Shown: in pieces, positions 1 through 64,000 of the stretch | Position numbering within the stretch: the first letter of the stretch is position 1 | Layout of the letters: every line of letters begins with the position of its first letter | Origin: Cornus controversa | Taxonomy: Eukaryota > Streptophyta > Magnoliopsida > Cornales > Cornaceae | NCBI GenBank assembly: GCA_026545225.1 | Contig: CM048850.1 | Coordinates: 3,782,001 to 3,846,000 of the forward strand | DNA: 64,000 nucleotides | Direction of reading: 5' to 3' | Program-made: the position numbers and the translations under genes | The notes under the pieces: model-generated | Told to the model about the DNA's origin: nothing | The model's input: the letters and a program-made list of their open reading frames with translations, nothing else | Database searches by the model: none

Positions 1-136
1 ATGGAGGGGAAATGAAAAAAAATAAAAAAGCACCCTTCCCACATGGAAGGGGAAATAAATAAAGGGAAGCTGGCCAATCCAACTGTCCAGCCCTCTTGGC
101 CGGCACCTCTCTCACATGGAAGGGGAAATGAAAAAA
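1..136. other. AT-rich flank with short direct repeats
   Basis: There is no gene here. A short phrase, catggaaggggaaat, occurs at about 43-57 and 114-129, and a variant opens the window at 1-13. Each copy is followed by an A-run. It is probably a fragment of an older repeat, which I do not recognise. Confidence 0.4.
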
Positions 137-141
137 AAAAT

Positions 142-3105
142 TGATGGTCCGAAAAGCCCATGAGCATGTTTGCCCATGTTTTAATGTCAAAAAGATTTAA
201 GGGCATTAGTGTCATTTTACTTTGAATGATATATTTCGGGTCTCCTATTCATGATTTATTTAATTATTCTGTTATTATTTTACGCCCACTAACCTAATTG
301 CAGGGACATGCAGGGTATTTAAATTGAAAGAACACTTTAAAAATTATTTTTAGAACAACAAAGTGTAGAGACAATTTAAAAATTATAATCATTAAAATTT
401 CATGTCCTCTCAAATAAATAATGAATAAAGAAAAAGTGACATAAATACATCATTTTTGGCCCATTTAGACAAGGTGAGCATGAAATAAGAAAAGAGGGTG
501 GCGCAGAGATCAAGGGGGTAAGGTGATAAAAGGAGAAGTGGGTTAATGTTGAGTGCACTGTGTGAAATTGTGAGGTGATGATTTTTTTTATAAGTGCACA
601 GTGTAAGAAAATAGAGAGATGAAACCCATCTATTTTCGACTGATGTAGATCAAGTGGGTTGGTGTGAAATAGGCGCATGTAGAGAGATAATATGCATGTA
701 AGAGTATGCTATGTAAAAGAAAAGAAGAGCAATGGCTTGGTACACAGGGGCTGAAATTGAAAAAGGAGAAAAGAGAGTTAGAGAGAGAAAGTGTGAAGCT
801 CGTCGCCGGCGTCTTTAGTTGTAGTTGCTCTCGTGGTCGCCGAAAACAGCTGAACTCGGAAGGTCTCTTCGCCGCCGATCTGATCTGTCAACTTCTTCAC
901 CATGTCTTCGCCGTCGATTTGTATGGATCAGCTTCAACAAGGTTCTCAAATCAGCTTGGACGTCGGCTTCAACAAGAGATCAGAGGCAGTGACTATGGCA
1001 TCTGGCGTCGTCATCTAGCGTCGGCTCCAGTTCTAAATCATGTAGCCGGCCCTTTTCGATTTGCTGTCCTCGCCTGAATCACGAAGCTCATCGCCGGCAG
1101 TCTTCAGTTCACCTTCACGAGTTTAGATGCCACCTTCTATTCATCCTTAGCGTCTTGAGTTTTTAGATGTCTAAATCTACACAGAATCTCAATTCATCGG
1201 GTCTTCGCATCACCGAATTGATTCCATTAAAAGGCTCTGTTTCTCTCTATTTCATCTTGGTAAACTCTTGCTAATCTTTTCTCTCTTGCACACATATGTG
1301 TGTGTATATATATATATATATACATATGCATGCTCAGAAACACAGGCGCACTTGTTGAGGCTTATTTGTTGACACACTCTCTCACAGGCGCACAAATTTT
1401 TGTGTATACATGCTTTGGGTTGATTGTTGAATTCTAGCTTGTCAAGATTTTGTTTGCCAAATTCTGAAATCAATTTTGATGTAGCTGAAATTCTAAACTC
1501 TGATATTGATTGTGATTCTGTGTTCCTATAGCTGATACTGTGTTTTGAATTCCTTGTTGTTGGATATTAAACTCACTGACTGCTGTATCCTGTTGCTGGA
1601 TTTTCCAATTGTGTTGCTGGAAAATCTATTCTCTGAATAGTTATCTAAAATATGTTGATCTTGCTATTTAAAAATACATGTTGCTGTTGGCCGGTTTGAT
1701 TTTCCAATTGAGTTTACAGTCCAAAACTTGCTGATTTTGTGAACCTTATACTTGCTGATGTTTGACCATTATATTGCTGATTTTCCCAATTAGAAATGCT
1801 GATTTAGTGAATTAAAAATGGCTGAGTTTGCTGAATCCTTATGGCTGATTTTGTGGAACTTATAATGCTGAATTTGCTGATATTTAAAATGCTGATTTGC
1901 TGAATTAGAAATGCTGATATACTGAACCCAAATTGCTAAAAGTGCTGAATTAATGTGGTTGCTGTCCAAAAATCTAGTTTGCTGATTTGAGCTTTAAAGA
2001 GTGCTGTTTGGTGGCTTTTATTAGTGTTGTTTGGTGAAGTTAAATAGTGCTGTTTGGACAGTTTTATAATGCTGATTTTGTATTCAAACATGCTGATTTG
2101 AATTATTAAAGTTGCTGATTTGTGAACTTAATGATGCCGAATATTGCTGCCAAATTATTGCTGAATATTGCTGATTTTGGGATTTATATAAGCTGAATTA
2201 GTGAGCTGTTAGTGCTGATTTGTACTGCTGATTTGGGAATTTAAATTTGCTGATTTAGTAAACTGTTATTGCTGATTCTATAGTACTAAAATGCTGAATT
2301 GTGCTTTGCTAAATTCTGTTCATGCACTTCATATCTTAAACTGCTTATGCTACTAAAGTCTACTCTAGTTGCAGCCTTGTCTATTTTTAAGAACAAGTTC
2401 AAAGACAAAGAAATACAAGGACAGTTGTCTAAAGTGAAGTGCAAGCAGAATGGGTGTTCAAGAAGCTGGAAGCATAATTCATTGAAAGAGTGTCTTCTAC
2501 AAGTTCGTTGCAGCTACACCTTCTAAGGCGTACTTATTGAAGCCTGTCACTCAAAAGCTCAAGTGTCAAAATTTGCCAAGAAGACAAGTGAACTTTCAGA
2601 GTTTGAAGATTTGAAGATCATCCTTTTGAAGACTAACATACAAAGTTTGAAGACTTTGCAGCTGCTCAAGACATTGAACTGACTCGACTATCACTATGTA
2701 AAGTCCAAGTATTAGGATACTTTGGACAAGGGGAGTGTGAGCGATTGTGGTGAGATTGAGGTGAGATAGCTTGGGCTTTGGGAAGCCTAAGTTGGGATTG
2801 AGAGCGAAAAAGCGGTTGTGAGATTTGGTGAGAATGGTTCAGGCCTAGGGAGGGTGTGAACTAGGTGAGTGCTGGAGCGTACTATGTTGTGAGTTGGGTG
2901 AGTGAAAGAGTGATTGAGAGAATTACTGTACTACCCTTTCTGACATAGTGGAGCTCAGTTCGAAGAGGTTTTTCCCCCACCTTGGGGTTTCCTCTATAAA
3001 TTTATGTGTTCATCAAATTGTGTGATTGCATGTGCCAGCCAAACTTACAATATTGGGAAGTAAAATCGAAGAACCTATTCACCCCCTCCCCCTCTAAGTT
3101 CATCA
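142..3105 (+). mobile_element. Solo LTR of a SIRE-like Ty1/copia family
   Basis: The unit begins TGATGGTCCG, ends GTTCATCA, and is flanked by a perfect 5 bp duplication AAAAT (137-141 and 3106-3110). It is the plus-strand counterpart of the LTR at 18281-20646: the first 70 bases and the last 400 (containing the phrase accccctccccctctaagtt) match that LTR's reverse complement. No gag or pol lies beside it, and the duplication sits directly at both ends, so it is a solo LTR produced by recombination between the two LTRs of a former element. At 2964 bp it is about 600 bp longer than the copy at 18281. The reading frames inside it, such as 706-1077, show no known domain and are not conserved in the other copy. 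Confidence 0.9.
1595..2300 (+). repeat. Degenerate TGCTGATTT word array in the copia LTR
   Basis: The words TGCTGATTT and TGCTGAATT recur dozens of times at irregular spacing. The complement (aaatcagcaa) forms a smaller array at 19105-19290 in the related LTR. It is a degenerate simple-sequence block that differs in size between copies of the family and explains part of their length difference. Confidence 0.75.
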
Positions 3106-3960
3106 AAAATAGAAATAGCAGTTTGAAAGTTAAGAGAATTGAATGAGTCTTGGGGTACGTATGGTGTGACACATAGCATTACCTGAGAATGTTTGTGTAA
3201 TTGTTGTTAAATTAAATAAAACATTTTGATTGGATTGGATCCACGATTTTAGTTTAAAAATTTTAATATCCTTCGGTTCACTGTTTACGAATTGGATTGA
3301 GTGAAAAGTTGTAAAGCCTTGAACTTTATTTTTATTTTTAATTGTGTTTTAATTCTGATAAAGTATGAGAAGTTTGTTTTAAAATGTGTATTGTGAGTTG
3401 TGGAATTTTTTTGGATTTTTGGGTTCGAGTGTGGATTCCGGGATGAGCCGGATGACACGGATGACTTTTACGAGTCTTGAAAAATTATATAAGGGCGTAT
3501 ATGAACACTTGAGGGATACAAAAGATAAGTTGGGAGAAGGAAATGTTAGTATGTAATTAGTAGAGAGTTGGTAGTAACAAGGAGCAAATTAAAAGAAAGA
3601 GAGCAACTAAGTTGAAAGGTGGTAAATATAAATAGGCTTATATCATTTATTTCACCAAAAAAAATCATATTTTCTCTCATCTCTCTCTCATTACAACTTC
3701 ATCCCAACTTCTCTCTAGAATTTATATGGCTTAGAGTGTAATTTGAAAATTACTCCAAAAGGAAATATTATTCCTCTCATCACTCTCTTCGATTTCATCG
3801 ATTCGAAGTTTGATTTGATGAAGTTAGAAGAAATGGGCAAAACTAGGGTTTAGATTTAGGGATAACTCAAGAAAAGAAAGTTATTCTCCTTACTACGATC
3901 TACGTTTCTCTAATTTGAAAATCAAATTCAGAGGAATTTTAAGAGTTGGTGATTTAAAGA

Positions 3961-4209
3961 TGTCATGTCCCGATTTTCGACTCCCGAAAACCAAAGGTGA
4001 ACTCGTCCACTAAACCCTAATGCACCATCTTAACCTTTAATTTATCACGGAAGCTTAATCACATTCTTGCACATGCTTATGCACAATGCATCATCAACCA
4101 ATCTCAATGGGCCCTACAACTAGTCCTACATATGTTTCCAACACTATGTGGACTACAATATTTCGCTCAATCGAAGTTCAGATTTCGCACAATCGAAGTG
4201 CAGATTTTG
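3961..4209 (-). mobile_element. Fragment of a minus-strand Tekay-like LTR end
   Basis: Read on the minus strand this fragment ends in CGGGACATGACA, the usual terminus of the Tekay-like LTRs in this window. It resembles the minus-strand LTR near 56210-56400, sharing phrases such as cggaagctta and gggccctaca. The words TTCGCTCAATCGAA and TTCGCACAATCGAA lie at 4162-4197. The remaining part of this LTR was not found. Confidence 0.6.
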
Positions 4210-4891
4210 TGATTCGTGTGTGAGTGTGACTCAATAAGTGTATCAATTAAAAATTACCACACTTCGCAACAGAACGAATTCCTTGCATAATAGGGCTATC
4301 GAAAGGGGTGTCGAACCTCAGGAATTATGGTCTGATGAGTTGGAATACATAATTAATTCTAATTAAATTGAAGAGAAAAGAATTCTTATTTTTAACTAAT
4401 TAAAAAGTAAAATAGAATAAAACAAAGTAAATATAAAGTGAAGATAATATGAGAGAAATCTAGGGTATTTGACTTCACCACTGACTCCACAATCAATGGT
4501 CAATTGAATCAACTATGGGGAATTACATCAGACATAAGTGGTGTCGATGGCTACAAGCTCACCTTCATCCGTCAAGAAGATAACATATAATTAAGGCTAA
4601 GTCATGGACTATCTTCGATTGGCATGGGTCATTTGCCTAACTACTCTAATCTAGGGTGCAGTATGGTTCATCTTTTCTAAGCATAATCCATCAAAGCTTT
4701 TAATGATATATTTAGTGATTACCATTGTGTAATAATCGTTCTCATGATCACAGAAAATAAGAGAGATTTAATTCAATAACAACAACTAAATATCTAAGAC
4801 AAGATAAGAAATCATTGAAACTGAATTTACAATACTTTTATTGCTCAATTCTATAATAAGAATCCTCTAAATTACACAATTTATGCATGTA
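4210..4891 (-). mobile_element. Truncated Athila-like LTR fragment
   Basis: The layout resembles the LTR that follows at 4892: TGAT start, then a phrase about an acgaattcc block, then a tcgaacctcagg block equivalent to the tcgatcccacgagg block of the neighbour. The sequence is otherwise divergent, and the far end is cut off by the element starting at 4892. It is probably another Athila/Tat lineage. Confidence 0.45.
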
Positions 4892-6297
4892 TGATGTGGC
4901 TAAACTCGGATTATATTGTAAGCTTAATTTTGCCCTTTTTATCAAAATATAATTTAACCACTCGCAAGAGCACGAATCTTTGTAGATAAGGTTCTATATA
5001 GAGGGTATCGATCCCACGAGGACTAGTAACAATTGTCTTAAAGAAAGATTAATTCCACTTTAATCCTAAAAACAAGGTTTTGAATTTTTGTTTATAAAAC
5101 TATTGCATGAATGAAATGACAATAAATTTAAAGAGTAAAGGATGGGAGAGAAAACTAGGGTTGGTTTCCACCACTAGCCATTCACATGTTCATAAGTGTA
5201 GCAAGCATGGGATTCATTAATTAAATGCCTAACAATGTCATTAGGCTTGTGACCTCAATGACATATCAAAAGATCAATGTGTTTGTCCACCTATCATAAT
5301 CCATCTTCAACAAGCATAGCTCTTCAACCTAACTAACTACCTAATTACCCTACTCTCTAAGTAAACCTACATGCATCAAAGCTACCTTATCTTGGCATGG
5401 TTTATACAAACAAACACAATACATTCATTTAAACACCATTATCTAGCCATCATTTGCATTTCTTGTGGAATATGCAAATGTTGTGCATTCACATGAAGAT
5501 TATACTCTAAGACAAGAATAAAACCAAAATCATATGAATATATAGAAGAAATGTATTAGTGTACATGATCACTAGGCTAAATAATCAACATTTAATTACA
5601 AATCCCAAGTGCTACAAAGATGAACAAGTTTACATGGTTAGGGGTTGAAATCAACACCATAGTAGAAGAGTTAGTTACTCATGGTAGCCTTGCACTCTTC
5701 CATTGATGAAGAAGATGAAGCTTCTTGGTCTGGTTCAGCTTCTCCTCTTCCTCTCCCGAAAGTCTCTCCTCCTTGGATAATCTGATGTGTATTGAGAGAT
5801 ATATGAGATATGTGGCTTTTTGGTGCTTTAAGGCTCCCTTTTTCAACCTTGGGACCCACCACATATATATATATATCAATATATATATCCCTTGTATCAA
5901 GAAGGTCCCCAAGGGTCTTGTTCAAGTCAGACAATCCCCCTAAGTCGTGCAAAAAGGGAGATTTTGTTGCAAGTGGGAGAGCAGGTGAGCAAGTGGGCAA
6001 GTGGCTTCTGCAGAATCTCGATCAATCGAGATTGGATCTCGATTAATCGAGATTTCGATCAATCGAAATGAGATCTCGATTGATCGAGATCAACATCTCA
6101 ATTGATCGAGATGCCTTAGCTGCAATTTCTAACTTTTCTCTTCAGCTGCAAAAAACCTCAAACTTTGCTCCTTTCACTACAAGACCTGCAATACATTAAA
6201 AACACAAAAATACCATAAACAAATCTCGGTAAACGTAAAAATGGAACTAACATATGCAATAAAGAGGGTTCAAATGCATAGAATTGAACACTTATCA
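4892..6297 (-). mobile_element. 3' LTR of the Athila-like element
   Basis: It starts TGATAAGTG and ends CCACATCA on the minus strand, 1406 bp. It is closely similar along its length to the solo LTR at 11503-12817, except for about 105 bp present here (around 5415-5520) and absent there. A minus-strand polypurine tract precedes it directly, which fixes the orientation and marks it as the 3' LTR. The five bases at its outer edge (ATGTA, 4887-4891) cannot be matched because the other end of the element is lost. Confidence 0.85.
6014..6115. repeat. Palindromic word array, CTCGATTGATCGAG type
   Basis: Five words follow one another: ctcgatcaatcgag, ctcgattaatcgag, ttcgatcaatcgaa, ctcgattgatcgag and ctcaattgatcgag. 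Arms are complementary around a 2-4 bp centre, and outer bases change in pairs (C..G against T..A). Confidence 0.9.
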
Positions 6298-6310
6298 CAC
6301 CCCCAAACTT
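6298..6310 (-). other. Polypurine tract of the Athila-like element
   Basis: On the minus strand AAGTTTGGGGGTG sits immediately before the LTR start TGATAAGTG, the expected place for the plus-strand primer of reverse transcription. Confidence 0.8.
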
Positions 6311-8109
6311 ACATATTGCTAGTCCCTTAGTAATGCAATATTACAAAAATGAAATTAACTATCTTATACAAAAGTTTAATCATGCTCAGTCATCAACTAG
6401 ATAAAGGGCGATCATCCATTCATTTCTCATTTGGCAAATGCAACAAGTATTACAGAACTATGTGGTCATTAGCAAAAATAGACTTTCACAAGCTACAAAT
6501 AAATGACGGTCCCCACATAATGGCCAGTCATGACAAACATACCGATTCTGACCCCAAAATCCTCTTTGAAAAGTGAACATGCATTCTAACGCGTGGCTTT
6601 TGTCATATTTGGAGAAGAATAAGAATAAATATGTTTTTAAGAGAAAAACTCATTGAAACGGTTCGACACAGTTGTTCATTATCACTAAACATTCATGATT
6701 GCTCATGTGCAGATGACCGTGCAATGCTTAGCTCTTTTTGCTTTCTTGTAAGCCCATGTAGCGACATTAGGCCAATGAATCCCAAACCAATTGATTTTAG
6801 GGCATTAGGTGAAGAAGCACCCCTCGGACTTAATAACTGAGCTTACAAGGCGATGAACTTAAGCAAGCCACCCGCTTATTATTGCTCAACCTTGCACACT
6901 TATACACGAACACTCCATGCTTTGAGGCATAGAAATCCAGTTTATTGAGTGAGAAGGCTTATTGCATTTATTTTATAATGTCTTTTTTTTTTTACAACAA
7001 CCGAAAGAACTTATTCTTTAAGTTGTTCAGATAAAAACAGAAATTTATAAAATTCTCCCTCAGACTTATACCCCACAGTTTAAAATGCATGTGTGCGAAT
7101 TTGTGCGGTTAAGGACAAATTTAGGGCAAGAATTATACGTGCTCATATTTGGACAAAAATGTAGACCGTTCTAGCCTACTATATAGCTTGCAAAAGTGCG
7201 GGTATTTACAATGTTAAAGTTCTTAACTACCTGCTGCATTTACCTCGGACATTTATTCAAATGATCTTCCTTTTAAAAGTAAGACATCATAGCAAGCATG
7301 CAAAAGTATCAAGAAAAGAAACTTGCTCTACAATGACAATCAATATAACGACTGAACATTGCATGCATATGCAAGTGGTATAGCATACCGCAGCCCCAAA
7401 CTTAGATGCAACATTGTCCTCAATGTGTGGACAAGAAAAGCAAGGAAAGATATTACCGGAAGTGCAGAGCGCAACAAAAATGGTAATCCACCAGTGGCGG
7501 TCATCCTGCAAATAAGAAAAACCTGCACGGAACACCAACTGGATACCACGAGCATTAAAAAGAACAAAAAGTATATGACAAGATCATAATAAAATAATTA
7601 TGCACAAACGGACAATGCCAAGATCACTGCATATCTAAGGGTCTGAACTGGTGTTTCCCAATTGTCTAAGAGGTGGATGCGATAAGATATTGACTATCCA
7701 GGCACGCTAACGTATAGCATGCAAAGGGGTTGCCTTTCTTTATTAACGCCACACTGCGTTGAAGCAATCTCAACAGTATTGAAAATTTAAACCAGGCGGT
7801 AATAAACGAAAATCATTAACTAAATCGCATTTAACAATTAGACAAGTGGTACTACATACATAGTCAAAGTATAGAGAACAGATATATTAACAGAAAGCAA
7901 AAATAAAGACAGAAAAGATAACACATGGTATAAAAGAAAAGATAACTGTATTCCATAGATATGAAAATGAGTTCAGTACAAAACGTACATGCATCTGGAA
8001 TACTCAAAAAAAGAAAGAAAACATGGCCAACATGGCCTATCAAACATAAAGAAAGAAGAAAAAGAAAAGAAAATACAGAAAGTAGAACAGCAAGTGCAAA
8101 TATATAGAG
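6311..8109 (-). other. Non-coding 3' region of the Athila-like element
   Basis: This 1.8 kb stretch between the env-like gene and the polypurine tract has only short reading frames without recognisable domains. I see no tandem structure in it. Confidence 0.6.
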
Positions 8110-9334
8110 CTACTCGAGGGCGGGTGGTGGTGGCGGTGGCTCGGTGGGAGTAGAAGTGGAGGTGGAAGCTTGACCTGCGAACAGGAACTGCATGTCCTGC
8201 CGGAAGGCTCGAAACTCGTCTAAAATCGCCCTCTGGCCCTGTGCCAGAGATGAAATGTCCGATCAGATGCCCTCCAGCTGACTCTGCGTCACCTGGACGT
8301 GCTCCTCAAAACCCTGCTGGAGCCACTCAACATCAATTGTGAAGCAAGAATAGCCAGCCGCCAGGATGTCGTGCCGCTCTGCAGCAATATCCATCTCCTC
8401 CTCCTCCATCTCCTCATCATCGGAGTCACCCTCTGCAGGCTCTCCCTCATCCATCTCCACCAGGGCATCCATATCTACATCGTCTGGTGGATCATCCTAG
8501 TGGTCCTGTCGCTCTAAATGTCGCCGCACCCTCTCCCACTGAGTAGATGTGAAGCGGGTGGGCGGTGCTAAGTGAATGGCAGTATCACTGACCGGTATAC
8601 TGGCACAACTGAGAAAAGCTGCGACCAGGAAAGGAAAGGGAAGCCGCCAACTCGCTGCTCGCCGCATCCTCTTGTTGACGAGGCCGTCCCATATCTTGAA
8701 CATCTGCCCCCCATATCAACGACGGGACAGAAAACCAAGTGCCCGTGTGGAAAGCGTAAAGGCAATGGAGGAGGTCACCTCTGCGCTCTACCACATGCTG
8801 TAGGGGACACGCGTTCTTGATGAGAACGGTGTCCAGGAACCATAGTCTACTAGGGCACATCGATTTGGACGTGTAGTTGTGACTGGGCGTGGTAAACGCC
8901 CCGCCACACATGTCCATCACGATGGAAAATAGTGTCGAGTCTGCTGGAAGTGTGGCCCTGTAAACCAATCGACCGTCCTGGTCAACCATATCTGGAGGCT
9001 GCTGGTGAGGGATGCCGAGCATCTGCGCAATCCGGCTCGGCGTAATAGTGATCTTCGTGGTGCCCACGACCGTCTCTAATGTGTCCGGCGCTGTGCAGAA
9101 GTAGGTCATGCGCTCGTAAAAGACCTGCAGCAAGCACTCGTGTACCACATCAGTGGGAGGCACACACAATCGGTCGAGGCGATGCCTCCTGAGCTCGGCG
9201 ATAGCCCAAGCGCTGTCGGGACGCCTCTCGAACTCTCCCAGGTCAAATATCTGCTCTGGGTGAAACTTCTGAGACAGGAAGGCTCACCCGGGCACGTCTC
9301 GAACAGAACCGGGGGCATTCTTCACCCTCGCCAT
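8110..9334 (-). pseudogene. Envelope-like / putative plant transposon-domain gene, degraded
   Basis: This is the third gene of the Athila-like element. Its product resembles the putative plant transposon protein or envelope-like domain found downstream of pol in Athila and SIRE elements; its function is unknown. The best start is the ATG at 9334. An in-frame TGA follows after 16 codons (probably a former CGA). A long open stretch (9169-8585) holds the domain core, with motifs such as ITPSRIAQMLGIP and LIWGADVQDMGR. A stop and a frameshift follow. The C-terminal part (8472-8263 and on to 8110) is a strongly acidic linker, then a likely helical segment with the motif DEFRAFRQDMQFL, then a proline run. 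Assignment rests on position between pol and LTR and on general resemblance, so the family name is moderately sure. Confidence 0.65.
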
Positions 9335-9339
9335 AGACT

Positions 9340-9990
9340 CGGAACAATCTGCACTTATTCCAAAAGTTACGTAAATAAAAAGAAAATAAGAGGAAAGCTA
9401 AACTAAGAATAAAAATAAAAGAATAAAAAATAAAAATGAGGTCCTAGTCCATGGTGCTGACACATGAATTCAAAAATTCGCTCTCAAAGAGGCAGCGTAA
9501 GCGGATGCAATCGAAACGAAGGTGCCGCGGTTACAAACCGTACAGTAAGCATTCGAAGTAAAAATAACGCAATATCTCACCCATACATGCATTCCTACCC
9601 CCGAAACTCGCAAAATCCCATTATGAATATCGTAAATGCACCATTCCAACCCAACATCAACTGTCTATGTTTATTACACCGTAAAACTATCAAATATAGC
9701 GAGAAAGTACGCAAAAGATAGCCATGCATCACTTACCTCAAGGTGAAGATGATGATCGGCACACAAAGATGAAGACCCACTCGCAGCCGCAAAGAGAGGG
9801 ACGTGCGAGTGCTAGCGGTGATCGCGGACTACGGCAAACGGCGGTGGATGGTCGGGGATGGTAGATCAAGCGCGGGATGGTGCTTGGAGAAGCTCTGGAT
9901 CGCTCAGAGAAAAGGAAGAAGTCGGATGGTCTTTTAAAATGAGAGGGAAGCCCAACGGTTTAAATAATAATTTGGCTCACATGCAGGTAT
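9340..9990 (-). other. Non-coding spacer upstream of the env-like gene
   Basis: A-rich at 9370-9435, then mixed sequence without a supported gene. It probably carries the leader of the env-like gene. Confidence 0.5.
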
Positions 9991-9992
9991 CG

Positions 9993-10345
9993 CGTGCATC
10001 TCGATTGATCGAGATGTACATCTCGATCAATTGAGAATTCGATTAATCAAAATCCTACTTCGATCAATCGAGATCCTCTTCGATCAATCGAGATCCTTCT
10101 TCAATGAATCGAGACTTTACTTCAATCAATCGAGATGTTACTTTGATCAATCGAAATTTTACTTCGATCAATCGAAATCCCATTTCGATCAATCAAAATT
10201 TTGATCGATCGATGACCTATCGAAGTGTTATCGAAGAATACTACCTCTCAGGACTTTGGACCTGGCAAATTCTCTGCAATATTTTGATCAATCGAGACCG
10301 AAATCTCGATCAATCGAAATCTCGATTGATTGAGATCTCTACTTT
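9993..10345. repeat. Large palindromic word array between pol and env-like gene
   Basis: About fifteen words of the TCGATCAATCGA type run from 9998 to 10345, most written (a/c)TTCGATCAATCGA(a/g)AT. A central interruption (about 10215-10280) carries the phrases aggactttggacct and ctgcaatatttt, also found beside the word array of a Tekay-like LTR at 56640-56670. Confidence 0.9.
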
Positions 10346-10529
10346 GATCAATCAAGATGCTCAAAAATAGTCAGCTTGAGTTTTTCTTTCATGGACTTGG
10401 ATTTTTGGGACTTAGATACTAAATTGCTTAGATACAAAACTTACCTCGAATTAAAGGGACATCATGGAAGCATGATAGCTACCATGACTACTCCACCTTA
10501 CATGTCTATGGCATGACGTTCGAATCAGC

Positions 10530-11190
10530 TCACGAGTCAAAATATACGGGATCCGTCAAAGTGACGACATCCACGTATTCGGTGGTAATTTGGTCATCCA
10601 CGCACATTTTTAAGCGTTGCCCGTTTACTTTGAACAACGATCCATCTTTCAAGTCCTTCAATTCCACCGCTCCATGGGGAGCGACGGAATTAATCAACGG
10701 AGGAAAGGGTTCTCTAGGAACTCTCCATTTAGGCAAATCCATGACAGTAGTGACATCGAGCATGGAGTTGACTTCACAAATGGATGGCTCAATGTCAAAA
10801 TCGTCACAGTTGAAGTGATTTAGGTATGCCTCTAGAGGATCCTTAGAAAGAATAAAAGGAAGTGCTTCTTGAACAAGGTCTTCCACTACATCGACACAAA
10901 AGCACTCACTTTCGTTTTCGGATGTGTGGTGGGAAGCATTGAAGATGTTCAAGCGGACTTTCATATTCCCGAAAGAGATGTTCATCACTCCGGTACGGCA
11001 ATTAACGCAAGCGTTTGCCGTGGCCAAAAATGGACGACCTAGAATTATAGGAATATGTCGATTTGGATTTTGAACTGGTTCCGTGTCAAGGACTATGAAG
11101 TCCACCGGAAATTAGAATTTGTCCACTTGAATGATTACATCCTCAATTATGCCATGTGGTTACTTCACCGAGCGGTCGGTAAGTTGTAAC
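10530..11190 (-). pseudogene. Gag-pol remnant: protease end fused to integrase tail
   Basis: The upstream part (11190-11105) reads as the approach to a retroviral-type aspartic protease end but has two stop codons. The open part (11105-10530) begins with the conserved protease motif ILGRPFLATA and an Athila-type continuation (NISFGNMKVRLNIFN). From about 10690 it passes without a break into the typical C-terminal integrase tail, with motifs APHGAVELKDLKDGS and FKVNGQRLK. Reverse transcriptase, RNase H and the integrase core, normally about 900 residues between these two points, are missing. The junction is in frame. The piece cannot support its own transposition. Confidence 0.75.
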
Positions 11191-11502
11191 ACAACTGTGA
11201 AATGAAAGAACAGAAGTTTGAAAAAGGATTATACCAAAAATTTCTAATTCTATTCAATTGATTTAGCTGAAGATGATGAAGCCCTCAGAGTTTTGGACCG
11301 ATGAATCTGGGTTTCATGCTTTTGAATAGATGAGGCTTATACAAAATGGTCTGAAGTTGTAGATCAATAGTCACAGACGAATATACGAAGCTCATGCACC
11401 GTTTGAAAACTTGAAGCTGCTATTGAAGTCTTGAAGTTGTTGTTTGAGGTCTTAAAGCTGCTGATTGAAGTCTTGGAGCTGCTGGCAGCCATGAAAGATG
11501 AG

Positions 11503-12817
11503 TGATGTGGCTGAACTCGAATTATATTGTAAGCTTAATTTTGCCCTTTTTATCAAAATATAATTTAACCACTCGCAAGAGCACGAATCTTTGTAGATAC
11601 GGTTCTATATAGAGGGTATCGATCTCACGAGGACTAGTCGTAATTGTCTTAAAGAAAGATTACTTCCACTTTAATCCTAAAAACAGGGTTTTGAGTTTTT
11701 GTTTATAAAACTATTGCATGAATGTAATAACAATAAAATTAAAGAGTAAAGGATGGGAGAGAGAACTAGGGTTGGTTTCCACCACTAGCCATTCACATGT
11801 TCATAAGTGTAGCAAGCATGGGATTCATAAATTAAATGCCTAACAATGTCATTAGGCTTGTGACCTCAATGACATATCAAAAGATTAATGTGTGTGCCAA
11901 CCTATCATAATTCATCTTCAACAAGCATAGCTCTTCAACCTAACTAACTACCTAATTACCCTACTCTCTAAGTGAACCTACATGCATCCAAACTACCTTA
12001 TCTTGGCATGGTTTATACAAGCAAACACCACACATTCAAATGAATATATAAAAGAAATGTATTAGTGTACATGGTCACTAGGCTAAATAATCAATATTTA
12101 ATTACAAATCCCAAGTGCTACAAAAATGAACAAGTTTACATGGCTAGGGGTTGAAACCAACACCCTAGTAGAGAAGTTAGTTGCTCATGGTTGCCTTGCA
12201 CTCTTCCATTAATGGAGAAATTAGAGCTTCAAGGTCTGGTTCAGCTCCTTCTTCTCCTCTCCCGAAAGTCTCTCTTGGTATATTCTGATGTGTATGAGAG
12301 ATATTTGAGAAAATGTGGCTTCTTTGTGCTTTATGGCTTCCTTTTCAATCTTGGGGCCCACCATATATATATATATATATCAATATATATATCCATTATA
12401 TCAAGAAGGTCCCCAAGGATCTTGTTCAAGTCAGACAATCCCCCTAAGTCGTGCAAAAAGGAGAATTTTGTTGCAAGTGGGAAAGCAGGTGAGCAAGTGG
12501 GCAAGTGGCTTCTGCAGAATCTCGATCAATCAAGATTGGATCTCGATTGATCGAGATTTCGATCAATCGAAATGAGATCTCAATCAATCGAGATCTCGAT
12601 TGATCGAGATCAACATCTCGATTGATCGAGATGCCTTGGCTACAATTTTTAACTTTTCTCTTCAGCTGCAAAAAGCTTCAAACTTTGCTCCTTTCACTAC
12701 AAGACCTGCAATACATCAAAAACATAAAAATACCATAAATATATCTCGGTAAACGTAGAAACGAAACTAATATATGTAATAAAGAGGGTTCAAATGCATA
12801 GAATTGAACACTTATCA
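11503..12817 (-). mobile_element. Solo LTR of the Athila-like family inside the copia 3' LTR
   Basis: The unit starts TGATGTGGCT, ends ACTTATCA on the plus strand (1315 bp) and is flanked by a perfect duplication ATGAG (11498-11502 and 12818-12822). The uninterrupted sequence exists in the 5' LTR at 20095-20110 with a single ATGAG, which proves the insertion. It is the same family as 4892-6297 and carries the same word array at 12515-12635. Confidence 0.95.
12515..12635. repeat. Palindromic word array in the Athila solo LTR
   Basis: Six words of the ctcgatTGatcgag / ttcgatcaatcgaa type, one more than in the sister LTR at 6014-6115, showing gain or loss of words between close copies. Confidence 0.9.
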
Positions 12818-13005
12818 ATGAGTAAAGGTACAGTAGAGAATAAGTGAGGATGACACTATATGCTGAAAGATCTTGACTAGTTCGGTAGCCATGGAAGCAC
12901 TCAACCCTCTTTTCTCTTTCTCTTTCTATCTCTTTTTCTTTCTTTGTTGCTCTGCACCTTTACCCAATGCCACTGCAAGCTCTCTCTTATTCTCTTTACC
13001 TTATA

Positions 13006-13010
<5 letters not shown>

Positions 13011-13051
<41 letters not shown>
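13011..13051. repeat. (TA)n microsatellite in the copia LTR
   Basis: About 20 TA units. The matching site in the other LTR (20288-20322) has a shorter, interrupted run. Confidence 0.95.
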
Positions 13052-13053
<2 letters not shown>

Positions 13054-13409
13054 CTTCAATTAACCTATTATAAATACATATCTATATTATTCGAAATCAC
13101 TCACTGCCCCATTGGTGCCACATGATTTTTTATACATAAAATATCACTTTTTAAAATGATAGTAAACCCTAGTAACATTCCTTTCCCAATATGACCCTGC
13201 ACCCAATTTGTCTTTCTTTAAAAAATGACGATATTGCTCCTGCAATTTGATTAGTGGAGATCCATGGAAAAATATAATAATACAAGACAATTAAAATAAA
13301 GAATTAAATTCAGCAAAATATAATTCAAGACAAATGACATAAATGCCCCTATGGATCCTTTTGACATTAAAACATTGGCAATCATATTTATGGGCTTCCC
13401 AAACCATCA

Positions 13410-13426
13410 ATCTCTCCCTTTTGTCT
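13410..13426 (-). other. Polypurine tract of the copia element
   Basis: On the minus strand a purine run (acaaaagggagagat) lies directly before the LTR start TGATGGTT. Confidence 0.75.
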
Positions 13427-13520
13427 CTTAATGTCAAAACCTACCTAACCTCTTATGCTAACTACGTTCTCCCCCTTTTTGCCAATGAAAGTCAAAAGGG
13501 TAAGGGTAGTAAATAGAGAG

Positions 13521-16500
13521 CTAGTACGGAGGAAGGGTGAGACCTAAGATAGTGTAGAAAGTCTCGAACCGGGTCAGAGGCAAGGGTTTGGTTATAATAT
13601 ATGTTAATTGTGCCTCTATATTGATATACTCAATGAAAATATTTCCTTTTTGCACATTGTCCCTCAGGAAGTGATACTTGATATCTATATGTTTGATTCG
13701 ATTATGTAATGCGTGATTCTTGCTGATGGCATTTTCACTTTGATTATCACAAAAAATGGTAGTGGGAGTAGAGAATTCAATGCCTATATCTGTGAGTGTG
13801 GTTCTCATCCACAATGCTTGAGAGCAAGCTATGCAGCCGAGGTGGAAAGAGACACAAAAGCTTGCTTCTTGTTAAGCTATGAAACCACATTATTTGCAAA
13901 CATATAACAACAATCGGAGGTACTTTTTTTATCAATTTGTAAACCACCCCAATCAGCATCGGAGAATGCCACAAGAGACAACACTGAAGAGGGGGTATAA
14001 TGTAATCTGAGTCTAGTGGTGCCTTTAATATATTTAAGGATCCTTTTAACAGATTTCAAATGAGAGACTCTAGGATCACTCTGAAATCTAGCAACTAAAC
14101 CAACTGAAAACATGATGTCAAGCCTTGATGCAGTAAGATATAAAAGACTTCCTATCATGGACCAGTAAAGTGTATTATCAATAGGGTCAATGGTACACTC
14201 CTTGGACAATTTTGTGGTGACACACATGGGAGTAGACATTGGTTTAGTATCATCCATGTTAAATTTTTTTAGAATTTATTTTGCATACTTTTCTTGAGAT
14301 ATGAATATACCTTTAGCATGTTAAATGATTTGAGGTTCTAAGAAATATTTCAAAGTGCCTAACATGGACATCTTAAACTTAGATTGCATTAGTGCAACAA
14401 ATTGCGTGGTTCGACTCAACTGTGAACCACAAAACATTATATCATCAAGATAGATTTGCAAAATTAAAAAGTTTGAGTTCAAGTGCCTCACATAGAGTGT
14501 GTCATCGACCTTTCCTCTTTGGAAGCCTTGTTCAATAAGAAAGGAATGGAGTTTGACATATTATGCCCTTGGAGCTTGCTTGAGTCCATAGAGCACTTTT
14601 CTGAGCTTGAGTCGTGTTGAGGATACTTTGTATCGGCAAATCCTTCAGGTTGCTCAATGTGTACTTCTTCTGATAGATCACCATTTAAAAAAACAGACTT
14701 AACATCCATCTGATAGACCATTACTCTCTTGTAGCATGCAAAGGAGACAAGCATTCGAATGGACTCTAATCGAGCAACTGGAGAAAAGGTCTTGTCAAAT
14801 TTCAATCTGACAATTAGAGCAAATCTTTTATAGACCAATTGAGCTTTATTTCTGATGACTGTCCCTTCTTCATTCATCTTATTATGGAAGATCCACTTGG
14901 AGCCAATAACATTCTTATTGTTTGGCTTGGGCATGAGAATTCAGGTATCATCCTTCTCAATTTGATGTAGTTCTTCTTTCATTAATGTTATCCAATCAGG
15001 GTTATCTTTTGCTTTAGAGTAGTTCTTTGATTCAATGGAGGATAACATAGCAAAATGACTATGCTCATCCTCAGCTACAAATGGAAATGTCTTCTTCTTA
15101 GCTCTTATGAGAGCCCTTCCTTCATTGTTGTCCAAAATGTTTTCTTGTTGGACTTCCTTTTGTAGATTTGGATAGTGAGGCTCTCTTCTTTCTTCTTCAA
15201 TGATGTTGGATGAGCTAGGTTGCTCATTTTCCTTTTTGACTTCAAGAGGAAACTCTTCTTCAGAATCTTCTTTTGTCATGGAGCCTTCTTCATCAATCTT
15301 CACATAGATTGATTTTACCATTTTCTTGGTCCTCAGATAGTAACATCTATATGCTTTGCTCTTTGTTGAATATCCCAAAAAGATGCCTTCATCAGCTTTT
15401 GAGTCAAACTTTCCCAGATTATCATGGCTGTTGTAGATGTAGCATTTATTTCCAAAAATTTTGACGTAATGCACAGTTGTAAGCGTCCTAAACTACAAGT
15501 AAAAAGGTGCCTTTGTCGAGTTTGATCTTAGAAGTGCTCTGTTGATAATATAGACCGCTGTGTTCATCGCTTCTGCCCAAAAACCCTTGGATAATTTTTT
15601 TCTCAAATAGAAGTGTTCTTCCCATTTCTTGAACTGTCCTGTTTCTTCTTTCAACAACCCCGTTTTGTTGAGGTGTTCTCACTGTTAAAAATTCTTTCTT
15701 GATTTCTTTTGAGTCATAGTAATCACTAAATTCTTTCATGATCAACTCAATTCTAAAATCAGATCTAAGTCTTTTAACCCTGCAACTTTTCTCATTTTCA
15801 ATAAGGTTAACAAAATTTTTAAAATGAATTATAGCTTCAGATTTTTCTTTCAGAAAATAAATCCAACTCATTCTACCATAATCATCAATGACAAGAATAT
15901 AGTACTTGCTACCACCAATACTTGAGGTCCTCATGGGTCCACACAAATCCATATGCACAATATCAAGTGATTGAGAGGTATTCATTTTTTTTGTTTTAAA
16001 AGAGATTTTTGTTTGCTTACCTTGTTGGCAAGCATTGTATGCTTGATTTTCATTCAGAGACAAATTTGGAATACCTCTAAAAGACTTATGCTTGATAAGA
16101 TTTTTTATGTTCTTGGAATGCACATGCCCTAACCTTTTATGCTAAAGCGTTGAATTTTTCATGTTAGTGAAATTACAAACAGTGTGTGAGGAGACTTCAT
16201 GAATAGCGTAGCATTTTCTGAAGCTCTACATGCAGCAAAAAGGGTTTTACCGGATTGTTTATCAATAACATTGAAGTTTTCTTTGTCAAAATTTACTAAG
16301 CTACCAGTGTCACATAATTGACTCACACTTAACAAGTTGTGCTTTAAACCCACTACATAGAGCACTTCACTTAGCATATGCATTTCTTTGGTTTCAGGTA
16401 CTATACCTTTTCCTACAATTTTTTCTTTCTTATTATCTCCAAAAATAACTAAACCACCATCAAAGTTTTCAATGTTAGCAAATTTGGTCTTATCTCCTGT

Positions 16501-16659
16501 CATATGTCTAGAACAACCACTATCAACATACCACTTGGTATTGACATTACAAGCTTTCAAAGTAGTGTAGACAAGCATGCTTATAGAGTTCAATTTCTTA
16601 AGAATCCACATCATTTTAGTTTTAATCAACCCTTTCGAAGTTACAGGTGCTCTGTGCAA
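13521..16659 (-). pseudogene. Ty1/copia pol: protease, integrase, RT, RNase H (broken)
   Basis: The pol domains are readable in order on the minus strand. Protease: WYVDSGCSRHMTGD at about 16545-16500, catalytic DSG kept. Integrase: HMDLCGPM, RSDFRIELI and TPQQNGVVERRN give a D, D, E pattern (15990-15620); the zinc-binding part before it is damaged near 16140. Integrase tail at 15474-15300. Reverse transcriptase from 14934 (SKWIFHNKMNEEG, MDVKSVFLNGDL) with the active-site motif YLDD near 14445, a variant of the usual YVDD. RNase H region 14257-13521 (DADWGG, FCDNQSE, KHIDIKYHF). At least five stops or frameshifts separate the pieces (about 16140, 15485, 14937, 14560, 14300 and 13850), so it is not translatable as a polyprotein. 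Confidence 0.9.
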
Positions 16660-17345
16660 GTGTAGATCTGTCTTTCTAACATACAGTGTTTCATCTTCAC
16701 ATAATTAGGACATGCAATTCTAGTAGGTACAATATTAATCCTAGATTGATGATAAGCATTACATAAAATTTCATATTTTGGTCTACTAGCTATTTCAAAA
16801 ATAGGATATGATGCATATATATTACCATTCTCAGCTCTAACAAAAGTTGAGTGGGATTTGTTTGATATCACCTGAGTGGTTTTGTCGTCAAAGCCAATAC
16901 CTATATTGCCCAATTGCTCCGTTGACTTTTCACAAATCTCATGCATCTTTTGAGATCTCTCCTCAAGAAATGAACTCAGTTCTAGTTTGCACCTTTTGGT
17001 GCTCCAATTTGGTACTTGAGTCCTGTATTTTGTAAGATAATAGTAAGTGAAATGGCACATAAGGTAGACAATTTTACCCTTAAATGCTTCATAAGCAACT
17101 CTTTTGTCTTTTGCAGCTCGGAGTTGACCCTCTTCAGTTGCTTCTTTTGTTCACTACACTTCTGTGCCAACCTTTCACATTCAGCAAAGACTTCATCAAC
17201 ATCAGGTTCTTCTTCACTCTCAGAATTCGAACTAGCCACATCTGATTCTTGTAAGGCCATAAACAAGTATGCCTCTTCGTCATTCTCATCAGATGATTCT
17301 TGTTGTTCTTCTTCTAAACTTGAATCCCAACCAGTGTAAAAGGCA
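16641..17345 (-). pseudogene. Gag C-terminal extension with coiled coil
   Basis: The open part 17266-16982 encodes an acidic stretch (SNSESEEEPDVDEVF) followed by a leucine/lysine-rich segment with heptad spacing, typical of the linker between the gag zinc knuckle and protease in SIRE-type elements. Frame changes occur at both ends. It connects the gag remnant to the protease region. Confidence 0.6.
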
Positions 17346-18218
17346 TTTTCTTATCTTTTCCTTTACACTGCGGAGCACCGAACTTCTTGTGTTTTGTTTC
17401 TTAGGAGTAGCTAGACAATTAGCTATGTAGTAACCTTGCTTTCCACACCCAAAGCAACTTTGTCCTTACTGTTGTTTTGCTTTTCTCCTCATCTTGAATT
17501 TTTTGAACTTTCTGGCTATGTAAACCATTTCATCTTCAGAGTCGTCAGAATTTGATTCCTCTTCAGTTGGAATCTCCACTTCTTTTGCTTTTAGAGCTGA
17601 CTCCCTCTGTGTTTGAATAGGAGGTCTAATTCTCATCTCAAAAGCTCTGAGAGATGACTCCAACTCATCAATGCTGAGTATAGAGATGCCTTTATCTTCT
17701 AGAATGGTGACTTTGGGATCGAATCTATTAGTCATAGTGCACAGTATCTTTTTGCACACCATTTTGTCTCCTATCTGTTCACCTAAAGCCCTCATGTCAT
17801 TTACAATCTATTTGACTCTGAAGAAGTAATCAGCCACATTCTCTCTTTCGTACATCTTAAGACCATCGAACTTAACTTGATGAAGCTGAATCTTATTTTC
17901 CTTGATGGTGTTGCTTCCTTCATGTGCAGTTACAAGCGAATCCCAAATTTCCTTTGCACTTTTGTAATTTTTGACTCTTGTGAATTCTTGCATTCGCAAT
18001 GCTTTGTATAAGGCTTTTCTAGCCTTTCCATCGACTGATTTTGCAATCTTGTCAAGTGCTAAGGGGTTTGCAAGATCAAAGATGACAACCCCTTCTAATA
18101 TAGCATGACAAACATCATAGGAGATGGAAAATAAGAAAGTCTCCATTTTAATCCTCCAAGTGTCAAAGCTGGTGCCGTAAAAAATAGGAGCCTTGTGAGT
18201 GAAACTGTCTTCAGCCAT
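17340..18218 (-). pseudogene. Ty1/copia gag with altered zinc knuckle
   Basis: The start is the ATG at 18218, about 60 bases after the primer-binding site. The N-terminal 136 residues hold the copia gag core (FDTWRIKMETFL, AKEIWDSL, VKFDGLKMYERENVADYF). A stop near 17806 interrupts it; the frame then continues to 17466 with IDELESSLRAFEMRI and a basic end. After another stop comes a zinc knuckle at about 17465-17410 reading CFGCGKQGYYIANC: the spacing CX2CX4HX4C is kept, but tyrosine replaces the histidine, so metal binding should be lost. In active elements this protein forms the particle that packages RNA. This copy is dead. Confidence 0.85.
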
Positions 18219-18266
18219 ACTTAGGATCTTTACTATTGGTGGTTAAACCAAGAAATGCATACTTGT

Positions 18267-18278
18267 GCTCTGATACCA
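18267..18278 (-). other. Primer-binding site, initiator tRNA-Met type
   Basis: The minus strand reads TGGTATCAGAGC two bases downstream of the 5' LTR end, complementary to the 3' end of plant initiator methionine tRNA. Confidence 0.9.
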
Positions 18279-18280
18279 AT

Positions 18281-20646
18281 TGATGAACCTAGAGGAAGAG
18301 GGGGTGAATAGGTTATTCAATTTTCTTCCTAATATTGCAAGTTTTACCGGCACATGCAATTACATAATTAATGGACACACAGATTTATAGAGGAAAACCC
18401 CAGTGTGGGGAAAAAACCTCTTTGAATTGAGCTCCACTATGTCTGAAAGGGTAGTACAGTAATTCTCTAATCACTCTCTCACTCACCCAACTCACAACAT
18501 AGTCACTCCAGCTCTTAACCTAGTTCATAGCCTCCCTAGGCCTGAACCACCTCACCAAATCTCACAACAGCTTTTTTGCTCTCAACCCAGCCCAAGCTTC
18601 CCAAAGCCCAAGCTATCTCTCACCAAATCTCACCACAGTCACTCACACTCCCCCAGTCCAAACTATCTCAATACTTGGACTATACATAGTGATAGTGGAG
18701 TCAGTTTGATGTGATGCGCAGCAACTTTTTAGGCTTTGATTGTAGGTCTTTAAAATTGATCTGTAAATCTTCGAGCTTTGATAGTTAGTCTTCAAGGTCC
18801 AGCTTGATAATGACACGGCCACTTGTCTTCCTAGCAGATAATGACACTTAAATTTCTTTAAAGATAGGCTTCAATAAATACACCCTTAAAGTGTGGCTGC
18901 AACAGACTTGTAGTAAACATTCTTTCAATGAATCCCATTCTCAACTTTTTGAACAACCATTCAGCTTATAATTTGCTTCTAAAAATGGTCTAAGTATTTC
19001 TTCGTCTTCGTACTTGTTCTAAAAAGAAAGGACACAAGCTGCAACTGGAGTAGATGTTAGTAGCACAAGAAATTTAGAAGATAGATAGCATAGGCACTAT
19101 TCAAATCTTGAGAACAACAATTCTAGAACAACAAATCAGCAATTCCAAATCAGCAATATGCAATTCCAAATCAGCAATATCAAATCCAAATCAGCAAAAA
19201 TCAATTCCAAATCAGCAAAATGAATTCCAAATCAATAATATAAATTCCAGCTCAGCAAACATAAATTCCAAATCAGCAAGTAGATTTTAGCAAAGTTTAT
19301 TTCAACAAATTAGAAGGTACAGCAAGTAGAATCCAGCAAATTTAACCCAACAAAACATGAATTCCAGTGAGATGTCAAATTAAGCTTCAGAGCTTTAGAT
19401 TTCCCGCAGCAAGTTAAAAATAATGGCATAGTTTCAATTTTCCAAAAATAAGAAATTTGGTCACCAAAGAGAAGATTTAACAGTATATAGTCAAGCTATA
19501 ATGAATCTCAAACACAAAATGTATTTCTGCAATATTGAAGCTCAGATACAGAATTATGATTCAGCAATATTGATTTTTGGACACCAAAAACTTTTCAACA
19601 AACAGAGCACGATCAAACAGATTTTCATCAATAAAATAAGAACAACCAGATTTTAGTGTTAAGAACATAACTTCAACAAAGGAACAACTCAAAAACGATT
19701 TTCAACAACAACAAATTTTCAATCTGACATTTAGAATTCAAAATTTTATCTCCAACAAACAACTTCAAAAAATCAAAATCAACACAAGTATCATCGATAT
19801 ATGAAATGAAAGAACAGAAGTTTGAAAAAGGATTATACCAAAATTTTTGATTCTATTCAATTGATTTAGCTGAAGATGATGAAGCCCTCAGAGTTTCGAA
19901 CTGATGAATCTGGGTTTCATGCTTCTGAATAAATGAGGCTTATATGAAATGGTCTGAAGCTGTAGATCAATAGTCACGGACGAATATGCGAAGCTCATGC
20001 ACTGTTTGAAAACTTGAAGCTGCTATTGAAGTATTGAAGATGTTGTTTGAGGTCTTGAAGCTGCTGATTGAAGTCTTGGAGCTGCTGGCAGCCATGAAAG
20101 ATGAGTAAAGGTACAGTAGAGAATAAGTGAGGATGACACTATATGCTTAAAGATCTTGACTAGTTCGGTAGTCATAGAAGCTCTCAGCCCTCTTTTCTCT
20201 CTCTTTCTATCTCTTTTTCTTTCTTTATTGCTCTGCACCTTTACCCAATGCCACTGCAAGCTCTCTCTTATTCTCTTTACCTTATACGATATATAATTAT
20301 ATATATATATATATATATATATTACTTCAATTAACCTATTATGAATACATATCTATATTAGCTGAAATCACTCACTGCCCCATTGGTGCCACATAATTTT
20401 TTATACATAAAATATCACTTTTTGAAATGATAGTAAACCTTAGTAACATTACTTTCCCAATATGCCCTTGCACCCAATTTGTCTTTCTTTGACAATTGAC
20501 GATATTGCTCCTCCAATTTGATTAGTGGGAGATACATGAAAAAATATAATAATACAAGCAAATTAAAATAAGAAATTAAATGCTCCTGGAGATCCTTTTA
20601 ATATTAAAACTTAGGCAAACATGTTCATGGGCTTCCCGAACCATCA
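18281..20646 (-). mobile_element. 5' LTR of the copia element
   Basis: 2366 bp; the minus strand starts TGATGGTTCG and ends TAGGTTCATCA just before the primer-binding site. It is the reference copy for the broken 3' LTR at 11198-13409 and is related to the solo LTR at 142-3105. It contains an aaatcagcaa word block (19105-19290) and an interrupted TA run (20288-20322). Confidence 0.9.
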
Positions 20647-21277
20647 GATGCTTTTTGAATCTAAAGCTTAAAATTGAGGTAAGGATGTTTAACTCTCATA
20701 TTCTTAACTCCACAACTATTGTATGTGATTTAATTGTTAAAGAAATGTTAGAAAAATCACATTTCATGTTGAGAGCAAACTGGGCAGCAATATGCCACTG
20801 TGAAAATGTTTTACTTTTTAGAGGTTATAGTGATCCAAATGCTACAAACATTTACAATGATATAGATATATGTCTTAGACTTATTTTTATGTATCATACG
20901 CCTCATTCGGATAAAAATTGAGCGAGTTATTAAATATTTTTCACGACTGTGCAGAATCTGCCACACTTGGATTTTTTTTGTAATAACTCACCTTATGGGT
21001 CTAATTTGTGTTAATTCAAATTGGGTTTGAACACAGACTTTTTATAGAATAAATCTAGAGAATTTAGGAGTAAAATGTTAAGGGGGTGTTTGGAAACCAT
21101 TCCAATTCCGGATTTCAGCTGCCAATTCCAAAATTTTGGAAGTTACACTCGGAAACATGTTTGATAATCGATTTTCACTTTTAAAATTTAAAAATTCTAG
21201 TTCAGATTTTTGGAAACGGTTAGGTATATTTTGAAAGTGAGAATTTGTTGCTTTCAGAATAGGATTCTAATCTTAAG

Positions 21278-21302
21278 GGCACTGTAGCGGAGCTACAGTG
21301 CC
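21278..21302. repeat. Perfect hairpin in the Harbinger left region
   Basis: Arms GGCACTGTAGC and GCTACAGTGCC (11 bp, perfect) enclose the loop GGA. It lies about 200 bp inside the left terminal repeat, upstream of the presumed transcription start, and could be a protein-binding or structural element. Confidence 0.85.
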
Positions 21303-21394
21303 ACTTAAAATTACGGAGCCACAAACGTCGTAAAGAAAATCTGAGAACAAAACCAAGGAAACCTAAAAAGGAAACCAAAATTGCATAACACAAA

Positions 21395-21471
21395 CTCAGC
21401 CGCACAATCGTCTTCCTCAAGTTCTTCGTAGCCGCACAATCGTCTTCCTCAACTTCTTCGTAGCAACAACA
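21395..21471 (+). repeat. Tandem duplication before a splice-donor-like site
   Basis: Two copies, about 33 bp apart, of a phrase beginning gccgcacaatcgtcttcctc. The second runs into caacaacag followed by GTGAGT, a strong splice donor consensus at 21472. It may be a non-coding first exon of the Harbinger transcript. Confidence 0.55.
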
Positions 21472-21536
21472 GGTGAGTACTCTCTCTCCCTCTCTCCTTC
21501 TCTATTACAATATGTTCTAGATCTACGGTGAAAATG

Positions 21537-21675
21537 ATATATATATATATATAGATGTGTGTGTGTGTGTTTGTGTGTGTGTATCCAAGATCTGGTTCTG
21601 CTCATGTGAGCGTGTGTTTGTGTGTGTGTGATCTGGGCTCATGTGAGTTTGTTTGTTTGTGTGTGTGTGTGATCT

Positions 21676-21743
<68 letters not shown>

Positions 21744-21818
21744 GAAACCAGATCTAGCATCAATAATGCCTAAAATCATATACCGAAACCAGATCTAGCA
21801 TCAATAATGCCTAAAATC

Positions 21819-21853
<35 letters not shown>

Positions 21854-22030
21854 AATCCCATACCAGGCCCCTGCAGCAGGCACCTCAACCAAACTTTTCA
21901 TTTCCTGTGCCTTGGCAAGTGCTACAATAGAACTATCCAACAGCTCCCCCTCAAGTCTATACTCTCCCGGCAGCTCAAACAGTACCATCCCAAGAAGCAG
22001 GTACACAAGCCAATTCTTACCCAGCCGCCA

Positions 22031-22066
<36 letters not shown>

Positions 22067-22075
22067 ATATGATGT
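21537..22075. repeat. TG and TA microsatellites with a 41 bp tandem duplication
   Basis: TA runs lie at 21537-21554, about 21679-21740, about 21820-21850 and 22032-22060, and TG-rich runs at 21557-21677. A 41 bp unit starting accgaaaccagatctagc is repeated at 21741 and 21782. There is no gene. It occupies the presumed 5' intron or promoter part of the Harbinger element. Confidence 0.9.
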
Positions 22076-22079
22076 TTAA

Positions 22080-23358
22080 AATCCTTTGGTCCAGGTGACA
22101 GTTTTTTCCTTAGCTTGATTGTAACATAAAAGTATATCTATCAACCAGACCGAAATACCAAAATGAACCCAGATATACCTGTGGAAGCAGCATTAGAAGA
22201 CCATACAAGGATTTTAACAACCATATATATCTCCCAGGTTCAAGAAGCTGCAAGAAACACAAAATCTCTTAATTACTCAACATAAAACCAGATTTGAGAA
22301 GAAATATGAAATTAAATGCAGACTGAAATAATTATCAATCATATAGCATGAACATATTATAGCCACCAACCACCTTTAGCCCACCATATACACACAACTG
22401 TGAAAACAAAATGATCATATCCTGGACAAGTGTTTAATCTTTGGGGGATTAAGTCATGTTTGGTACATCTAAAATCCCCATTTACGAACATTCAGAATGT
22501 GAATCCGAAGTGTGAACAGACAGCTTCTCAATTTAGCCATTATTGATGCCCATTGGTATATATATATATATATATTTTTTTTTCTTTTGCTTTTTCCTCT
22601 CTCTCAGTGATGTCCCTGTTGGATTTTATGTTGAGTGGAGCAAAATAAAAGGATACCATTTTATATTTCTAGGTTCCGACTAATGCTTCTTACTAATTAT
22701 TTATTCACTACTCTCTCTCTGTGTGTTGATTTTGAATATCTGAAATTTAGATTAATTTTTTAATTATTTTTCAGCACTGGAACCGTTTTAGAAAGTTCTA
22801 AACTAGTTGAAATTACTGAATTCAGAAGTTTGAATGACCATGATTTAGAGGCAAATGACTCAAATTTGATAATCTTATTGAATATTTCATCTTCAACACA
22901 CCACTATTCAGTTTGATATAAAGATTTTCATGTGTTCACTAGCAAAGATGAATAAAGTCCTTAAAATTGCTAACATATTTTCTCAGAAATTCTTGAGAAT
23001 TGTAAGGGTTGTCAGTGACAGTTGCTATGACTAAAAAATGCTTATAACAAAGTGCCCTTTGAATTAAGATTTTATCTTGTGGCAAGACAGGGAGTTCATT
23101 TGTACTAACACTTCTCATTTTTTATTTTCTTTCTTTGTATTGGTACATGAATAACAGTTCTTACTATAGATTTTTCCCTATTAGCTCTCCAAGACTAAGA
23201 CACTTTATTCACAATAGCTGTTTCTTTGAACTAGGAATTATGTTCTTGATATTATTCAAAGCTAATTGAATTATTGAGATATATTTGTTAGTTACATGTC
23301 CCAATTCCTATGTAATTTTAATTAAATCCTTACTCGTGAACGCTGTTTTATCTAATAG
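22080..23358 (+). other. Non-coding leader region of the Harbinger element
   Basis: There are no supported reading frames. It ends in a pyrimidine-rich stretch and tctaatag immediately before the ATG of the Myb-like gene, compatible with a splice acceptor, so most of it may be a 5' UTR intron starting near 21472. A TA run lies at 22557-22575. Confidence 0.45.
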
Positions 23359-24361
23359 ATGGATATAGAGTTTGATCCATTATCTCAAATGACCACCAAT
23401 TTGATTAGTGGAGATAATGAAATGATTGAGGTTGGTAAAGATGACAATAACATATGGAATGCCTCCAAGGAAGAGAAGTTTATCCAACTGATGGAGGAAG
23501 AAATAAAAAAAGGGAATAGACTTACGACTACATTTTCCAATTCTGGTTGGAATAACCTCATCGTGGGAATGAAAATTTTCACTGACTATAGTTATGATAA
23601 ACGTCAACTGAAAAACAAGTACAGTCAACTGAGAATTGCACAAAAAGAATTCAAAAGATTGTTGCAAGAGACTGGAGTTGGATATAACTCAACAACTGGG
23701 AAAGTGATAATGGATGATGATAGGTGGGACAAATTGGAGAAGGTGTGTATGGTCCTATATTTATTTTCTTTTTTTAGTTTGCTTATGTTTAGTTTATCAT
23801 GACCCTGATAATTACATGTTGTAGGTTATGCCAAGAGTGAAACGATTCAAGAAAAAAGGTTGTATGCACTATGATAGGTTGTGTGAAATTTTTGATGGAA
23901 CAAATGCAACTGGCTCTAAGGCACATCCCTCCACCTTAAGTCCCTCGGATAGTGATGAAAATCCTTTGCCTAAGAAGGAAATTAAGAGGGAACATAGTGA
24001 AGAGCTGAGGGTGCCTCGTCGTAGGGTAAAGGAAGATAATTTTTCGTTGACCATGGAAAGAGTTATGGATAGATTTGAAGCGAATTCAAAAAGGACTCGT
24101 GAGGAACTTTTCAATGTAGGCACTTCCTCCACTACTCAAAAGAGCGTGTATGGAGAAACTGATGTATGCTCTTCTGGATCTCCAAAAGTGAATAAGATGC
24201 ATTTGGTTCAGGAGTGTATTGATGCTTTACAGGCCATTGAAGGCATTGATGATGCCCATATGGCAAAAGCTCTTAATAAGGTGTATGAGGATATATCGTG
24301 GAGGGAGTTCTTTCTCACACTTCCAGAACCAATGAGGAAGGCATTGGTATTGAACATGTGA
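23359..24361 (+). CDS. Myb/SANT-like DNA-binding protein of Harbinger (ORF1)
   Basis: Two exons, 23359-23742 and 23825-24361, with a GT-AG intron of 82 bases between codons, give 306 residues. The N-terminal part (about 31-103) is a Myb/SANT-like domain of the kind found in plant L10-interacting MYB proteins: IWNASKEEKFIQLM, SGWNNLI and KNKYSQLR mark its helices. The middle is lysine- and serine-rich (RVKRFKKKGCMHYDRL, then DSDENPLPKKEIKR). The C-terminus (ALQAIEGIDDAHMAKALNKV) resembles the helical tail of this family. In PIF/Harbinger elements such a protein works with the transposase, helping it enter the nucleus and bind element ends. The start is the first ATG after an acceptor-like site. 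The frame is undamaged. Confidence 0.88.
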
Positions 24362-24607
24362 TGGCCTTATTGTCTACTTGTAGTTGATTGTTTGCACCTT
24401 GTGGTTGAAATTTTTGGTTTGTAAACTTTAAAAGTGGTGAAAACTTATGTCTTTCTAATTTAGATTTGGTATTTGTGGTATTTATGTCTTTATAATTTGG
24501 ACTTGGTAATGTAATATGAAAACTTATGTCTTTCTATTTATTTTGAATTAATGCTTATTATGTATTAATGCTTGTCTTGTATTTAATTTTGGTCATTTTA
24601 TTAATAG

Positions 24608-25975
24608 ATGGATATCCAGAGATATAAGACTTATTTGATATCCGAAGCGGAAGAGGCACAATTCCAGATTATAATTATATGCATGGCAGAGGAGTATAAA
24701 AGGCACTTGATATCTAATAGGCCATGTAGGAATAGCGCTTTACAAGGCCATGATTATATACTTGAAATAATTAATGGTCATGACTCTAGATGCCAAGAAA
24801 TGTTTAGACTGGAGAAACATGTATTCTTGAATTTATGTGATGAGTTGCAGAATGATGGAACGATAGATTCACGGTATCTCTCAATTCAAGAACAAGTTGC
24901 AATGTTTCTTTATATTTTAGCTCACAATGAGAGATATCGTGTTGTGGCTGAGAGATTTCAACATTCTGGATGGACAGTGTCCAAGTATTTTCATACTATC
25001 CTAATGGCTGTATGTAAGTTGGGGAAGCGGATTATTACCCCACCAAATCTTGACGTGGTTCCACCAGAGATCTTATATGATCCAAAAGCTTATCCTTATT
25101 TTAAGGTGAGACTCATATATTATCATTATTTTAATAATTATAAGAATTTATATTACTAATGCGCTCATTTATACTCTTTTTATTTAGAATTGCGTTGGAG
25201 CTATTGATGGAACGCATGTATCTGCATGGGTTCCCTCGAATCAACAAATTCCCTATCGTGGTAGGAAATCAAACACTACCACGAATGTCATGGCTGCATG
25301 TTCATTCGACATGCGGTTTACTTTTGTCATGGCAGGTTGGGAAGGGACTGCAAATGATGCCAGGGTATTTAGGGAGTGTGTAGAAAATGATGCTAATCAA
25401 TTCCCACGACCACCTGAAGGTATATAGAACATTTATGGAGTTTATATTTGATTTTTTTTTATGTTTGTGAGACGATAAAATGTTGAGTTAGTTACCTATT
25501 TACAGGAAAATATTATCTTGTGGATTCTGGATACACAAACTTGCCTGGTTATTTGACCCCATATCGGGGTGAAAGATATCACATGCAAGAGTACAGGCTC
25601 AGTCGAAGGCAGCCCCGTGGTTGGGAGGAATTATTTAATTTTAGGCATTCCTCTTTAAGAAATGTGATTGAACGTTGTTTTGGAGTATTGAAGATGAGAT
25701 ATCCAATACTTAAACTGATGGCTCCTTTTGATTTAGTTATTCAAAAATATATTGTCATTGCTTGTTGTACTCTTCATAATTTCATTAGAATGCAGGCACA
25801 ACAAGATAAAATATTTATGAAATATGGGAGAGATGGTTTTGTTGACAAGGATCAAGAAAAAGTTAGTACTCGTCGAAGAAGGCAAAGACTTGATCTTTCT
25901 CAAAATCGACTTCGTGAAGCAAATGAGTTACGTGACTCTATTGCCAATGCAATATGGAATGATGCTAATGCGTGA
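24608..25975 (+). CDS. HARBI1-type DDE transposase of Harbinger (ORF2)
   Basis: Three exons (24608-25105, 25188-25419, 25506-25975) with GT-AG introns of 82 and 86 bases give 399 residues, the normal size for the family. A helix-turn-helix lies at about 91-133 (AMFLYILAHNERY, GWTVSKYFHTIL). The DDE_Tnp_4 nuclease core follows with all catalytic residues: D173 in GAIDGTHV, D223 in TANDARVF and E299 in NVIERCFGVLK. Other family marks are VDSGYTNLPGYLTPYRG and CCTLHNFIR. It cuts and joins DNA at the terminal repeats and makes TAA/TTA duplications. It is transcribed in the same direction as ORF1, 246 bases downstream; many Harbinger pairs are divergent. No stop or frameshift is seen, so it could be active. 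Confidence 0.93.
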
Positions 25976-26189
25976 AGATCATTTGTTGTAATTTTATTTA
26001 GGATTTGTATGGTTTTTATTAAGGACATGTGGTTTTACTAAGGACATGTACGTGTAATGAATTTATTTTCAAACTAGACATTGATATTATGTATGATTGT
26101 ATTTGGTATGTTTGATTATATCTTCTTTGTAGTGTAGTGTATTTTGTTTAATTGTTCATTTATTATCTTAGATTTGTATAAGGTGCAGG

Positions 26190-26597
26190 ATGTTTGGACC
26201 AAAAAGAGATGGACCTCCATGTGCATGTGGTAGAGGCTCAATGAGACTTTATATGGCTAAAACTTCACAAAATTATGGTCGTTACTTTTATAGGTGTCCG
26301 GCATGGAAGGTATTAACTATTTGTATTTTTTTTTCATTAACCATTTAATAATGATTATGTTTGATTTTGTAGAATCATGTTGATTCCTTTTTTTGGTTGG
26401 ATAATCAACAACATCAACAAAATGCTACTGAAGATTACGAGGATGAAGAGTTAGATTCAGTAGTTGCGAACTTACTGGCAACACGGCGTCGGGAAAGACT
26501 TATTTTTTGTGGCTGTTGTGGGTGTGCTATTATAAGCATTTTCTTTGTTTTGATGACTGTAATTTTTTTTGTACTTATAATATTGATTGCAAAATGA
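26190..26597 (+). CDS. GRF-like zinc finger with C-terminal membrane segment, Harbinger passenger
   Basis: Two exons, 26190-26309 and 26373-26597, with a 63-base GT-AG intron give 114 residues. Residues 10-48 match a GRF-type zinc finger: C11 and C13, then TSQNYGRYFYRCP with C36, then HVDSFFW. The fourth ligand, normally a cysteine before the FxW end, is replaced (NHV), so H42 might substitute or the finger may be impaired. An acidic linker (TEDYEDEELD) and RRRER precede a hydrophobic C-terminus (about 85-113) that should span a membrane. Small GRF-finger plus transmembrane proteins are known in plants without a clear role. It lies between the transposase and the right terminal repeat, so it moves with the element. 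The splice model is inferred from sequence alone. Confidence 0.7.
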
Positions 26598-27895
26598 ACT
26601 ATGTAGTAGAATAATTAATGTAATATTTTAATTTGGATATTTACTAGAACACATATTTTGTATAAAATTAAACATATAATATTTAACATTATCATATGTT
26701 ATATGATTTTGTTACGTAAAAGTGTGAGGATAAATATGTACCTGCTTAAATGAATTGTTTGCAATATTAAAACAATGTTATAATATGTATAGTTTATTTA
26801 TGTAGTTTAAAATGAGTTGAGAGCTATATTACTCAAACACAATTTATAATCAGAGATACTACTATTTTTAAAAAAAAAAAATTCTTTTGGGTTACCAAAC
26901 ATATTTTCAGATTTCTGCTTTTAAAATTTTGACAGCAAATGACATTACCAAACAGATTCTACTTTTGACAGAAATGGCAGCAAAGCTGGTTTTCAGATTC
27001 CATTTTTCTGGAATCCGAAAATGAAATCCGGCAGCTTTTCCAAACAGCCCCTAAACTTATGATTTATGGTGAATTTGTGAAATTGTGAGTAGTATGTTGT
27101 GAGAAACTTTTTGGATAAAATTTTAGCTATGTTTTTTATTAAACCTAAACTTATGGGTTGACATAATTGCTCTTTTGATTTGTTGAGATGATAATAGAGT
27201 AATTAGCTTTCATGTGGCTTTGGATTCATGTGATTTGGATTAGTATTTTATTTTTAGTGAATTTTCAAATAAAGTACGGTTCTGCTGGAAATTTTGTTTT
27301 GTTTGGGCAAAAAATTGGGAATTGGGAGCATTCTTACAAAGTTAATTATCAATTGTAGTATTTTTCACAATTGAAGGTTTTGGAGTTCTCACTCCAAATT
27401 GAGGTTGGGACCTTATCATCGATTTCTTAGGAATTGATGGTGATTATTGATTTGTTTAGCTTGTTTAGAAGTGCTAGGGAGTGGAGGTTATGATTTGCAT
27501 CTTTCCTTAAGCTTGTACTTGTTGATTGAGTCTTCACATGAGAATTATGATGATAATAACGTGCATTAACATATTATGTAAATGTCTTGATGAAATTGTT
27601 GAATGAAAGTATGCTAGAACATATATCATAGTGGACCATGGATGTGAATTGTGTATGTATACCTTATATGTTAATAATTGAAAATACATGTTGTCTATTG
27701 GGATGACTTATAGTTGAGAAAATTATGTTTTACATGTTACATGCCACACGTTTGATAAAATGCATGAGGAAACTCATTTCTATAAAAATTATGTTTTATG
27801 ATTTATAATGTGAATGATGCATGATAAACATGTTAGTTGTGAAATCATATTTCTTAAAGCACATGTATAGAATTGTTAAATTCTTTATATATCGA

Positions 27896-28140
27896 AGTTT
27901 GTCCATATGCTCATATGACATTCAGAGTTTGGCTAATCATACTTGATTTATTGGAGTTTGTCCACATGCTCGTATGACATTCAAAGTTTGGCCGATTATA
28001 CTTGAGTTATTGGAGTTTGTCCATATGCTTGTATAACACTCAGAGTTTTGCTAATCATACCTGAGTTATCGGAGTTTGTCCACCTGCTCGTATGACATTC
28101 AGAGTTTAGCCAATCATACATGATTTTTTAGAGTTTGACT
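27896..28140 (+). repeat. 59 bp minisatellite in LTR W
   Basis: Four copies, exact 59-base spacing, each containing agtttgtccacatgctcg and a variant of cagagtttggctaatcatac. The position corresponds to the minisatellites of the other Tekay-like LTRs, but the unit sequence is different. Confidence 0.9.
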
Positions 28141-31100
28141 ATTAATTGTAAGTGTTGGAATGCCTCTTCATTGAATAAGTATGATGAATTGTTGATATGC
28201 ACAATTTGTATTACGTATGGTGGATATGAGCATTGAAACATGTCACATAGTATATAAGAATGTCATGATTGCATTTCACAAACAATAAAAGTATGCCACG
28301 TAGTATATAGGAATGTCATGATTGCATTTCATATAGGTTGCGTCGAGTCGATGCATAATTTGGTTTGGGTATCTCTATTTGGCATGTTGGCACCCACCCC
28401 CTTCCCCCAAATATTTTTACAGATAAGGCACTGGTGGTCGATGGAGCTTAAGGTGCTAGGATTGAAGGATTTGTTATTTTACTGCAGTTATCTATGTTAT
28501 GTTTTCATATGTCATATTTGTGCATTTATCGCAACCTTGTAATTTGAATAGGAATGTTGGATAATATATATATCAGCTATGTTTGGCACTTGAAAACATT
28601 TGGAAATGAGGATTAGGATTCATGTATAAATTTGAGTTATTTCCTTTTGTATGATAGAGTTATGATTTCTGTAGAGACTGTGCCCAATTTTGGCCCTTTT
28701 TTTCAATTTTTGTCATTTATTGCTTTAAACGTATTTTAAATGATATTTAACATATTTTTCATGTAGGGAACATGTTTGGAAAGTGTTTTAAAGGTTTTGG
28801 TAAATTTTCAAAAGATTTAGAGAAGTTTGACTTTTTAGTCAAACCGGGGCCTAAGATGCAACTTAAGTGGACCCGAAAATTAGAAAAATTCTCAAAAATA
28901 TTTATTTTGGGGAATGCCTTAAATGAAATGTTTAGAGTCTTGAGGGAGTGATTTCCAGACCAACAAAGTTTTTGAGAATTAATTCGGAGGTCGGGAGGGT
29001 ACGTTAAGTGGCCCGGGGTCAAAACGATCTTTTCGCGCCCCTAGGAGTGAAATAAATATCCCAAGGTTTGGGATATTTCATATTTATGGATCTCAATCTC
29101 TCTCTAAAAGTTACCGCTTCATCTCTCTCCCTTCTCCCTAGGTTTTAGGTCACTTGGGGTGTCATTTGTAAGATTTTGAAGAAAGAAAGTGTGTAGAGGG
29201 CATCAAGGGTTTGGGTTTGAACTGAAAAAAGTCTGTATTTCATAAAGCTAGAATGGCTGAGATTTCTCAAATTTGGATTCAAAGCATAGGATTTGAGGTA
29301 GGGGTGCTAGACTCATCTTTACTTTGATTCTATAGGTCACATATTTATGACATGAAAGATAGGTTGAGATTTCTTAAGTTTAGGGTTTTGTGTATATGTA
29401 TGTGTGTATATATATATATATATATGAAAATGTGATTTATGCACATGGATATGTCTAACATGTTAGTTAGGACATATATATGTTGCATATGTGAAGTTGA
29501 GACTATGAATACTTTTTGATGAACTTGTGTTCATTTGGTGAAAGCATGGAAAATCTGAGTTTCTATTTAGAATTGTGCATGAAAGGTATAATTTTCTTGA
29601 AAAATGCATAAGTATGATGATTTTCATTATATGAGTGTATTGGCATTGTGACAAGCTTGGGATGAGAAGGAAAAATGCATTGTTTTGATAAAAGTATTGC
29701 ATTATGTGGATTTTGTGCATTTATTTGATAAGTGTACATTATGTGAAAAGCGAGATTTTTGAAGCATGTGTGAGATTTAATAAGGGTGTTGAACTCTAGG
29801 GTGCAAGACCCAAAACTTGGCCAAGCGGGTGTCACTTCAGTAGGATTAGTAGCCCAAAAAGCGTGAGCAGAGTATGTGGTCCCAAAGCGACCCTTACTAC
29901 GGATTGTGATAAGCAAAGTCCTCAATTGAATTGATTTCTGAATTTATGTGGCGTGAGTTATATATATGAAATGTGACTTGTTTAAGGTGATTTTTATATA
30001 TATGTATACCTTAAAATGTAAAGCATCACGCATGATTTCTAAAACTTGTTTGTTTTGAGGGTAAAAAGCATGGATATTTGTCATGTAGATTGTAATGATT
30101 TCATATGCATCCATGCATGGCCGCCTGAGTTAGAGTAGAGTTGGGTGGATCATTCCTACTGAGCCGCAGTGGTGCTCACCCCCTAACCCCCTATATACAA
30201 TTTTTTTCAAATAAGGCACCAATGGAGGATGAACCATGATTAGCTCAATGGACCTTGTTGAGTTTCTTTCGAACTTTTGAATCTTTTGATATGTATGTAG
30301 ATGTCCATGCCGTTTTGTGGCATATGGACTCCTTTAGGAAATTTTATTCTTAAATTTGGATAACATATTTATATTTGAATTTCATATGTATAAACCATGT
30401 TGGACATGTATGGAAGATTTTGAACATAATTGTATGGCCATCAAGGGGGCACACGTGCCCAAAAATGTCCATTGTCAATTTAAAGTGTGAATAACATATG
30501 AAATGATTTGTATGATTTTAATAGAAATGTATGACGATTTGTGAGATTATAGTGATACGAATGTGTGAATTAGGGTGTGTGTATGGAGATGTACCATTTG
30601 TAGATCCTTGGAATGTTGGGTGTAAGATTTTGTTTTGGAAATGAAAGTCTTGCTAGTCAAGTGAACACATTCTGCCCAAATTTTGGCAAATTTTTTTGAG
30701 GGGTCTACACAACTCCAAATGACCTAAAATTTCTATCACATCTTCCCCTATATGTCTAGTATTCCCAGATTTAATTTGGTGAAATTTGGAAAACCATAGA
30801 ATTTTAGAGAAATCCGACAAGGTTCTGCCACCAGATTTTACCTTTTCTGTTGGGCACCAACTTGGTTGTCAAAATTGTTTCATTTGACTAATATCTAGCC
30901 ATTAAAGTTAGCTCAAACTTCTTCTATATTTAGTCTAGTTTCTATAGAATTTTTGTTTGCCTCGTTTCGAGTTTAAATGAATTTTCTATGAATTTTTTTT
31001 TACTGTTGTGCAGATTGCACTCTAGCTATGCACTGTACATTTTGGAGTTACTGTAGTTTTTTAGCTACTGTCCGGTGATGAGAAATCAGGGTTTCGGACC

Positions 31101-31539
31101 TCTTCAAAAGGTCTAAATTATGTTTTTAAGCTTCTTGGGACTATAGTAGGATAAGACAGTTGTAATGACCCGGATTAATGTTTACCGGTTCCGGGTGAAT
31201 TTGTACCGGATTTATTTTTTTTGAATTAATTAATTTTAGGAAAAATGTGGATATACATGTATATATATATATGGAATTGTATATATATTGATGGAGGATG
31301 TAGTTATATATATATATCTGGGGATACATATATATATAGTTATGGTAGGTATATTTATATTAACTTATAAATATATTGTGGGCTTATATGCAATTATAAG
31401 GGAATGGTGGTGCACATATATAATTATGTGGTTGTCATGCGTATAAGTATGTATATATGCATGTATGGCAGTATATACGTATATTATATACATAAATAAT
31501 ATGTGGTATGTAAAGAAAAGATAAAAGATAAGAGAAATA

Positions 31540-32770
31540 AGTGGTCAGTCGAGAAAGAGAAAAAGAAAAGAAGAGAAAGAAAAGGAAGAAGAAAAGGAAA
31601 GAAGTAAAGAGAGAGAAATTGGGAGAGAGAGAAACTGAACGAGAGAAAGGGGGTTCATTCCGGCGGCCCTAGCAGTGGCGGTGGAGGTCATTCCCGGTGG
31701 TGGTGTTGACGACGACTGTGGTTGGGCTGTCAGATGGTGTGTTTCACGATGGTTGTTAGTGGTCCGATTTTGGGTGGAGCTCGACTGGTTCGGTGGAAGA
31801 TTGGACCGGCGATCGTGTCGACGGTGGTTCTCGGCTGGCTGTTGGACAGCCACGATAAGGTGGCTGACGGTGGAGACACGATCGAGTCGTGTTTGGTATA
31901 GCTATAGTGACCGATCGTGGTGGTGTGATGGATGCAGCGGCGTGGGGTTGTGGGTCTTCGATTTGGGTTAGTTTCGGGTGATTCCAACGAGAGTTTATTA
32001 GTCTTCGGCTGATGTGAGCTTGGCTATTCGTGTCCGCCATGGGGGTTCAGACAATGGTTGGCCATGGTGGTGCCGAGGAGTGTGATCCGTAGTTGGTTCT
32101 GGTGGGTTGTGCCGAGGACGGTGAGCCTCGGTAGGGGTGGTGCTTGATGGCTTTAGCTGGTTTAGGTGTGCATCCGTGAGGTTACAATGGTGGCTAGTGG
32201 AGGCTCAGCTGATGGTGGGTTCGGACAGTGGTTGGCCGTATGTGAGGCGGCTCATAGTGGTGTGGGCTGTTCGGGTTTGATGATTGGCTGGGTTTGTGGT
32301 TAATTTCAGTTGGTGATCGGTTAGAGGCTAGCTGCCGAAAGGATGGTTTCACGGTTGGGCCGTGAGGAGGTAACCATGGGGGTTGAATTTAGAAGGTTTC
32401 AGTTGGTCTCAACTGGGTATTTCATGGGGGTTACTTAGAGTAGCAGCCATGGTTCTGATTTGATGGGTTCGACTTTGGGGTCAATAATAGTGCCAAAGCT
32501 TGAAGCTTCGATTGGGTGGTTTGGTGATGCCGGCCTTGGTGTTAGCTTGAGGGTCTTGCATAACAGGATGTTATGGCTTGTGTTTTGGGTTAGATTGTGA
32601 AGAATTGGGCTGAATTTGGTTTATGGTTTGGGTTCACAATATGGGTTGAGTATGTTGTGAAATTGGGTTCAGTTGGGTCGATTGTGTGGGCTTTGACACA
32701 GGACCGGACCGGGACTTGGAGATAAGTCGCTTGGCAGACACGGACATAATAAAAGCGGGACCTAAGGCAA
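31540..32770 (+). other. Purine tract and GC-rich block of the long LTR subfamily
   Basis: GA-rich sequence (31547-31650) passes into TGG/CGG-rich sequence with several short reading frames. The equivalent block at 41870-43180 is recognisable in order but the frames do not match, so I do not call a protein gene. Its GC content contrasts sharply with the surrounding AT-rich LTR. Confidence 0.6.
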
Positions 32771-33730
32771 GTTGATTCTTGCCTCTATCTCCTACGTATC
32801 TATTTTAGATACGTCATTAATTTTACATATGTTCTCTTAATTGTTCATATGTGGTATTTATATATATATGGGTGCTTATATATATATAAATGTGGTTATG
32901 GTATATATGTGTATATACGTAGGATGTGAGAAAATATATATATAGGTGTATATATATATATATTTGGGGTATGAAAGCATGCTAGATTGAAATGCTTGTG
33001 TACATTGTGATATATATATATATATATATGTAGGTTGAGCCCATGTGAAGCATGCTAATTAATATATGTTTAGCTATGTGTTTCGTATGCATAGGCGAAT
33101 TTTATGCATTGGTTAAATATATATGTGATTATATATTGGGTAGCAGTAGAGATGCATGCTAAATATGATTATAGCATCAAGGAGCATTTGAGAAGCATGA
33201 TTTATGCTAAGTGTTATATATGTGTGTGTAATACATGTATCGGTGATGCAATATATATATGAATATATATATGGTGATTCGAGTGCATATTAGACACTTG
33301 TGGTGAATGTATGCATTGAATGAGAGCATGACTATATTTATGCTAGTGTATATGCATATGTGATTTATATACATGAATTGACATGTACATGATTACGTGT
33401 GAGTTTATGTGAATTAAATGCATGCTATTTGTATATTAAAAATGTGTGCATTGGTGAAGCATGACTAAAATGTGCTTAAGTGAGGTTTGTGAGCATATAC
33501 GAACTGTATGCTAGGTTTTACATGTATAGGTAAATATACATGTGGCTTTGTAGAGACGAAATGCATGCTCTGTACTTTTAACTAGCTTATGCATTGTGAG
33601 GCATGAACATTGAATGCTTGATTGTTATATGTTCGAAATGCATATATGGGGTTGTTGTGAGGAAACGGGGAAATGTGGTTGAATCACCCAAAGTAGGTCA
33701 ATGCTCGGTCACGGTGTTGAAGTCGTCTCA

Positions 33731-33960
33731 TCACCTAGTAGGACCGATGTTCTCAGTGGTGTATTTTAAAAAGGTCTAATTACCTAGTAGGACCGATGTT
33801 CTCGGTGGTGTATTTTGAAAAGGTCTCATCACCTGGTAGGACCGATGTTCTCGGTGGTGCATTCTGAAACGATCTCATCACTTGGTAGGACCGATGTTCT
33901 CGGTGGTGCATTCTAAAATTATCTCATCACCTGGTAGGATCGATGTTCTCGGTGATTGAT
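33731..33960 (+). repeat. 49 bp minisatellite in LTR 31161-35214
   Basis: Five units at 49-base spacing, each with taggaccgatgttctcggtgg. The unit differs from the tatgtgatgactcggtg units at the same place in sister LTRs. Confidence 0.9.
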
Positions 33961-34810
33961 TTCGATTGGTGTGGGAAGTGTCCCAGGTTACATTGTTGGT
34001 CAAGAATCATGTTAGGCTATCGGGTGGGACCCGAGAGAGAGAGAGAGAGACAAAACTATGAGATTGCTTGCATTATCTATTGTGAAGCATTCTAAATGGT
34101 TAACGCCTTCTTATATATATATATGCGTTGCTTGTGACGAAGCATGATATATGTTGGATGTCTTTTACTTTTGAGCATGTTATATGGTTTAAATGCATCT
34201 TTAGTGCATTTGAGATTGCTAATTGTTTAGTAGGGGACGTGATGATTGATTTACATTGATTTATGTAAATATTTTGACATATATGTTCTATATACATATT
34301 GGTGCTGGATGTTTTCTACTTTCAAGCATGTTAAAAATGATTTCAAAAATCCTATGTAATTGGCTTAGATATTCATATGTGCTATATTTGCCATATGCAT
34401 TCCTGGTTCATGTATGCTAGATGGAGCATGATTTAAATATTGTGATATATTTAAATGTGTATGTTTTTGAGAATATGTAAGGATCGACCTGCTGCAGCGG
34501 TGATAGTATGGTTCTGCATACCTTGTTGGGCCTTTGAGCTCACCCCCCCTCCAGGTTTTACAAGTATTACTAGTTTTGGAGTCAGTTGGGGGATTGATAG
34601 TACCAGTTGCAGAGGTAGTGATTAGTCTCCTTAGAATCTGATTTATGTCCAGGATTTTAGATAGATGTTGTACATTTGGTTTAAATGTAGCTAGACATTG
34701 TATGTTGGGTAATTTATCCCAGTTGTACATTTCATTTGATGTATGTTTATGAGACGGACATTCAGGGACTGAGTTATTATTTCAATTGTTTAATGCATGT
34801 TGTAGGAATG

Positions 34811-34950
34811 CTGGGGGGACACGTGCCCAGAAGTGTCCATTTTGATGGTTAGATATAAATCCTGGGGGGACACGTGCCCAGAAGTGTCCATTTTGATCTT
34901 TATATGTGAATGCTAGGGGGACACGTACCCATAAGTGTCCATTTGAATTT
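34811..34950 (+). repeat. 51 bp repeat with GGACAC...GTGTCC hairpin
   Basis: Three copies at 51-base spacing. Each has arms GGACAC and GTGTCC around a 10-base loop. Two copies of the same unit occur in the sister LTR at 45280-45370. Confidence 0.85.
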
Positions 34951-35111
34951 AAAGCAGGAATGACATATCAGGACCTGATTTATTAGAATGGGTATTGAGA
35001 TTGTATGATCAGGTGATGGTTATAGCGTGAGGGTGATCTCACGGGTTCACACTCGGGATTCGGGTCGGTCCGGGGGAGTCCCGGCGGTCCGAGTTCAGGG
35101 GCGTGATAGAA

Positions 35112-35123
35112 TGGTATCAGAGC
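35112..35123 (+). other. Fossil primer-binding site inside an LTR end
   Basis: TGGTATCAGAGC follows an inner LTR terminus (GGGGCGTGATA, ending 35108), but the target duplication places the real LTR end 91 bases further on at 35214. Confidence 0.8.
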
Positions 35124-35649
35124 ATGGTACTTTATAGAGGGTAAAAAGGGTCCATTGGGACTAATGGACTGGTTAACCTCCAGTTCCCGGGAGTCGGGGG
35201 ATCGGGGCGTTACAACAATGATCCAAAAAAAATTTCAGAACTTTTTAAAAAAAGTTACTATTCACGTGGGCCAAAAATTACTTTTATTTTGAAATTGTTC
35301 TAAATGATTTCAACAATGAGGACCATGGTTAGTTATGCATATTCACTTAATTATATGCATATTGAGTTGCTTCTACAGTTAAGAGAATTGGGTTGGATGT
35401 TAGATTTTTTCAAAACGGTTGTTTTGATTATGTTTCACCGGTCACCCCCATTTCCCTCGCTCTTAACCGGGTGTCGAAAATTGGGGCGTGACAATTTCCT
35501 TCATCATTTATGCATGCCATAACTTGAATTGGATATATGCAAAGCCATTTAGAATGTTGCATGTTAAGGATGAGGGTTAAACAATGAAATTAACCATTTG
35601 GAGAATCCTACAGGATTTATGTGAAGGACCTATGATTGATCAAAAGCCA

Positions 35650-35835
35650 TACTTTGATTACTCAAAGATGTCTTTACGATTAATCAAAATTATAAGATAA
35701 AAATAAAGACCAATTCCAGTGTGTTTCAATGGTCCAACGATACATCTACGATTAATCACAACTTCGATTAATCGTAACCTCAACTATGATTAATCGTAAT
35801 TGAGGTTGTGATTAATCAAAAGGCATTGTTCGATT
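35650..35835. repeat. Palindromic word array of LTR W, CGATTAATCG type
   Basis: The words acgattaatca, ttcgattaatcgtaa, atgattaatcgtaa and gtgattaatca recur about seven times. The word core is GATTAATC, unlike the GATTGATC and GATGCATC cores in the same place in sister LTRs. Confidence 0.85.
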
Positions 35836-36082
35836 AATAGCACTGAGTACCTAATATGAACTGATGTTGAGGCTTAAGGATGCATATGCCCTAATGAGGG
35901 ACCCAATTGTATGAGATGACTTATATACGTATACATATACACATTGTATGTATGATTAAAACTATGCTTCCGTGGTTATGAGACTTCAAATTTAATTAAG
36001 AGTTTGGATGATGATTCACTTATAATCACCCCCATTTTTCACGCTCTTAATCGAGTGTTAGAAATCGGAGTGTGACAAAAGT

Positions 36083-36775
36083 GCATACCCATGTCACTGT
36101 GTTATCATTCATAATCAAATGATGCACATGATTTGTTTCTCTTGATTAATTATGTATGTCCCGTAAATATACATCTAATAATATATTTATAAGCATGCAT
36201 TAGAATCCTTGTTGACTGTTCACTGTCCTTCAGTTACATGAACTCTTTGGGTTTGAAAAGCAAGGAATCTGACTGATGTGGGTCTGTTCTAATATATATA
36301 TATATATATGTCACAAAAGTAAGTTTGATTCTCCAATAAACATTTAGTTTTCTTTGCCAATTGTTACTGTTGATTCAAATTACAAATTTCTCTCCCTAGC
36401 AGCTCTCGGGAAGAACCTTCCCAAACACCATGTTGATTCAAAGGAATTCCAATTTCTCTCTTTCTACTGGGACCAATTAGGCACCCATTATCTAACAAAC
36501 TGGTTAGTTTGCATAATATGACGCCAGACCAGCTTTGAATTACTTTAGTGACTAAATTAATTATAACTTTCTCAATTGTTAAAGATCTCAGGTCTTACCT
36601 CCAATTATTCTAAGCTAGACTGGCTTTGATTCGTAGCCCTTATTAATTGATTCGTAACTATAATTCCATATGCATATTAACTTGATCTGCATTTTAAGCG
36701 TTTAATGTACACTGCATATTAGCTTAATCTCCACTTTATATTTTTTATGTGCACTCTATAATCATTTCCAGGGTA
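36083..36775. other. Non-element island without a recognised gene
   Basis: This sequence lies between the target duplications of W and X. Apart from a TA run (36292-36311) I see no repeat, no LTR landmark and no reading frame of note. It may be original intergenic DNA or an older, unrecognisable element. Confidence 0.4.
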
Positions 36776-39649
36776 CATTATGTAGAGACCGTGACTAATT
36801 TTGGCCAATTTTGCATTTTTCACATCATAAGCATCATAAATGCATTTTGAGTGGTGTTTACATGTTTTGAGTGTGAGAAGCATGTTTAGAAAGTGTTTTA
36901 AAGGTTTTGAAAAGTTTTCGGGAGATTTGGAGAAGTTTGACTTTTTGGTCAAACTGAGGTCCGGGATGTAACTTAAGTGGGCCCGAAAATTCAAAAAAAT
37001 TTCAAAAATATTTATTTTTGGGAATGTAGAGACTGGAACCAAATTTGACCTATTTTCAAAAATTTCGATAATTTTCGCTATGAATGCGTTTTGAATGATG
37101 TTTTGAGTGTTTCGAGAGTTGGAAACATGTTATGAGATTTTTGAAAGTTTTTGGAATTTTTAGAAAAGTTTGACTTTTTGGTCAACGAGAGCCCCGGGAT
37201 GAGGTTAAGTGGGTCTGGAAAATTTGGGAAACTTTATTTTTGGATATGAACTAAATGAAATATTTAGATAGTAAAGGAAGTGATTTCAAGATCGACGGAG
37301 TTTTTAAAATTGAAAACAGAGTCCGGAAAGGTACGTTAAGTGACCTAGGGGCAAAATGGTCATTTTGTGCCCCTAGGAGTGGAATAAATATCCCACGGAT
37401 CAGAGATATTCATTTCTACAGATTTCTCTCTCTCTAAACTCACCCACTTCATCTCTCTTCCTTCTCTCTAGATTTTGGACAAGTTGGAATGTGATTTGAA
37501 GATAGCTGAATGAGGAAAGTGTGTAGAATGCGTCAAAGGCTTCAGTTTGAACCAAATAAAGTCCACGTTTCATGAAGTTGAAAATTTTGGAATTTTCAAA
37601 GTTGAATTTCCAAGGACCTTTTCATAAGGGTGTCTTCTCCTCCCTTTTCATCGGTTCTTTAGGACCTTTTGTGATATGTGGTAGTGTTAGCATGGTTTAG
37701 GAAGGTAGAAGGTCTTATTTTGATTTCCCTTCATGTTTAAACATGCTAAGAATGTTCTTTGTATGATTTATGTGATGTATGTGAAGTATGTTAGTCTCAT
37801 GCATGTTAAAAATTAGATTTTTGTGGTTATATGTGAAATGTATGATGTATGTGACTTGTATGAATGTTATACATGAATAATTGTGCACTTGCCATGCTAT
37901 TTATAGCTTAATGATGTTTTCACATGTTACAACTATTGGTTGAGAGGCATGAGGTTCATTAGGCTTACCATGAACCATGACTTGAATTATGTGAGCTTGA
38001 ATGCCATATATGAAAAATACATCAAAAGAGTGATTTTTCATGTTAATGTATTTGATGATTGTTGTTGGTGAAAATGCATGCAATATTATACGTATGTTGG
38101 GATTGCTTAGCATAGGTTGCTCTTGGTGGAAAGTGGAATGGTTGTTGAAAATAGAATAACTATTAAGGAAGTTGGACTATCAGTATGGATGCACACGGAA
38201 GGTGTGATGAGCTAATATTTCCAATTGGTGAAAAATGGACTCCTCTCCTTCAATTGGCAGTCTTCAATTGATGAGGAACCGAAGTGAAAATCTTGAAGTT
38301 GACGAGTGTCAACATGGGATAATCTTGGTGGTGGTGAAAATCTAGATTTATGAGGTTAAAGGATTCTGTCGTGATACTCTAGAATTTGTAAGATTAAGTG
38401 GTTGAGTTAGTGGATCCATGTAGAGGATTTAGTTGCGAATTCAAGACGTGTAACGACCCAAAAAAAATTTTCAAATTATAATTACGGGTCGGTGACTTTT
38501 AAGCATGATTAGTCACTTAATGACATGCTTAATGGATTTAAATAATCCTTTTTATGTTTTTGGTTGCGGGTGTGGGATCAGAATGGATTCGGGTAAATCG
38601 GGAGGTAACTACGGACACTTGAGAGTAGTGTAAGGGTATGGATGAAGTTTTAAGGGCATCAATGAAGTTTTAGAAACTGAGAAAATGTTAGTTTGCGAAT
38701 AAGTGCAAATGGACCATAACAAAGAGCAAATAAGGGAAAGATGAAGGGTTTAGTTGCAAAAGGTGAAATATGTGATATATATGTGTAAAGAGGGGGAGAA
38801 AAATTAGATTTTCACTTCTCTCTCTCTCTACATCCGGCTCCTACTCTCTCTCTCTACAAGTTTCTCTTCTCTCCTTCTCTCTAAGTTTAAAGGGCCAAGA
38901 AGTGAGATTTGAGAGTAAAGCCAAGACCAAAAGTTGTTCCCCTCACTCTCCTCTTCATTTTAATTGGCGAAAAGTTGTCATTGGAGAAGTTTGAAGCTTG
39001 GTGAAATTTGGGTCTTCCACTTCTAAGCTTGGATTTTGAGGTAGGGGTTCTCCTTCTCATTTATTTGCCAATTCTAGGGTTTTGGGTGTAGTAAGGAGAG
39101 TTAAGTGTGTGTATTGCATGATTTAGAGTGGTAAGAGGGGTGGGAGGTGGTGTTTTTCTACTCTCTTTAGTCTCTATTGTGCAATAGATATGTATCTGGT
39201 AGTGTACGCGGTATAAGAGGTGAATGTGTGAGAGTTGTTAGCATGTATGTTTATATGCTAGATTTTGTGCACATATGTGAAGATGTGTTATATTGAAAAT
39301 GTTTGTATTATGTGTTGTTAAGTGAGTTAAATGCATGCTATTTTTATATAGAGAATGTGTGCATTGGTGAAGCATGACTAAAATATGCTTAGGTGAAGTT
39401 TTGTGAGCATATGTGACTTATGCTAGGATTTTGCATATATAGGAAAATATATATATATGGAGTGATGAGTATGAAATGCATGCTATGAACTTTTATAACT
39501 AGTTTATGCATTGTGAAGCATGAAATTTTAAATACTTGATTTATATGTTTGAAATGCATATGTGGGACCGTTGAGAGGAAATAGGGAAGTGTGGTTGAAT
39601 TACCTAGAGTAGGTCAATACTCGATTATGGTTGTAGTGGTGAAGTTATC

Positions 39650-39895
39650 TAATCACCTTGGAGTATGTGATGACTCTGTGAAAACCTTGGAGTAATTTTA
39701 TCACCTCGGAGTAATTTTATCACCTCGGAGTTTGTGAGGACTCGGTGATAAACTATACAATCACCTTGGAGTATGTGATGACTTGGTGATAAATTATCTA
39801 ACCACCATGGAGTATGTGATGACTCAGTGATGAATTTCAAAACCAACTAATCACCTTGGAGTATGTGATGACTCGGTGGCAGTATTGGAGTTGTG
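39650..39895 (+). repeat. Minisatellite of Z1, tatgtgatgactcggtg unit
   Basis: Five to six imperfect units of 40-55 bases built on accttggagtatgtgatgac, with two shortened units near 39690-39735. Confidence 0.85.
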
Positions 39896-40794
39896 TGGGA
39901 AGCGTCTTGGTTATATGATTTGGTCAAGAATCATGTTAGGGTATTGGGTTGAGTCCGAGAGAGGGACAAGCGTATGATTAATGCTTTCATTTGAATTGTG
40001 AAGCATGTCATGTGTTTAATGCATTCCTATATATATTTATGCATTGCTTGTGAATGAACATGGTATACGTTGGATGATACATGTAATGTAGTGACATGCA
40101 TTCATGTAGGTCATGTCGAGTTGACACTTAGGTGGGTTGGGGTATCTCTACTAAGCCGCCGTGGTACTCACCCCGCTCCCCCTAACATTTTTTCAGGTTA
40201 TACGTCAAGGATGATGATAGGGACTTCATAGTTCTTATAGGCATTTTGGGAACTCAATTGGAGTATGATGATCGTTTGGATATTGTATATTTTGTGGCTA
40301 TCCGTACCGGCTTGTGGCACGTTGATTATGAATTTGTAGTCAAGGATGAATTTTTAGCATTTTTGGACTTTATGCATGAAATCCTTGTAATGACTATAAA
40401 CGTAGAATCCATATGTGTTATGGTTTATTCTTGGACCAAACTTAATTTATGGATTGTAAAGTTATGATTTTCTTCTTATGTTATAACTTTATGTATAGAC
40501 TTTTCTCAAGTGAATGAGTAGGGAATGAAGTGAATGGATATGTGGTTTGAAAAGATGGACTTTAATTGTGTTTTTGAATAATTATGCTTGAAGTATGACT
40601 TAGATGATGAGACAGTATTTGTGGATGATTATAAGATTGCATAGTTGATTTTAAATTGGATGATCTTAGTTGGGTTTTGGAGAACTTGGAATATTAGATT
40701 TGGCTTGGATTTTTGTGCCTTAAAGTTCATGTATGTTTGGATTGAGGCTTGGTGAAGTGGGATTTTAGGTTGCAAAGTTTTCACAAAAAAGTTA

Positions 40795-40900
40795 AGTACC
40801 AGGAAAGTCCCACAGTCCTACTTTTTGGGCACTGGTCCAACTTCTCTCGGTATTTTGGACCTGCAGGAAGTCCCATCGGTCCTACTTTTTGGGGACCCAT
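40795..40900 (+). repeat. Repeat pair of Z1 at the word-array position
   Basis: Two direct copies of a phrase ending cctactttttggg (around 40814-40830 and 40877-40890), with GGTCC/GGACC words between. It sits just before the conserved gggtcataacttattcg phrase, where sister LTRs carry CGAT-type words. Confidence 0.65.
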
Positions 40901-43267
40901 CCCACTTACAATAAGTTTTCCTCTTAACTTCGACGGGTCATAACTTATTCGTTTCAAATCCAAATCAAGTGATTCTTTTTTTAAAATTGAGTGTTTTTAA
41001 ACCTTCTTTCCAATGGTTGCATTTTTATATATTTATTACAAACTGACAAGGATTTATGTATTCATTTTTGTGGGATAGAACTAATTAAATGGTTGTATGG
41101 TTGAGGCCATTGAGGTTAAGTGGTGTTGACTTGTGCATAGGTAGTTACAAGTAGGTGACTAGGCTTCCGTGGTAATGAAAGGTTAAGATGGTCCATTAAG
41201 GCTTAATGGATGGGTTCACCCTTGATTTTTCGAGAGTGGGGAATCGGGACGAGACAGAATGGTATCAGAGCATGATACTTTATAGAGGGTAAAAAGGGTC
41301 CATTCGGACTAATGGATGGATTAATCTCCTATTTTTTGGGAGTCAGGGAATCGAGGTGTTACAAGACATGTGTTGTGTGGTTTGTGGTTGTGCATGGTTA
41401 CATGTGTACTTACTATTTGTTACGTTGTTACCTCATTGATGACATAAGTGTCCGACCATGCCATGTAGCGTGTAAGGACCGGAATTATTTTGACCAATTT
41501 TGGCCGATTTTGGACCGGATTAAAATTTTTTAAATTAATTAAAATTTGAAAAGGTGTGGGTATAGAAATTTTTATATAAGTGGAAGGTGTATATATATAT
41601 ATATATAGTACCTATATTTATATTTAATTATAAATATATGGTGGGCTTATATGAAATTATAAAGAAATGTGGGTGCACATGCTTGATTACAAGTATATGT
41701 GTAATGTATATACGTATAGGTGTATATGTGTTAGTGGATTCCCATGTGGTGTATTATGTATATATTATATATGTAAATATAAGACATGTGGAGGAGAATG
41801 ATTTGAAGACTTGTGGTGCACAAAAGACATGAGAAATAAAAGGGATAAAGAATCTGATCACATAGTCGGCTGGGAAAGAAAAAGAAAGAAAAGGAAAAGA
41901 AAAAAAAAGGAAGAGGGAAGAGAGAAATCGGGAAAGAGAGAGAAAGAGCCGAGATGGCTAGAGAGAGAGAGAGAATATGGAGTCGTGAGAGAGGAGGAGC
42001 TCCGGCAGTGGGCCTTCGGGTTCATGAAGGTGAGGTGGCTGGGAGTTGCTTGCGGCGGCGACGGTGGTGGAGACACGGCTGAGCCGTGTTTAGCGCAGCT
42101 AAAGGCGGTTTCTCAACTGGTGCGACAAGCGACGGTGGGGGCTCTACTGCGTATGGCAGTTCACAGGTGTTTTTGGCCTCTTGTAACGGTGCTCCGGCAG
42201 TGGCGCGTGGGTGGAGACTCGACTTTAGAAGCTAGGTTTTTATGGCACAATTTCAGCTGAGTTTGGCTTGGCTCGGCTGTGACGATTCGGTTAATGGTCC
42301 TTCACAGTTGATGGGTTGTTCTAGGTGGGTTCTATTATGGCCAGTTGGGGGTCTTTGGGTTTGAATGGGTCTTCCGTGTTGGGTGACCGGATGGTGGTTG
42401 GCTGTGGGTTCAGTCCATGTGGTTGTTGGTTCTGGCTGAGTTTCGGAATTGGGTTTTGGATTGTGGCTGGTTATGAGTTCAGTTTGGTGGCTCGGTTAGG
42501 GGCTATTTGGCTCATATTTGATCACGATTTGGTTGGGCCTCCATGGTTGTAGTTCTCGATTGGGATTCGGGGTGAGGCTCGGCTGTGCATGGTGGTTCAA
42601 CTTGGTTGTGTGGTGGCCGAAAATGGCTGGTTTGGATGGCCTCGGGTGTGGCTATGGTGGATGGGTTTCGGCCAACTTGGTTGGTGGACGTTGATGGTGG
42701 GGTCTAGCTTGTTGATGGGTGGTCTTGGCAAAGGAAATGGGTATGTTCGGCTGCTTATGGTGGTGCCGAAAGGGGCTGAAAATGGTGGCTTTGTGTTGAT
42801 GGAGTCACAGTTTGGGGTAGTTGAGATATGGTGGATAGTATGTTTGGGCCTAGACTTTTGATTTGAAAATGGGCTTGATATTTGGGCTGCAATGTTGGGT
42901 GTTACCAATTAATGGGTTTCTTGAATTGGTAGCGTGGGATGTGAAGTTCACGTGGGGTTAGTCTAATAAATGGATTGAACTAGTTGTTGGGCTTAGACCA
43001 TGGAATTGGACTGAAATATGGGTTATGGTTTGGGTTGGACCAACCATGGGAATAGAAAGAAGAAAGTGGGTGGTTTGCATGGACTTTGACACGGGACTAG
43101 ACCGGACATGGAGATGGACCGTTTTGCAAGCGCAAACTTGGCGAAAACGGGACCTAAGGCAAGTTGATTCTTGCCTCTATCTCCTACGTATATTTTACTT
43201 ACGTTGGATAATTTACATATGTTTTTAATTTGATCATATGTAGTATGTGTATATCTATATATAGGTG

Positions 43268-43270
<3 letters not shown>

Positions 43271-43306
<36 letters not shown>
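43271..43306. repeat. (TA)n microsatellite in Z2
   Basis: About 17 TA units at the start of the common LTR body. Confidence 0.95.
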
Positions 43307-43308
<2 letters not shown>

Positions 43309-44045
43309 GGGTATATATGTATATATGTGTGATTTTGGGAAGCGATGGCATGTTAAATTTAATTGCTGATTTGCATCGTGATATGTATGTATGGTATTGA
43401 TTGAAATCATATAAAAAGCATGCTAAATGATACATGTTTAGCTATGTGTTGTCATGTATGCATATGTGGCTCTTATGCATGATGTTAAATATATATATGT
43501 GATTATATATATGGGTGCAGTGGTAAAAATGCATGCTAAATATGAATATAATTTTTGGCCGGCATTTGCAAAGCATGATTATGATATACTAGGTGTTCTA
43601 TATGTTCTTATTACATATGTGGGTGACGTAATATATTTGTGTTTATATATTGTGAGTGGAATGTATGTAATTACTTGTAGTAAATGCATGCATTGAATGA
43701 AGCGTGATGATATTTATGCTGGTATAGGTGCATATGTGATTTATGTACAGGATTTGACATATACGTGATTATATGTGGACTTACTATACATAGAAACATG
43801 TGTACTGGTCAAGCATGATTAAAATGTGCTCAAGTGAAGTTTGTGAGCATATGTGAGTTTTATGCTAGGTGTTATATGTATAGGTAATCATACATGTGGC
43901 TTTGTGGAGGTGAAATGCATGCTACGTGTTTTTATAACTAGCTTAAGCATTGTGTAGCATCAATCTTATATGCTTGATTCATATATATTTGAAATACATG
44001 TATGGGACCGTTGTGAGGAGAACGGGAAAATGTGATAGAGTGATA

Positions 44046-44432
44046 AATCACTTTGGAGTACGTGATGACTTGGTGATAACCCAATTAATCACCTTGGAGT
44101 ATGTGATGACTCGGTGATGATCCATTTAACCACCTCGGAGTATGTGATGACTCGGTGATGATCCATTTGATTACCTCGGAGTATGTGATGACTTGGTGAT
44201 GATCCATTTAATCACCTCGGAGTATGTGATGACTCGGTGATAAACCAATAATCGCCTTGGAGTATGTGATTTACTCGGTGAGGAAGCCATCTAACCACCT
44301 TGGAGTATGTGACTTACTCGGTGATGTATTCCTGGACTATCCAGTCGCCTTGGAGTATGTGATTTACTCGGTAAGAAAATCCCGAAGCCACCTAACCACC
44401 TCGGAGTATATGACGTACTCAGTGACGGTGTT
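44046..44432 (+). repeat. Minisatellite of Z2, nine units of about 44 bp
   Basis: Nine units contain ggagtatgtgatgactcggtg. Later units change gatgactcgg to gatttactcgg, showing spread of a variant within the array. Confidence 0.9.
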
Positions 44433-45279
44433 GAGATTGTGTGAGAAATGTCTCAGGTCACATGATTGGTTGAGAATTATGTTAGGATATCGGGTTGAGT
44501 CCGGGAGTGGGACGAATGTGTGAACTTGCTTACATTATCTATTGTGAAGCATGCTATGTATTTAATGCATTCTTATATATGCGTTGCTTGTGACGGAACA
44601 TGATATATGTTGGATACCTTTTGCTTTTGAGCATGTTGTATGGAGTTTAATACATCTTAATTGCATTTGAGATTGCTACTTGTTGAGTAGGAGACGTGAG
44701 GATTGATTTACATTGTTTATGTAAATGCTTATACATATATTTTCTATATACATATTGATGCCTGATGTTTACTGTTTTCAAGCATGTTGAAAATGATTTC
44801 AAAAATCATGTTTAATAGATTTAAATGTTCATATGTGCTAGGACTGCCATATGCATTGTTGGTTCATGTATGCTAGGGGGAGCATGACTTTAAATATTGT
44901 GATATATTTAAGTGCATGTATATTTTTGAGAATATGTGAGGATCGACCTGCTGTAGCAGTGATAGTATGGTTCTACATACCTTGTTGGGTCTTTGAGCTC
45001 ACCCCCCTCCCAGGTTTTGCAGGTATTGTTGATTATGAAGTCAATTAGGGGGACCGATAATACCAGTTACAGAGGTAGTAATTAGATTTCTTACAATCTG
45101 ATGTATGTCCAGGATAATGGATAGATAGATGCATTACATTTGGATTAAATGTATAGAACGATTTATGTTGATTCAGCTCCTTCAGTTGTATTTTATTCAT
45201 GTGATGTATGTATATAATACGGACATTCAAGGACTGAGACATATATATTTTTAATTGTATTATGCATGTTGTAAAAATG

Positions 45280-45370
45280 CTGGGGGGGACACGTGCCCAG
45301 AAGTGTCCATTTTTATTGTTAGATATAAATGCTGGGGGGACACGTGCCCAGAAGTGTCCATTTGAATTTA
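45280..45370 (+). repeat. Two GGACAC...GTGTCC hairpin repeats in Z2
   Basis: Two copies at about 51-base spacing, near-identical to those at 34811-34950, which supports the subfamily link. Confidence 0.85.
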
Positions 45371-46097
45371 AAACAGGTATAACATGCCAGGATCTGATTT
45401 ATTAGAATGGGCCATGCCCAATTTTCGTGAAAATAATAGAAAATTGAGGTTGTATGATTAGGTGATGGCTATGTCGTGAGGGTGATCTCACAGAGTTCAC
45501 ACCTCGGTTTCTGGGCCTCAGGAATCGGGGCTTGACATAGCGTAGGAATAATATGATGCATATCTTGTAGGTTGGTGTCAAGTTGATGCTTAGGTGGGTT
45601 TGGTCATCTCTACTGAGACGCCGTGGTGCTCACCCCTTTCTCCCCAAATATTTTTACAGGTTAGATACCAATGGGAGACAAAGCAAGATTAGCTCAATGG
45701 TCCTTATTGAGTTCTTTTTTGGACTTTTAAACTTTTGACATGTAAGTAGATGTCCATGCCGATTTGTGGCATGTGGACTATGTTAATGATGTTATATTTA
45801 TATTTGATTCATATTGATATACTTTAGTTTCAAATGTAGTGTTCATATATGGATCATATGTGGCTTGTGGGTTTTGAATGGAAGAATGTTGGTTTTGATT
45901 CCATTATGTATAAATTCTTGGATAAGATTGTTGGATATGTGGATTCATGCTTATAATGATATTTGATGATGTTTTCATCATTTGTACATGTTGTAGATGA
46001 TGTTTGATGATTTCTAGGCCTTCTAGAAGAGTTTTGGAGCCTAAAAGTTGAGATTTTCGAGTCTTTTACAGTAGGTTTCGATACTTGGGATGATATG

Positions 46098-46156
46098 TGT
46101 TCAATGCATCACAGCTTCGATGCATCTAACTCACCAGTTCGATGCATCGAAGTTAC
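46098..46156. repeat. Palindromic word array of Y, TTCGATGCATCGAA type
   Basis: Three words: gttcaatgcatcac, cttcgatgcatcta and a perfect TTCGATGCATCGAA, followed by gttactattcacagcaatc. Confidence 0.85.
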
Positions 46157-47574
46157 TATTCACAGCAATCTCCAAAATCTGCCCAAATTTCAATCGGGCA
46201 TAACTTCTTCGTTTTAAATCAAAATTGAGTGTGTTTTTTTTTTAAATTGAGTATTTTAAAATCCTCTATCTAATGGTGAGGGTTTCAATTTCAATTTTCA
46301 GTCACACATGGAGTTGAGTTCTAGAAATTTAGGAGTTATGTAATTGTGGCTTGATGTAGAGCTCTTTGAGGTTGGTTGTGGTTGAGGTTGAGTTATCACA
46401 TCCATGTGCATCAAATAAGTTAAGCTTCCATAGTATTTGAAATTAAAGAGAGTTCATAAGGGATTAACGGATGAGTTCACCTTCAGTTTTTAGATAATGG
46501 AAATCGGGGCGTGACAACTTGGTATCACAGCACGATATTAAAGGCTGATTGTGGTTAGGGTATAGATGATATGTGCGAGTCACCCTTGGTTTTTAGAGAA
46601 CAAAAATTGAGACATGATAGGGAATGACTTAGATGAAATGTTTAGAGAGTGAAGGAAGTGATTTTGAGATCGTAGGGGTTTTAAATCAAAAACGGAGTCC
46701 GAGAAGGTGCGCTAAGTGGCTCGGGGGTATTTTGGTCTTTTCGTGGCCTAGGGACCTTAAAAGGTCAAATCTTGCAAAGATATTTCATATATCTCATTCT
46801 CACGTAGTTGCTCTCTTTCTCTCTCTTCTTCCTCCCTCTACCTTCTCTCTAGCTTTTGAAGGCTTGGATTCAGGATTTATCGAAGAAGGGAGATACGTAG
46901 GGGACGGCTAAGGCTTCAGTTTGAATCAGATCAGTAAGGTTGACATTGCTAGGATTTTGAGAAGTGCTTGAAAGGCCTTCATTTTTGAGGTAGGGGTTCT
47001 CCTTCTCATTTACTTGTCGATTCTAAAGTTTCGAGAGAAATGGCGAGAGCTAGGGTTATGTATTGCATGTGTTAGAGTGGTAAGAGGGTTGGGATGTGAG
47101 CATTTTCTACTCTCTTTAGTCTCTTATGTGCAATGGGGATGTATATGGTGTTATGCATGATATGAGAGGTGAATGAGTGAGAGAATTTGGCATGTACACT
47201 TATATGCTAGAGTTTTGTGCACTTTTGTGAAAAATGTGTTAAATGAGCATAATTGTAATTATGTGATATTTTGTATGTCAAATGCATGTTATCTTTATAA
47301 AGAAAATATGTGCATTGGTGGAGCATGACTAAAAAGTACTTAAGTAAAATCTTGTGAGCATATGTGAATGGGTATGCTAGGGTTTACATGTATAGGTGAT
47401 TATATGTGTGGTTTTGTGGAGATGAAAGGCATGCCACGTTCCTTTATAACAGATAATGCATTGTGAAGAATAAATATTGAGTGTTTGATTACAATATGTT
47501 CGAAATGCATAAACGGGACAGTTGTGAGGAAACGAGAAAATGTGGCCAAGTTACCTAGAGTAGGTCAATACTCG

Positions 47575-47840
47575 GTGGGGGCGTTTAGTGGTTGAACCAC
47601 CTGGAAGATGTGAATTATTGGTAGTGGTGGGATGACAACCACCTGGAGGATGTAAATTCTCGGTAGTGGTGGGAGAATCACCTCAGAGTAGGTAAATACT
47701 AGGTGAGAATGTAAATAGTGGGTCAAACCACCTGGAGGATGTGAATTCTCGGTAGTGGTGGGACGACAACCAAGTGGAGGAGGTAAATCCTCAGTAGTGG
47801 TGGGACAATCACCTTGGAGGATGAAAATTCTTGATGACGG
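47575..47840 (+). repeat. Minisatellite of X, cacctggaggatgtgaattc unit
   Basis: Six imperfect units alternating between cacctggaggatgtgaattctcggtagtgg and a shorter cctcagagtaggtaaatact form. Confidence 0.8.
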
Positions 47841-48614
47841 TGTTGAAGTTGTGTGGGGAAGTGTCTCGGTCACATGGTTATTCAAGAATCATGTTAGGGT
47901 TCCGGGTTGAGTCTGAGAGAGAGACAAGTGTATGGTTAATGCTTTTATTCTAAATTGTGAAGCATATTATGTGCTTAATGCATTCTTATATATATGCATT
48001 GTTTGTGAATGAACATGGCATATGTTGGATGATACATGTAATGTAGTGACATGCATTCATGTAGGTCATGTCGGGTCGGCACTTAGATGGGTTGGGGTAT
48101 CTCTACTGAGTTGTCATGATGCTCACCCTTTTTTTTCTAAATTCTTTTATAGATAAGGCGCCGATGATAGATGGGACTTGAGTGTCCTAGTGGAACTCTA
48201 GTAGCATTTTACTATCTTTTGAATGTTGTGCATTTTGTGGCTATCCATGCCTGCTTGTGGCATGGGACTCCTTTTTGAGTTGTAGTTATATTTTGGACAA
48301 ATGTAACTTTGTGGTATGCTTGGATTATAAGCTTATTGTATATGAAAAGTCAATGGAATTGTTTATGTAATGCTTGTTGGGAGCATTTGGTTTCATTTGA
48401 TGAGTTAATGGATGGATGTTTTTCAATATGAATGATGTATGTTTTTAAAGGATAATGGTTCATATTGGTGTATGATTTGGGTATGAGCATGATCTAGACT
48501 TGTGAATGATGTAAACTTCTTTCTTATATGATTTGGAGGTTGTTGGAATGGATTATGTTGGTAGAAATGGCCTAAAATGCCAAAAATGACCATTTGCAAA
48601 GTTTCAGTTTTTGT

Positions 48615-48745
48615 GCAGTTCGATGCATCGAAACACCCAGTTCGATGCATCGAAGAACCTGTAGGATTTTGAAATGTAAAACTCCCGAGAGCTGTTTTTG
48701 GTTGATACTTGTTCAATGCATCGAAGTAATGACTTCGATGGATCG
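48615..48745. repeat. Palindromic word array of X, TTCGATGCATCGAA type
   Basis: Four words, two of them perfect TTCGATGCATCGAA, the others gttcaatgcatcgaa and cttcgatggatcgaag. They are followed by the conserved caatcgggcataacttcttc phrase. Confidence 0.9.
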
Positions 48746-49008
48746 AAGTCACTTTTTATAACATGCCCCAAATTACCCCAAACTTCAATCGGGCATAACT
48801 TCTTCATTTTAATTTGGAATTAAGTGTGATTTTTTTGAATTCGAGTATTTTTAGACCCTCTTTCTTTTGGACTAAGTATCACACTCAAATTCCAAATGTA
48901 CAAAAAGTTAGGTTTCAGATGCTTAGCAATTTATGGACGTGAACAGAGCAGAACATCTACTGTTCACCCTCAATTCCCGGGAGTCGGGAATTGGGGCATG
49001 ACACATTA

Positions 49009-49913
49009 CAGAAAGTATTGTTAATCACTCGTATCAATAGGGGTGTTGGATATGATTTCACCTAGAAATTCTCTCATCCACAATTTTTATTGTTGGAAGA
49101 TTTTTAGAAGCACCCATCAGTTGCTTTAAATAGCTTTGAATTAAAGTAACCCAACTAGCTATGGCAAGAGCTCTTATATACATAAGAGTGTGTATGTAAA
49201 TATGTATATGCAGTCTCCATATGACTGTTATTTGATATATTCTAGATTACTTATATTTGCACCAAACCTTAGCATCTCTTATTGTCACAAAAAATTTCCT
49301 TGAAAAGTGGCGAATGGATACTAGGGTTTCTCATATAAACTATAAGCCTATATAAAAGGTTTGCCTTGAATTAATCCAGTAGTAACACATGGCAATTAAC
49401 GAGATAGATTGCATCAATTGTGAAGTACATACATGGTTTCATAGAGAGTGATGCAATATCATCCTGTTTTCAACCTGTGTTCCGTCGCCTGAGTTCGCAC
49501 CCAAAAATATAAAGTAAAAATAAGTTGGTACTCAGTTCCAGCATAGACAATGGCACCCGAAAGGGCCAGCCTTATATGAAAAAACATTTGTGGTCTATGC
49601 ATACTTAGAAGTTAAAGCTGGGTGAAAAATAGGATTGGGGACCACCTAATCGCTCACCAATATTTTCTGTTAGAAAATAGTTTATTTTCCAAAGTTTAAG
49701 TCAGGGCAAAAACTCACCATGCATAAACTAAGCTCAAAATGATGATGAATACTTACTTAGTGTATCCATTAGTAATACTATTACATTATCATGTATGTGG
49801 TTTCCATTTTTTTATGCCAATTGTCATTTCTTGAAACTATCTCTACTCATTATTGAGATCATAGATATTTTCTTTCTTTTACCACGATACTCTGTGAGTT
49901 ACGCGGTGCGAAA
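49009..49913. other. Island between elements, no gene recognised
   Basis: No long reading frame, tandem repeat or LTR landmark. With 36083-36775 it may be the DNA into which LTR X inserted. Confidence 0.4.
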
Positions 49914-49918
49914 GCAAT

Positions 49919-51200
49919 TGTAAAAGTTAGATTTAAAACCTAGAGGGGGTGATTAGGTTTACTCAATTTTTGCTTAATTATCCAAATTATCCAATTTTAA
50001 ATCCAATTAATAATTAAAGCAATCCCATAAAGTAAGTAAATAAATAAAGTGCAATAAAGTAAACTAATATGAATGCACCAGATACACGTGGAAAATCCAG
50101 ATCGAAAAAAAATCACGGGTAAGGCTTTGTAGCCCAGAGAAACAAATCCATGATCGTCGAAGCAAAGTACAACAGACTCGGTCTCAGACTCACACCCACT
50201 CCACTCTGACAAGAACTTTGATGCGAAATACCTCAGGCTTACAATTGCGACTGCCTCATCCAACTGCTGCAAATTCCCTACTAACATCAAAATCCTCTCA
50301 GAAGGGTAATTGGAAGAACATGAACACTCAGCAAATATTTTATCCCCTTAGTAGCACGATCTTCTTCTCCTTCCTCACCAACGAACAGTTGTAAAAAAAA
50401 CCAATCCAGTAACTTGATCACAAAGAAATCTTCAATGCAGTCTCCGAACGGTTGATCAAGCAAATAGAGAATACCCTAAATCACTCAGTGAATATATGTG
50501 TGCTCTCAAAAATATAAACAAAAAATTGAGAAAAAAATTCTCTACTTAGAAATATCTCAATGTTTTCTCTTTCTAAAAATATGATTTTCTGTTCTATATA
50601 AAACATAATGAGAGAGAAATCATATGAGATTTTTGTAGAGATTAGAAATCCTAGTTTTCCTTAAAAAAATAAGTTAAAGTCCAATAGGAAACAAGTCCCC
50701 ACGATTTTAGAAAGTTATGAGTCAGTTCCGAGTCAAAACAAGACAAAACTGGTCAAAATTCACAGACTAGAAAAGTTGGACCGGTCCGGGCTTCACTTAG
50801 ATCGGTCCAACTCCTATAGTATACTCAACAAAATTTGTTGAGACCCCTTGGACCGATCCAACTTTGATATTTTCATAAAATTGCTTAAAAGCCCCTTTTT
50901 CAAGGTCAGAACCTCCCGATTTGAAATATATGTGTTCTCACCACTTTACTTGGACGACGTGACTCTCATATGTGATCAACGATGTCCTCATGCATTCGGA
51001 ACCATCTCAAAACTTCAATCAGTGAAATTCTTATTCAGACCATTGACGATTTTTCTAGAAGTTCAAGCTTCATACTTTAACAAACCCTTGCATGGTCATT
51101 GTAGAACTTCATGCTCACTCTGAGACTTCAATTACATGATTAATGATAGAAATATAACTCAAATAATACAACTCGATCATGTTTGGTTTTATACGTCACA
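49919..51200 (-). mobile_element. 3' LTR of a second SIRE-like copia element
   Basis: On the minus strand it starts TGTGACG and ends AACTTTTACA, 1282 bp. The phrase acctagagggggtgattagg near its outer end is typical of SIRE-type LTRs, and a polypurine tract lies directly inside. Left flank is GCAAT (49914-49918); the matching right copy was not found, so the 5' end of the element is lost or outside. It is a different family from 18281-20646. Confidence 0.75.
50770..50865. repeat. Palindromic words, GGACCGGTCC type, in a copia LTR
   Basis: ttggaccggtcc (50776-50787), gatcggtccaa (50800-50811) and ttggaccgatccaa (50848-50861). Between them CTCAACAAAATTTGTTGAG (50824-50842) is a perfect 9 bp inverted repeat around one base. 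Confidence 0.85.
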
Positions 51201-51215
51201 ATCTCCCCCTTTGGC
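51201..51215 (-). other. Polypurine tract of the second SIRE-like element
   Basis: The minus strand reads ccaaagggggagat directly before the LTR start TGTGACG. Confidence 0.8.
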
Positions 51216-51820
51216 AATTTCATGACAAAATCCACCTAAAAAATTATAACCTAACTATTAAAAAAATCATATTACAGGATGTCCTCAATACAAAAAAATA
51301 TATCTTGAAGAACTCAGAGCATCATGAGCAAACTTTCAACCTTCATGTGTAGCGTCTATCAAACCTGTAAAATCTGTACATCATGCAAACAACACTACCT
51401 GTGAAAGCTTAATTAAGAAGAAAAATATAATGATATAAAATCAACTTCAAAATCCCCTTAATCATACAAAAAAAATATACATATGTTCATATATTCACCC
51501 CCTTATAGTATTAAGTCTCCCTTTTTGTCTTTTCTCCCCCTTTTTGGAACAAATTGACAAAGTAAGACACGTGAAAACAAAAGAGAACAAATCATGATAT
51601 GATTAAGTGAGATATAAGCATAACCTCCAATCAAATATAACACATAAGTCTCAAAATTGTTGAAGGTTTCATATGAGCAAAGCATAGACAATATTAAACA
51701 TAATAAGTCTAAGCACATAAAAACATAGAACATATCTAGTTCAAATACCAAGTCTAGACATAAATAAAACTAACTACTAAAAGTTTAGCAAAACATAAAC
51801 TAAGTCTCCATCATCAAGAC

Positions 51821-52465
51821 CTAGTCAACATCACCATCATCATCACCATGAGCTCCAGAAGTTCCAGGAAGTGCTCTCCTAATCAATGCTTCAAGCTTTG
51901 AAAACCTCCTCTTTAAGTACTTTTCCAACCCCTTCATGGATTGATTGTACTGTCTAGCAATCAAAGCACAATTAGAATCTGGAACATAGAATCCAGCAAT
52001 AAGAGCATTATCATCATTCTCATCCTCAATCTCTTCCCCAACATGATGTCTTGCCGCCTCCTTTTGAGCTCTTTCCTTCATCTTATTAGTGATTGAAAAC
52101 TTAATATTTGAAGCCGTGAACTTGCCTTTTAGCTTTATTACTAGAGCATTTGAAGGAATGTAAACATTCTTTGCCTTGAGAAATTCATTATTATTAGAGG
52201 AAAAGGCGAAGCATTGGTAGACCTTGAATGACCCGAGTCTTAAATCATAGTCCTCAAAATAGTTGTTGGCACATTAATTCTATCACCATTCACAATATGA
52301 TATAAAATCTCACCTCGATGCCATGGCAAATCACCTTTATGATTATGAGGGTCAAGAGTATAGGAGACAATCAAGTTCAATGCAAAGACATTGTCAGTGA
52401 TGTAAGCACTTAGAACTTTGTTTGCAAGTAATGGAGCATTCGATTCACATAACATTCCAATGATT
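51821..52465 (-). pseudogene. Envelope-like gene, C-terminal piece
   Basis: Continuation of the domain at 54494-54893 after the solo LTR at 52466-54488. The first part (52460-52240) has motifs SAYITDNVFALN and PHNHKGDLPWHRGEILYHI. After a frameshift near 52240 the frame continues with NVYIPSNALVIKLKGKF and an acidic, basic-patterned tail (51821-52081: EEIEDENDDNALIAG, MKGLEKYLKRRFSKLEALI) that could form a coiled coil. It resembles the envelope-like or putative plant transposon-domain proteins found downstream of pol in SIRE elements, and its place between pol and the 3' LTR agrees. The role of this protein is not established. Confidence 0.65.
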
Positions 52466-54488
52466 TGAAATACTCCCTATAATTTCACGCATGAAGTGGT
52501 CAGCCTCACACATAAAACATAAGGAATACCTAAAATTGATAGCATACGAGCACAGAATGGAAATGACAAAAGAAAAGAAATAACTGCGAAAGAAAACTTA
52601 AACTAAGAAGATAAACAATACTAAATAAAAATGGCGAGTTCAAACAATACAACTTGGAAGTTCTGTAACTCAAGGACCCCTCAACCCAAAAATAAATAAT
52701 AAAGATTAAATAATCTAAAATAGCATTCCAAAGAAAGAGAACTATGTACTGTACCAACCCATCCATTATCACAATAAATGTAGAACAAGTTTTCTAAGTT
52801 CAAATCAGAGGCAATCCTAACATGCCTGAACACATATAACTTAATTTTCCTATTAAGTATTAAGCAATCGTGACATGCCTATACCCGTATTTTATGAATA
52901 CCTTATTAGGTATTAGGCAATCCTAACATGCCTCCACATATAAATTACAAATACCTTATTAGGTATTAGGCAATCCTGACATGCCTCCACATATAATTTA
53001 AAATCATACATATACTTAAAAGTATGAGTGATAATATAAATGAGAGTACCAATCTACAAGGATCAAATAATTATCCAAAACATAACTGTCCATTTTTCCT
53101 CTATTCACAATAATAATAATAAAATATAAAACAACTACATCTACAATCACCTTGTATACAATGATAATACCCACAACAAAAATATAACAACATAATCAAC
53201 ATTATGAAAATGAAAGCCAAAGCAAGAGGAATACAAAATTTCAACTTTAAAAGCATACTTTTTGTGCTAAATCTACAATTGGAGTAATTAATTCTATCTT
53301 GAAATTAAAGTCCCCATGCATATTCTGCCCTAAAAAGTCTCATTTGATTTTTTGAATAGGGCTCACACACCCCCACATGCCGGCAGTGCGCGTGGGCTTC
53401 GCGGGCCCTATTCACCTTCTTCCCCACCTGCTGCCAATCGCACTAGCTACTTTTTGGAGACTTTTCGACCTATTTCTAGCCGCCAAAATCCCATTTTTTT
53501 ACACCAAACTCCTCTTCACCTAAGCTATCAATTGGAACAAAAATCTCCTCCATCTTTGGCCTAAATCAAAAAACCCCAAATTCAAGTTTCTAGGGTTCTT
53601 CCTCTACAATTCAGAATTCTGTCAAAATTTCACAACAAACCACAACCCAATGAGCAAAGATTATTCAAGAGAACAATATAAGCATTTTAATCGAATTAGA
53701 ATCCATCAAAACACAGAATCTCATACTCATATACGATTATGCATGCTTATATATATATATATATACACATAAAATTTCACAGCCTATACATACGATTTTT
53801 CCTCTGTAATCCAACCAAAAACAATTCACAATATTTTCATATTTATACAAAAACAAGTATAATTATACATGTATGCATATTATTAAACAACAAAAATATT
53901 AATATATGTTTATAAGCATAGAGGGGAAGTGTAGAGCATGAACTTGCCTTTTGATTTGAACAAAAATTCGCTAAAGGATCGCTCCTTCTTTCCCTCCTCT
54001 CTTGCATCTACTGTTCTCTCCCTCTCTGTGCATGAAAGTGACAAGAACCCTAAACCCTTTTTCTTTCTTTTTTTTTCTTTTTAGAAAAGAAATACTAAAA
54101 GAAATAATAGATAAAGACTTAGCCCAAACCTAAACAATTATAATACAACATAATCCAGCCCAAACCCAATAATCCAACCCAAACTCCCCCTAGCCTAACA
54201 TGAAAAATAAATAAATAAAATAACAAAAAATATACTAGTATGGTCCAACAAAAATAATAAGATACTCACATTTTTTTTTACTTATAAACAAAAATGTATT
54301 AACAACACAAATTGCACACTTATTAAATGCAACCAACACTTAGTATCATATAATCAAACATCTATATTAAACAATAAAGAATAGGCATTGACAAAATTTA
54401 ACTAAAGCATCTAAAACACTCACAAAATAAATAATTTAAATAAATAAAAATTCCAAATTAAATAACCTCAAAATTACGGGGTATTACA
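52466..54488 (-). mobile_element. 2.0 kb solo LTR splitting the env-like gene
   Basis: On the minus strand it starts TGTAATACCCCGTAATTT and ends GAGTATTTCA, 2023 bp, with a perfect duplication TGATT (52461-52465 and 54489-54493). The family is unlike the others in the window; the start is common among plant gypsy LTRs. It has a tandem repeat at 52805-52990 (attaggcaatcctgacatgcc unit, about 60 bases) and a GC-rich patch at 53370-53410. No coding capacity seen. Confidence 0.9.
52805..52990. repeat. Tandem repeat in the 2.0 kb solo LTR
   Basis: Three to four units of about 60 bases built on taccttattaggtattaggc and a catgcctcc ending. Confidence 0.8.
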
Positions 54489-54493
54489 TGATT

Positions 54494-54893
54494 TCTTCCA
54501 TGTTTGGTTAGTTTTCTTCAGTACCTAGATAAGGAAATATTAAACCATTTTGTGCCTTTGGAATTCCAATAACCTCAAAAATTAAGCGAGTTGTCACCTT
54601 GATTTCTGTCCCAAAATATTTCACCGTCATCCATAGTTCATTGTCACTACATGATAGCACATTGCTATAGAAATAATGAACCATGTTGGGAATGCAATCA
54701 TTGCCTAGTTTGGCTAGTGAACCCCAACCATTCTCTCTAAAGTAATGCACAAACTCCAGATGATATCCTTCCCATATGCTCTCCAAATCAAAATCTCTTT
54801 CACACCTCATTGGTCTACAACCACACAATCTTATAATGATCAAATATTCCTTCATCATCAAAATGATTCTCCGTGAAGATTATGTTGCCTTCC
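54494..54893 (-). pseudogene. Envelope-like gene, central piece
   Basis: The open part 54861-54508 has the family's typical order: CERDFDLESIW, then FRENGWGSLAKLG, then MVHYFYSNVLS, then VKYFGTEIKVTTRLIFEVIG. This is the N-terminal half of the putative plant transposon-like domain. A TAA stop lies just before the lower insertion point, and the frame differs from that of the N-terminal piece at 60609. Both edges are target duplications of solo LTRs, so the gene was already part of an inserted element when these arrived. Confidence 0.65.
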
Positions 54894-56579
54894 TGTAGAG
54901 ACCGTGACCAATTTTGGCCGATTTTGCATTTTTTGAATTACAATTGTCATAAATGCATTTGAGTGGTGATTTGCATGTTTCGAGTGTAGGGAACATGTTT
55001 GGGAAGTGTTTTAAAGGTTTTGGTAAGTTTTTGAAAGATTTAAAGAAGTTTGACTTTTTGGTCAAACTGGGGCCTGGGAAGCGACTTAAGTGGGCCCGAA
55101 AATTCAAAAAAAAATTGAAAATAATTATTTTTGGGAATGACTTAGATGAAATGTTTAGAAAGTTAAGGAAGTGATTATGAGGTCGTAGGAGTTTTCATAA
55201 TCGAAAACGAAGGTCGGGAGGGTACGTTAAGTGGCTTGAGGGCATTTTGGTCTTTTCGCAAGCCAAGATATTTTAAATATCAAGGCTGAGAGATCTCAAC
55301 CATTATACACAATTTTCTCTCTCTATATTGCTCCCACTTCTTCTCTCTTCCTTCTCTCTAGGTTTCAGAGGTCTTCGGGTGTGATTCACGTTCCAACGAA
55401 GAAGGGAGATACGTAGGGGACGGCTCGGGCTTCCCTTTGAACTGATCAAAGTTGCGGTTCAACAAGGTGGATATTGCTGGGATTTTGAGAAGTGCTTGGA
55501 AGGCCTTCATTTTCGAGGTAGGGGTTCTCCTTCTCATTTACTTATTGATTCTAGGGTTTCGGGTGAAACGGTGAGAGTTAAGGTTATGTATTGCATGATT
55601 TAGAGTGGTCGTATACATGGTATAAGGGTGAATGTGTGAGAGATTTTAACATGTGTACCCATATGCTACATTTTGTGCACATATATAAAAATGTGTTATA
55701 TTGAACATGTATGCATTATGTGTTGTTAAGTGAGTTAAATGCATGCTATCTTTATAGAGAAAATGTGTGCATTGGTGAAGCATGACTAAAATGTGCTTAG
55801 GTGAAGTTTTGTGGGCATATGCTAATTATGCTAGGGTTTGCATATATAGGAATGCATATATGTGGGTTGGTGAATATGAAATGCATGTTATGTTCCTATA
55901 TAACTAGCTTATGTATTGTGAAACATGAATCCTAAATGCTTGATATTTATATATTTGAAATGCATATATGGGTCCGTTGTGAGGAAACAGGGAAATGTAG
56001 TCGGATTGCGTAGAGTAGGTCAATACTCGGTGAGGGTGTTGGAGTGGTTAAGTCACCTTGGAGTAGGTAAATTGTCCCGCCCTGAAACCCAGACGGCCGG
56101 GACTCCCCCGGACCGACCCCGAATCCTGAGTGTGAACCCGTTCACTCAATCCCGTGAACAATCTCAATTACACTCATGCATTAGTATCAAGGTTTGATAC
56201 CATGCTATAACGCCCCGATTTCTAACTCTAGGAGAACCAGAGGTTAAACTGTCTATTTAGCCCCATATACCCTCATTACCATCATTTACTGCGGAAGCTT
56301 AACTTAATTCTTGCATATGAATGCACCCAATTCCATCTTAACCAATCCCCATGGGCCCTACATCAAACCATACACCTTAGTGGAAATTCACTTATCCACA
56401 CTTTCAAGAATCACTCACTTTCAAGCCTCAAAACTTATTATGTTTGGAATCTGAAAGTGAGACCTACACCATTGGATAAAGGATCCAAAAATACTCAAGT
56501 TCAAAAAAAACCACACTCAATTCCAATCTAGAACGAAGAAATTACGTCGAAATGAAGTTTTGAAAATTGCTGTGAATAG

Positions 56580-56770
56580 TAATTTCGATTGATCGAAAAT
56601 GGGACTTCGATTGATCGAAATTCTTGCGAAGTTTTCACCCTCTCGGGACCTCAGACCTGCAATATTTCGATTGATCGAAATGGGGGTTTCGATTGATCGA
56701 AATTCCTCCTGTCTGGACCCTAAAAATCATCATAAATCATCACCCCTTCGCACGATCGAAATGCATCTCC
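56580..56770. repeat. Palindromic word array, TTCGATTGATCGAA type
   Basis: Four perfect TTCGATTGATCGAA words, at about 56583, 56606, 56668 and 56689, and one ttcgcacgatcgaa at about 56748. The flanking text is shared with 59868-60105, where the words are different. Confidence 0.95.
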
Positions 56771-57534
56771 CGGGACTTCCAACAACCCTATACATGGTCC
56801 ACATGAAGCCCAATCAACATTCTATCATCCTAGAACCCCTCATACATGATTAATAACATAAATGAAAGGTTTTAACATCAATCTCACACTCAATATCACA
56901 TTCATAATTGAATTCATACACCAAAATGAATCATTTCTTTCACGAACACAATCCATTCATAATAGAAACATCATCAAATGAATTAAGTGCCACCATGGGC
57001 ATTACATAAATTAAACAGTTATCTTTCCACACCCAACAAGTTTAAAATCCAATACATACATCAAAAGTACATATGTCCAAAGTACAACTACAACTAAAAA
57101 GGAAGTCACATGCCACAAGCCGGCATGGATAGCCACAAAAATGCACAAATCCAAAAAATAGCAAAAGGCTACTAGAATTTCACTTAGACACTCATGTCTC
57201 ATCCGTCATCGGTGATTTATCTGTAAAATATTTAGAATAAAGGGGTGAGCACCACTGCGACTCAGTAAAGATACTCCAATCCACCTAAGTGCCAACCCGA
57301 CACGACCTACATAGATGCATGTCACAACATTTCACATATCATTCAACATACATCATGTTCACTCACAACAATGCATATATATATATAGGGATGCATTAAA
57401 CACATATCATGCTTCATAATTCAAATGAAGGCAATAATCATACACTTGTCTCTCTCTCGGACTCGACCCGACATCCCAACATGATTCTTGACCAACCATG
57501 TGACCGAGACATTTTCCCCACACAATTCTAACAC

Positions 57535-57710
57535 CGCCACCGAGTCATCACATACTCCAAGGTGGTTAAGTGATTTATCACCGAGTCCTCACATACTCCA
57601 AGGTAATTAGATAGTTTTGAAATTCATCACCGAGTCATCACATACTCCCAGGTGGTTGAATTGTTTTAAGAGTTTCACCGAGTCATCACATACTCCAAGG
57701 TGAAAATGTT
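57535..57710 (-). repeat. Minisatellite of the minus-strand LTR
   Basis: Four units of about 50 bases containing, on the plus strand, caccgagtcatcacatactc. Confidence 0.85.
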
Positions 57711-58845
57711 ACCCTTCCATACCTCCCCGTTTCCTCACAACGACCCCAATATATGCATTTCGAACATATAAACATCAAGCATATAATTTCATGCCTCACA
57801 ATGCACATGTTAATTGATAAAACACGTAGCATGCATTCCATCTCCACAACACCACACATATATTTACTTATATATGCAAAACCTAGCATAATATCCACAT
57901 ATGCTCACAAAATTTTCCTAAGCACATTTTAGTCATGCTTCACCAATGCACACATTTTCTATACAAATATAGCATGCATTTAATTCACTTACAACATATA
58001 ACGCATATATGTCCAATATAACACATTTCCACATATATGCACAAAAGCTAGCATATAAGCATACATGCTCTCATTCTCCCACATTCTCATGCATTTGTCC
58101 CTCACATCATACATACTAGGAGAAACACATCTATTGCATACAAGAGACTCAAGAGAAGAACAAAAATACCTTATCCCACCCCTCTTACCTCTCTAAAACA
58201 TGCAATACTCAACTTTAGCTCTCACCACTTCACCCAAAACCCTAGAATCGACAAGTAGATGAGAAAGAACACCCCTACCTCGAAAATGAAGGCCTTCCAA
58301 GTACTTCTCAAAATCCCAACAATGTCAACCTTACCGAACCGCAACTTTGATCGGTTCAAAGGGAAGCCCTAGCCGTTCCCTACGTATCTTCCTTCTTCGG
58401 CGGAACTTGAATCACACTCGAAGACCTCCAAAACCTAGAGAGAAGGAAGAGAGAAGAAGTGGGAGCAGTATAGAGAGAGAAGCAACCATGAGATATGAAA
58501 TATCTCTGCAGATTTGACCATTTAAGGTCCCTAGGTCACGAAAAGACCAAAACACCCCTAGTCCACTTAACGCACCTTCCCGAACTCCTTTTTCGATTCT
58601 AAAAACTCCTATGATCTTGAAATCGCTTCCTCTATTCTCTAAACATTTCATCTCAGTCATTCTCAAAAATAAATATTTTCAAAAAAATTTCTGGATTCCC
58701 GGACCCCGGTTTGACCAAAAAGTCAAACTTCTTCAAATCTCCTGAAAACTTTCCAAAACCTTAAAAACACTTCCCAAACATGTTTTTCACACTTCAAACA
58801 TGTTAAACACCATTCAAAATACATTTATGCGGTCTCTACATAAAT

Positions 58846-59140
58846 ACTCAGTGGCGATGGTCTACCTACCTTAGAGTACGTAAATACTCGGTGGGGATTC
58901 CAAAAAGATGCCCAATCACCTTAGAGTAGGTAAATACTCAGTGGGAATTCCAAAAAGATGCCCAATCACTTTGGAGTAGGTAAATATTTGGTGATTGTGG
59001 TTTACTCACCTTGGAATAGGTAAATACTCGGTGAAAATTCAGAAAAAGAAAAGGGACCAAGTCATTTTGGAGTAGATAAATACTCGGTGACGATGGTTTA
59101 CCCACCTTGGAGTAGGTAAATATTTAGTAGCAGAGTTGGA
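58846..59140 (+). repeat. Minisatellite of LTR 54894-60608
   Basis: Six units containing cttggagtaggtaaatactcgg. It continues from 56010-56072 across the nested insertion. Confidence 0.85.
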
Positions 59141-59867
59141 ATGGTGCGGGAAGTGTTAGGGTATCGGGTTGAGTCCGAGAGAGAGACAAGCGTATGATTA
59201 TTGCTTTCATTTTGAATTATGAAGTATGATATGTGTTTAATGCATCCCTATATGTATATGCATTGTTGTGAATGAACATGATGTGTGTTGAATGATATAT
59301 GTAACGTAGTGACATGCATTTATGTAGGTCGTGTAGAGTCGGCACTTAGGTGGGTTGGGGTTTCTCTACTGAGTCGCCTTGGTACTCACCCCTTTATTCT
59401 AAACTATTTTATAGATAAAGCGCCAATGACCGAGGGGACATGAGTGTCCAAGTGGAATTTTGGTAGCTTCTTGTTCTATTTTTGGACATTGTATTTTGTA
59501 GCTATCCATGCCGGCTTATGGCAAGTGACTCCTTTTTGAGTTGTGGTTATATTTTGGACAAATGTAACTTTGATGTATGTATTGGATTATAAGCTTATTG
59601 GGTATAAAAGTACAATGGATTAGTTTACGTAATGCTCGTGGTAGCATTTAATTCATATGATGATGTTTTCATTATGAATGGATTGTGGTTGTGAAAAAGA
59701 ATGATTCATTTTGATGTATGATTCAATCATGAATATGATTTTGATTATGTAATTGATGTTGGTATCTTTCATTTATATTATAGATCATGTATGAGGGGTT
59801 ATAGGATGATAGGATATGGATTGGGCTCCAAATGGACCATGTATAGGGTTGCTGAAGGTCTTATAGA

Positions 59868-60105
59868 GGGCATTTCGATTGTGTGAAATGCCTATTTCGC
59901 ACAATCGAAACCCTCATTTCAATTGTGCGAAGTGGTTGCGAATTATTAGAATTTTTAGGGTCCAAACAAGGGCAATTTTGCACAATCGAAACCCCCATTT
60001 CGATCGTGCAAAATATTGCAGGTCCTGAAAAGGTGAAATTTTTGCACAATCGAACACTTTTTTGCACAATCGAAATCCCATTTTTGCACAATTGAAGTTA
60101 CTATT
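59868..60105. repeat. Palindromic word array, TTCGATTGTGCAAA type
   Basis: About nine words alternating ttcgattgtg(c/t) and its complement gcacaatcgaa. It occupies the same LTR position as 56580-56770 with the same intervening text but a changed word. Confidence 0.9.
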
Positions 60106-60608
60106 CACAACATCTTTCCAAACTTCAATTCGACGTAATTTATTTGTTTTAGATCGGAATTAAGTGTGATTTTTTTTTTAAATCGAGTATTTTTTAATTC
60201 TCTATTCAATGGTGTAAGTCTCAGTTTCAGATTCCAAACTCATGAAGTGTTGAGCCTTGGAAGTGAGTGACTCATAAGGGTGCGGATAAATGAATCCCCA
60301 CTAAGTGATATGATTTGATGCTGGGCCATTGGGATTGAATGAGGTGGAGTTGTACACACCTACGTGCAATGATAGAGTTAAGCTTTTGTGGTACTTGAGA
60401 GTAATGAGGGTTCATTGGGTTTAATGGACCGATTAACCTCCTATCTTCCAGGAGTCAGGAAATCAGGGCGTTATAGCATGGTATCAGAACTTGATACTAT
60501 CGCATGAGTGTGGTTAAGGTCGTTCACGGGGTTGACTGAACGGGTTCACACTCGGAATTCGGGGTCGGTTCTGGGGAGTCTCGACGATCTGAATTTTGGG
60601 GCGTGACA

Positions 60609-60760
60609 CTTCTGGTGTTAGAGAAACATTGACTCTTTGTCACCTGGAACCACCGGTCATTTCTATAATGAGAGGAATGAAAAATAGGAATGTAGGAGCC
60701 ATTGGGGAATTTCTCGAACACTTGGTGTGCAAGCCTTGAAAACACAAGCTTCAATATCAC
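60609..60760 (-). pseudogene. Envelope-like gene, N-terminal piece
   Basis: The minus-strand frame from 60760 contains VFEKFPNGSYIPIFHSS and NDRWFQVTKSQCF, which fits the segment before the RDFDLE motif of the central piece at 54861. It stops at the target duplication of the LTR ending 60608. Upstream sequence to 61100 gives no clear continuation. Confidence 0.5.
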
Positions 60761-60769
60761 CTAGTTAGT

Positions 60770-61945
60770 TCAATCTCCCAAAATCAACACAAAACTTTCA
60801 ATGATCAATCCCTTCCACTAATTCGACTTAAAAACAATCATAAATATCAATCACAATAATGTAATATATCAAGTACAAAGTGTAGCGATGGTTGAGGCAA
60901 AGTTGAGGGAAAAATGAAGAGAAAAACACTCAAGAAGAAAGCTAGCACATAGTGAAACAAAATGGAAAACATGCACCGTTTAACCTATTGGCCAAGCCTA
61001 GATGGACCGATCCAGCCTTCACCTTGGACCGGTCCAACTGGCTTGCTTGTCCAGTTGACCAATTTGGCCAAAAATGCACTTTTTTTGGGAAAAATGCTTA
61101 AAAGTACCTAAAAAATTCACAAAAATATTCTAAAATTTTAGGAAAATAGGAAAATATTTTTAGAATTGTATTTATATTGAAATAAAAAAATATAACAATC
61201 ACATAATCATTACAACTAATTTTTCACATAAAATAACAATGAGTTCTAAAATTTTCATAAAATTTCAAGCAAATTCATGAATGCACAATTTTAAAACACA
61301 TAAATTTACCAATAAAATTCATCATTAAATTCATGATCATGGAGCAATTTTCAATATACAAATATTTATAAAAATTTATAAATTCATCTAATAAATTCAT
61401 GTGTGTGTGTAATCTAACTTCATAAAAAATTAATCAAATTCATTTGATGCATCTTCTAAAACACATTGGATGTTAAGCAAATCAAACCACATATGATCAA
61501 CTTATTTTTCATTATTTATTTATTTATTTCTAAGATGGTAGATTTCACACTTACGGACAGTCAACTATTTTCTCAAAACAACTTCTTTAAAAGATATCTC
61601 ATTGGAGATTTATGTCGTTGTGGTAGCTTCAAACACATCTCGAATGTAGCCTTTTTCCTTTTGTCTTAAATTTTTAGTAATTTACTTTTTTTCTTTTCTT
61701 TTCATGTTGAATTAAAAATATAATCTTTTCTTTTTTAATTTTTTTCATTGATCATTTAAGCCTTCAATGCTACTCATACAATATACCCTAGTCAACTTCA
61801 CATTAGTTTTCAATCAAATCTCTAAGAGTTGGACTAGTGTACAAATTGTATGGACTCAAAATATTTACCTCTAAAAAGAAATAAATACAACACATTAGTC
61901 ATCAATGTTTAAATCATAAACTCAAGTACTTCATTCATTTATAAA
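60770..61945. other. AT-rich stretch without a recognised gene
   Basis: It contains the perfect palindrome TTGGACCGGTCCAA at 61024-61037 with ggaccgatcc at 61004-61013, but no domain-bearing frame. 61081-61945 is very AT-rich and I see nothing in it. It may be the 5' side of the second SIRE-like element. Confidence 0.4.
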
Positions 61946-61949
61946 CTAA

Positions 61950-62160
61950 GGCCCTGCTTGGCAAAGCTTTTGATTTGGCTTTTACGCAGAAGAAAAAGAG
62001 AAGCAGAACCTAAATCAGGAAGCCGGTACCCCTAGCTTCCTTTAAATGCTTTTTTTGGACTCCGAAACTCTTCCGCCTTACCAATCCAAATACTCTCCAA
62101 AACGGCTTTTGAGCTTGAAAAGCTGAAAGCCGCTTTTCAAAAGCCAATCCAAATAGGGCC
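61950..62160. mobile_element. Tourist-like MITE
   Basis: 211 bp, ends GGCCCTGCTTGG and CCAAATAGGGCC, flanked by TAA on both sides (61947-61949 and 62161-62163). The 3 bp duplication and the CTGTTTGG-like end agree with a PIF/Harbinger-derived MITE. It has no coding capacity and would need a transposase in trans. An hAT origin is less likely because no 8 bp duplication is seen. Confidence 0.75.
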
Positions 62161-62439
62161 TAAGTGTCACAATCATATATTCACAAATCAAAGTGAATTT
62201 AAAAAGAAATACAAATAATTTACATTATTTTATAGAAAAATGTGATTTCAACATTCACATGATTATCATGGGAAAAAACAAAACAAAACAAAACAAAACC
62301 TAACCTAATCTAACCGCTATTACAGAATCCACAAGATGGACTTTTATCTCGAGATCTCTTAATGCAAGGTTATTCACAGTTAAGGGCTGGGAGCATATCG
62401 CACGACAAAATTGCCATGCATGTGTAACAAACTTCCTCT

Positions 62440-63410
62440 TCCTAAAGGGTTGAGCCTATTCCTCCTCTTCTCAAAGGGGGCGAGCCTGTTCCTCTCCTTA
62501 TTAAAGGGTCAAGCCACAAACTATTTCCTATCAAAGGGATATCAGTGACGGTGGTCTACGAACCTCTTTTTTAAAGGAATGAGCTCATTATTAAACTTGA
62601 AAGGGCGAGATGAATTAATTCCGAGATCCATGCAAAACTACTTGCTACAGTAAGATGCACACCTCCACGAGAGGGCCCTTCTTAAAAGGGCGAGATGGAT
62701 TAATCTCGAGAAAATGTGACCAACAAGCATACACCTCCACAGAGGGCCCTTATTGAAAAAGGGCGGGGTGAATTAATCCCGAGATCCATGCAAAGCTACT
62801 TGCTGTGGTAAGACGCATACTTCAACGAGAGGGCCCTTCTTAAAAGGGCATGATGAATTAATCTCGAGAAAATGCGATCAACCTGCATACACCTCTATGG
62901 AGAGCCTTTATTGAAAAAAGGCAGGATAAATTAATCCCGAGATCTATGCAAGTTACGGCAAGACGTATACCTCCACAAGAGGGCCTTTCTTAAAAAGGCA
63001 GGATGAATTAATCTTGAGAAAATATGACCAACCTCCATACACCTCCACGGAGGGCTCTTATTGAAATAGGGCGAGATGAATTAATCTAGAGATCCATGCA
63101 AACTATTTGCAACGACAAGACGCACACCTCCACAAGAGGGCCCTTCTGAAAAGGGTGGAATGAATTAATTTTGAAAAAATTCGACCAACTTACATACACC
63201 TCCACAGATGGCCCTTATTGAAAAAGAGCGGGATGAATTAATTCTGAGATCCATGCAAAACTACTTGCTACGGCAAGACGCACACCTTTACGAGACGGCT
63301 TTTCTTAAAAGGGTGGGATGAATTAATTTTGAAAAAATGCGACCAACCTGCATACACCTCCACTGAGGGCCCTTCTTAAAGGGTAGGATGAATTAATCCC
63401 GAAAGAAATT
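62440..63410 (+). repeat. 158 bp tandem array with repeated hairpins
   Basis: gagatccatgc-type landmarks at 62623, 62781, 62939, 63089 and 63245 give a period of 150-158 bases. Each unit is a dimer of about 79-base halves, both with cacctccac, a GCCCTT...AAGGGC hairpin and gaattaat. 62440-62530 holds a shorter related aaagggtcaagcc repeat. It lies upstream of a 3' LTR start, as tandem arrays often do in Tat-type gypsy elements. Confidence 0.88.
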
Positions 63411-63762
63411 GCAATTTCCTTGCTAAGACAAGACCATGTCACCCACAGGGCTCTTCTCAAATGACAGGATATCTTAGTCCCAGAGCACGCATGCATGCTC
63501 TTACTAAGGGGGTTCCACTTCAAAAAATTGTTCGAAAAGAAAAGTCTGCTCCAAATGCTTGCATGTTTTCATTAAACTCGTAAAATGATAGAGTACAAGC
63601 ATGAGATGGTTTGAAGCCATAATAACAACATAAATTAAAGACAAAGAGACTAATTATAATCCACAGAGCTGGAATCTTCGTCATAAATTGGCGGAGTCAT
63701 TATTATTGTCAGTCAGGTGCACAATTGCTACATAGATTCCTAACACGTGTAACATGGTTGAA

Positions 63763-63776
63763 AATTGGGGGCCAAC
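63763..63776 (+). other. Polypurine tract of a Tat-like gypsy element
   Basis: aattgggggccaac stands just before a presumed LTR start, a phrase common at this place in plant Tat-type gypsy elements. Confidence 0.6.
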
Positions 63777-64000
63777 TGAAGGGGCAATTTTAGTTGGATA
63801 TACCAAAAGATGAACAATATAGTTTGTCTAAACTTTGGCGTTACGAAACTTCAACCGGCGTGGAGTCTGGTTATAGATAAGATAAGGATGACGCTTATCT
63901 CTTTTATTCTAATGAGGGGTAGTTCGTTTTCTAATATAACACGAAAATCAATCAACTATAAATACGACCACTTGTCTCCTGATAAAGGTATTTCACAAAT
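63777..64000 (+). mobile_element. Start of a 3' LTR, cut by the window end
   Basis: It begins TGAAGGGGCAA after the polypurine tract. A TATA-like box CTATAAATAC lies at 63956-63965, about 180 bases in, as expected for the U3 promoter of an LTR. The rest is outside the window, so it could be confirmed only with the next sequence. Confidence 0.55.

Follow-up and report, generated by a model that had tools for sequence, protein, structure and literature searches.

How can several separate short words within one LTR come to differ in the same way from the words at the same sites of a related LTR? The question is raised by two LTRs in a 64,000-nucleotide stretch of Cornus controversa DNA, the whole of which we refer to as the window. 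An earlier note on this locus described two related LTRs, one inside the other, with palindromic words and common spacers at corresponding places, and suggested that the words had been swapped together as a set by some copying or selection process. The nesting was borne out when the TSDs were checked: the inner copy, C, lies between TAAAT and TAAAT, and the outer copy, D, between CTTCC and CTTCT (four of five positions alike), as expected of solo LTRs. The LTR is 2.94 kb long, with the word array ∼2.2–2.4 kb inside. The observation as a whole is partly confirmed by our analysis, and the interpretation placed on it is partly supported. Features of the window are collected in Table 1; the genome that we searched comprises 771.7 Mb in 61 contigs and includes the window. 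Judged by its repeats, the window is a nest of plant-type retrotransposons, and no RNA family reaches its gathering score within it.

Table 1. Words, LTR copies and related arrays of the window, numbered from its first nucleotide.
Feature	Position	Strand	Remarks
Distant relative H	4162..4197	-	two outer-like words, pitch also 22 bp
Family X array	6017..6110	-	CTCG..CGAG words, one TTCG..CGAA; LTR-like by eye
Family Y array	10000..10357	.	mostly YTCGATCAATCGAR words
Second X copy	12521..12630	-	X sites plus one extra word unit
Related LTR copy A	46116..46151	+	GATGCATC words
Related LTR copy B	48619..48747	+	GATGCATC-type words, sites matching
Outer solo LTR D	54894..60608	+	TGTAGAGACC...GGGGCGTGACA, split by C; from flanks and related full element
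Inner solo LTR C	56073..58840	-	TSD TAAAT both sides
C word s8	56584..56597	-	TTCGATTGATCGAA on + strand
C word s7	56606..56619	-	TTCGATTGATCGAA on + strand
C word s5	56666..56679	-	TTCGATTGATCGAA on + strand
C word s4	56688..56701	-	TTCGATTGATCGAA on + strand
Fifth C word	56747..56760	-	TTCGCACGATCGAA, outer type retained; s1 and s3 fused by 44-bp difference
D word s1	59874..59887	+	TTCGATTGTGTGAA
D word s2	59896..59909	+	TTCGCACAATCGAA
D word s3	59918..59931	+	TTCAATTGTGCGAA
D word s4	59977..59990	+	TTTGCACAATCGAA
D word s5	59999..60012	+	TTCGATCGTGCAAA
D word s6	60041..60054	+	TTTGCACAATCGAA
D word s7	60061..60074	+	TTTGCACAATCGAA
D word s8	60083..60096	+	TTTGCACAATTGAA

Arrays of this kind look like noise, and they can nonetheless follow a strict grammar. 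Each word is a 14-bp palindrome that consists of two inverted 6-bp half-sites around a 2-bp centre and contains two CpGs. One half is constant and reads TTCGAT, while the other is variable and reads either TTCGCA or TTCGAT; the inner word, found in C, is TTCGATTGATCGAA, and the outer word, found in D, is TTCGCACAATCGAA or TTCGATTGTGCGAA. The outer half had been given in the earlier note as TGCAAA, which is in fact TGCGAA with CpG decay. Once CpG transitions are undone, seven of the eight D words are TTCGCACAATCGAA in one orientation or the other, and eight of the nine differences between the D words and the TTCGCACAATCGAA/TTCGATTGTGCGAA form are CpG transitions. The four words listed for each copy are all present, but D has eight, numbered s1 to s8 in sense order, and C has five, the additional one (at 56747) being of outer type. 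In 147 of 156 usable pairs the two words start 22 bp apart, roughly two helical turns of DNA; measurements were made on 175 of up to 256 pairs, and 19 were removed as string-matching artefacts.

The same words are abundant outside the window. TTCGATTGATCGAA occurs at 15,538 places in the genome (7717 + 7821), compared with 3 (2 + 1) for its reversed control, and the mixed word TTCGATNNTGCGAA at 4,071 (2080 + 1991; control 16 + 8). The word TTCGCANNTGCGAA, which carries the variable half on both sides and is identical on both strands, occurs at 90 places (control 4) against ∼229 expected from random pairing of halves, a figure obtained by arithmetic from word counts in which that of TTCGATTGATCGAA is a lower bound for its class (TTCGATNNATCGAA words). 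Words with two variable halves are thus scarce rather than forbidden.

The sense strand was taken from a related full element around locus L099, in which GGGGCGTGACA ends the LTR, TGGTATCAGAGC is the primer site and TGTAGAGACC begins the 3' LTR. The LTR pieces of this element (L043 and L048) are 98.4% identical over 1236 bp, and its 4.85 kb interior holds gag, protease, RNase H, integrase and chromo-like pieces. In this one element Retrotrans_gag, RVP_2, RT_RNaseH and SH3_Tf2-1 score above their cut-offs; rve (E 4.8e-6) falls below its own, and a C-terminal Chromo match, at 20.5 bits and E 0.00047, stays short of its cut-off of 25.1. The order of gag, protease, RNase H and integrase makes the C/D-family element Ty3/gypsy, and it is probably a chromovirus. 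L099 is one broken element with five sense ORFs that reach 100 aa or more; all five match gag-pol pieces, and no gene for a protein that might read the words was found among them. Its antisense strand has two further ORFs, of 112 and 104 aa.

Direct comparison of C and D does not set the words apart from their surroundings. The two copies are identical at 61 of 79 positions in words, 89 of 118 in nearby spacers and 1952 of 2473 elsewhere; the words have changed no more than their neighbours, and the statement that neighbouring bases barely changed fails for this pair. It is nearer the truth for closer relatives, C matching L036 and L038 at 92 of 99 spacer positions each (words 75 and 76 of 92, respectively), but not for the mosaic copy L031, which C matches at 83 of 97 spacer positions (words 69 of 79). 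The oddity of C is rather that four of its words have changed alike: they are identical to one another and differ from the D words. The earlier note was right that independent neutral point mutation is insufficient to produce this, given that under six settings, with 4000 simulations apiece, the observed within-minus-between similarity was never reached, the input being the four differing sites with the fifth, unchanged site left out.

We therefore turn to the wider family, in which about 40 best copies each were scored from the 3,547 candidates of a D search and the 3,984 of a C search. The D set leaves out L029, whose array is missing at the anchor, and includes ten loci added by place and L053 added separately; 30 loci of the C set were used. 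Two of the 70 loci entered (L011 and L084) failed the anchors, leaving 68 that were coded, and the dropping of the near or true duplicates L026, L028, L048 and L097 gave 64 copies with 486 words, among them D (as L009) and C (as L069). Words were located at up to four mismatches to known forms, and very different words would escape. In this set the dinucleotide of the variable half is CA in 335 words, AT in 120, TA in 17, AA in 5 and any other in at most 3. The mirror dinucleotide of the constant half is AT in 477 of the 486 words and TG in one. Further variable positions are mostly those of the CpGs, the centre and the two ends.

All eight sites were scored as outer-type in 25 of the 68 coded copies. 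Among the 27 copies with changed sites, replacement in the order s5, s8, s4, s7, s1, s2, s3 meets no violation in 490 scored ordered pairs; it is important to note that this order was chosen from the data, with s6 and unscored cells left out, and describes the nesting rather than testing it. Site s6 is outer-type in 16 of the 17 of these copies in which it was scored. Site s5 alone is changed in L071 and L080, and s5 with s8 in L031. Eight copies are changed at exactly s4, s5, s7 and s8, besides others with unscored cells, and the same four are changed, with the s6 unit missing, in L075, L087 and C. Every scored site is changed in L053, L076, L079 and L096, and nearly every one in L078, L082 and L094. 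Single-step intermediates are scarce, as the five AA words indicate. The TTCGAA words of L073 and L074 were considered as intermediates and rejected, being probably decay after insertion, and L034 was rejected as a D copy made up wholly of GATYAATC words: one of its arrays is so and another is outer-type, so that two arrays seem to be present there.

The sites keep identities of their own. In the 29 complete copies orientation is constant at six sites (29/29), at s7 (26/26) and, in 28 of 29, at s5, where the lone exception is the changed word of L031. In the same copies the centres of s1 and s5 are mostly CG and those of the other sites TG/CA, which indicates that each site has its own identity. 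Changed s3 reads TTCGATTGATCGAA in six copies (L053, L076, L078, L079, L094 and L096), perhaps through a single event by descent, and lies beside neighbours that read TTCGATCAATCGAA or nearly so. All six retain the s3 orientation and its TG centre, and thus s3 was not overwritten by a neighbouring word. Furthermore, when copies changed at four sites are compared with unchanged ones, half-site positions differ at 8–9 of 16 whereas array spacers differ at 8–18 of 117–120 (Fisher p 2.5e-6 to 5.3e-4 over 20 pairs that are not independent, formed from four unchanged copies and five of the eight copies changed at four sites).

Our conclusion from this set of comparisons is that the words, to judge from the sequences of these copies, change in place, by site and by half and in a shared direction, and that they are not swapped as one unit, nor visibly by the copying of whole words. 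The word grammar, the in-place half-site difference and the nested pattern are direct observations, as are the unit gain and loss, the mosaics and the similar behaviour of the outer letter in two other families described below. The earlier note was right that some process acts on the words as a class, but not that the whole set is swapped: copies have 0, 1, 2, 4 or more changed sites, orientations are kept, the centre of s3 is retained, and recombination moves array segments between copies. The earlier note considered that its idea would fail if each site evolved independently, and here the answer is divided, the timing being separate at each site and the direction common to all.

The direction TTCGCA to TTCGAT is favoured, though on unrooted trees. 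We favour it because a TTCGCA stump is left in six copies that lack s6 (L069, L075, L076, L079, L082 and L087), and because s1 and s5, whose centre is otherwise CG, have CA there once the word has changed, which is the usual direction of decay.

The outer letter of the words behaves similarly in two other families. Family X gave 15 hits in 11 distinct segments, most copies having CTCG..CGAG words; one X site reads TTCG..CGAA in 11 of 11 segments. A clade of L003, L050 and L067, on a branch of 0.025 substitutions (99/96), has mostly TTCG..CGAA words. In six pairs against L057 and L054, this clade differs at 7–8 of 12 word ends, at 1–4 of 72 core positions and at 26–59 of 408–425 positions outside. 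Of the 28 candidate segments of family Y, which include X copies and offset repeats, 9 passed the anchors. C/G word ends number 16 of 32 in L002, 13 of 28 in the window, 10 of 28 in L062, 10 of 22 in L060 and 13 of 34 in L065 (36–50%), and fall to 5, 2, 1 and 1 of 28 along (L064,(L066,(L007,L068))). It should be kept in mind that some loci were picked for exact TTCGATTGATCGAA, which favours T-ended words. Within the D family an apparently opposite change, from TTCG to CTCG/CGAG ends, is seen in L032, L039, L044 and L046, and a single mutation bias is therefore insufficient for all of these changes. Within the window, the resemblance of X and Y to C/D is confined to the arrays and a short anchor; otherwise dissimilar families of elements hold the same words.

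We give roughly even credence to a reading in which a dimeric factor, probably host-encoded and with a shifting half-site preference, uses the words as its binding sites. Such sites would be expected to show the two-half grammar, the 22-bp pitch, the fixed orientation, the use by unlike families and the one-way replacement of halves. The factor is probably encoded by the host because dissimilar families use one vocabulary and L099 yielded no spare gene. It would bind the words to the benefit of the element, through activation or escape from silencing. Were its half-site preference to shift, from TTCGCA to TTCGAT here and from CTCG to TTCG or the reverse in other families, point mutations to the new half would be retained, one site after another, within the lineage that is active. 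Dead copies would thereby preserve a ladder of changes, and unit gain and loss, together with recombination among copies, would spread the new state. What we infer from the patterns above is that such a factor exists, that selection acts, that the element benefits and which way the words changed. Should the words indeed be bound in this way, dead copies in their thousands would document the stepwise rewriting of a DNA–protein interface, by half, by letters and in the order of sites. A broader version, which we put forward tentatively as possible rather than probable, is that the words might form a palindromic address code common to LTR retrotransposons, in which a factor of host or element reads 14-bp words at 22-bp pitch and unlike families independently rewrite half-sites to follow or dodge it.

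Word copying, segment exchange, small-RNA escape and hairpin correction each account for part of these results. The first of these would be functionless, arrays being homogenised lineage by lineage through template switching in reverse transcription, slippage or short gene conversion, and we consider it somewhat improbable. Units of near 22 bp have plainly been gained and lost, C being without 44 bp of D and L018 and L031 having extra units, and the four changed words of C are identical. Derived changes common to words within a copy also exceed those in shuffled data, at 25 against 12.4 for non-CpG changes (reached in 1 of 2000 shuffles) and 95 against 79.3 for CpG changes (reached in 55 of 2000), in a test that ignores the heavier load of changes in old copies. 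However, copying of words leaves it unexplained that orientations differ among sites and stay fixed, that changed s3 retains its own orientation and centre, that distant sites with unlike spacers change, and that s6 is outer-type in 11 copies with changes at both s5 and s7. The fixed orientation and the retained s3 centre also speak against a leading role for whole-word gene conversion.

Alternatively, ready-made arrays could have been recombined between LTR lineages with no change of words in place. The 3' flank tree groups C with L031, L035, L036 and L038 (99/95), while the 5' flank tree groups it with L053 (100/99), and combining the flanks leaves its placement without resolution. Sites s5 and s8 and ∼110 bp downstream are common to C and the mosaic L031, and L077, L089 and L092 have one array spacer in common, yet the flank tree places them among copies without changes. 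Over that tree the changed copies are scattered, and the unchanged label requires five changes. Thus array segments seem to move between lineages by recombination, and so one change may show at several places in the tree; a changed state common to several copies may stem from descent or from recombination. Other families, moreover, already carry these words. We regard segment exchange and unit gain and loss as very likely to occur, but they do not explain how words differ between near-unchanged spacers. As the only process, exchange is unlikely: the spacers between changed words are mostly as in unchanged relatives (the 92 of 99 above), single-site states exist in L071 and L080, and the origin of the donor arrays is left to explain.

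If the words were instead targets of RdDM or siRNAs, rewritten lineages might temporarily escape host silencing. Two CpGs per word, and changes in the D family that are mostly at CpG, are compatible with such targets, and RdDM on VANDAL non-coding regions is a proposed driver of motif change in the part of the report cited here (PMC10398659). This would still predict changes anywhere in the target, whereas a single half and a single replacement prevail here, with palindrome and pitch retained, so we think it quite unlikely. Quasi-palindrome correction, in which one hairpin arm templates the other and TTCGAT-NN-TGCGAA becomes TTCGAT-NN-ATCGAA, would on the face of the sequences give the exact two-base change in one event with centre and orientation preserved, but it is very improbable, as the reciprocal TTCGCA-NN-TGCGAA makes up 0 of 359 undecayed words of the analysed loci (overlapping ones counted repeatedly) and is found at 90 places against 4,071 mixed words genome-wide, the constant half is TG in just that one C/D-family word of 486, and the outer-letter changes are left unexplained.

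In a search of the literature the 14-base inner word TTCGATTGATCGAA was not found, four 12-base cores had matches on other subjects only, and no published report of such behaviour of words in LTRs was found, as far as titles and abstract openings tell. A scan of IMG/VR for exact paired words gave 0 hits. Plant LTR retrotransposons such as Tnt1 carry tandem enhancer boxes in U3, which are likewise short, partly palindromic LTR repeats that vary by subfamily; in Tnt1, however, whole U3 blocks differ, whereas here the spacers are largely constant and letters within words vary. Tandem repeats undergo concerted evolution via slippage or unequal exchange, and resemble our arrays in that units are gained and lost and are alike within a copy, but not in the unlike spacers of ∼5–45 bp between words or the site-specific orientation.

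The VANDAL/VANC system of Arabidopsis is the nearest precedent for the C/D system, which is known here from sequence and which we would not class as a member of it. According to the cited parts of two reports, VANDAL motifs are short, are repeated in the non-coding parts of the transposons, differ between related elements and 'evolve synchronously' through tandem repeats, the VANC6 motifs lying at least two bases from the VANC21 motifs and also being present in the unrelated transposon AT9TSD1 (Hosaka 2017 and Sasaki 2023; PMC5735166, PMC10398659). Motif sets that change synchronously are thus on record, and the earlier note's remark that no mechanism had been described is too strong. Here too we find family-specific short motifs that change together and are present in unlike elements. 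As described in those parts, however, the VANDALs are DNA transposons that encode their reader and change mainly via tandem-repeat formation, whereas ours are LTR retrotransposons, with no reader found in L099, and palindromic two-half words changed in place by half-site. If the dimeric-factor reading is true, motif and reader would co-evolve in LTR retrotransposons, which are abundant in many plant genomes, as they do in VANDAL DNA transposons. In sunflower Tekay, also a chromodomain Ty3/gypsy lineage and the one named in the earlier note, additional 5' ORFs are suggested, in the part of the report cited, to modulate RNA silencing (PMC11728184); unlike these elements, L099 has ∼300 bp from primer site to gag, which is too short for such an ORF.

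A primer-site-like stretch, TGGTATCAGAGC, lies ∼100–130 bp upstream of the LTR's own 3′ end in the LTRs listed in the table, flanked by two end modules whose order is reversed between copies. From this module order, the LTR ends look as if they had been remade via strand transfer across the primer site.

Within the same LTRs we also observe a second array of 41–50 bp, whose hairpin-like units take the form CACCTTGGAGTA...ACTCGGTG; the inner letters of these units vary between copies and are mostly alike inside one copy. In the solo LTRs C and D, an GGACCTGCAATAT-like anchor adjoins a palindromic word, and a longer form of it occurs in family Y, another element family; the two families appear dissimilar elsewhere.

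The words of the related copy E (GTCCCATCGGTCC type) are clearly unlike the others and adjoin an GGACCTGCAG string; TTGGACCGGTCCAA is present in another element. In LTR copies F and G, GGACACGTGCCCAGAAGTGTCC, an inverted repeat with a CACGTG box inside, is repeated in tandem, and other elements contain AT-rich arrays.

On another contig of the assembly (G000:C4), the LTR pairs L070/L073 and L072/L074 each have a spacing of 7,661 bp and look like a single element that was duplicated within a larger segment. The divergence between L070 and L073 is ∼5%, so that word decay after insertion can be followed there.

Positions of the anchor, primer-site-like stretch, arrays and variant words
Feature	Position
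GGACCTGCAATAT-like anchor	56654-56665, 60013-60024, 10250-10282
LTRs with primer-site-like TGGTATCAGAGC	60466-60608; 35099-35215; 41246-41364; L099 (inside of one full related element) 163 and 296 (reverse strand)
Second array	33725-33954, 39684-39878, 44046-44420, 47595-47831, 57538-57702, 58868-59122
Tandem GGACACGTGCCCAGAAGTGTCC units	34807-34944, 45285-45365
Copy E words with GGACCTGCAG, and TTGGACCGGTCCAA (listed together)	40790-40920; 61010-61070
AT-rich arrays, TGCTGAATT-like or CAATTCCAAATCAGC-like units	1726-2277, 19132-19279
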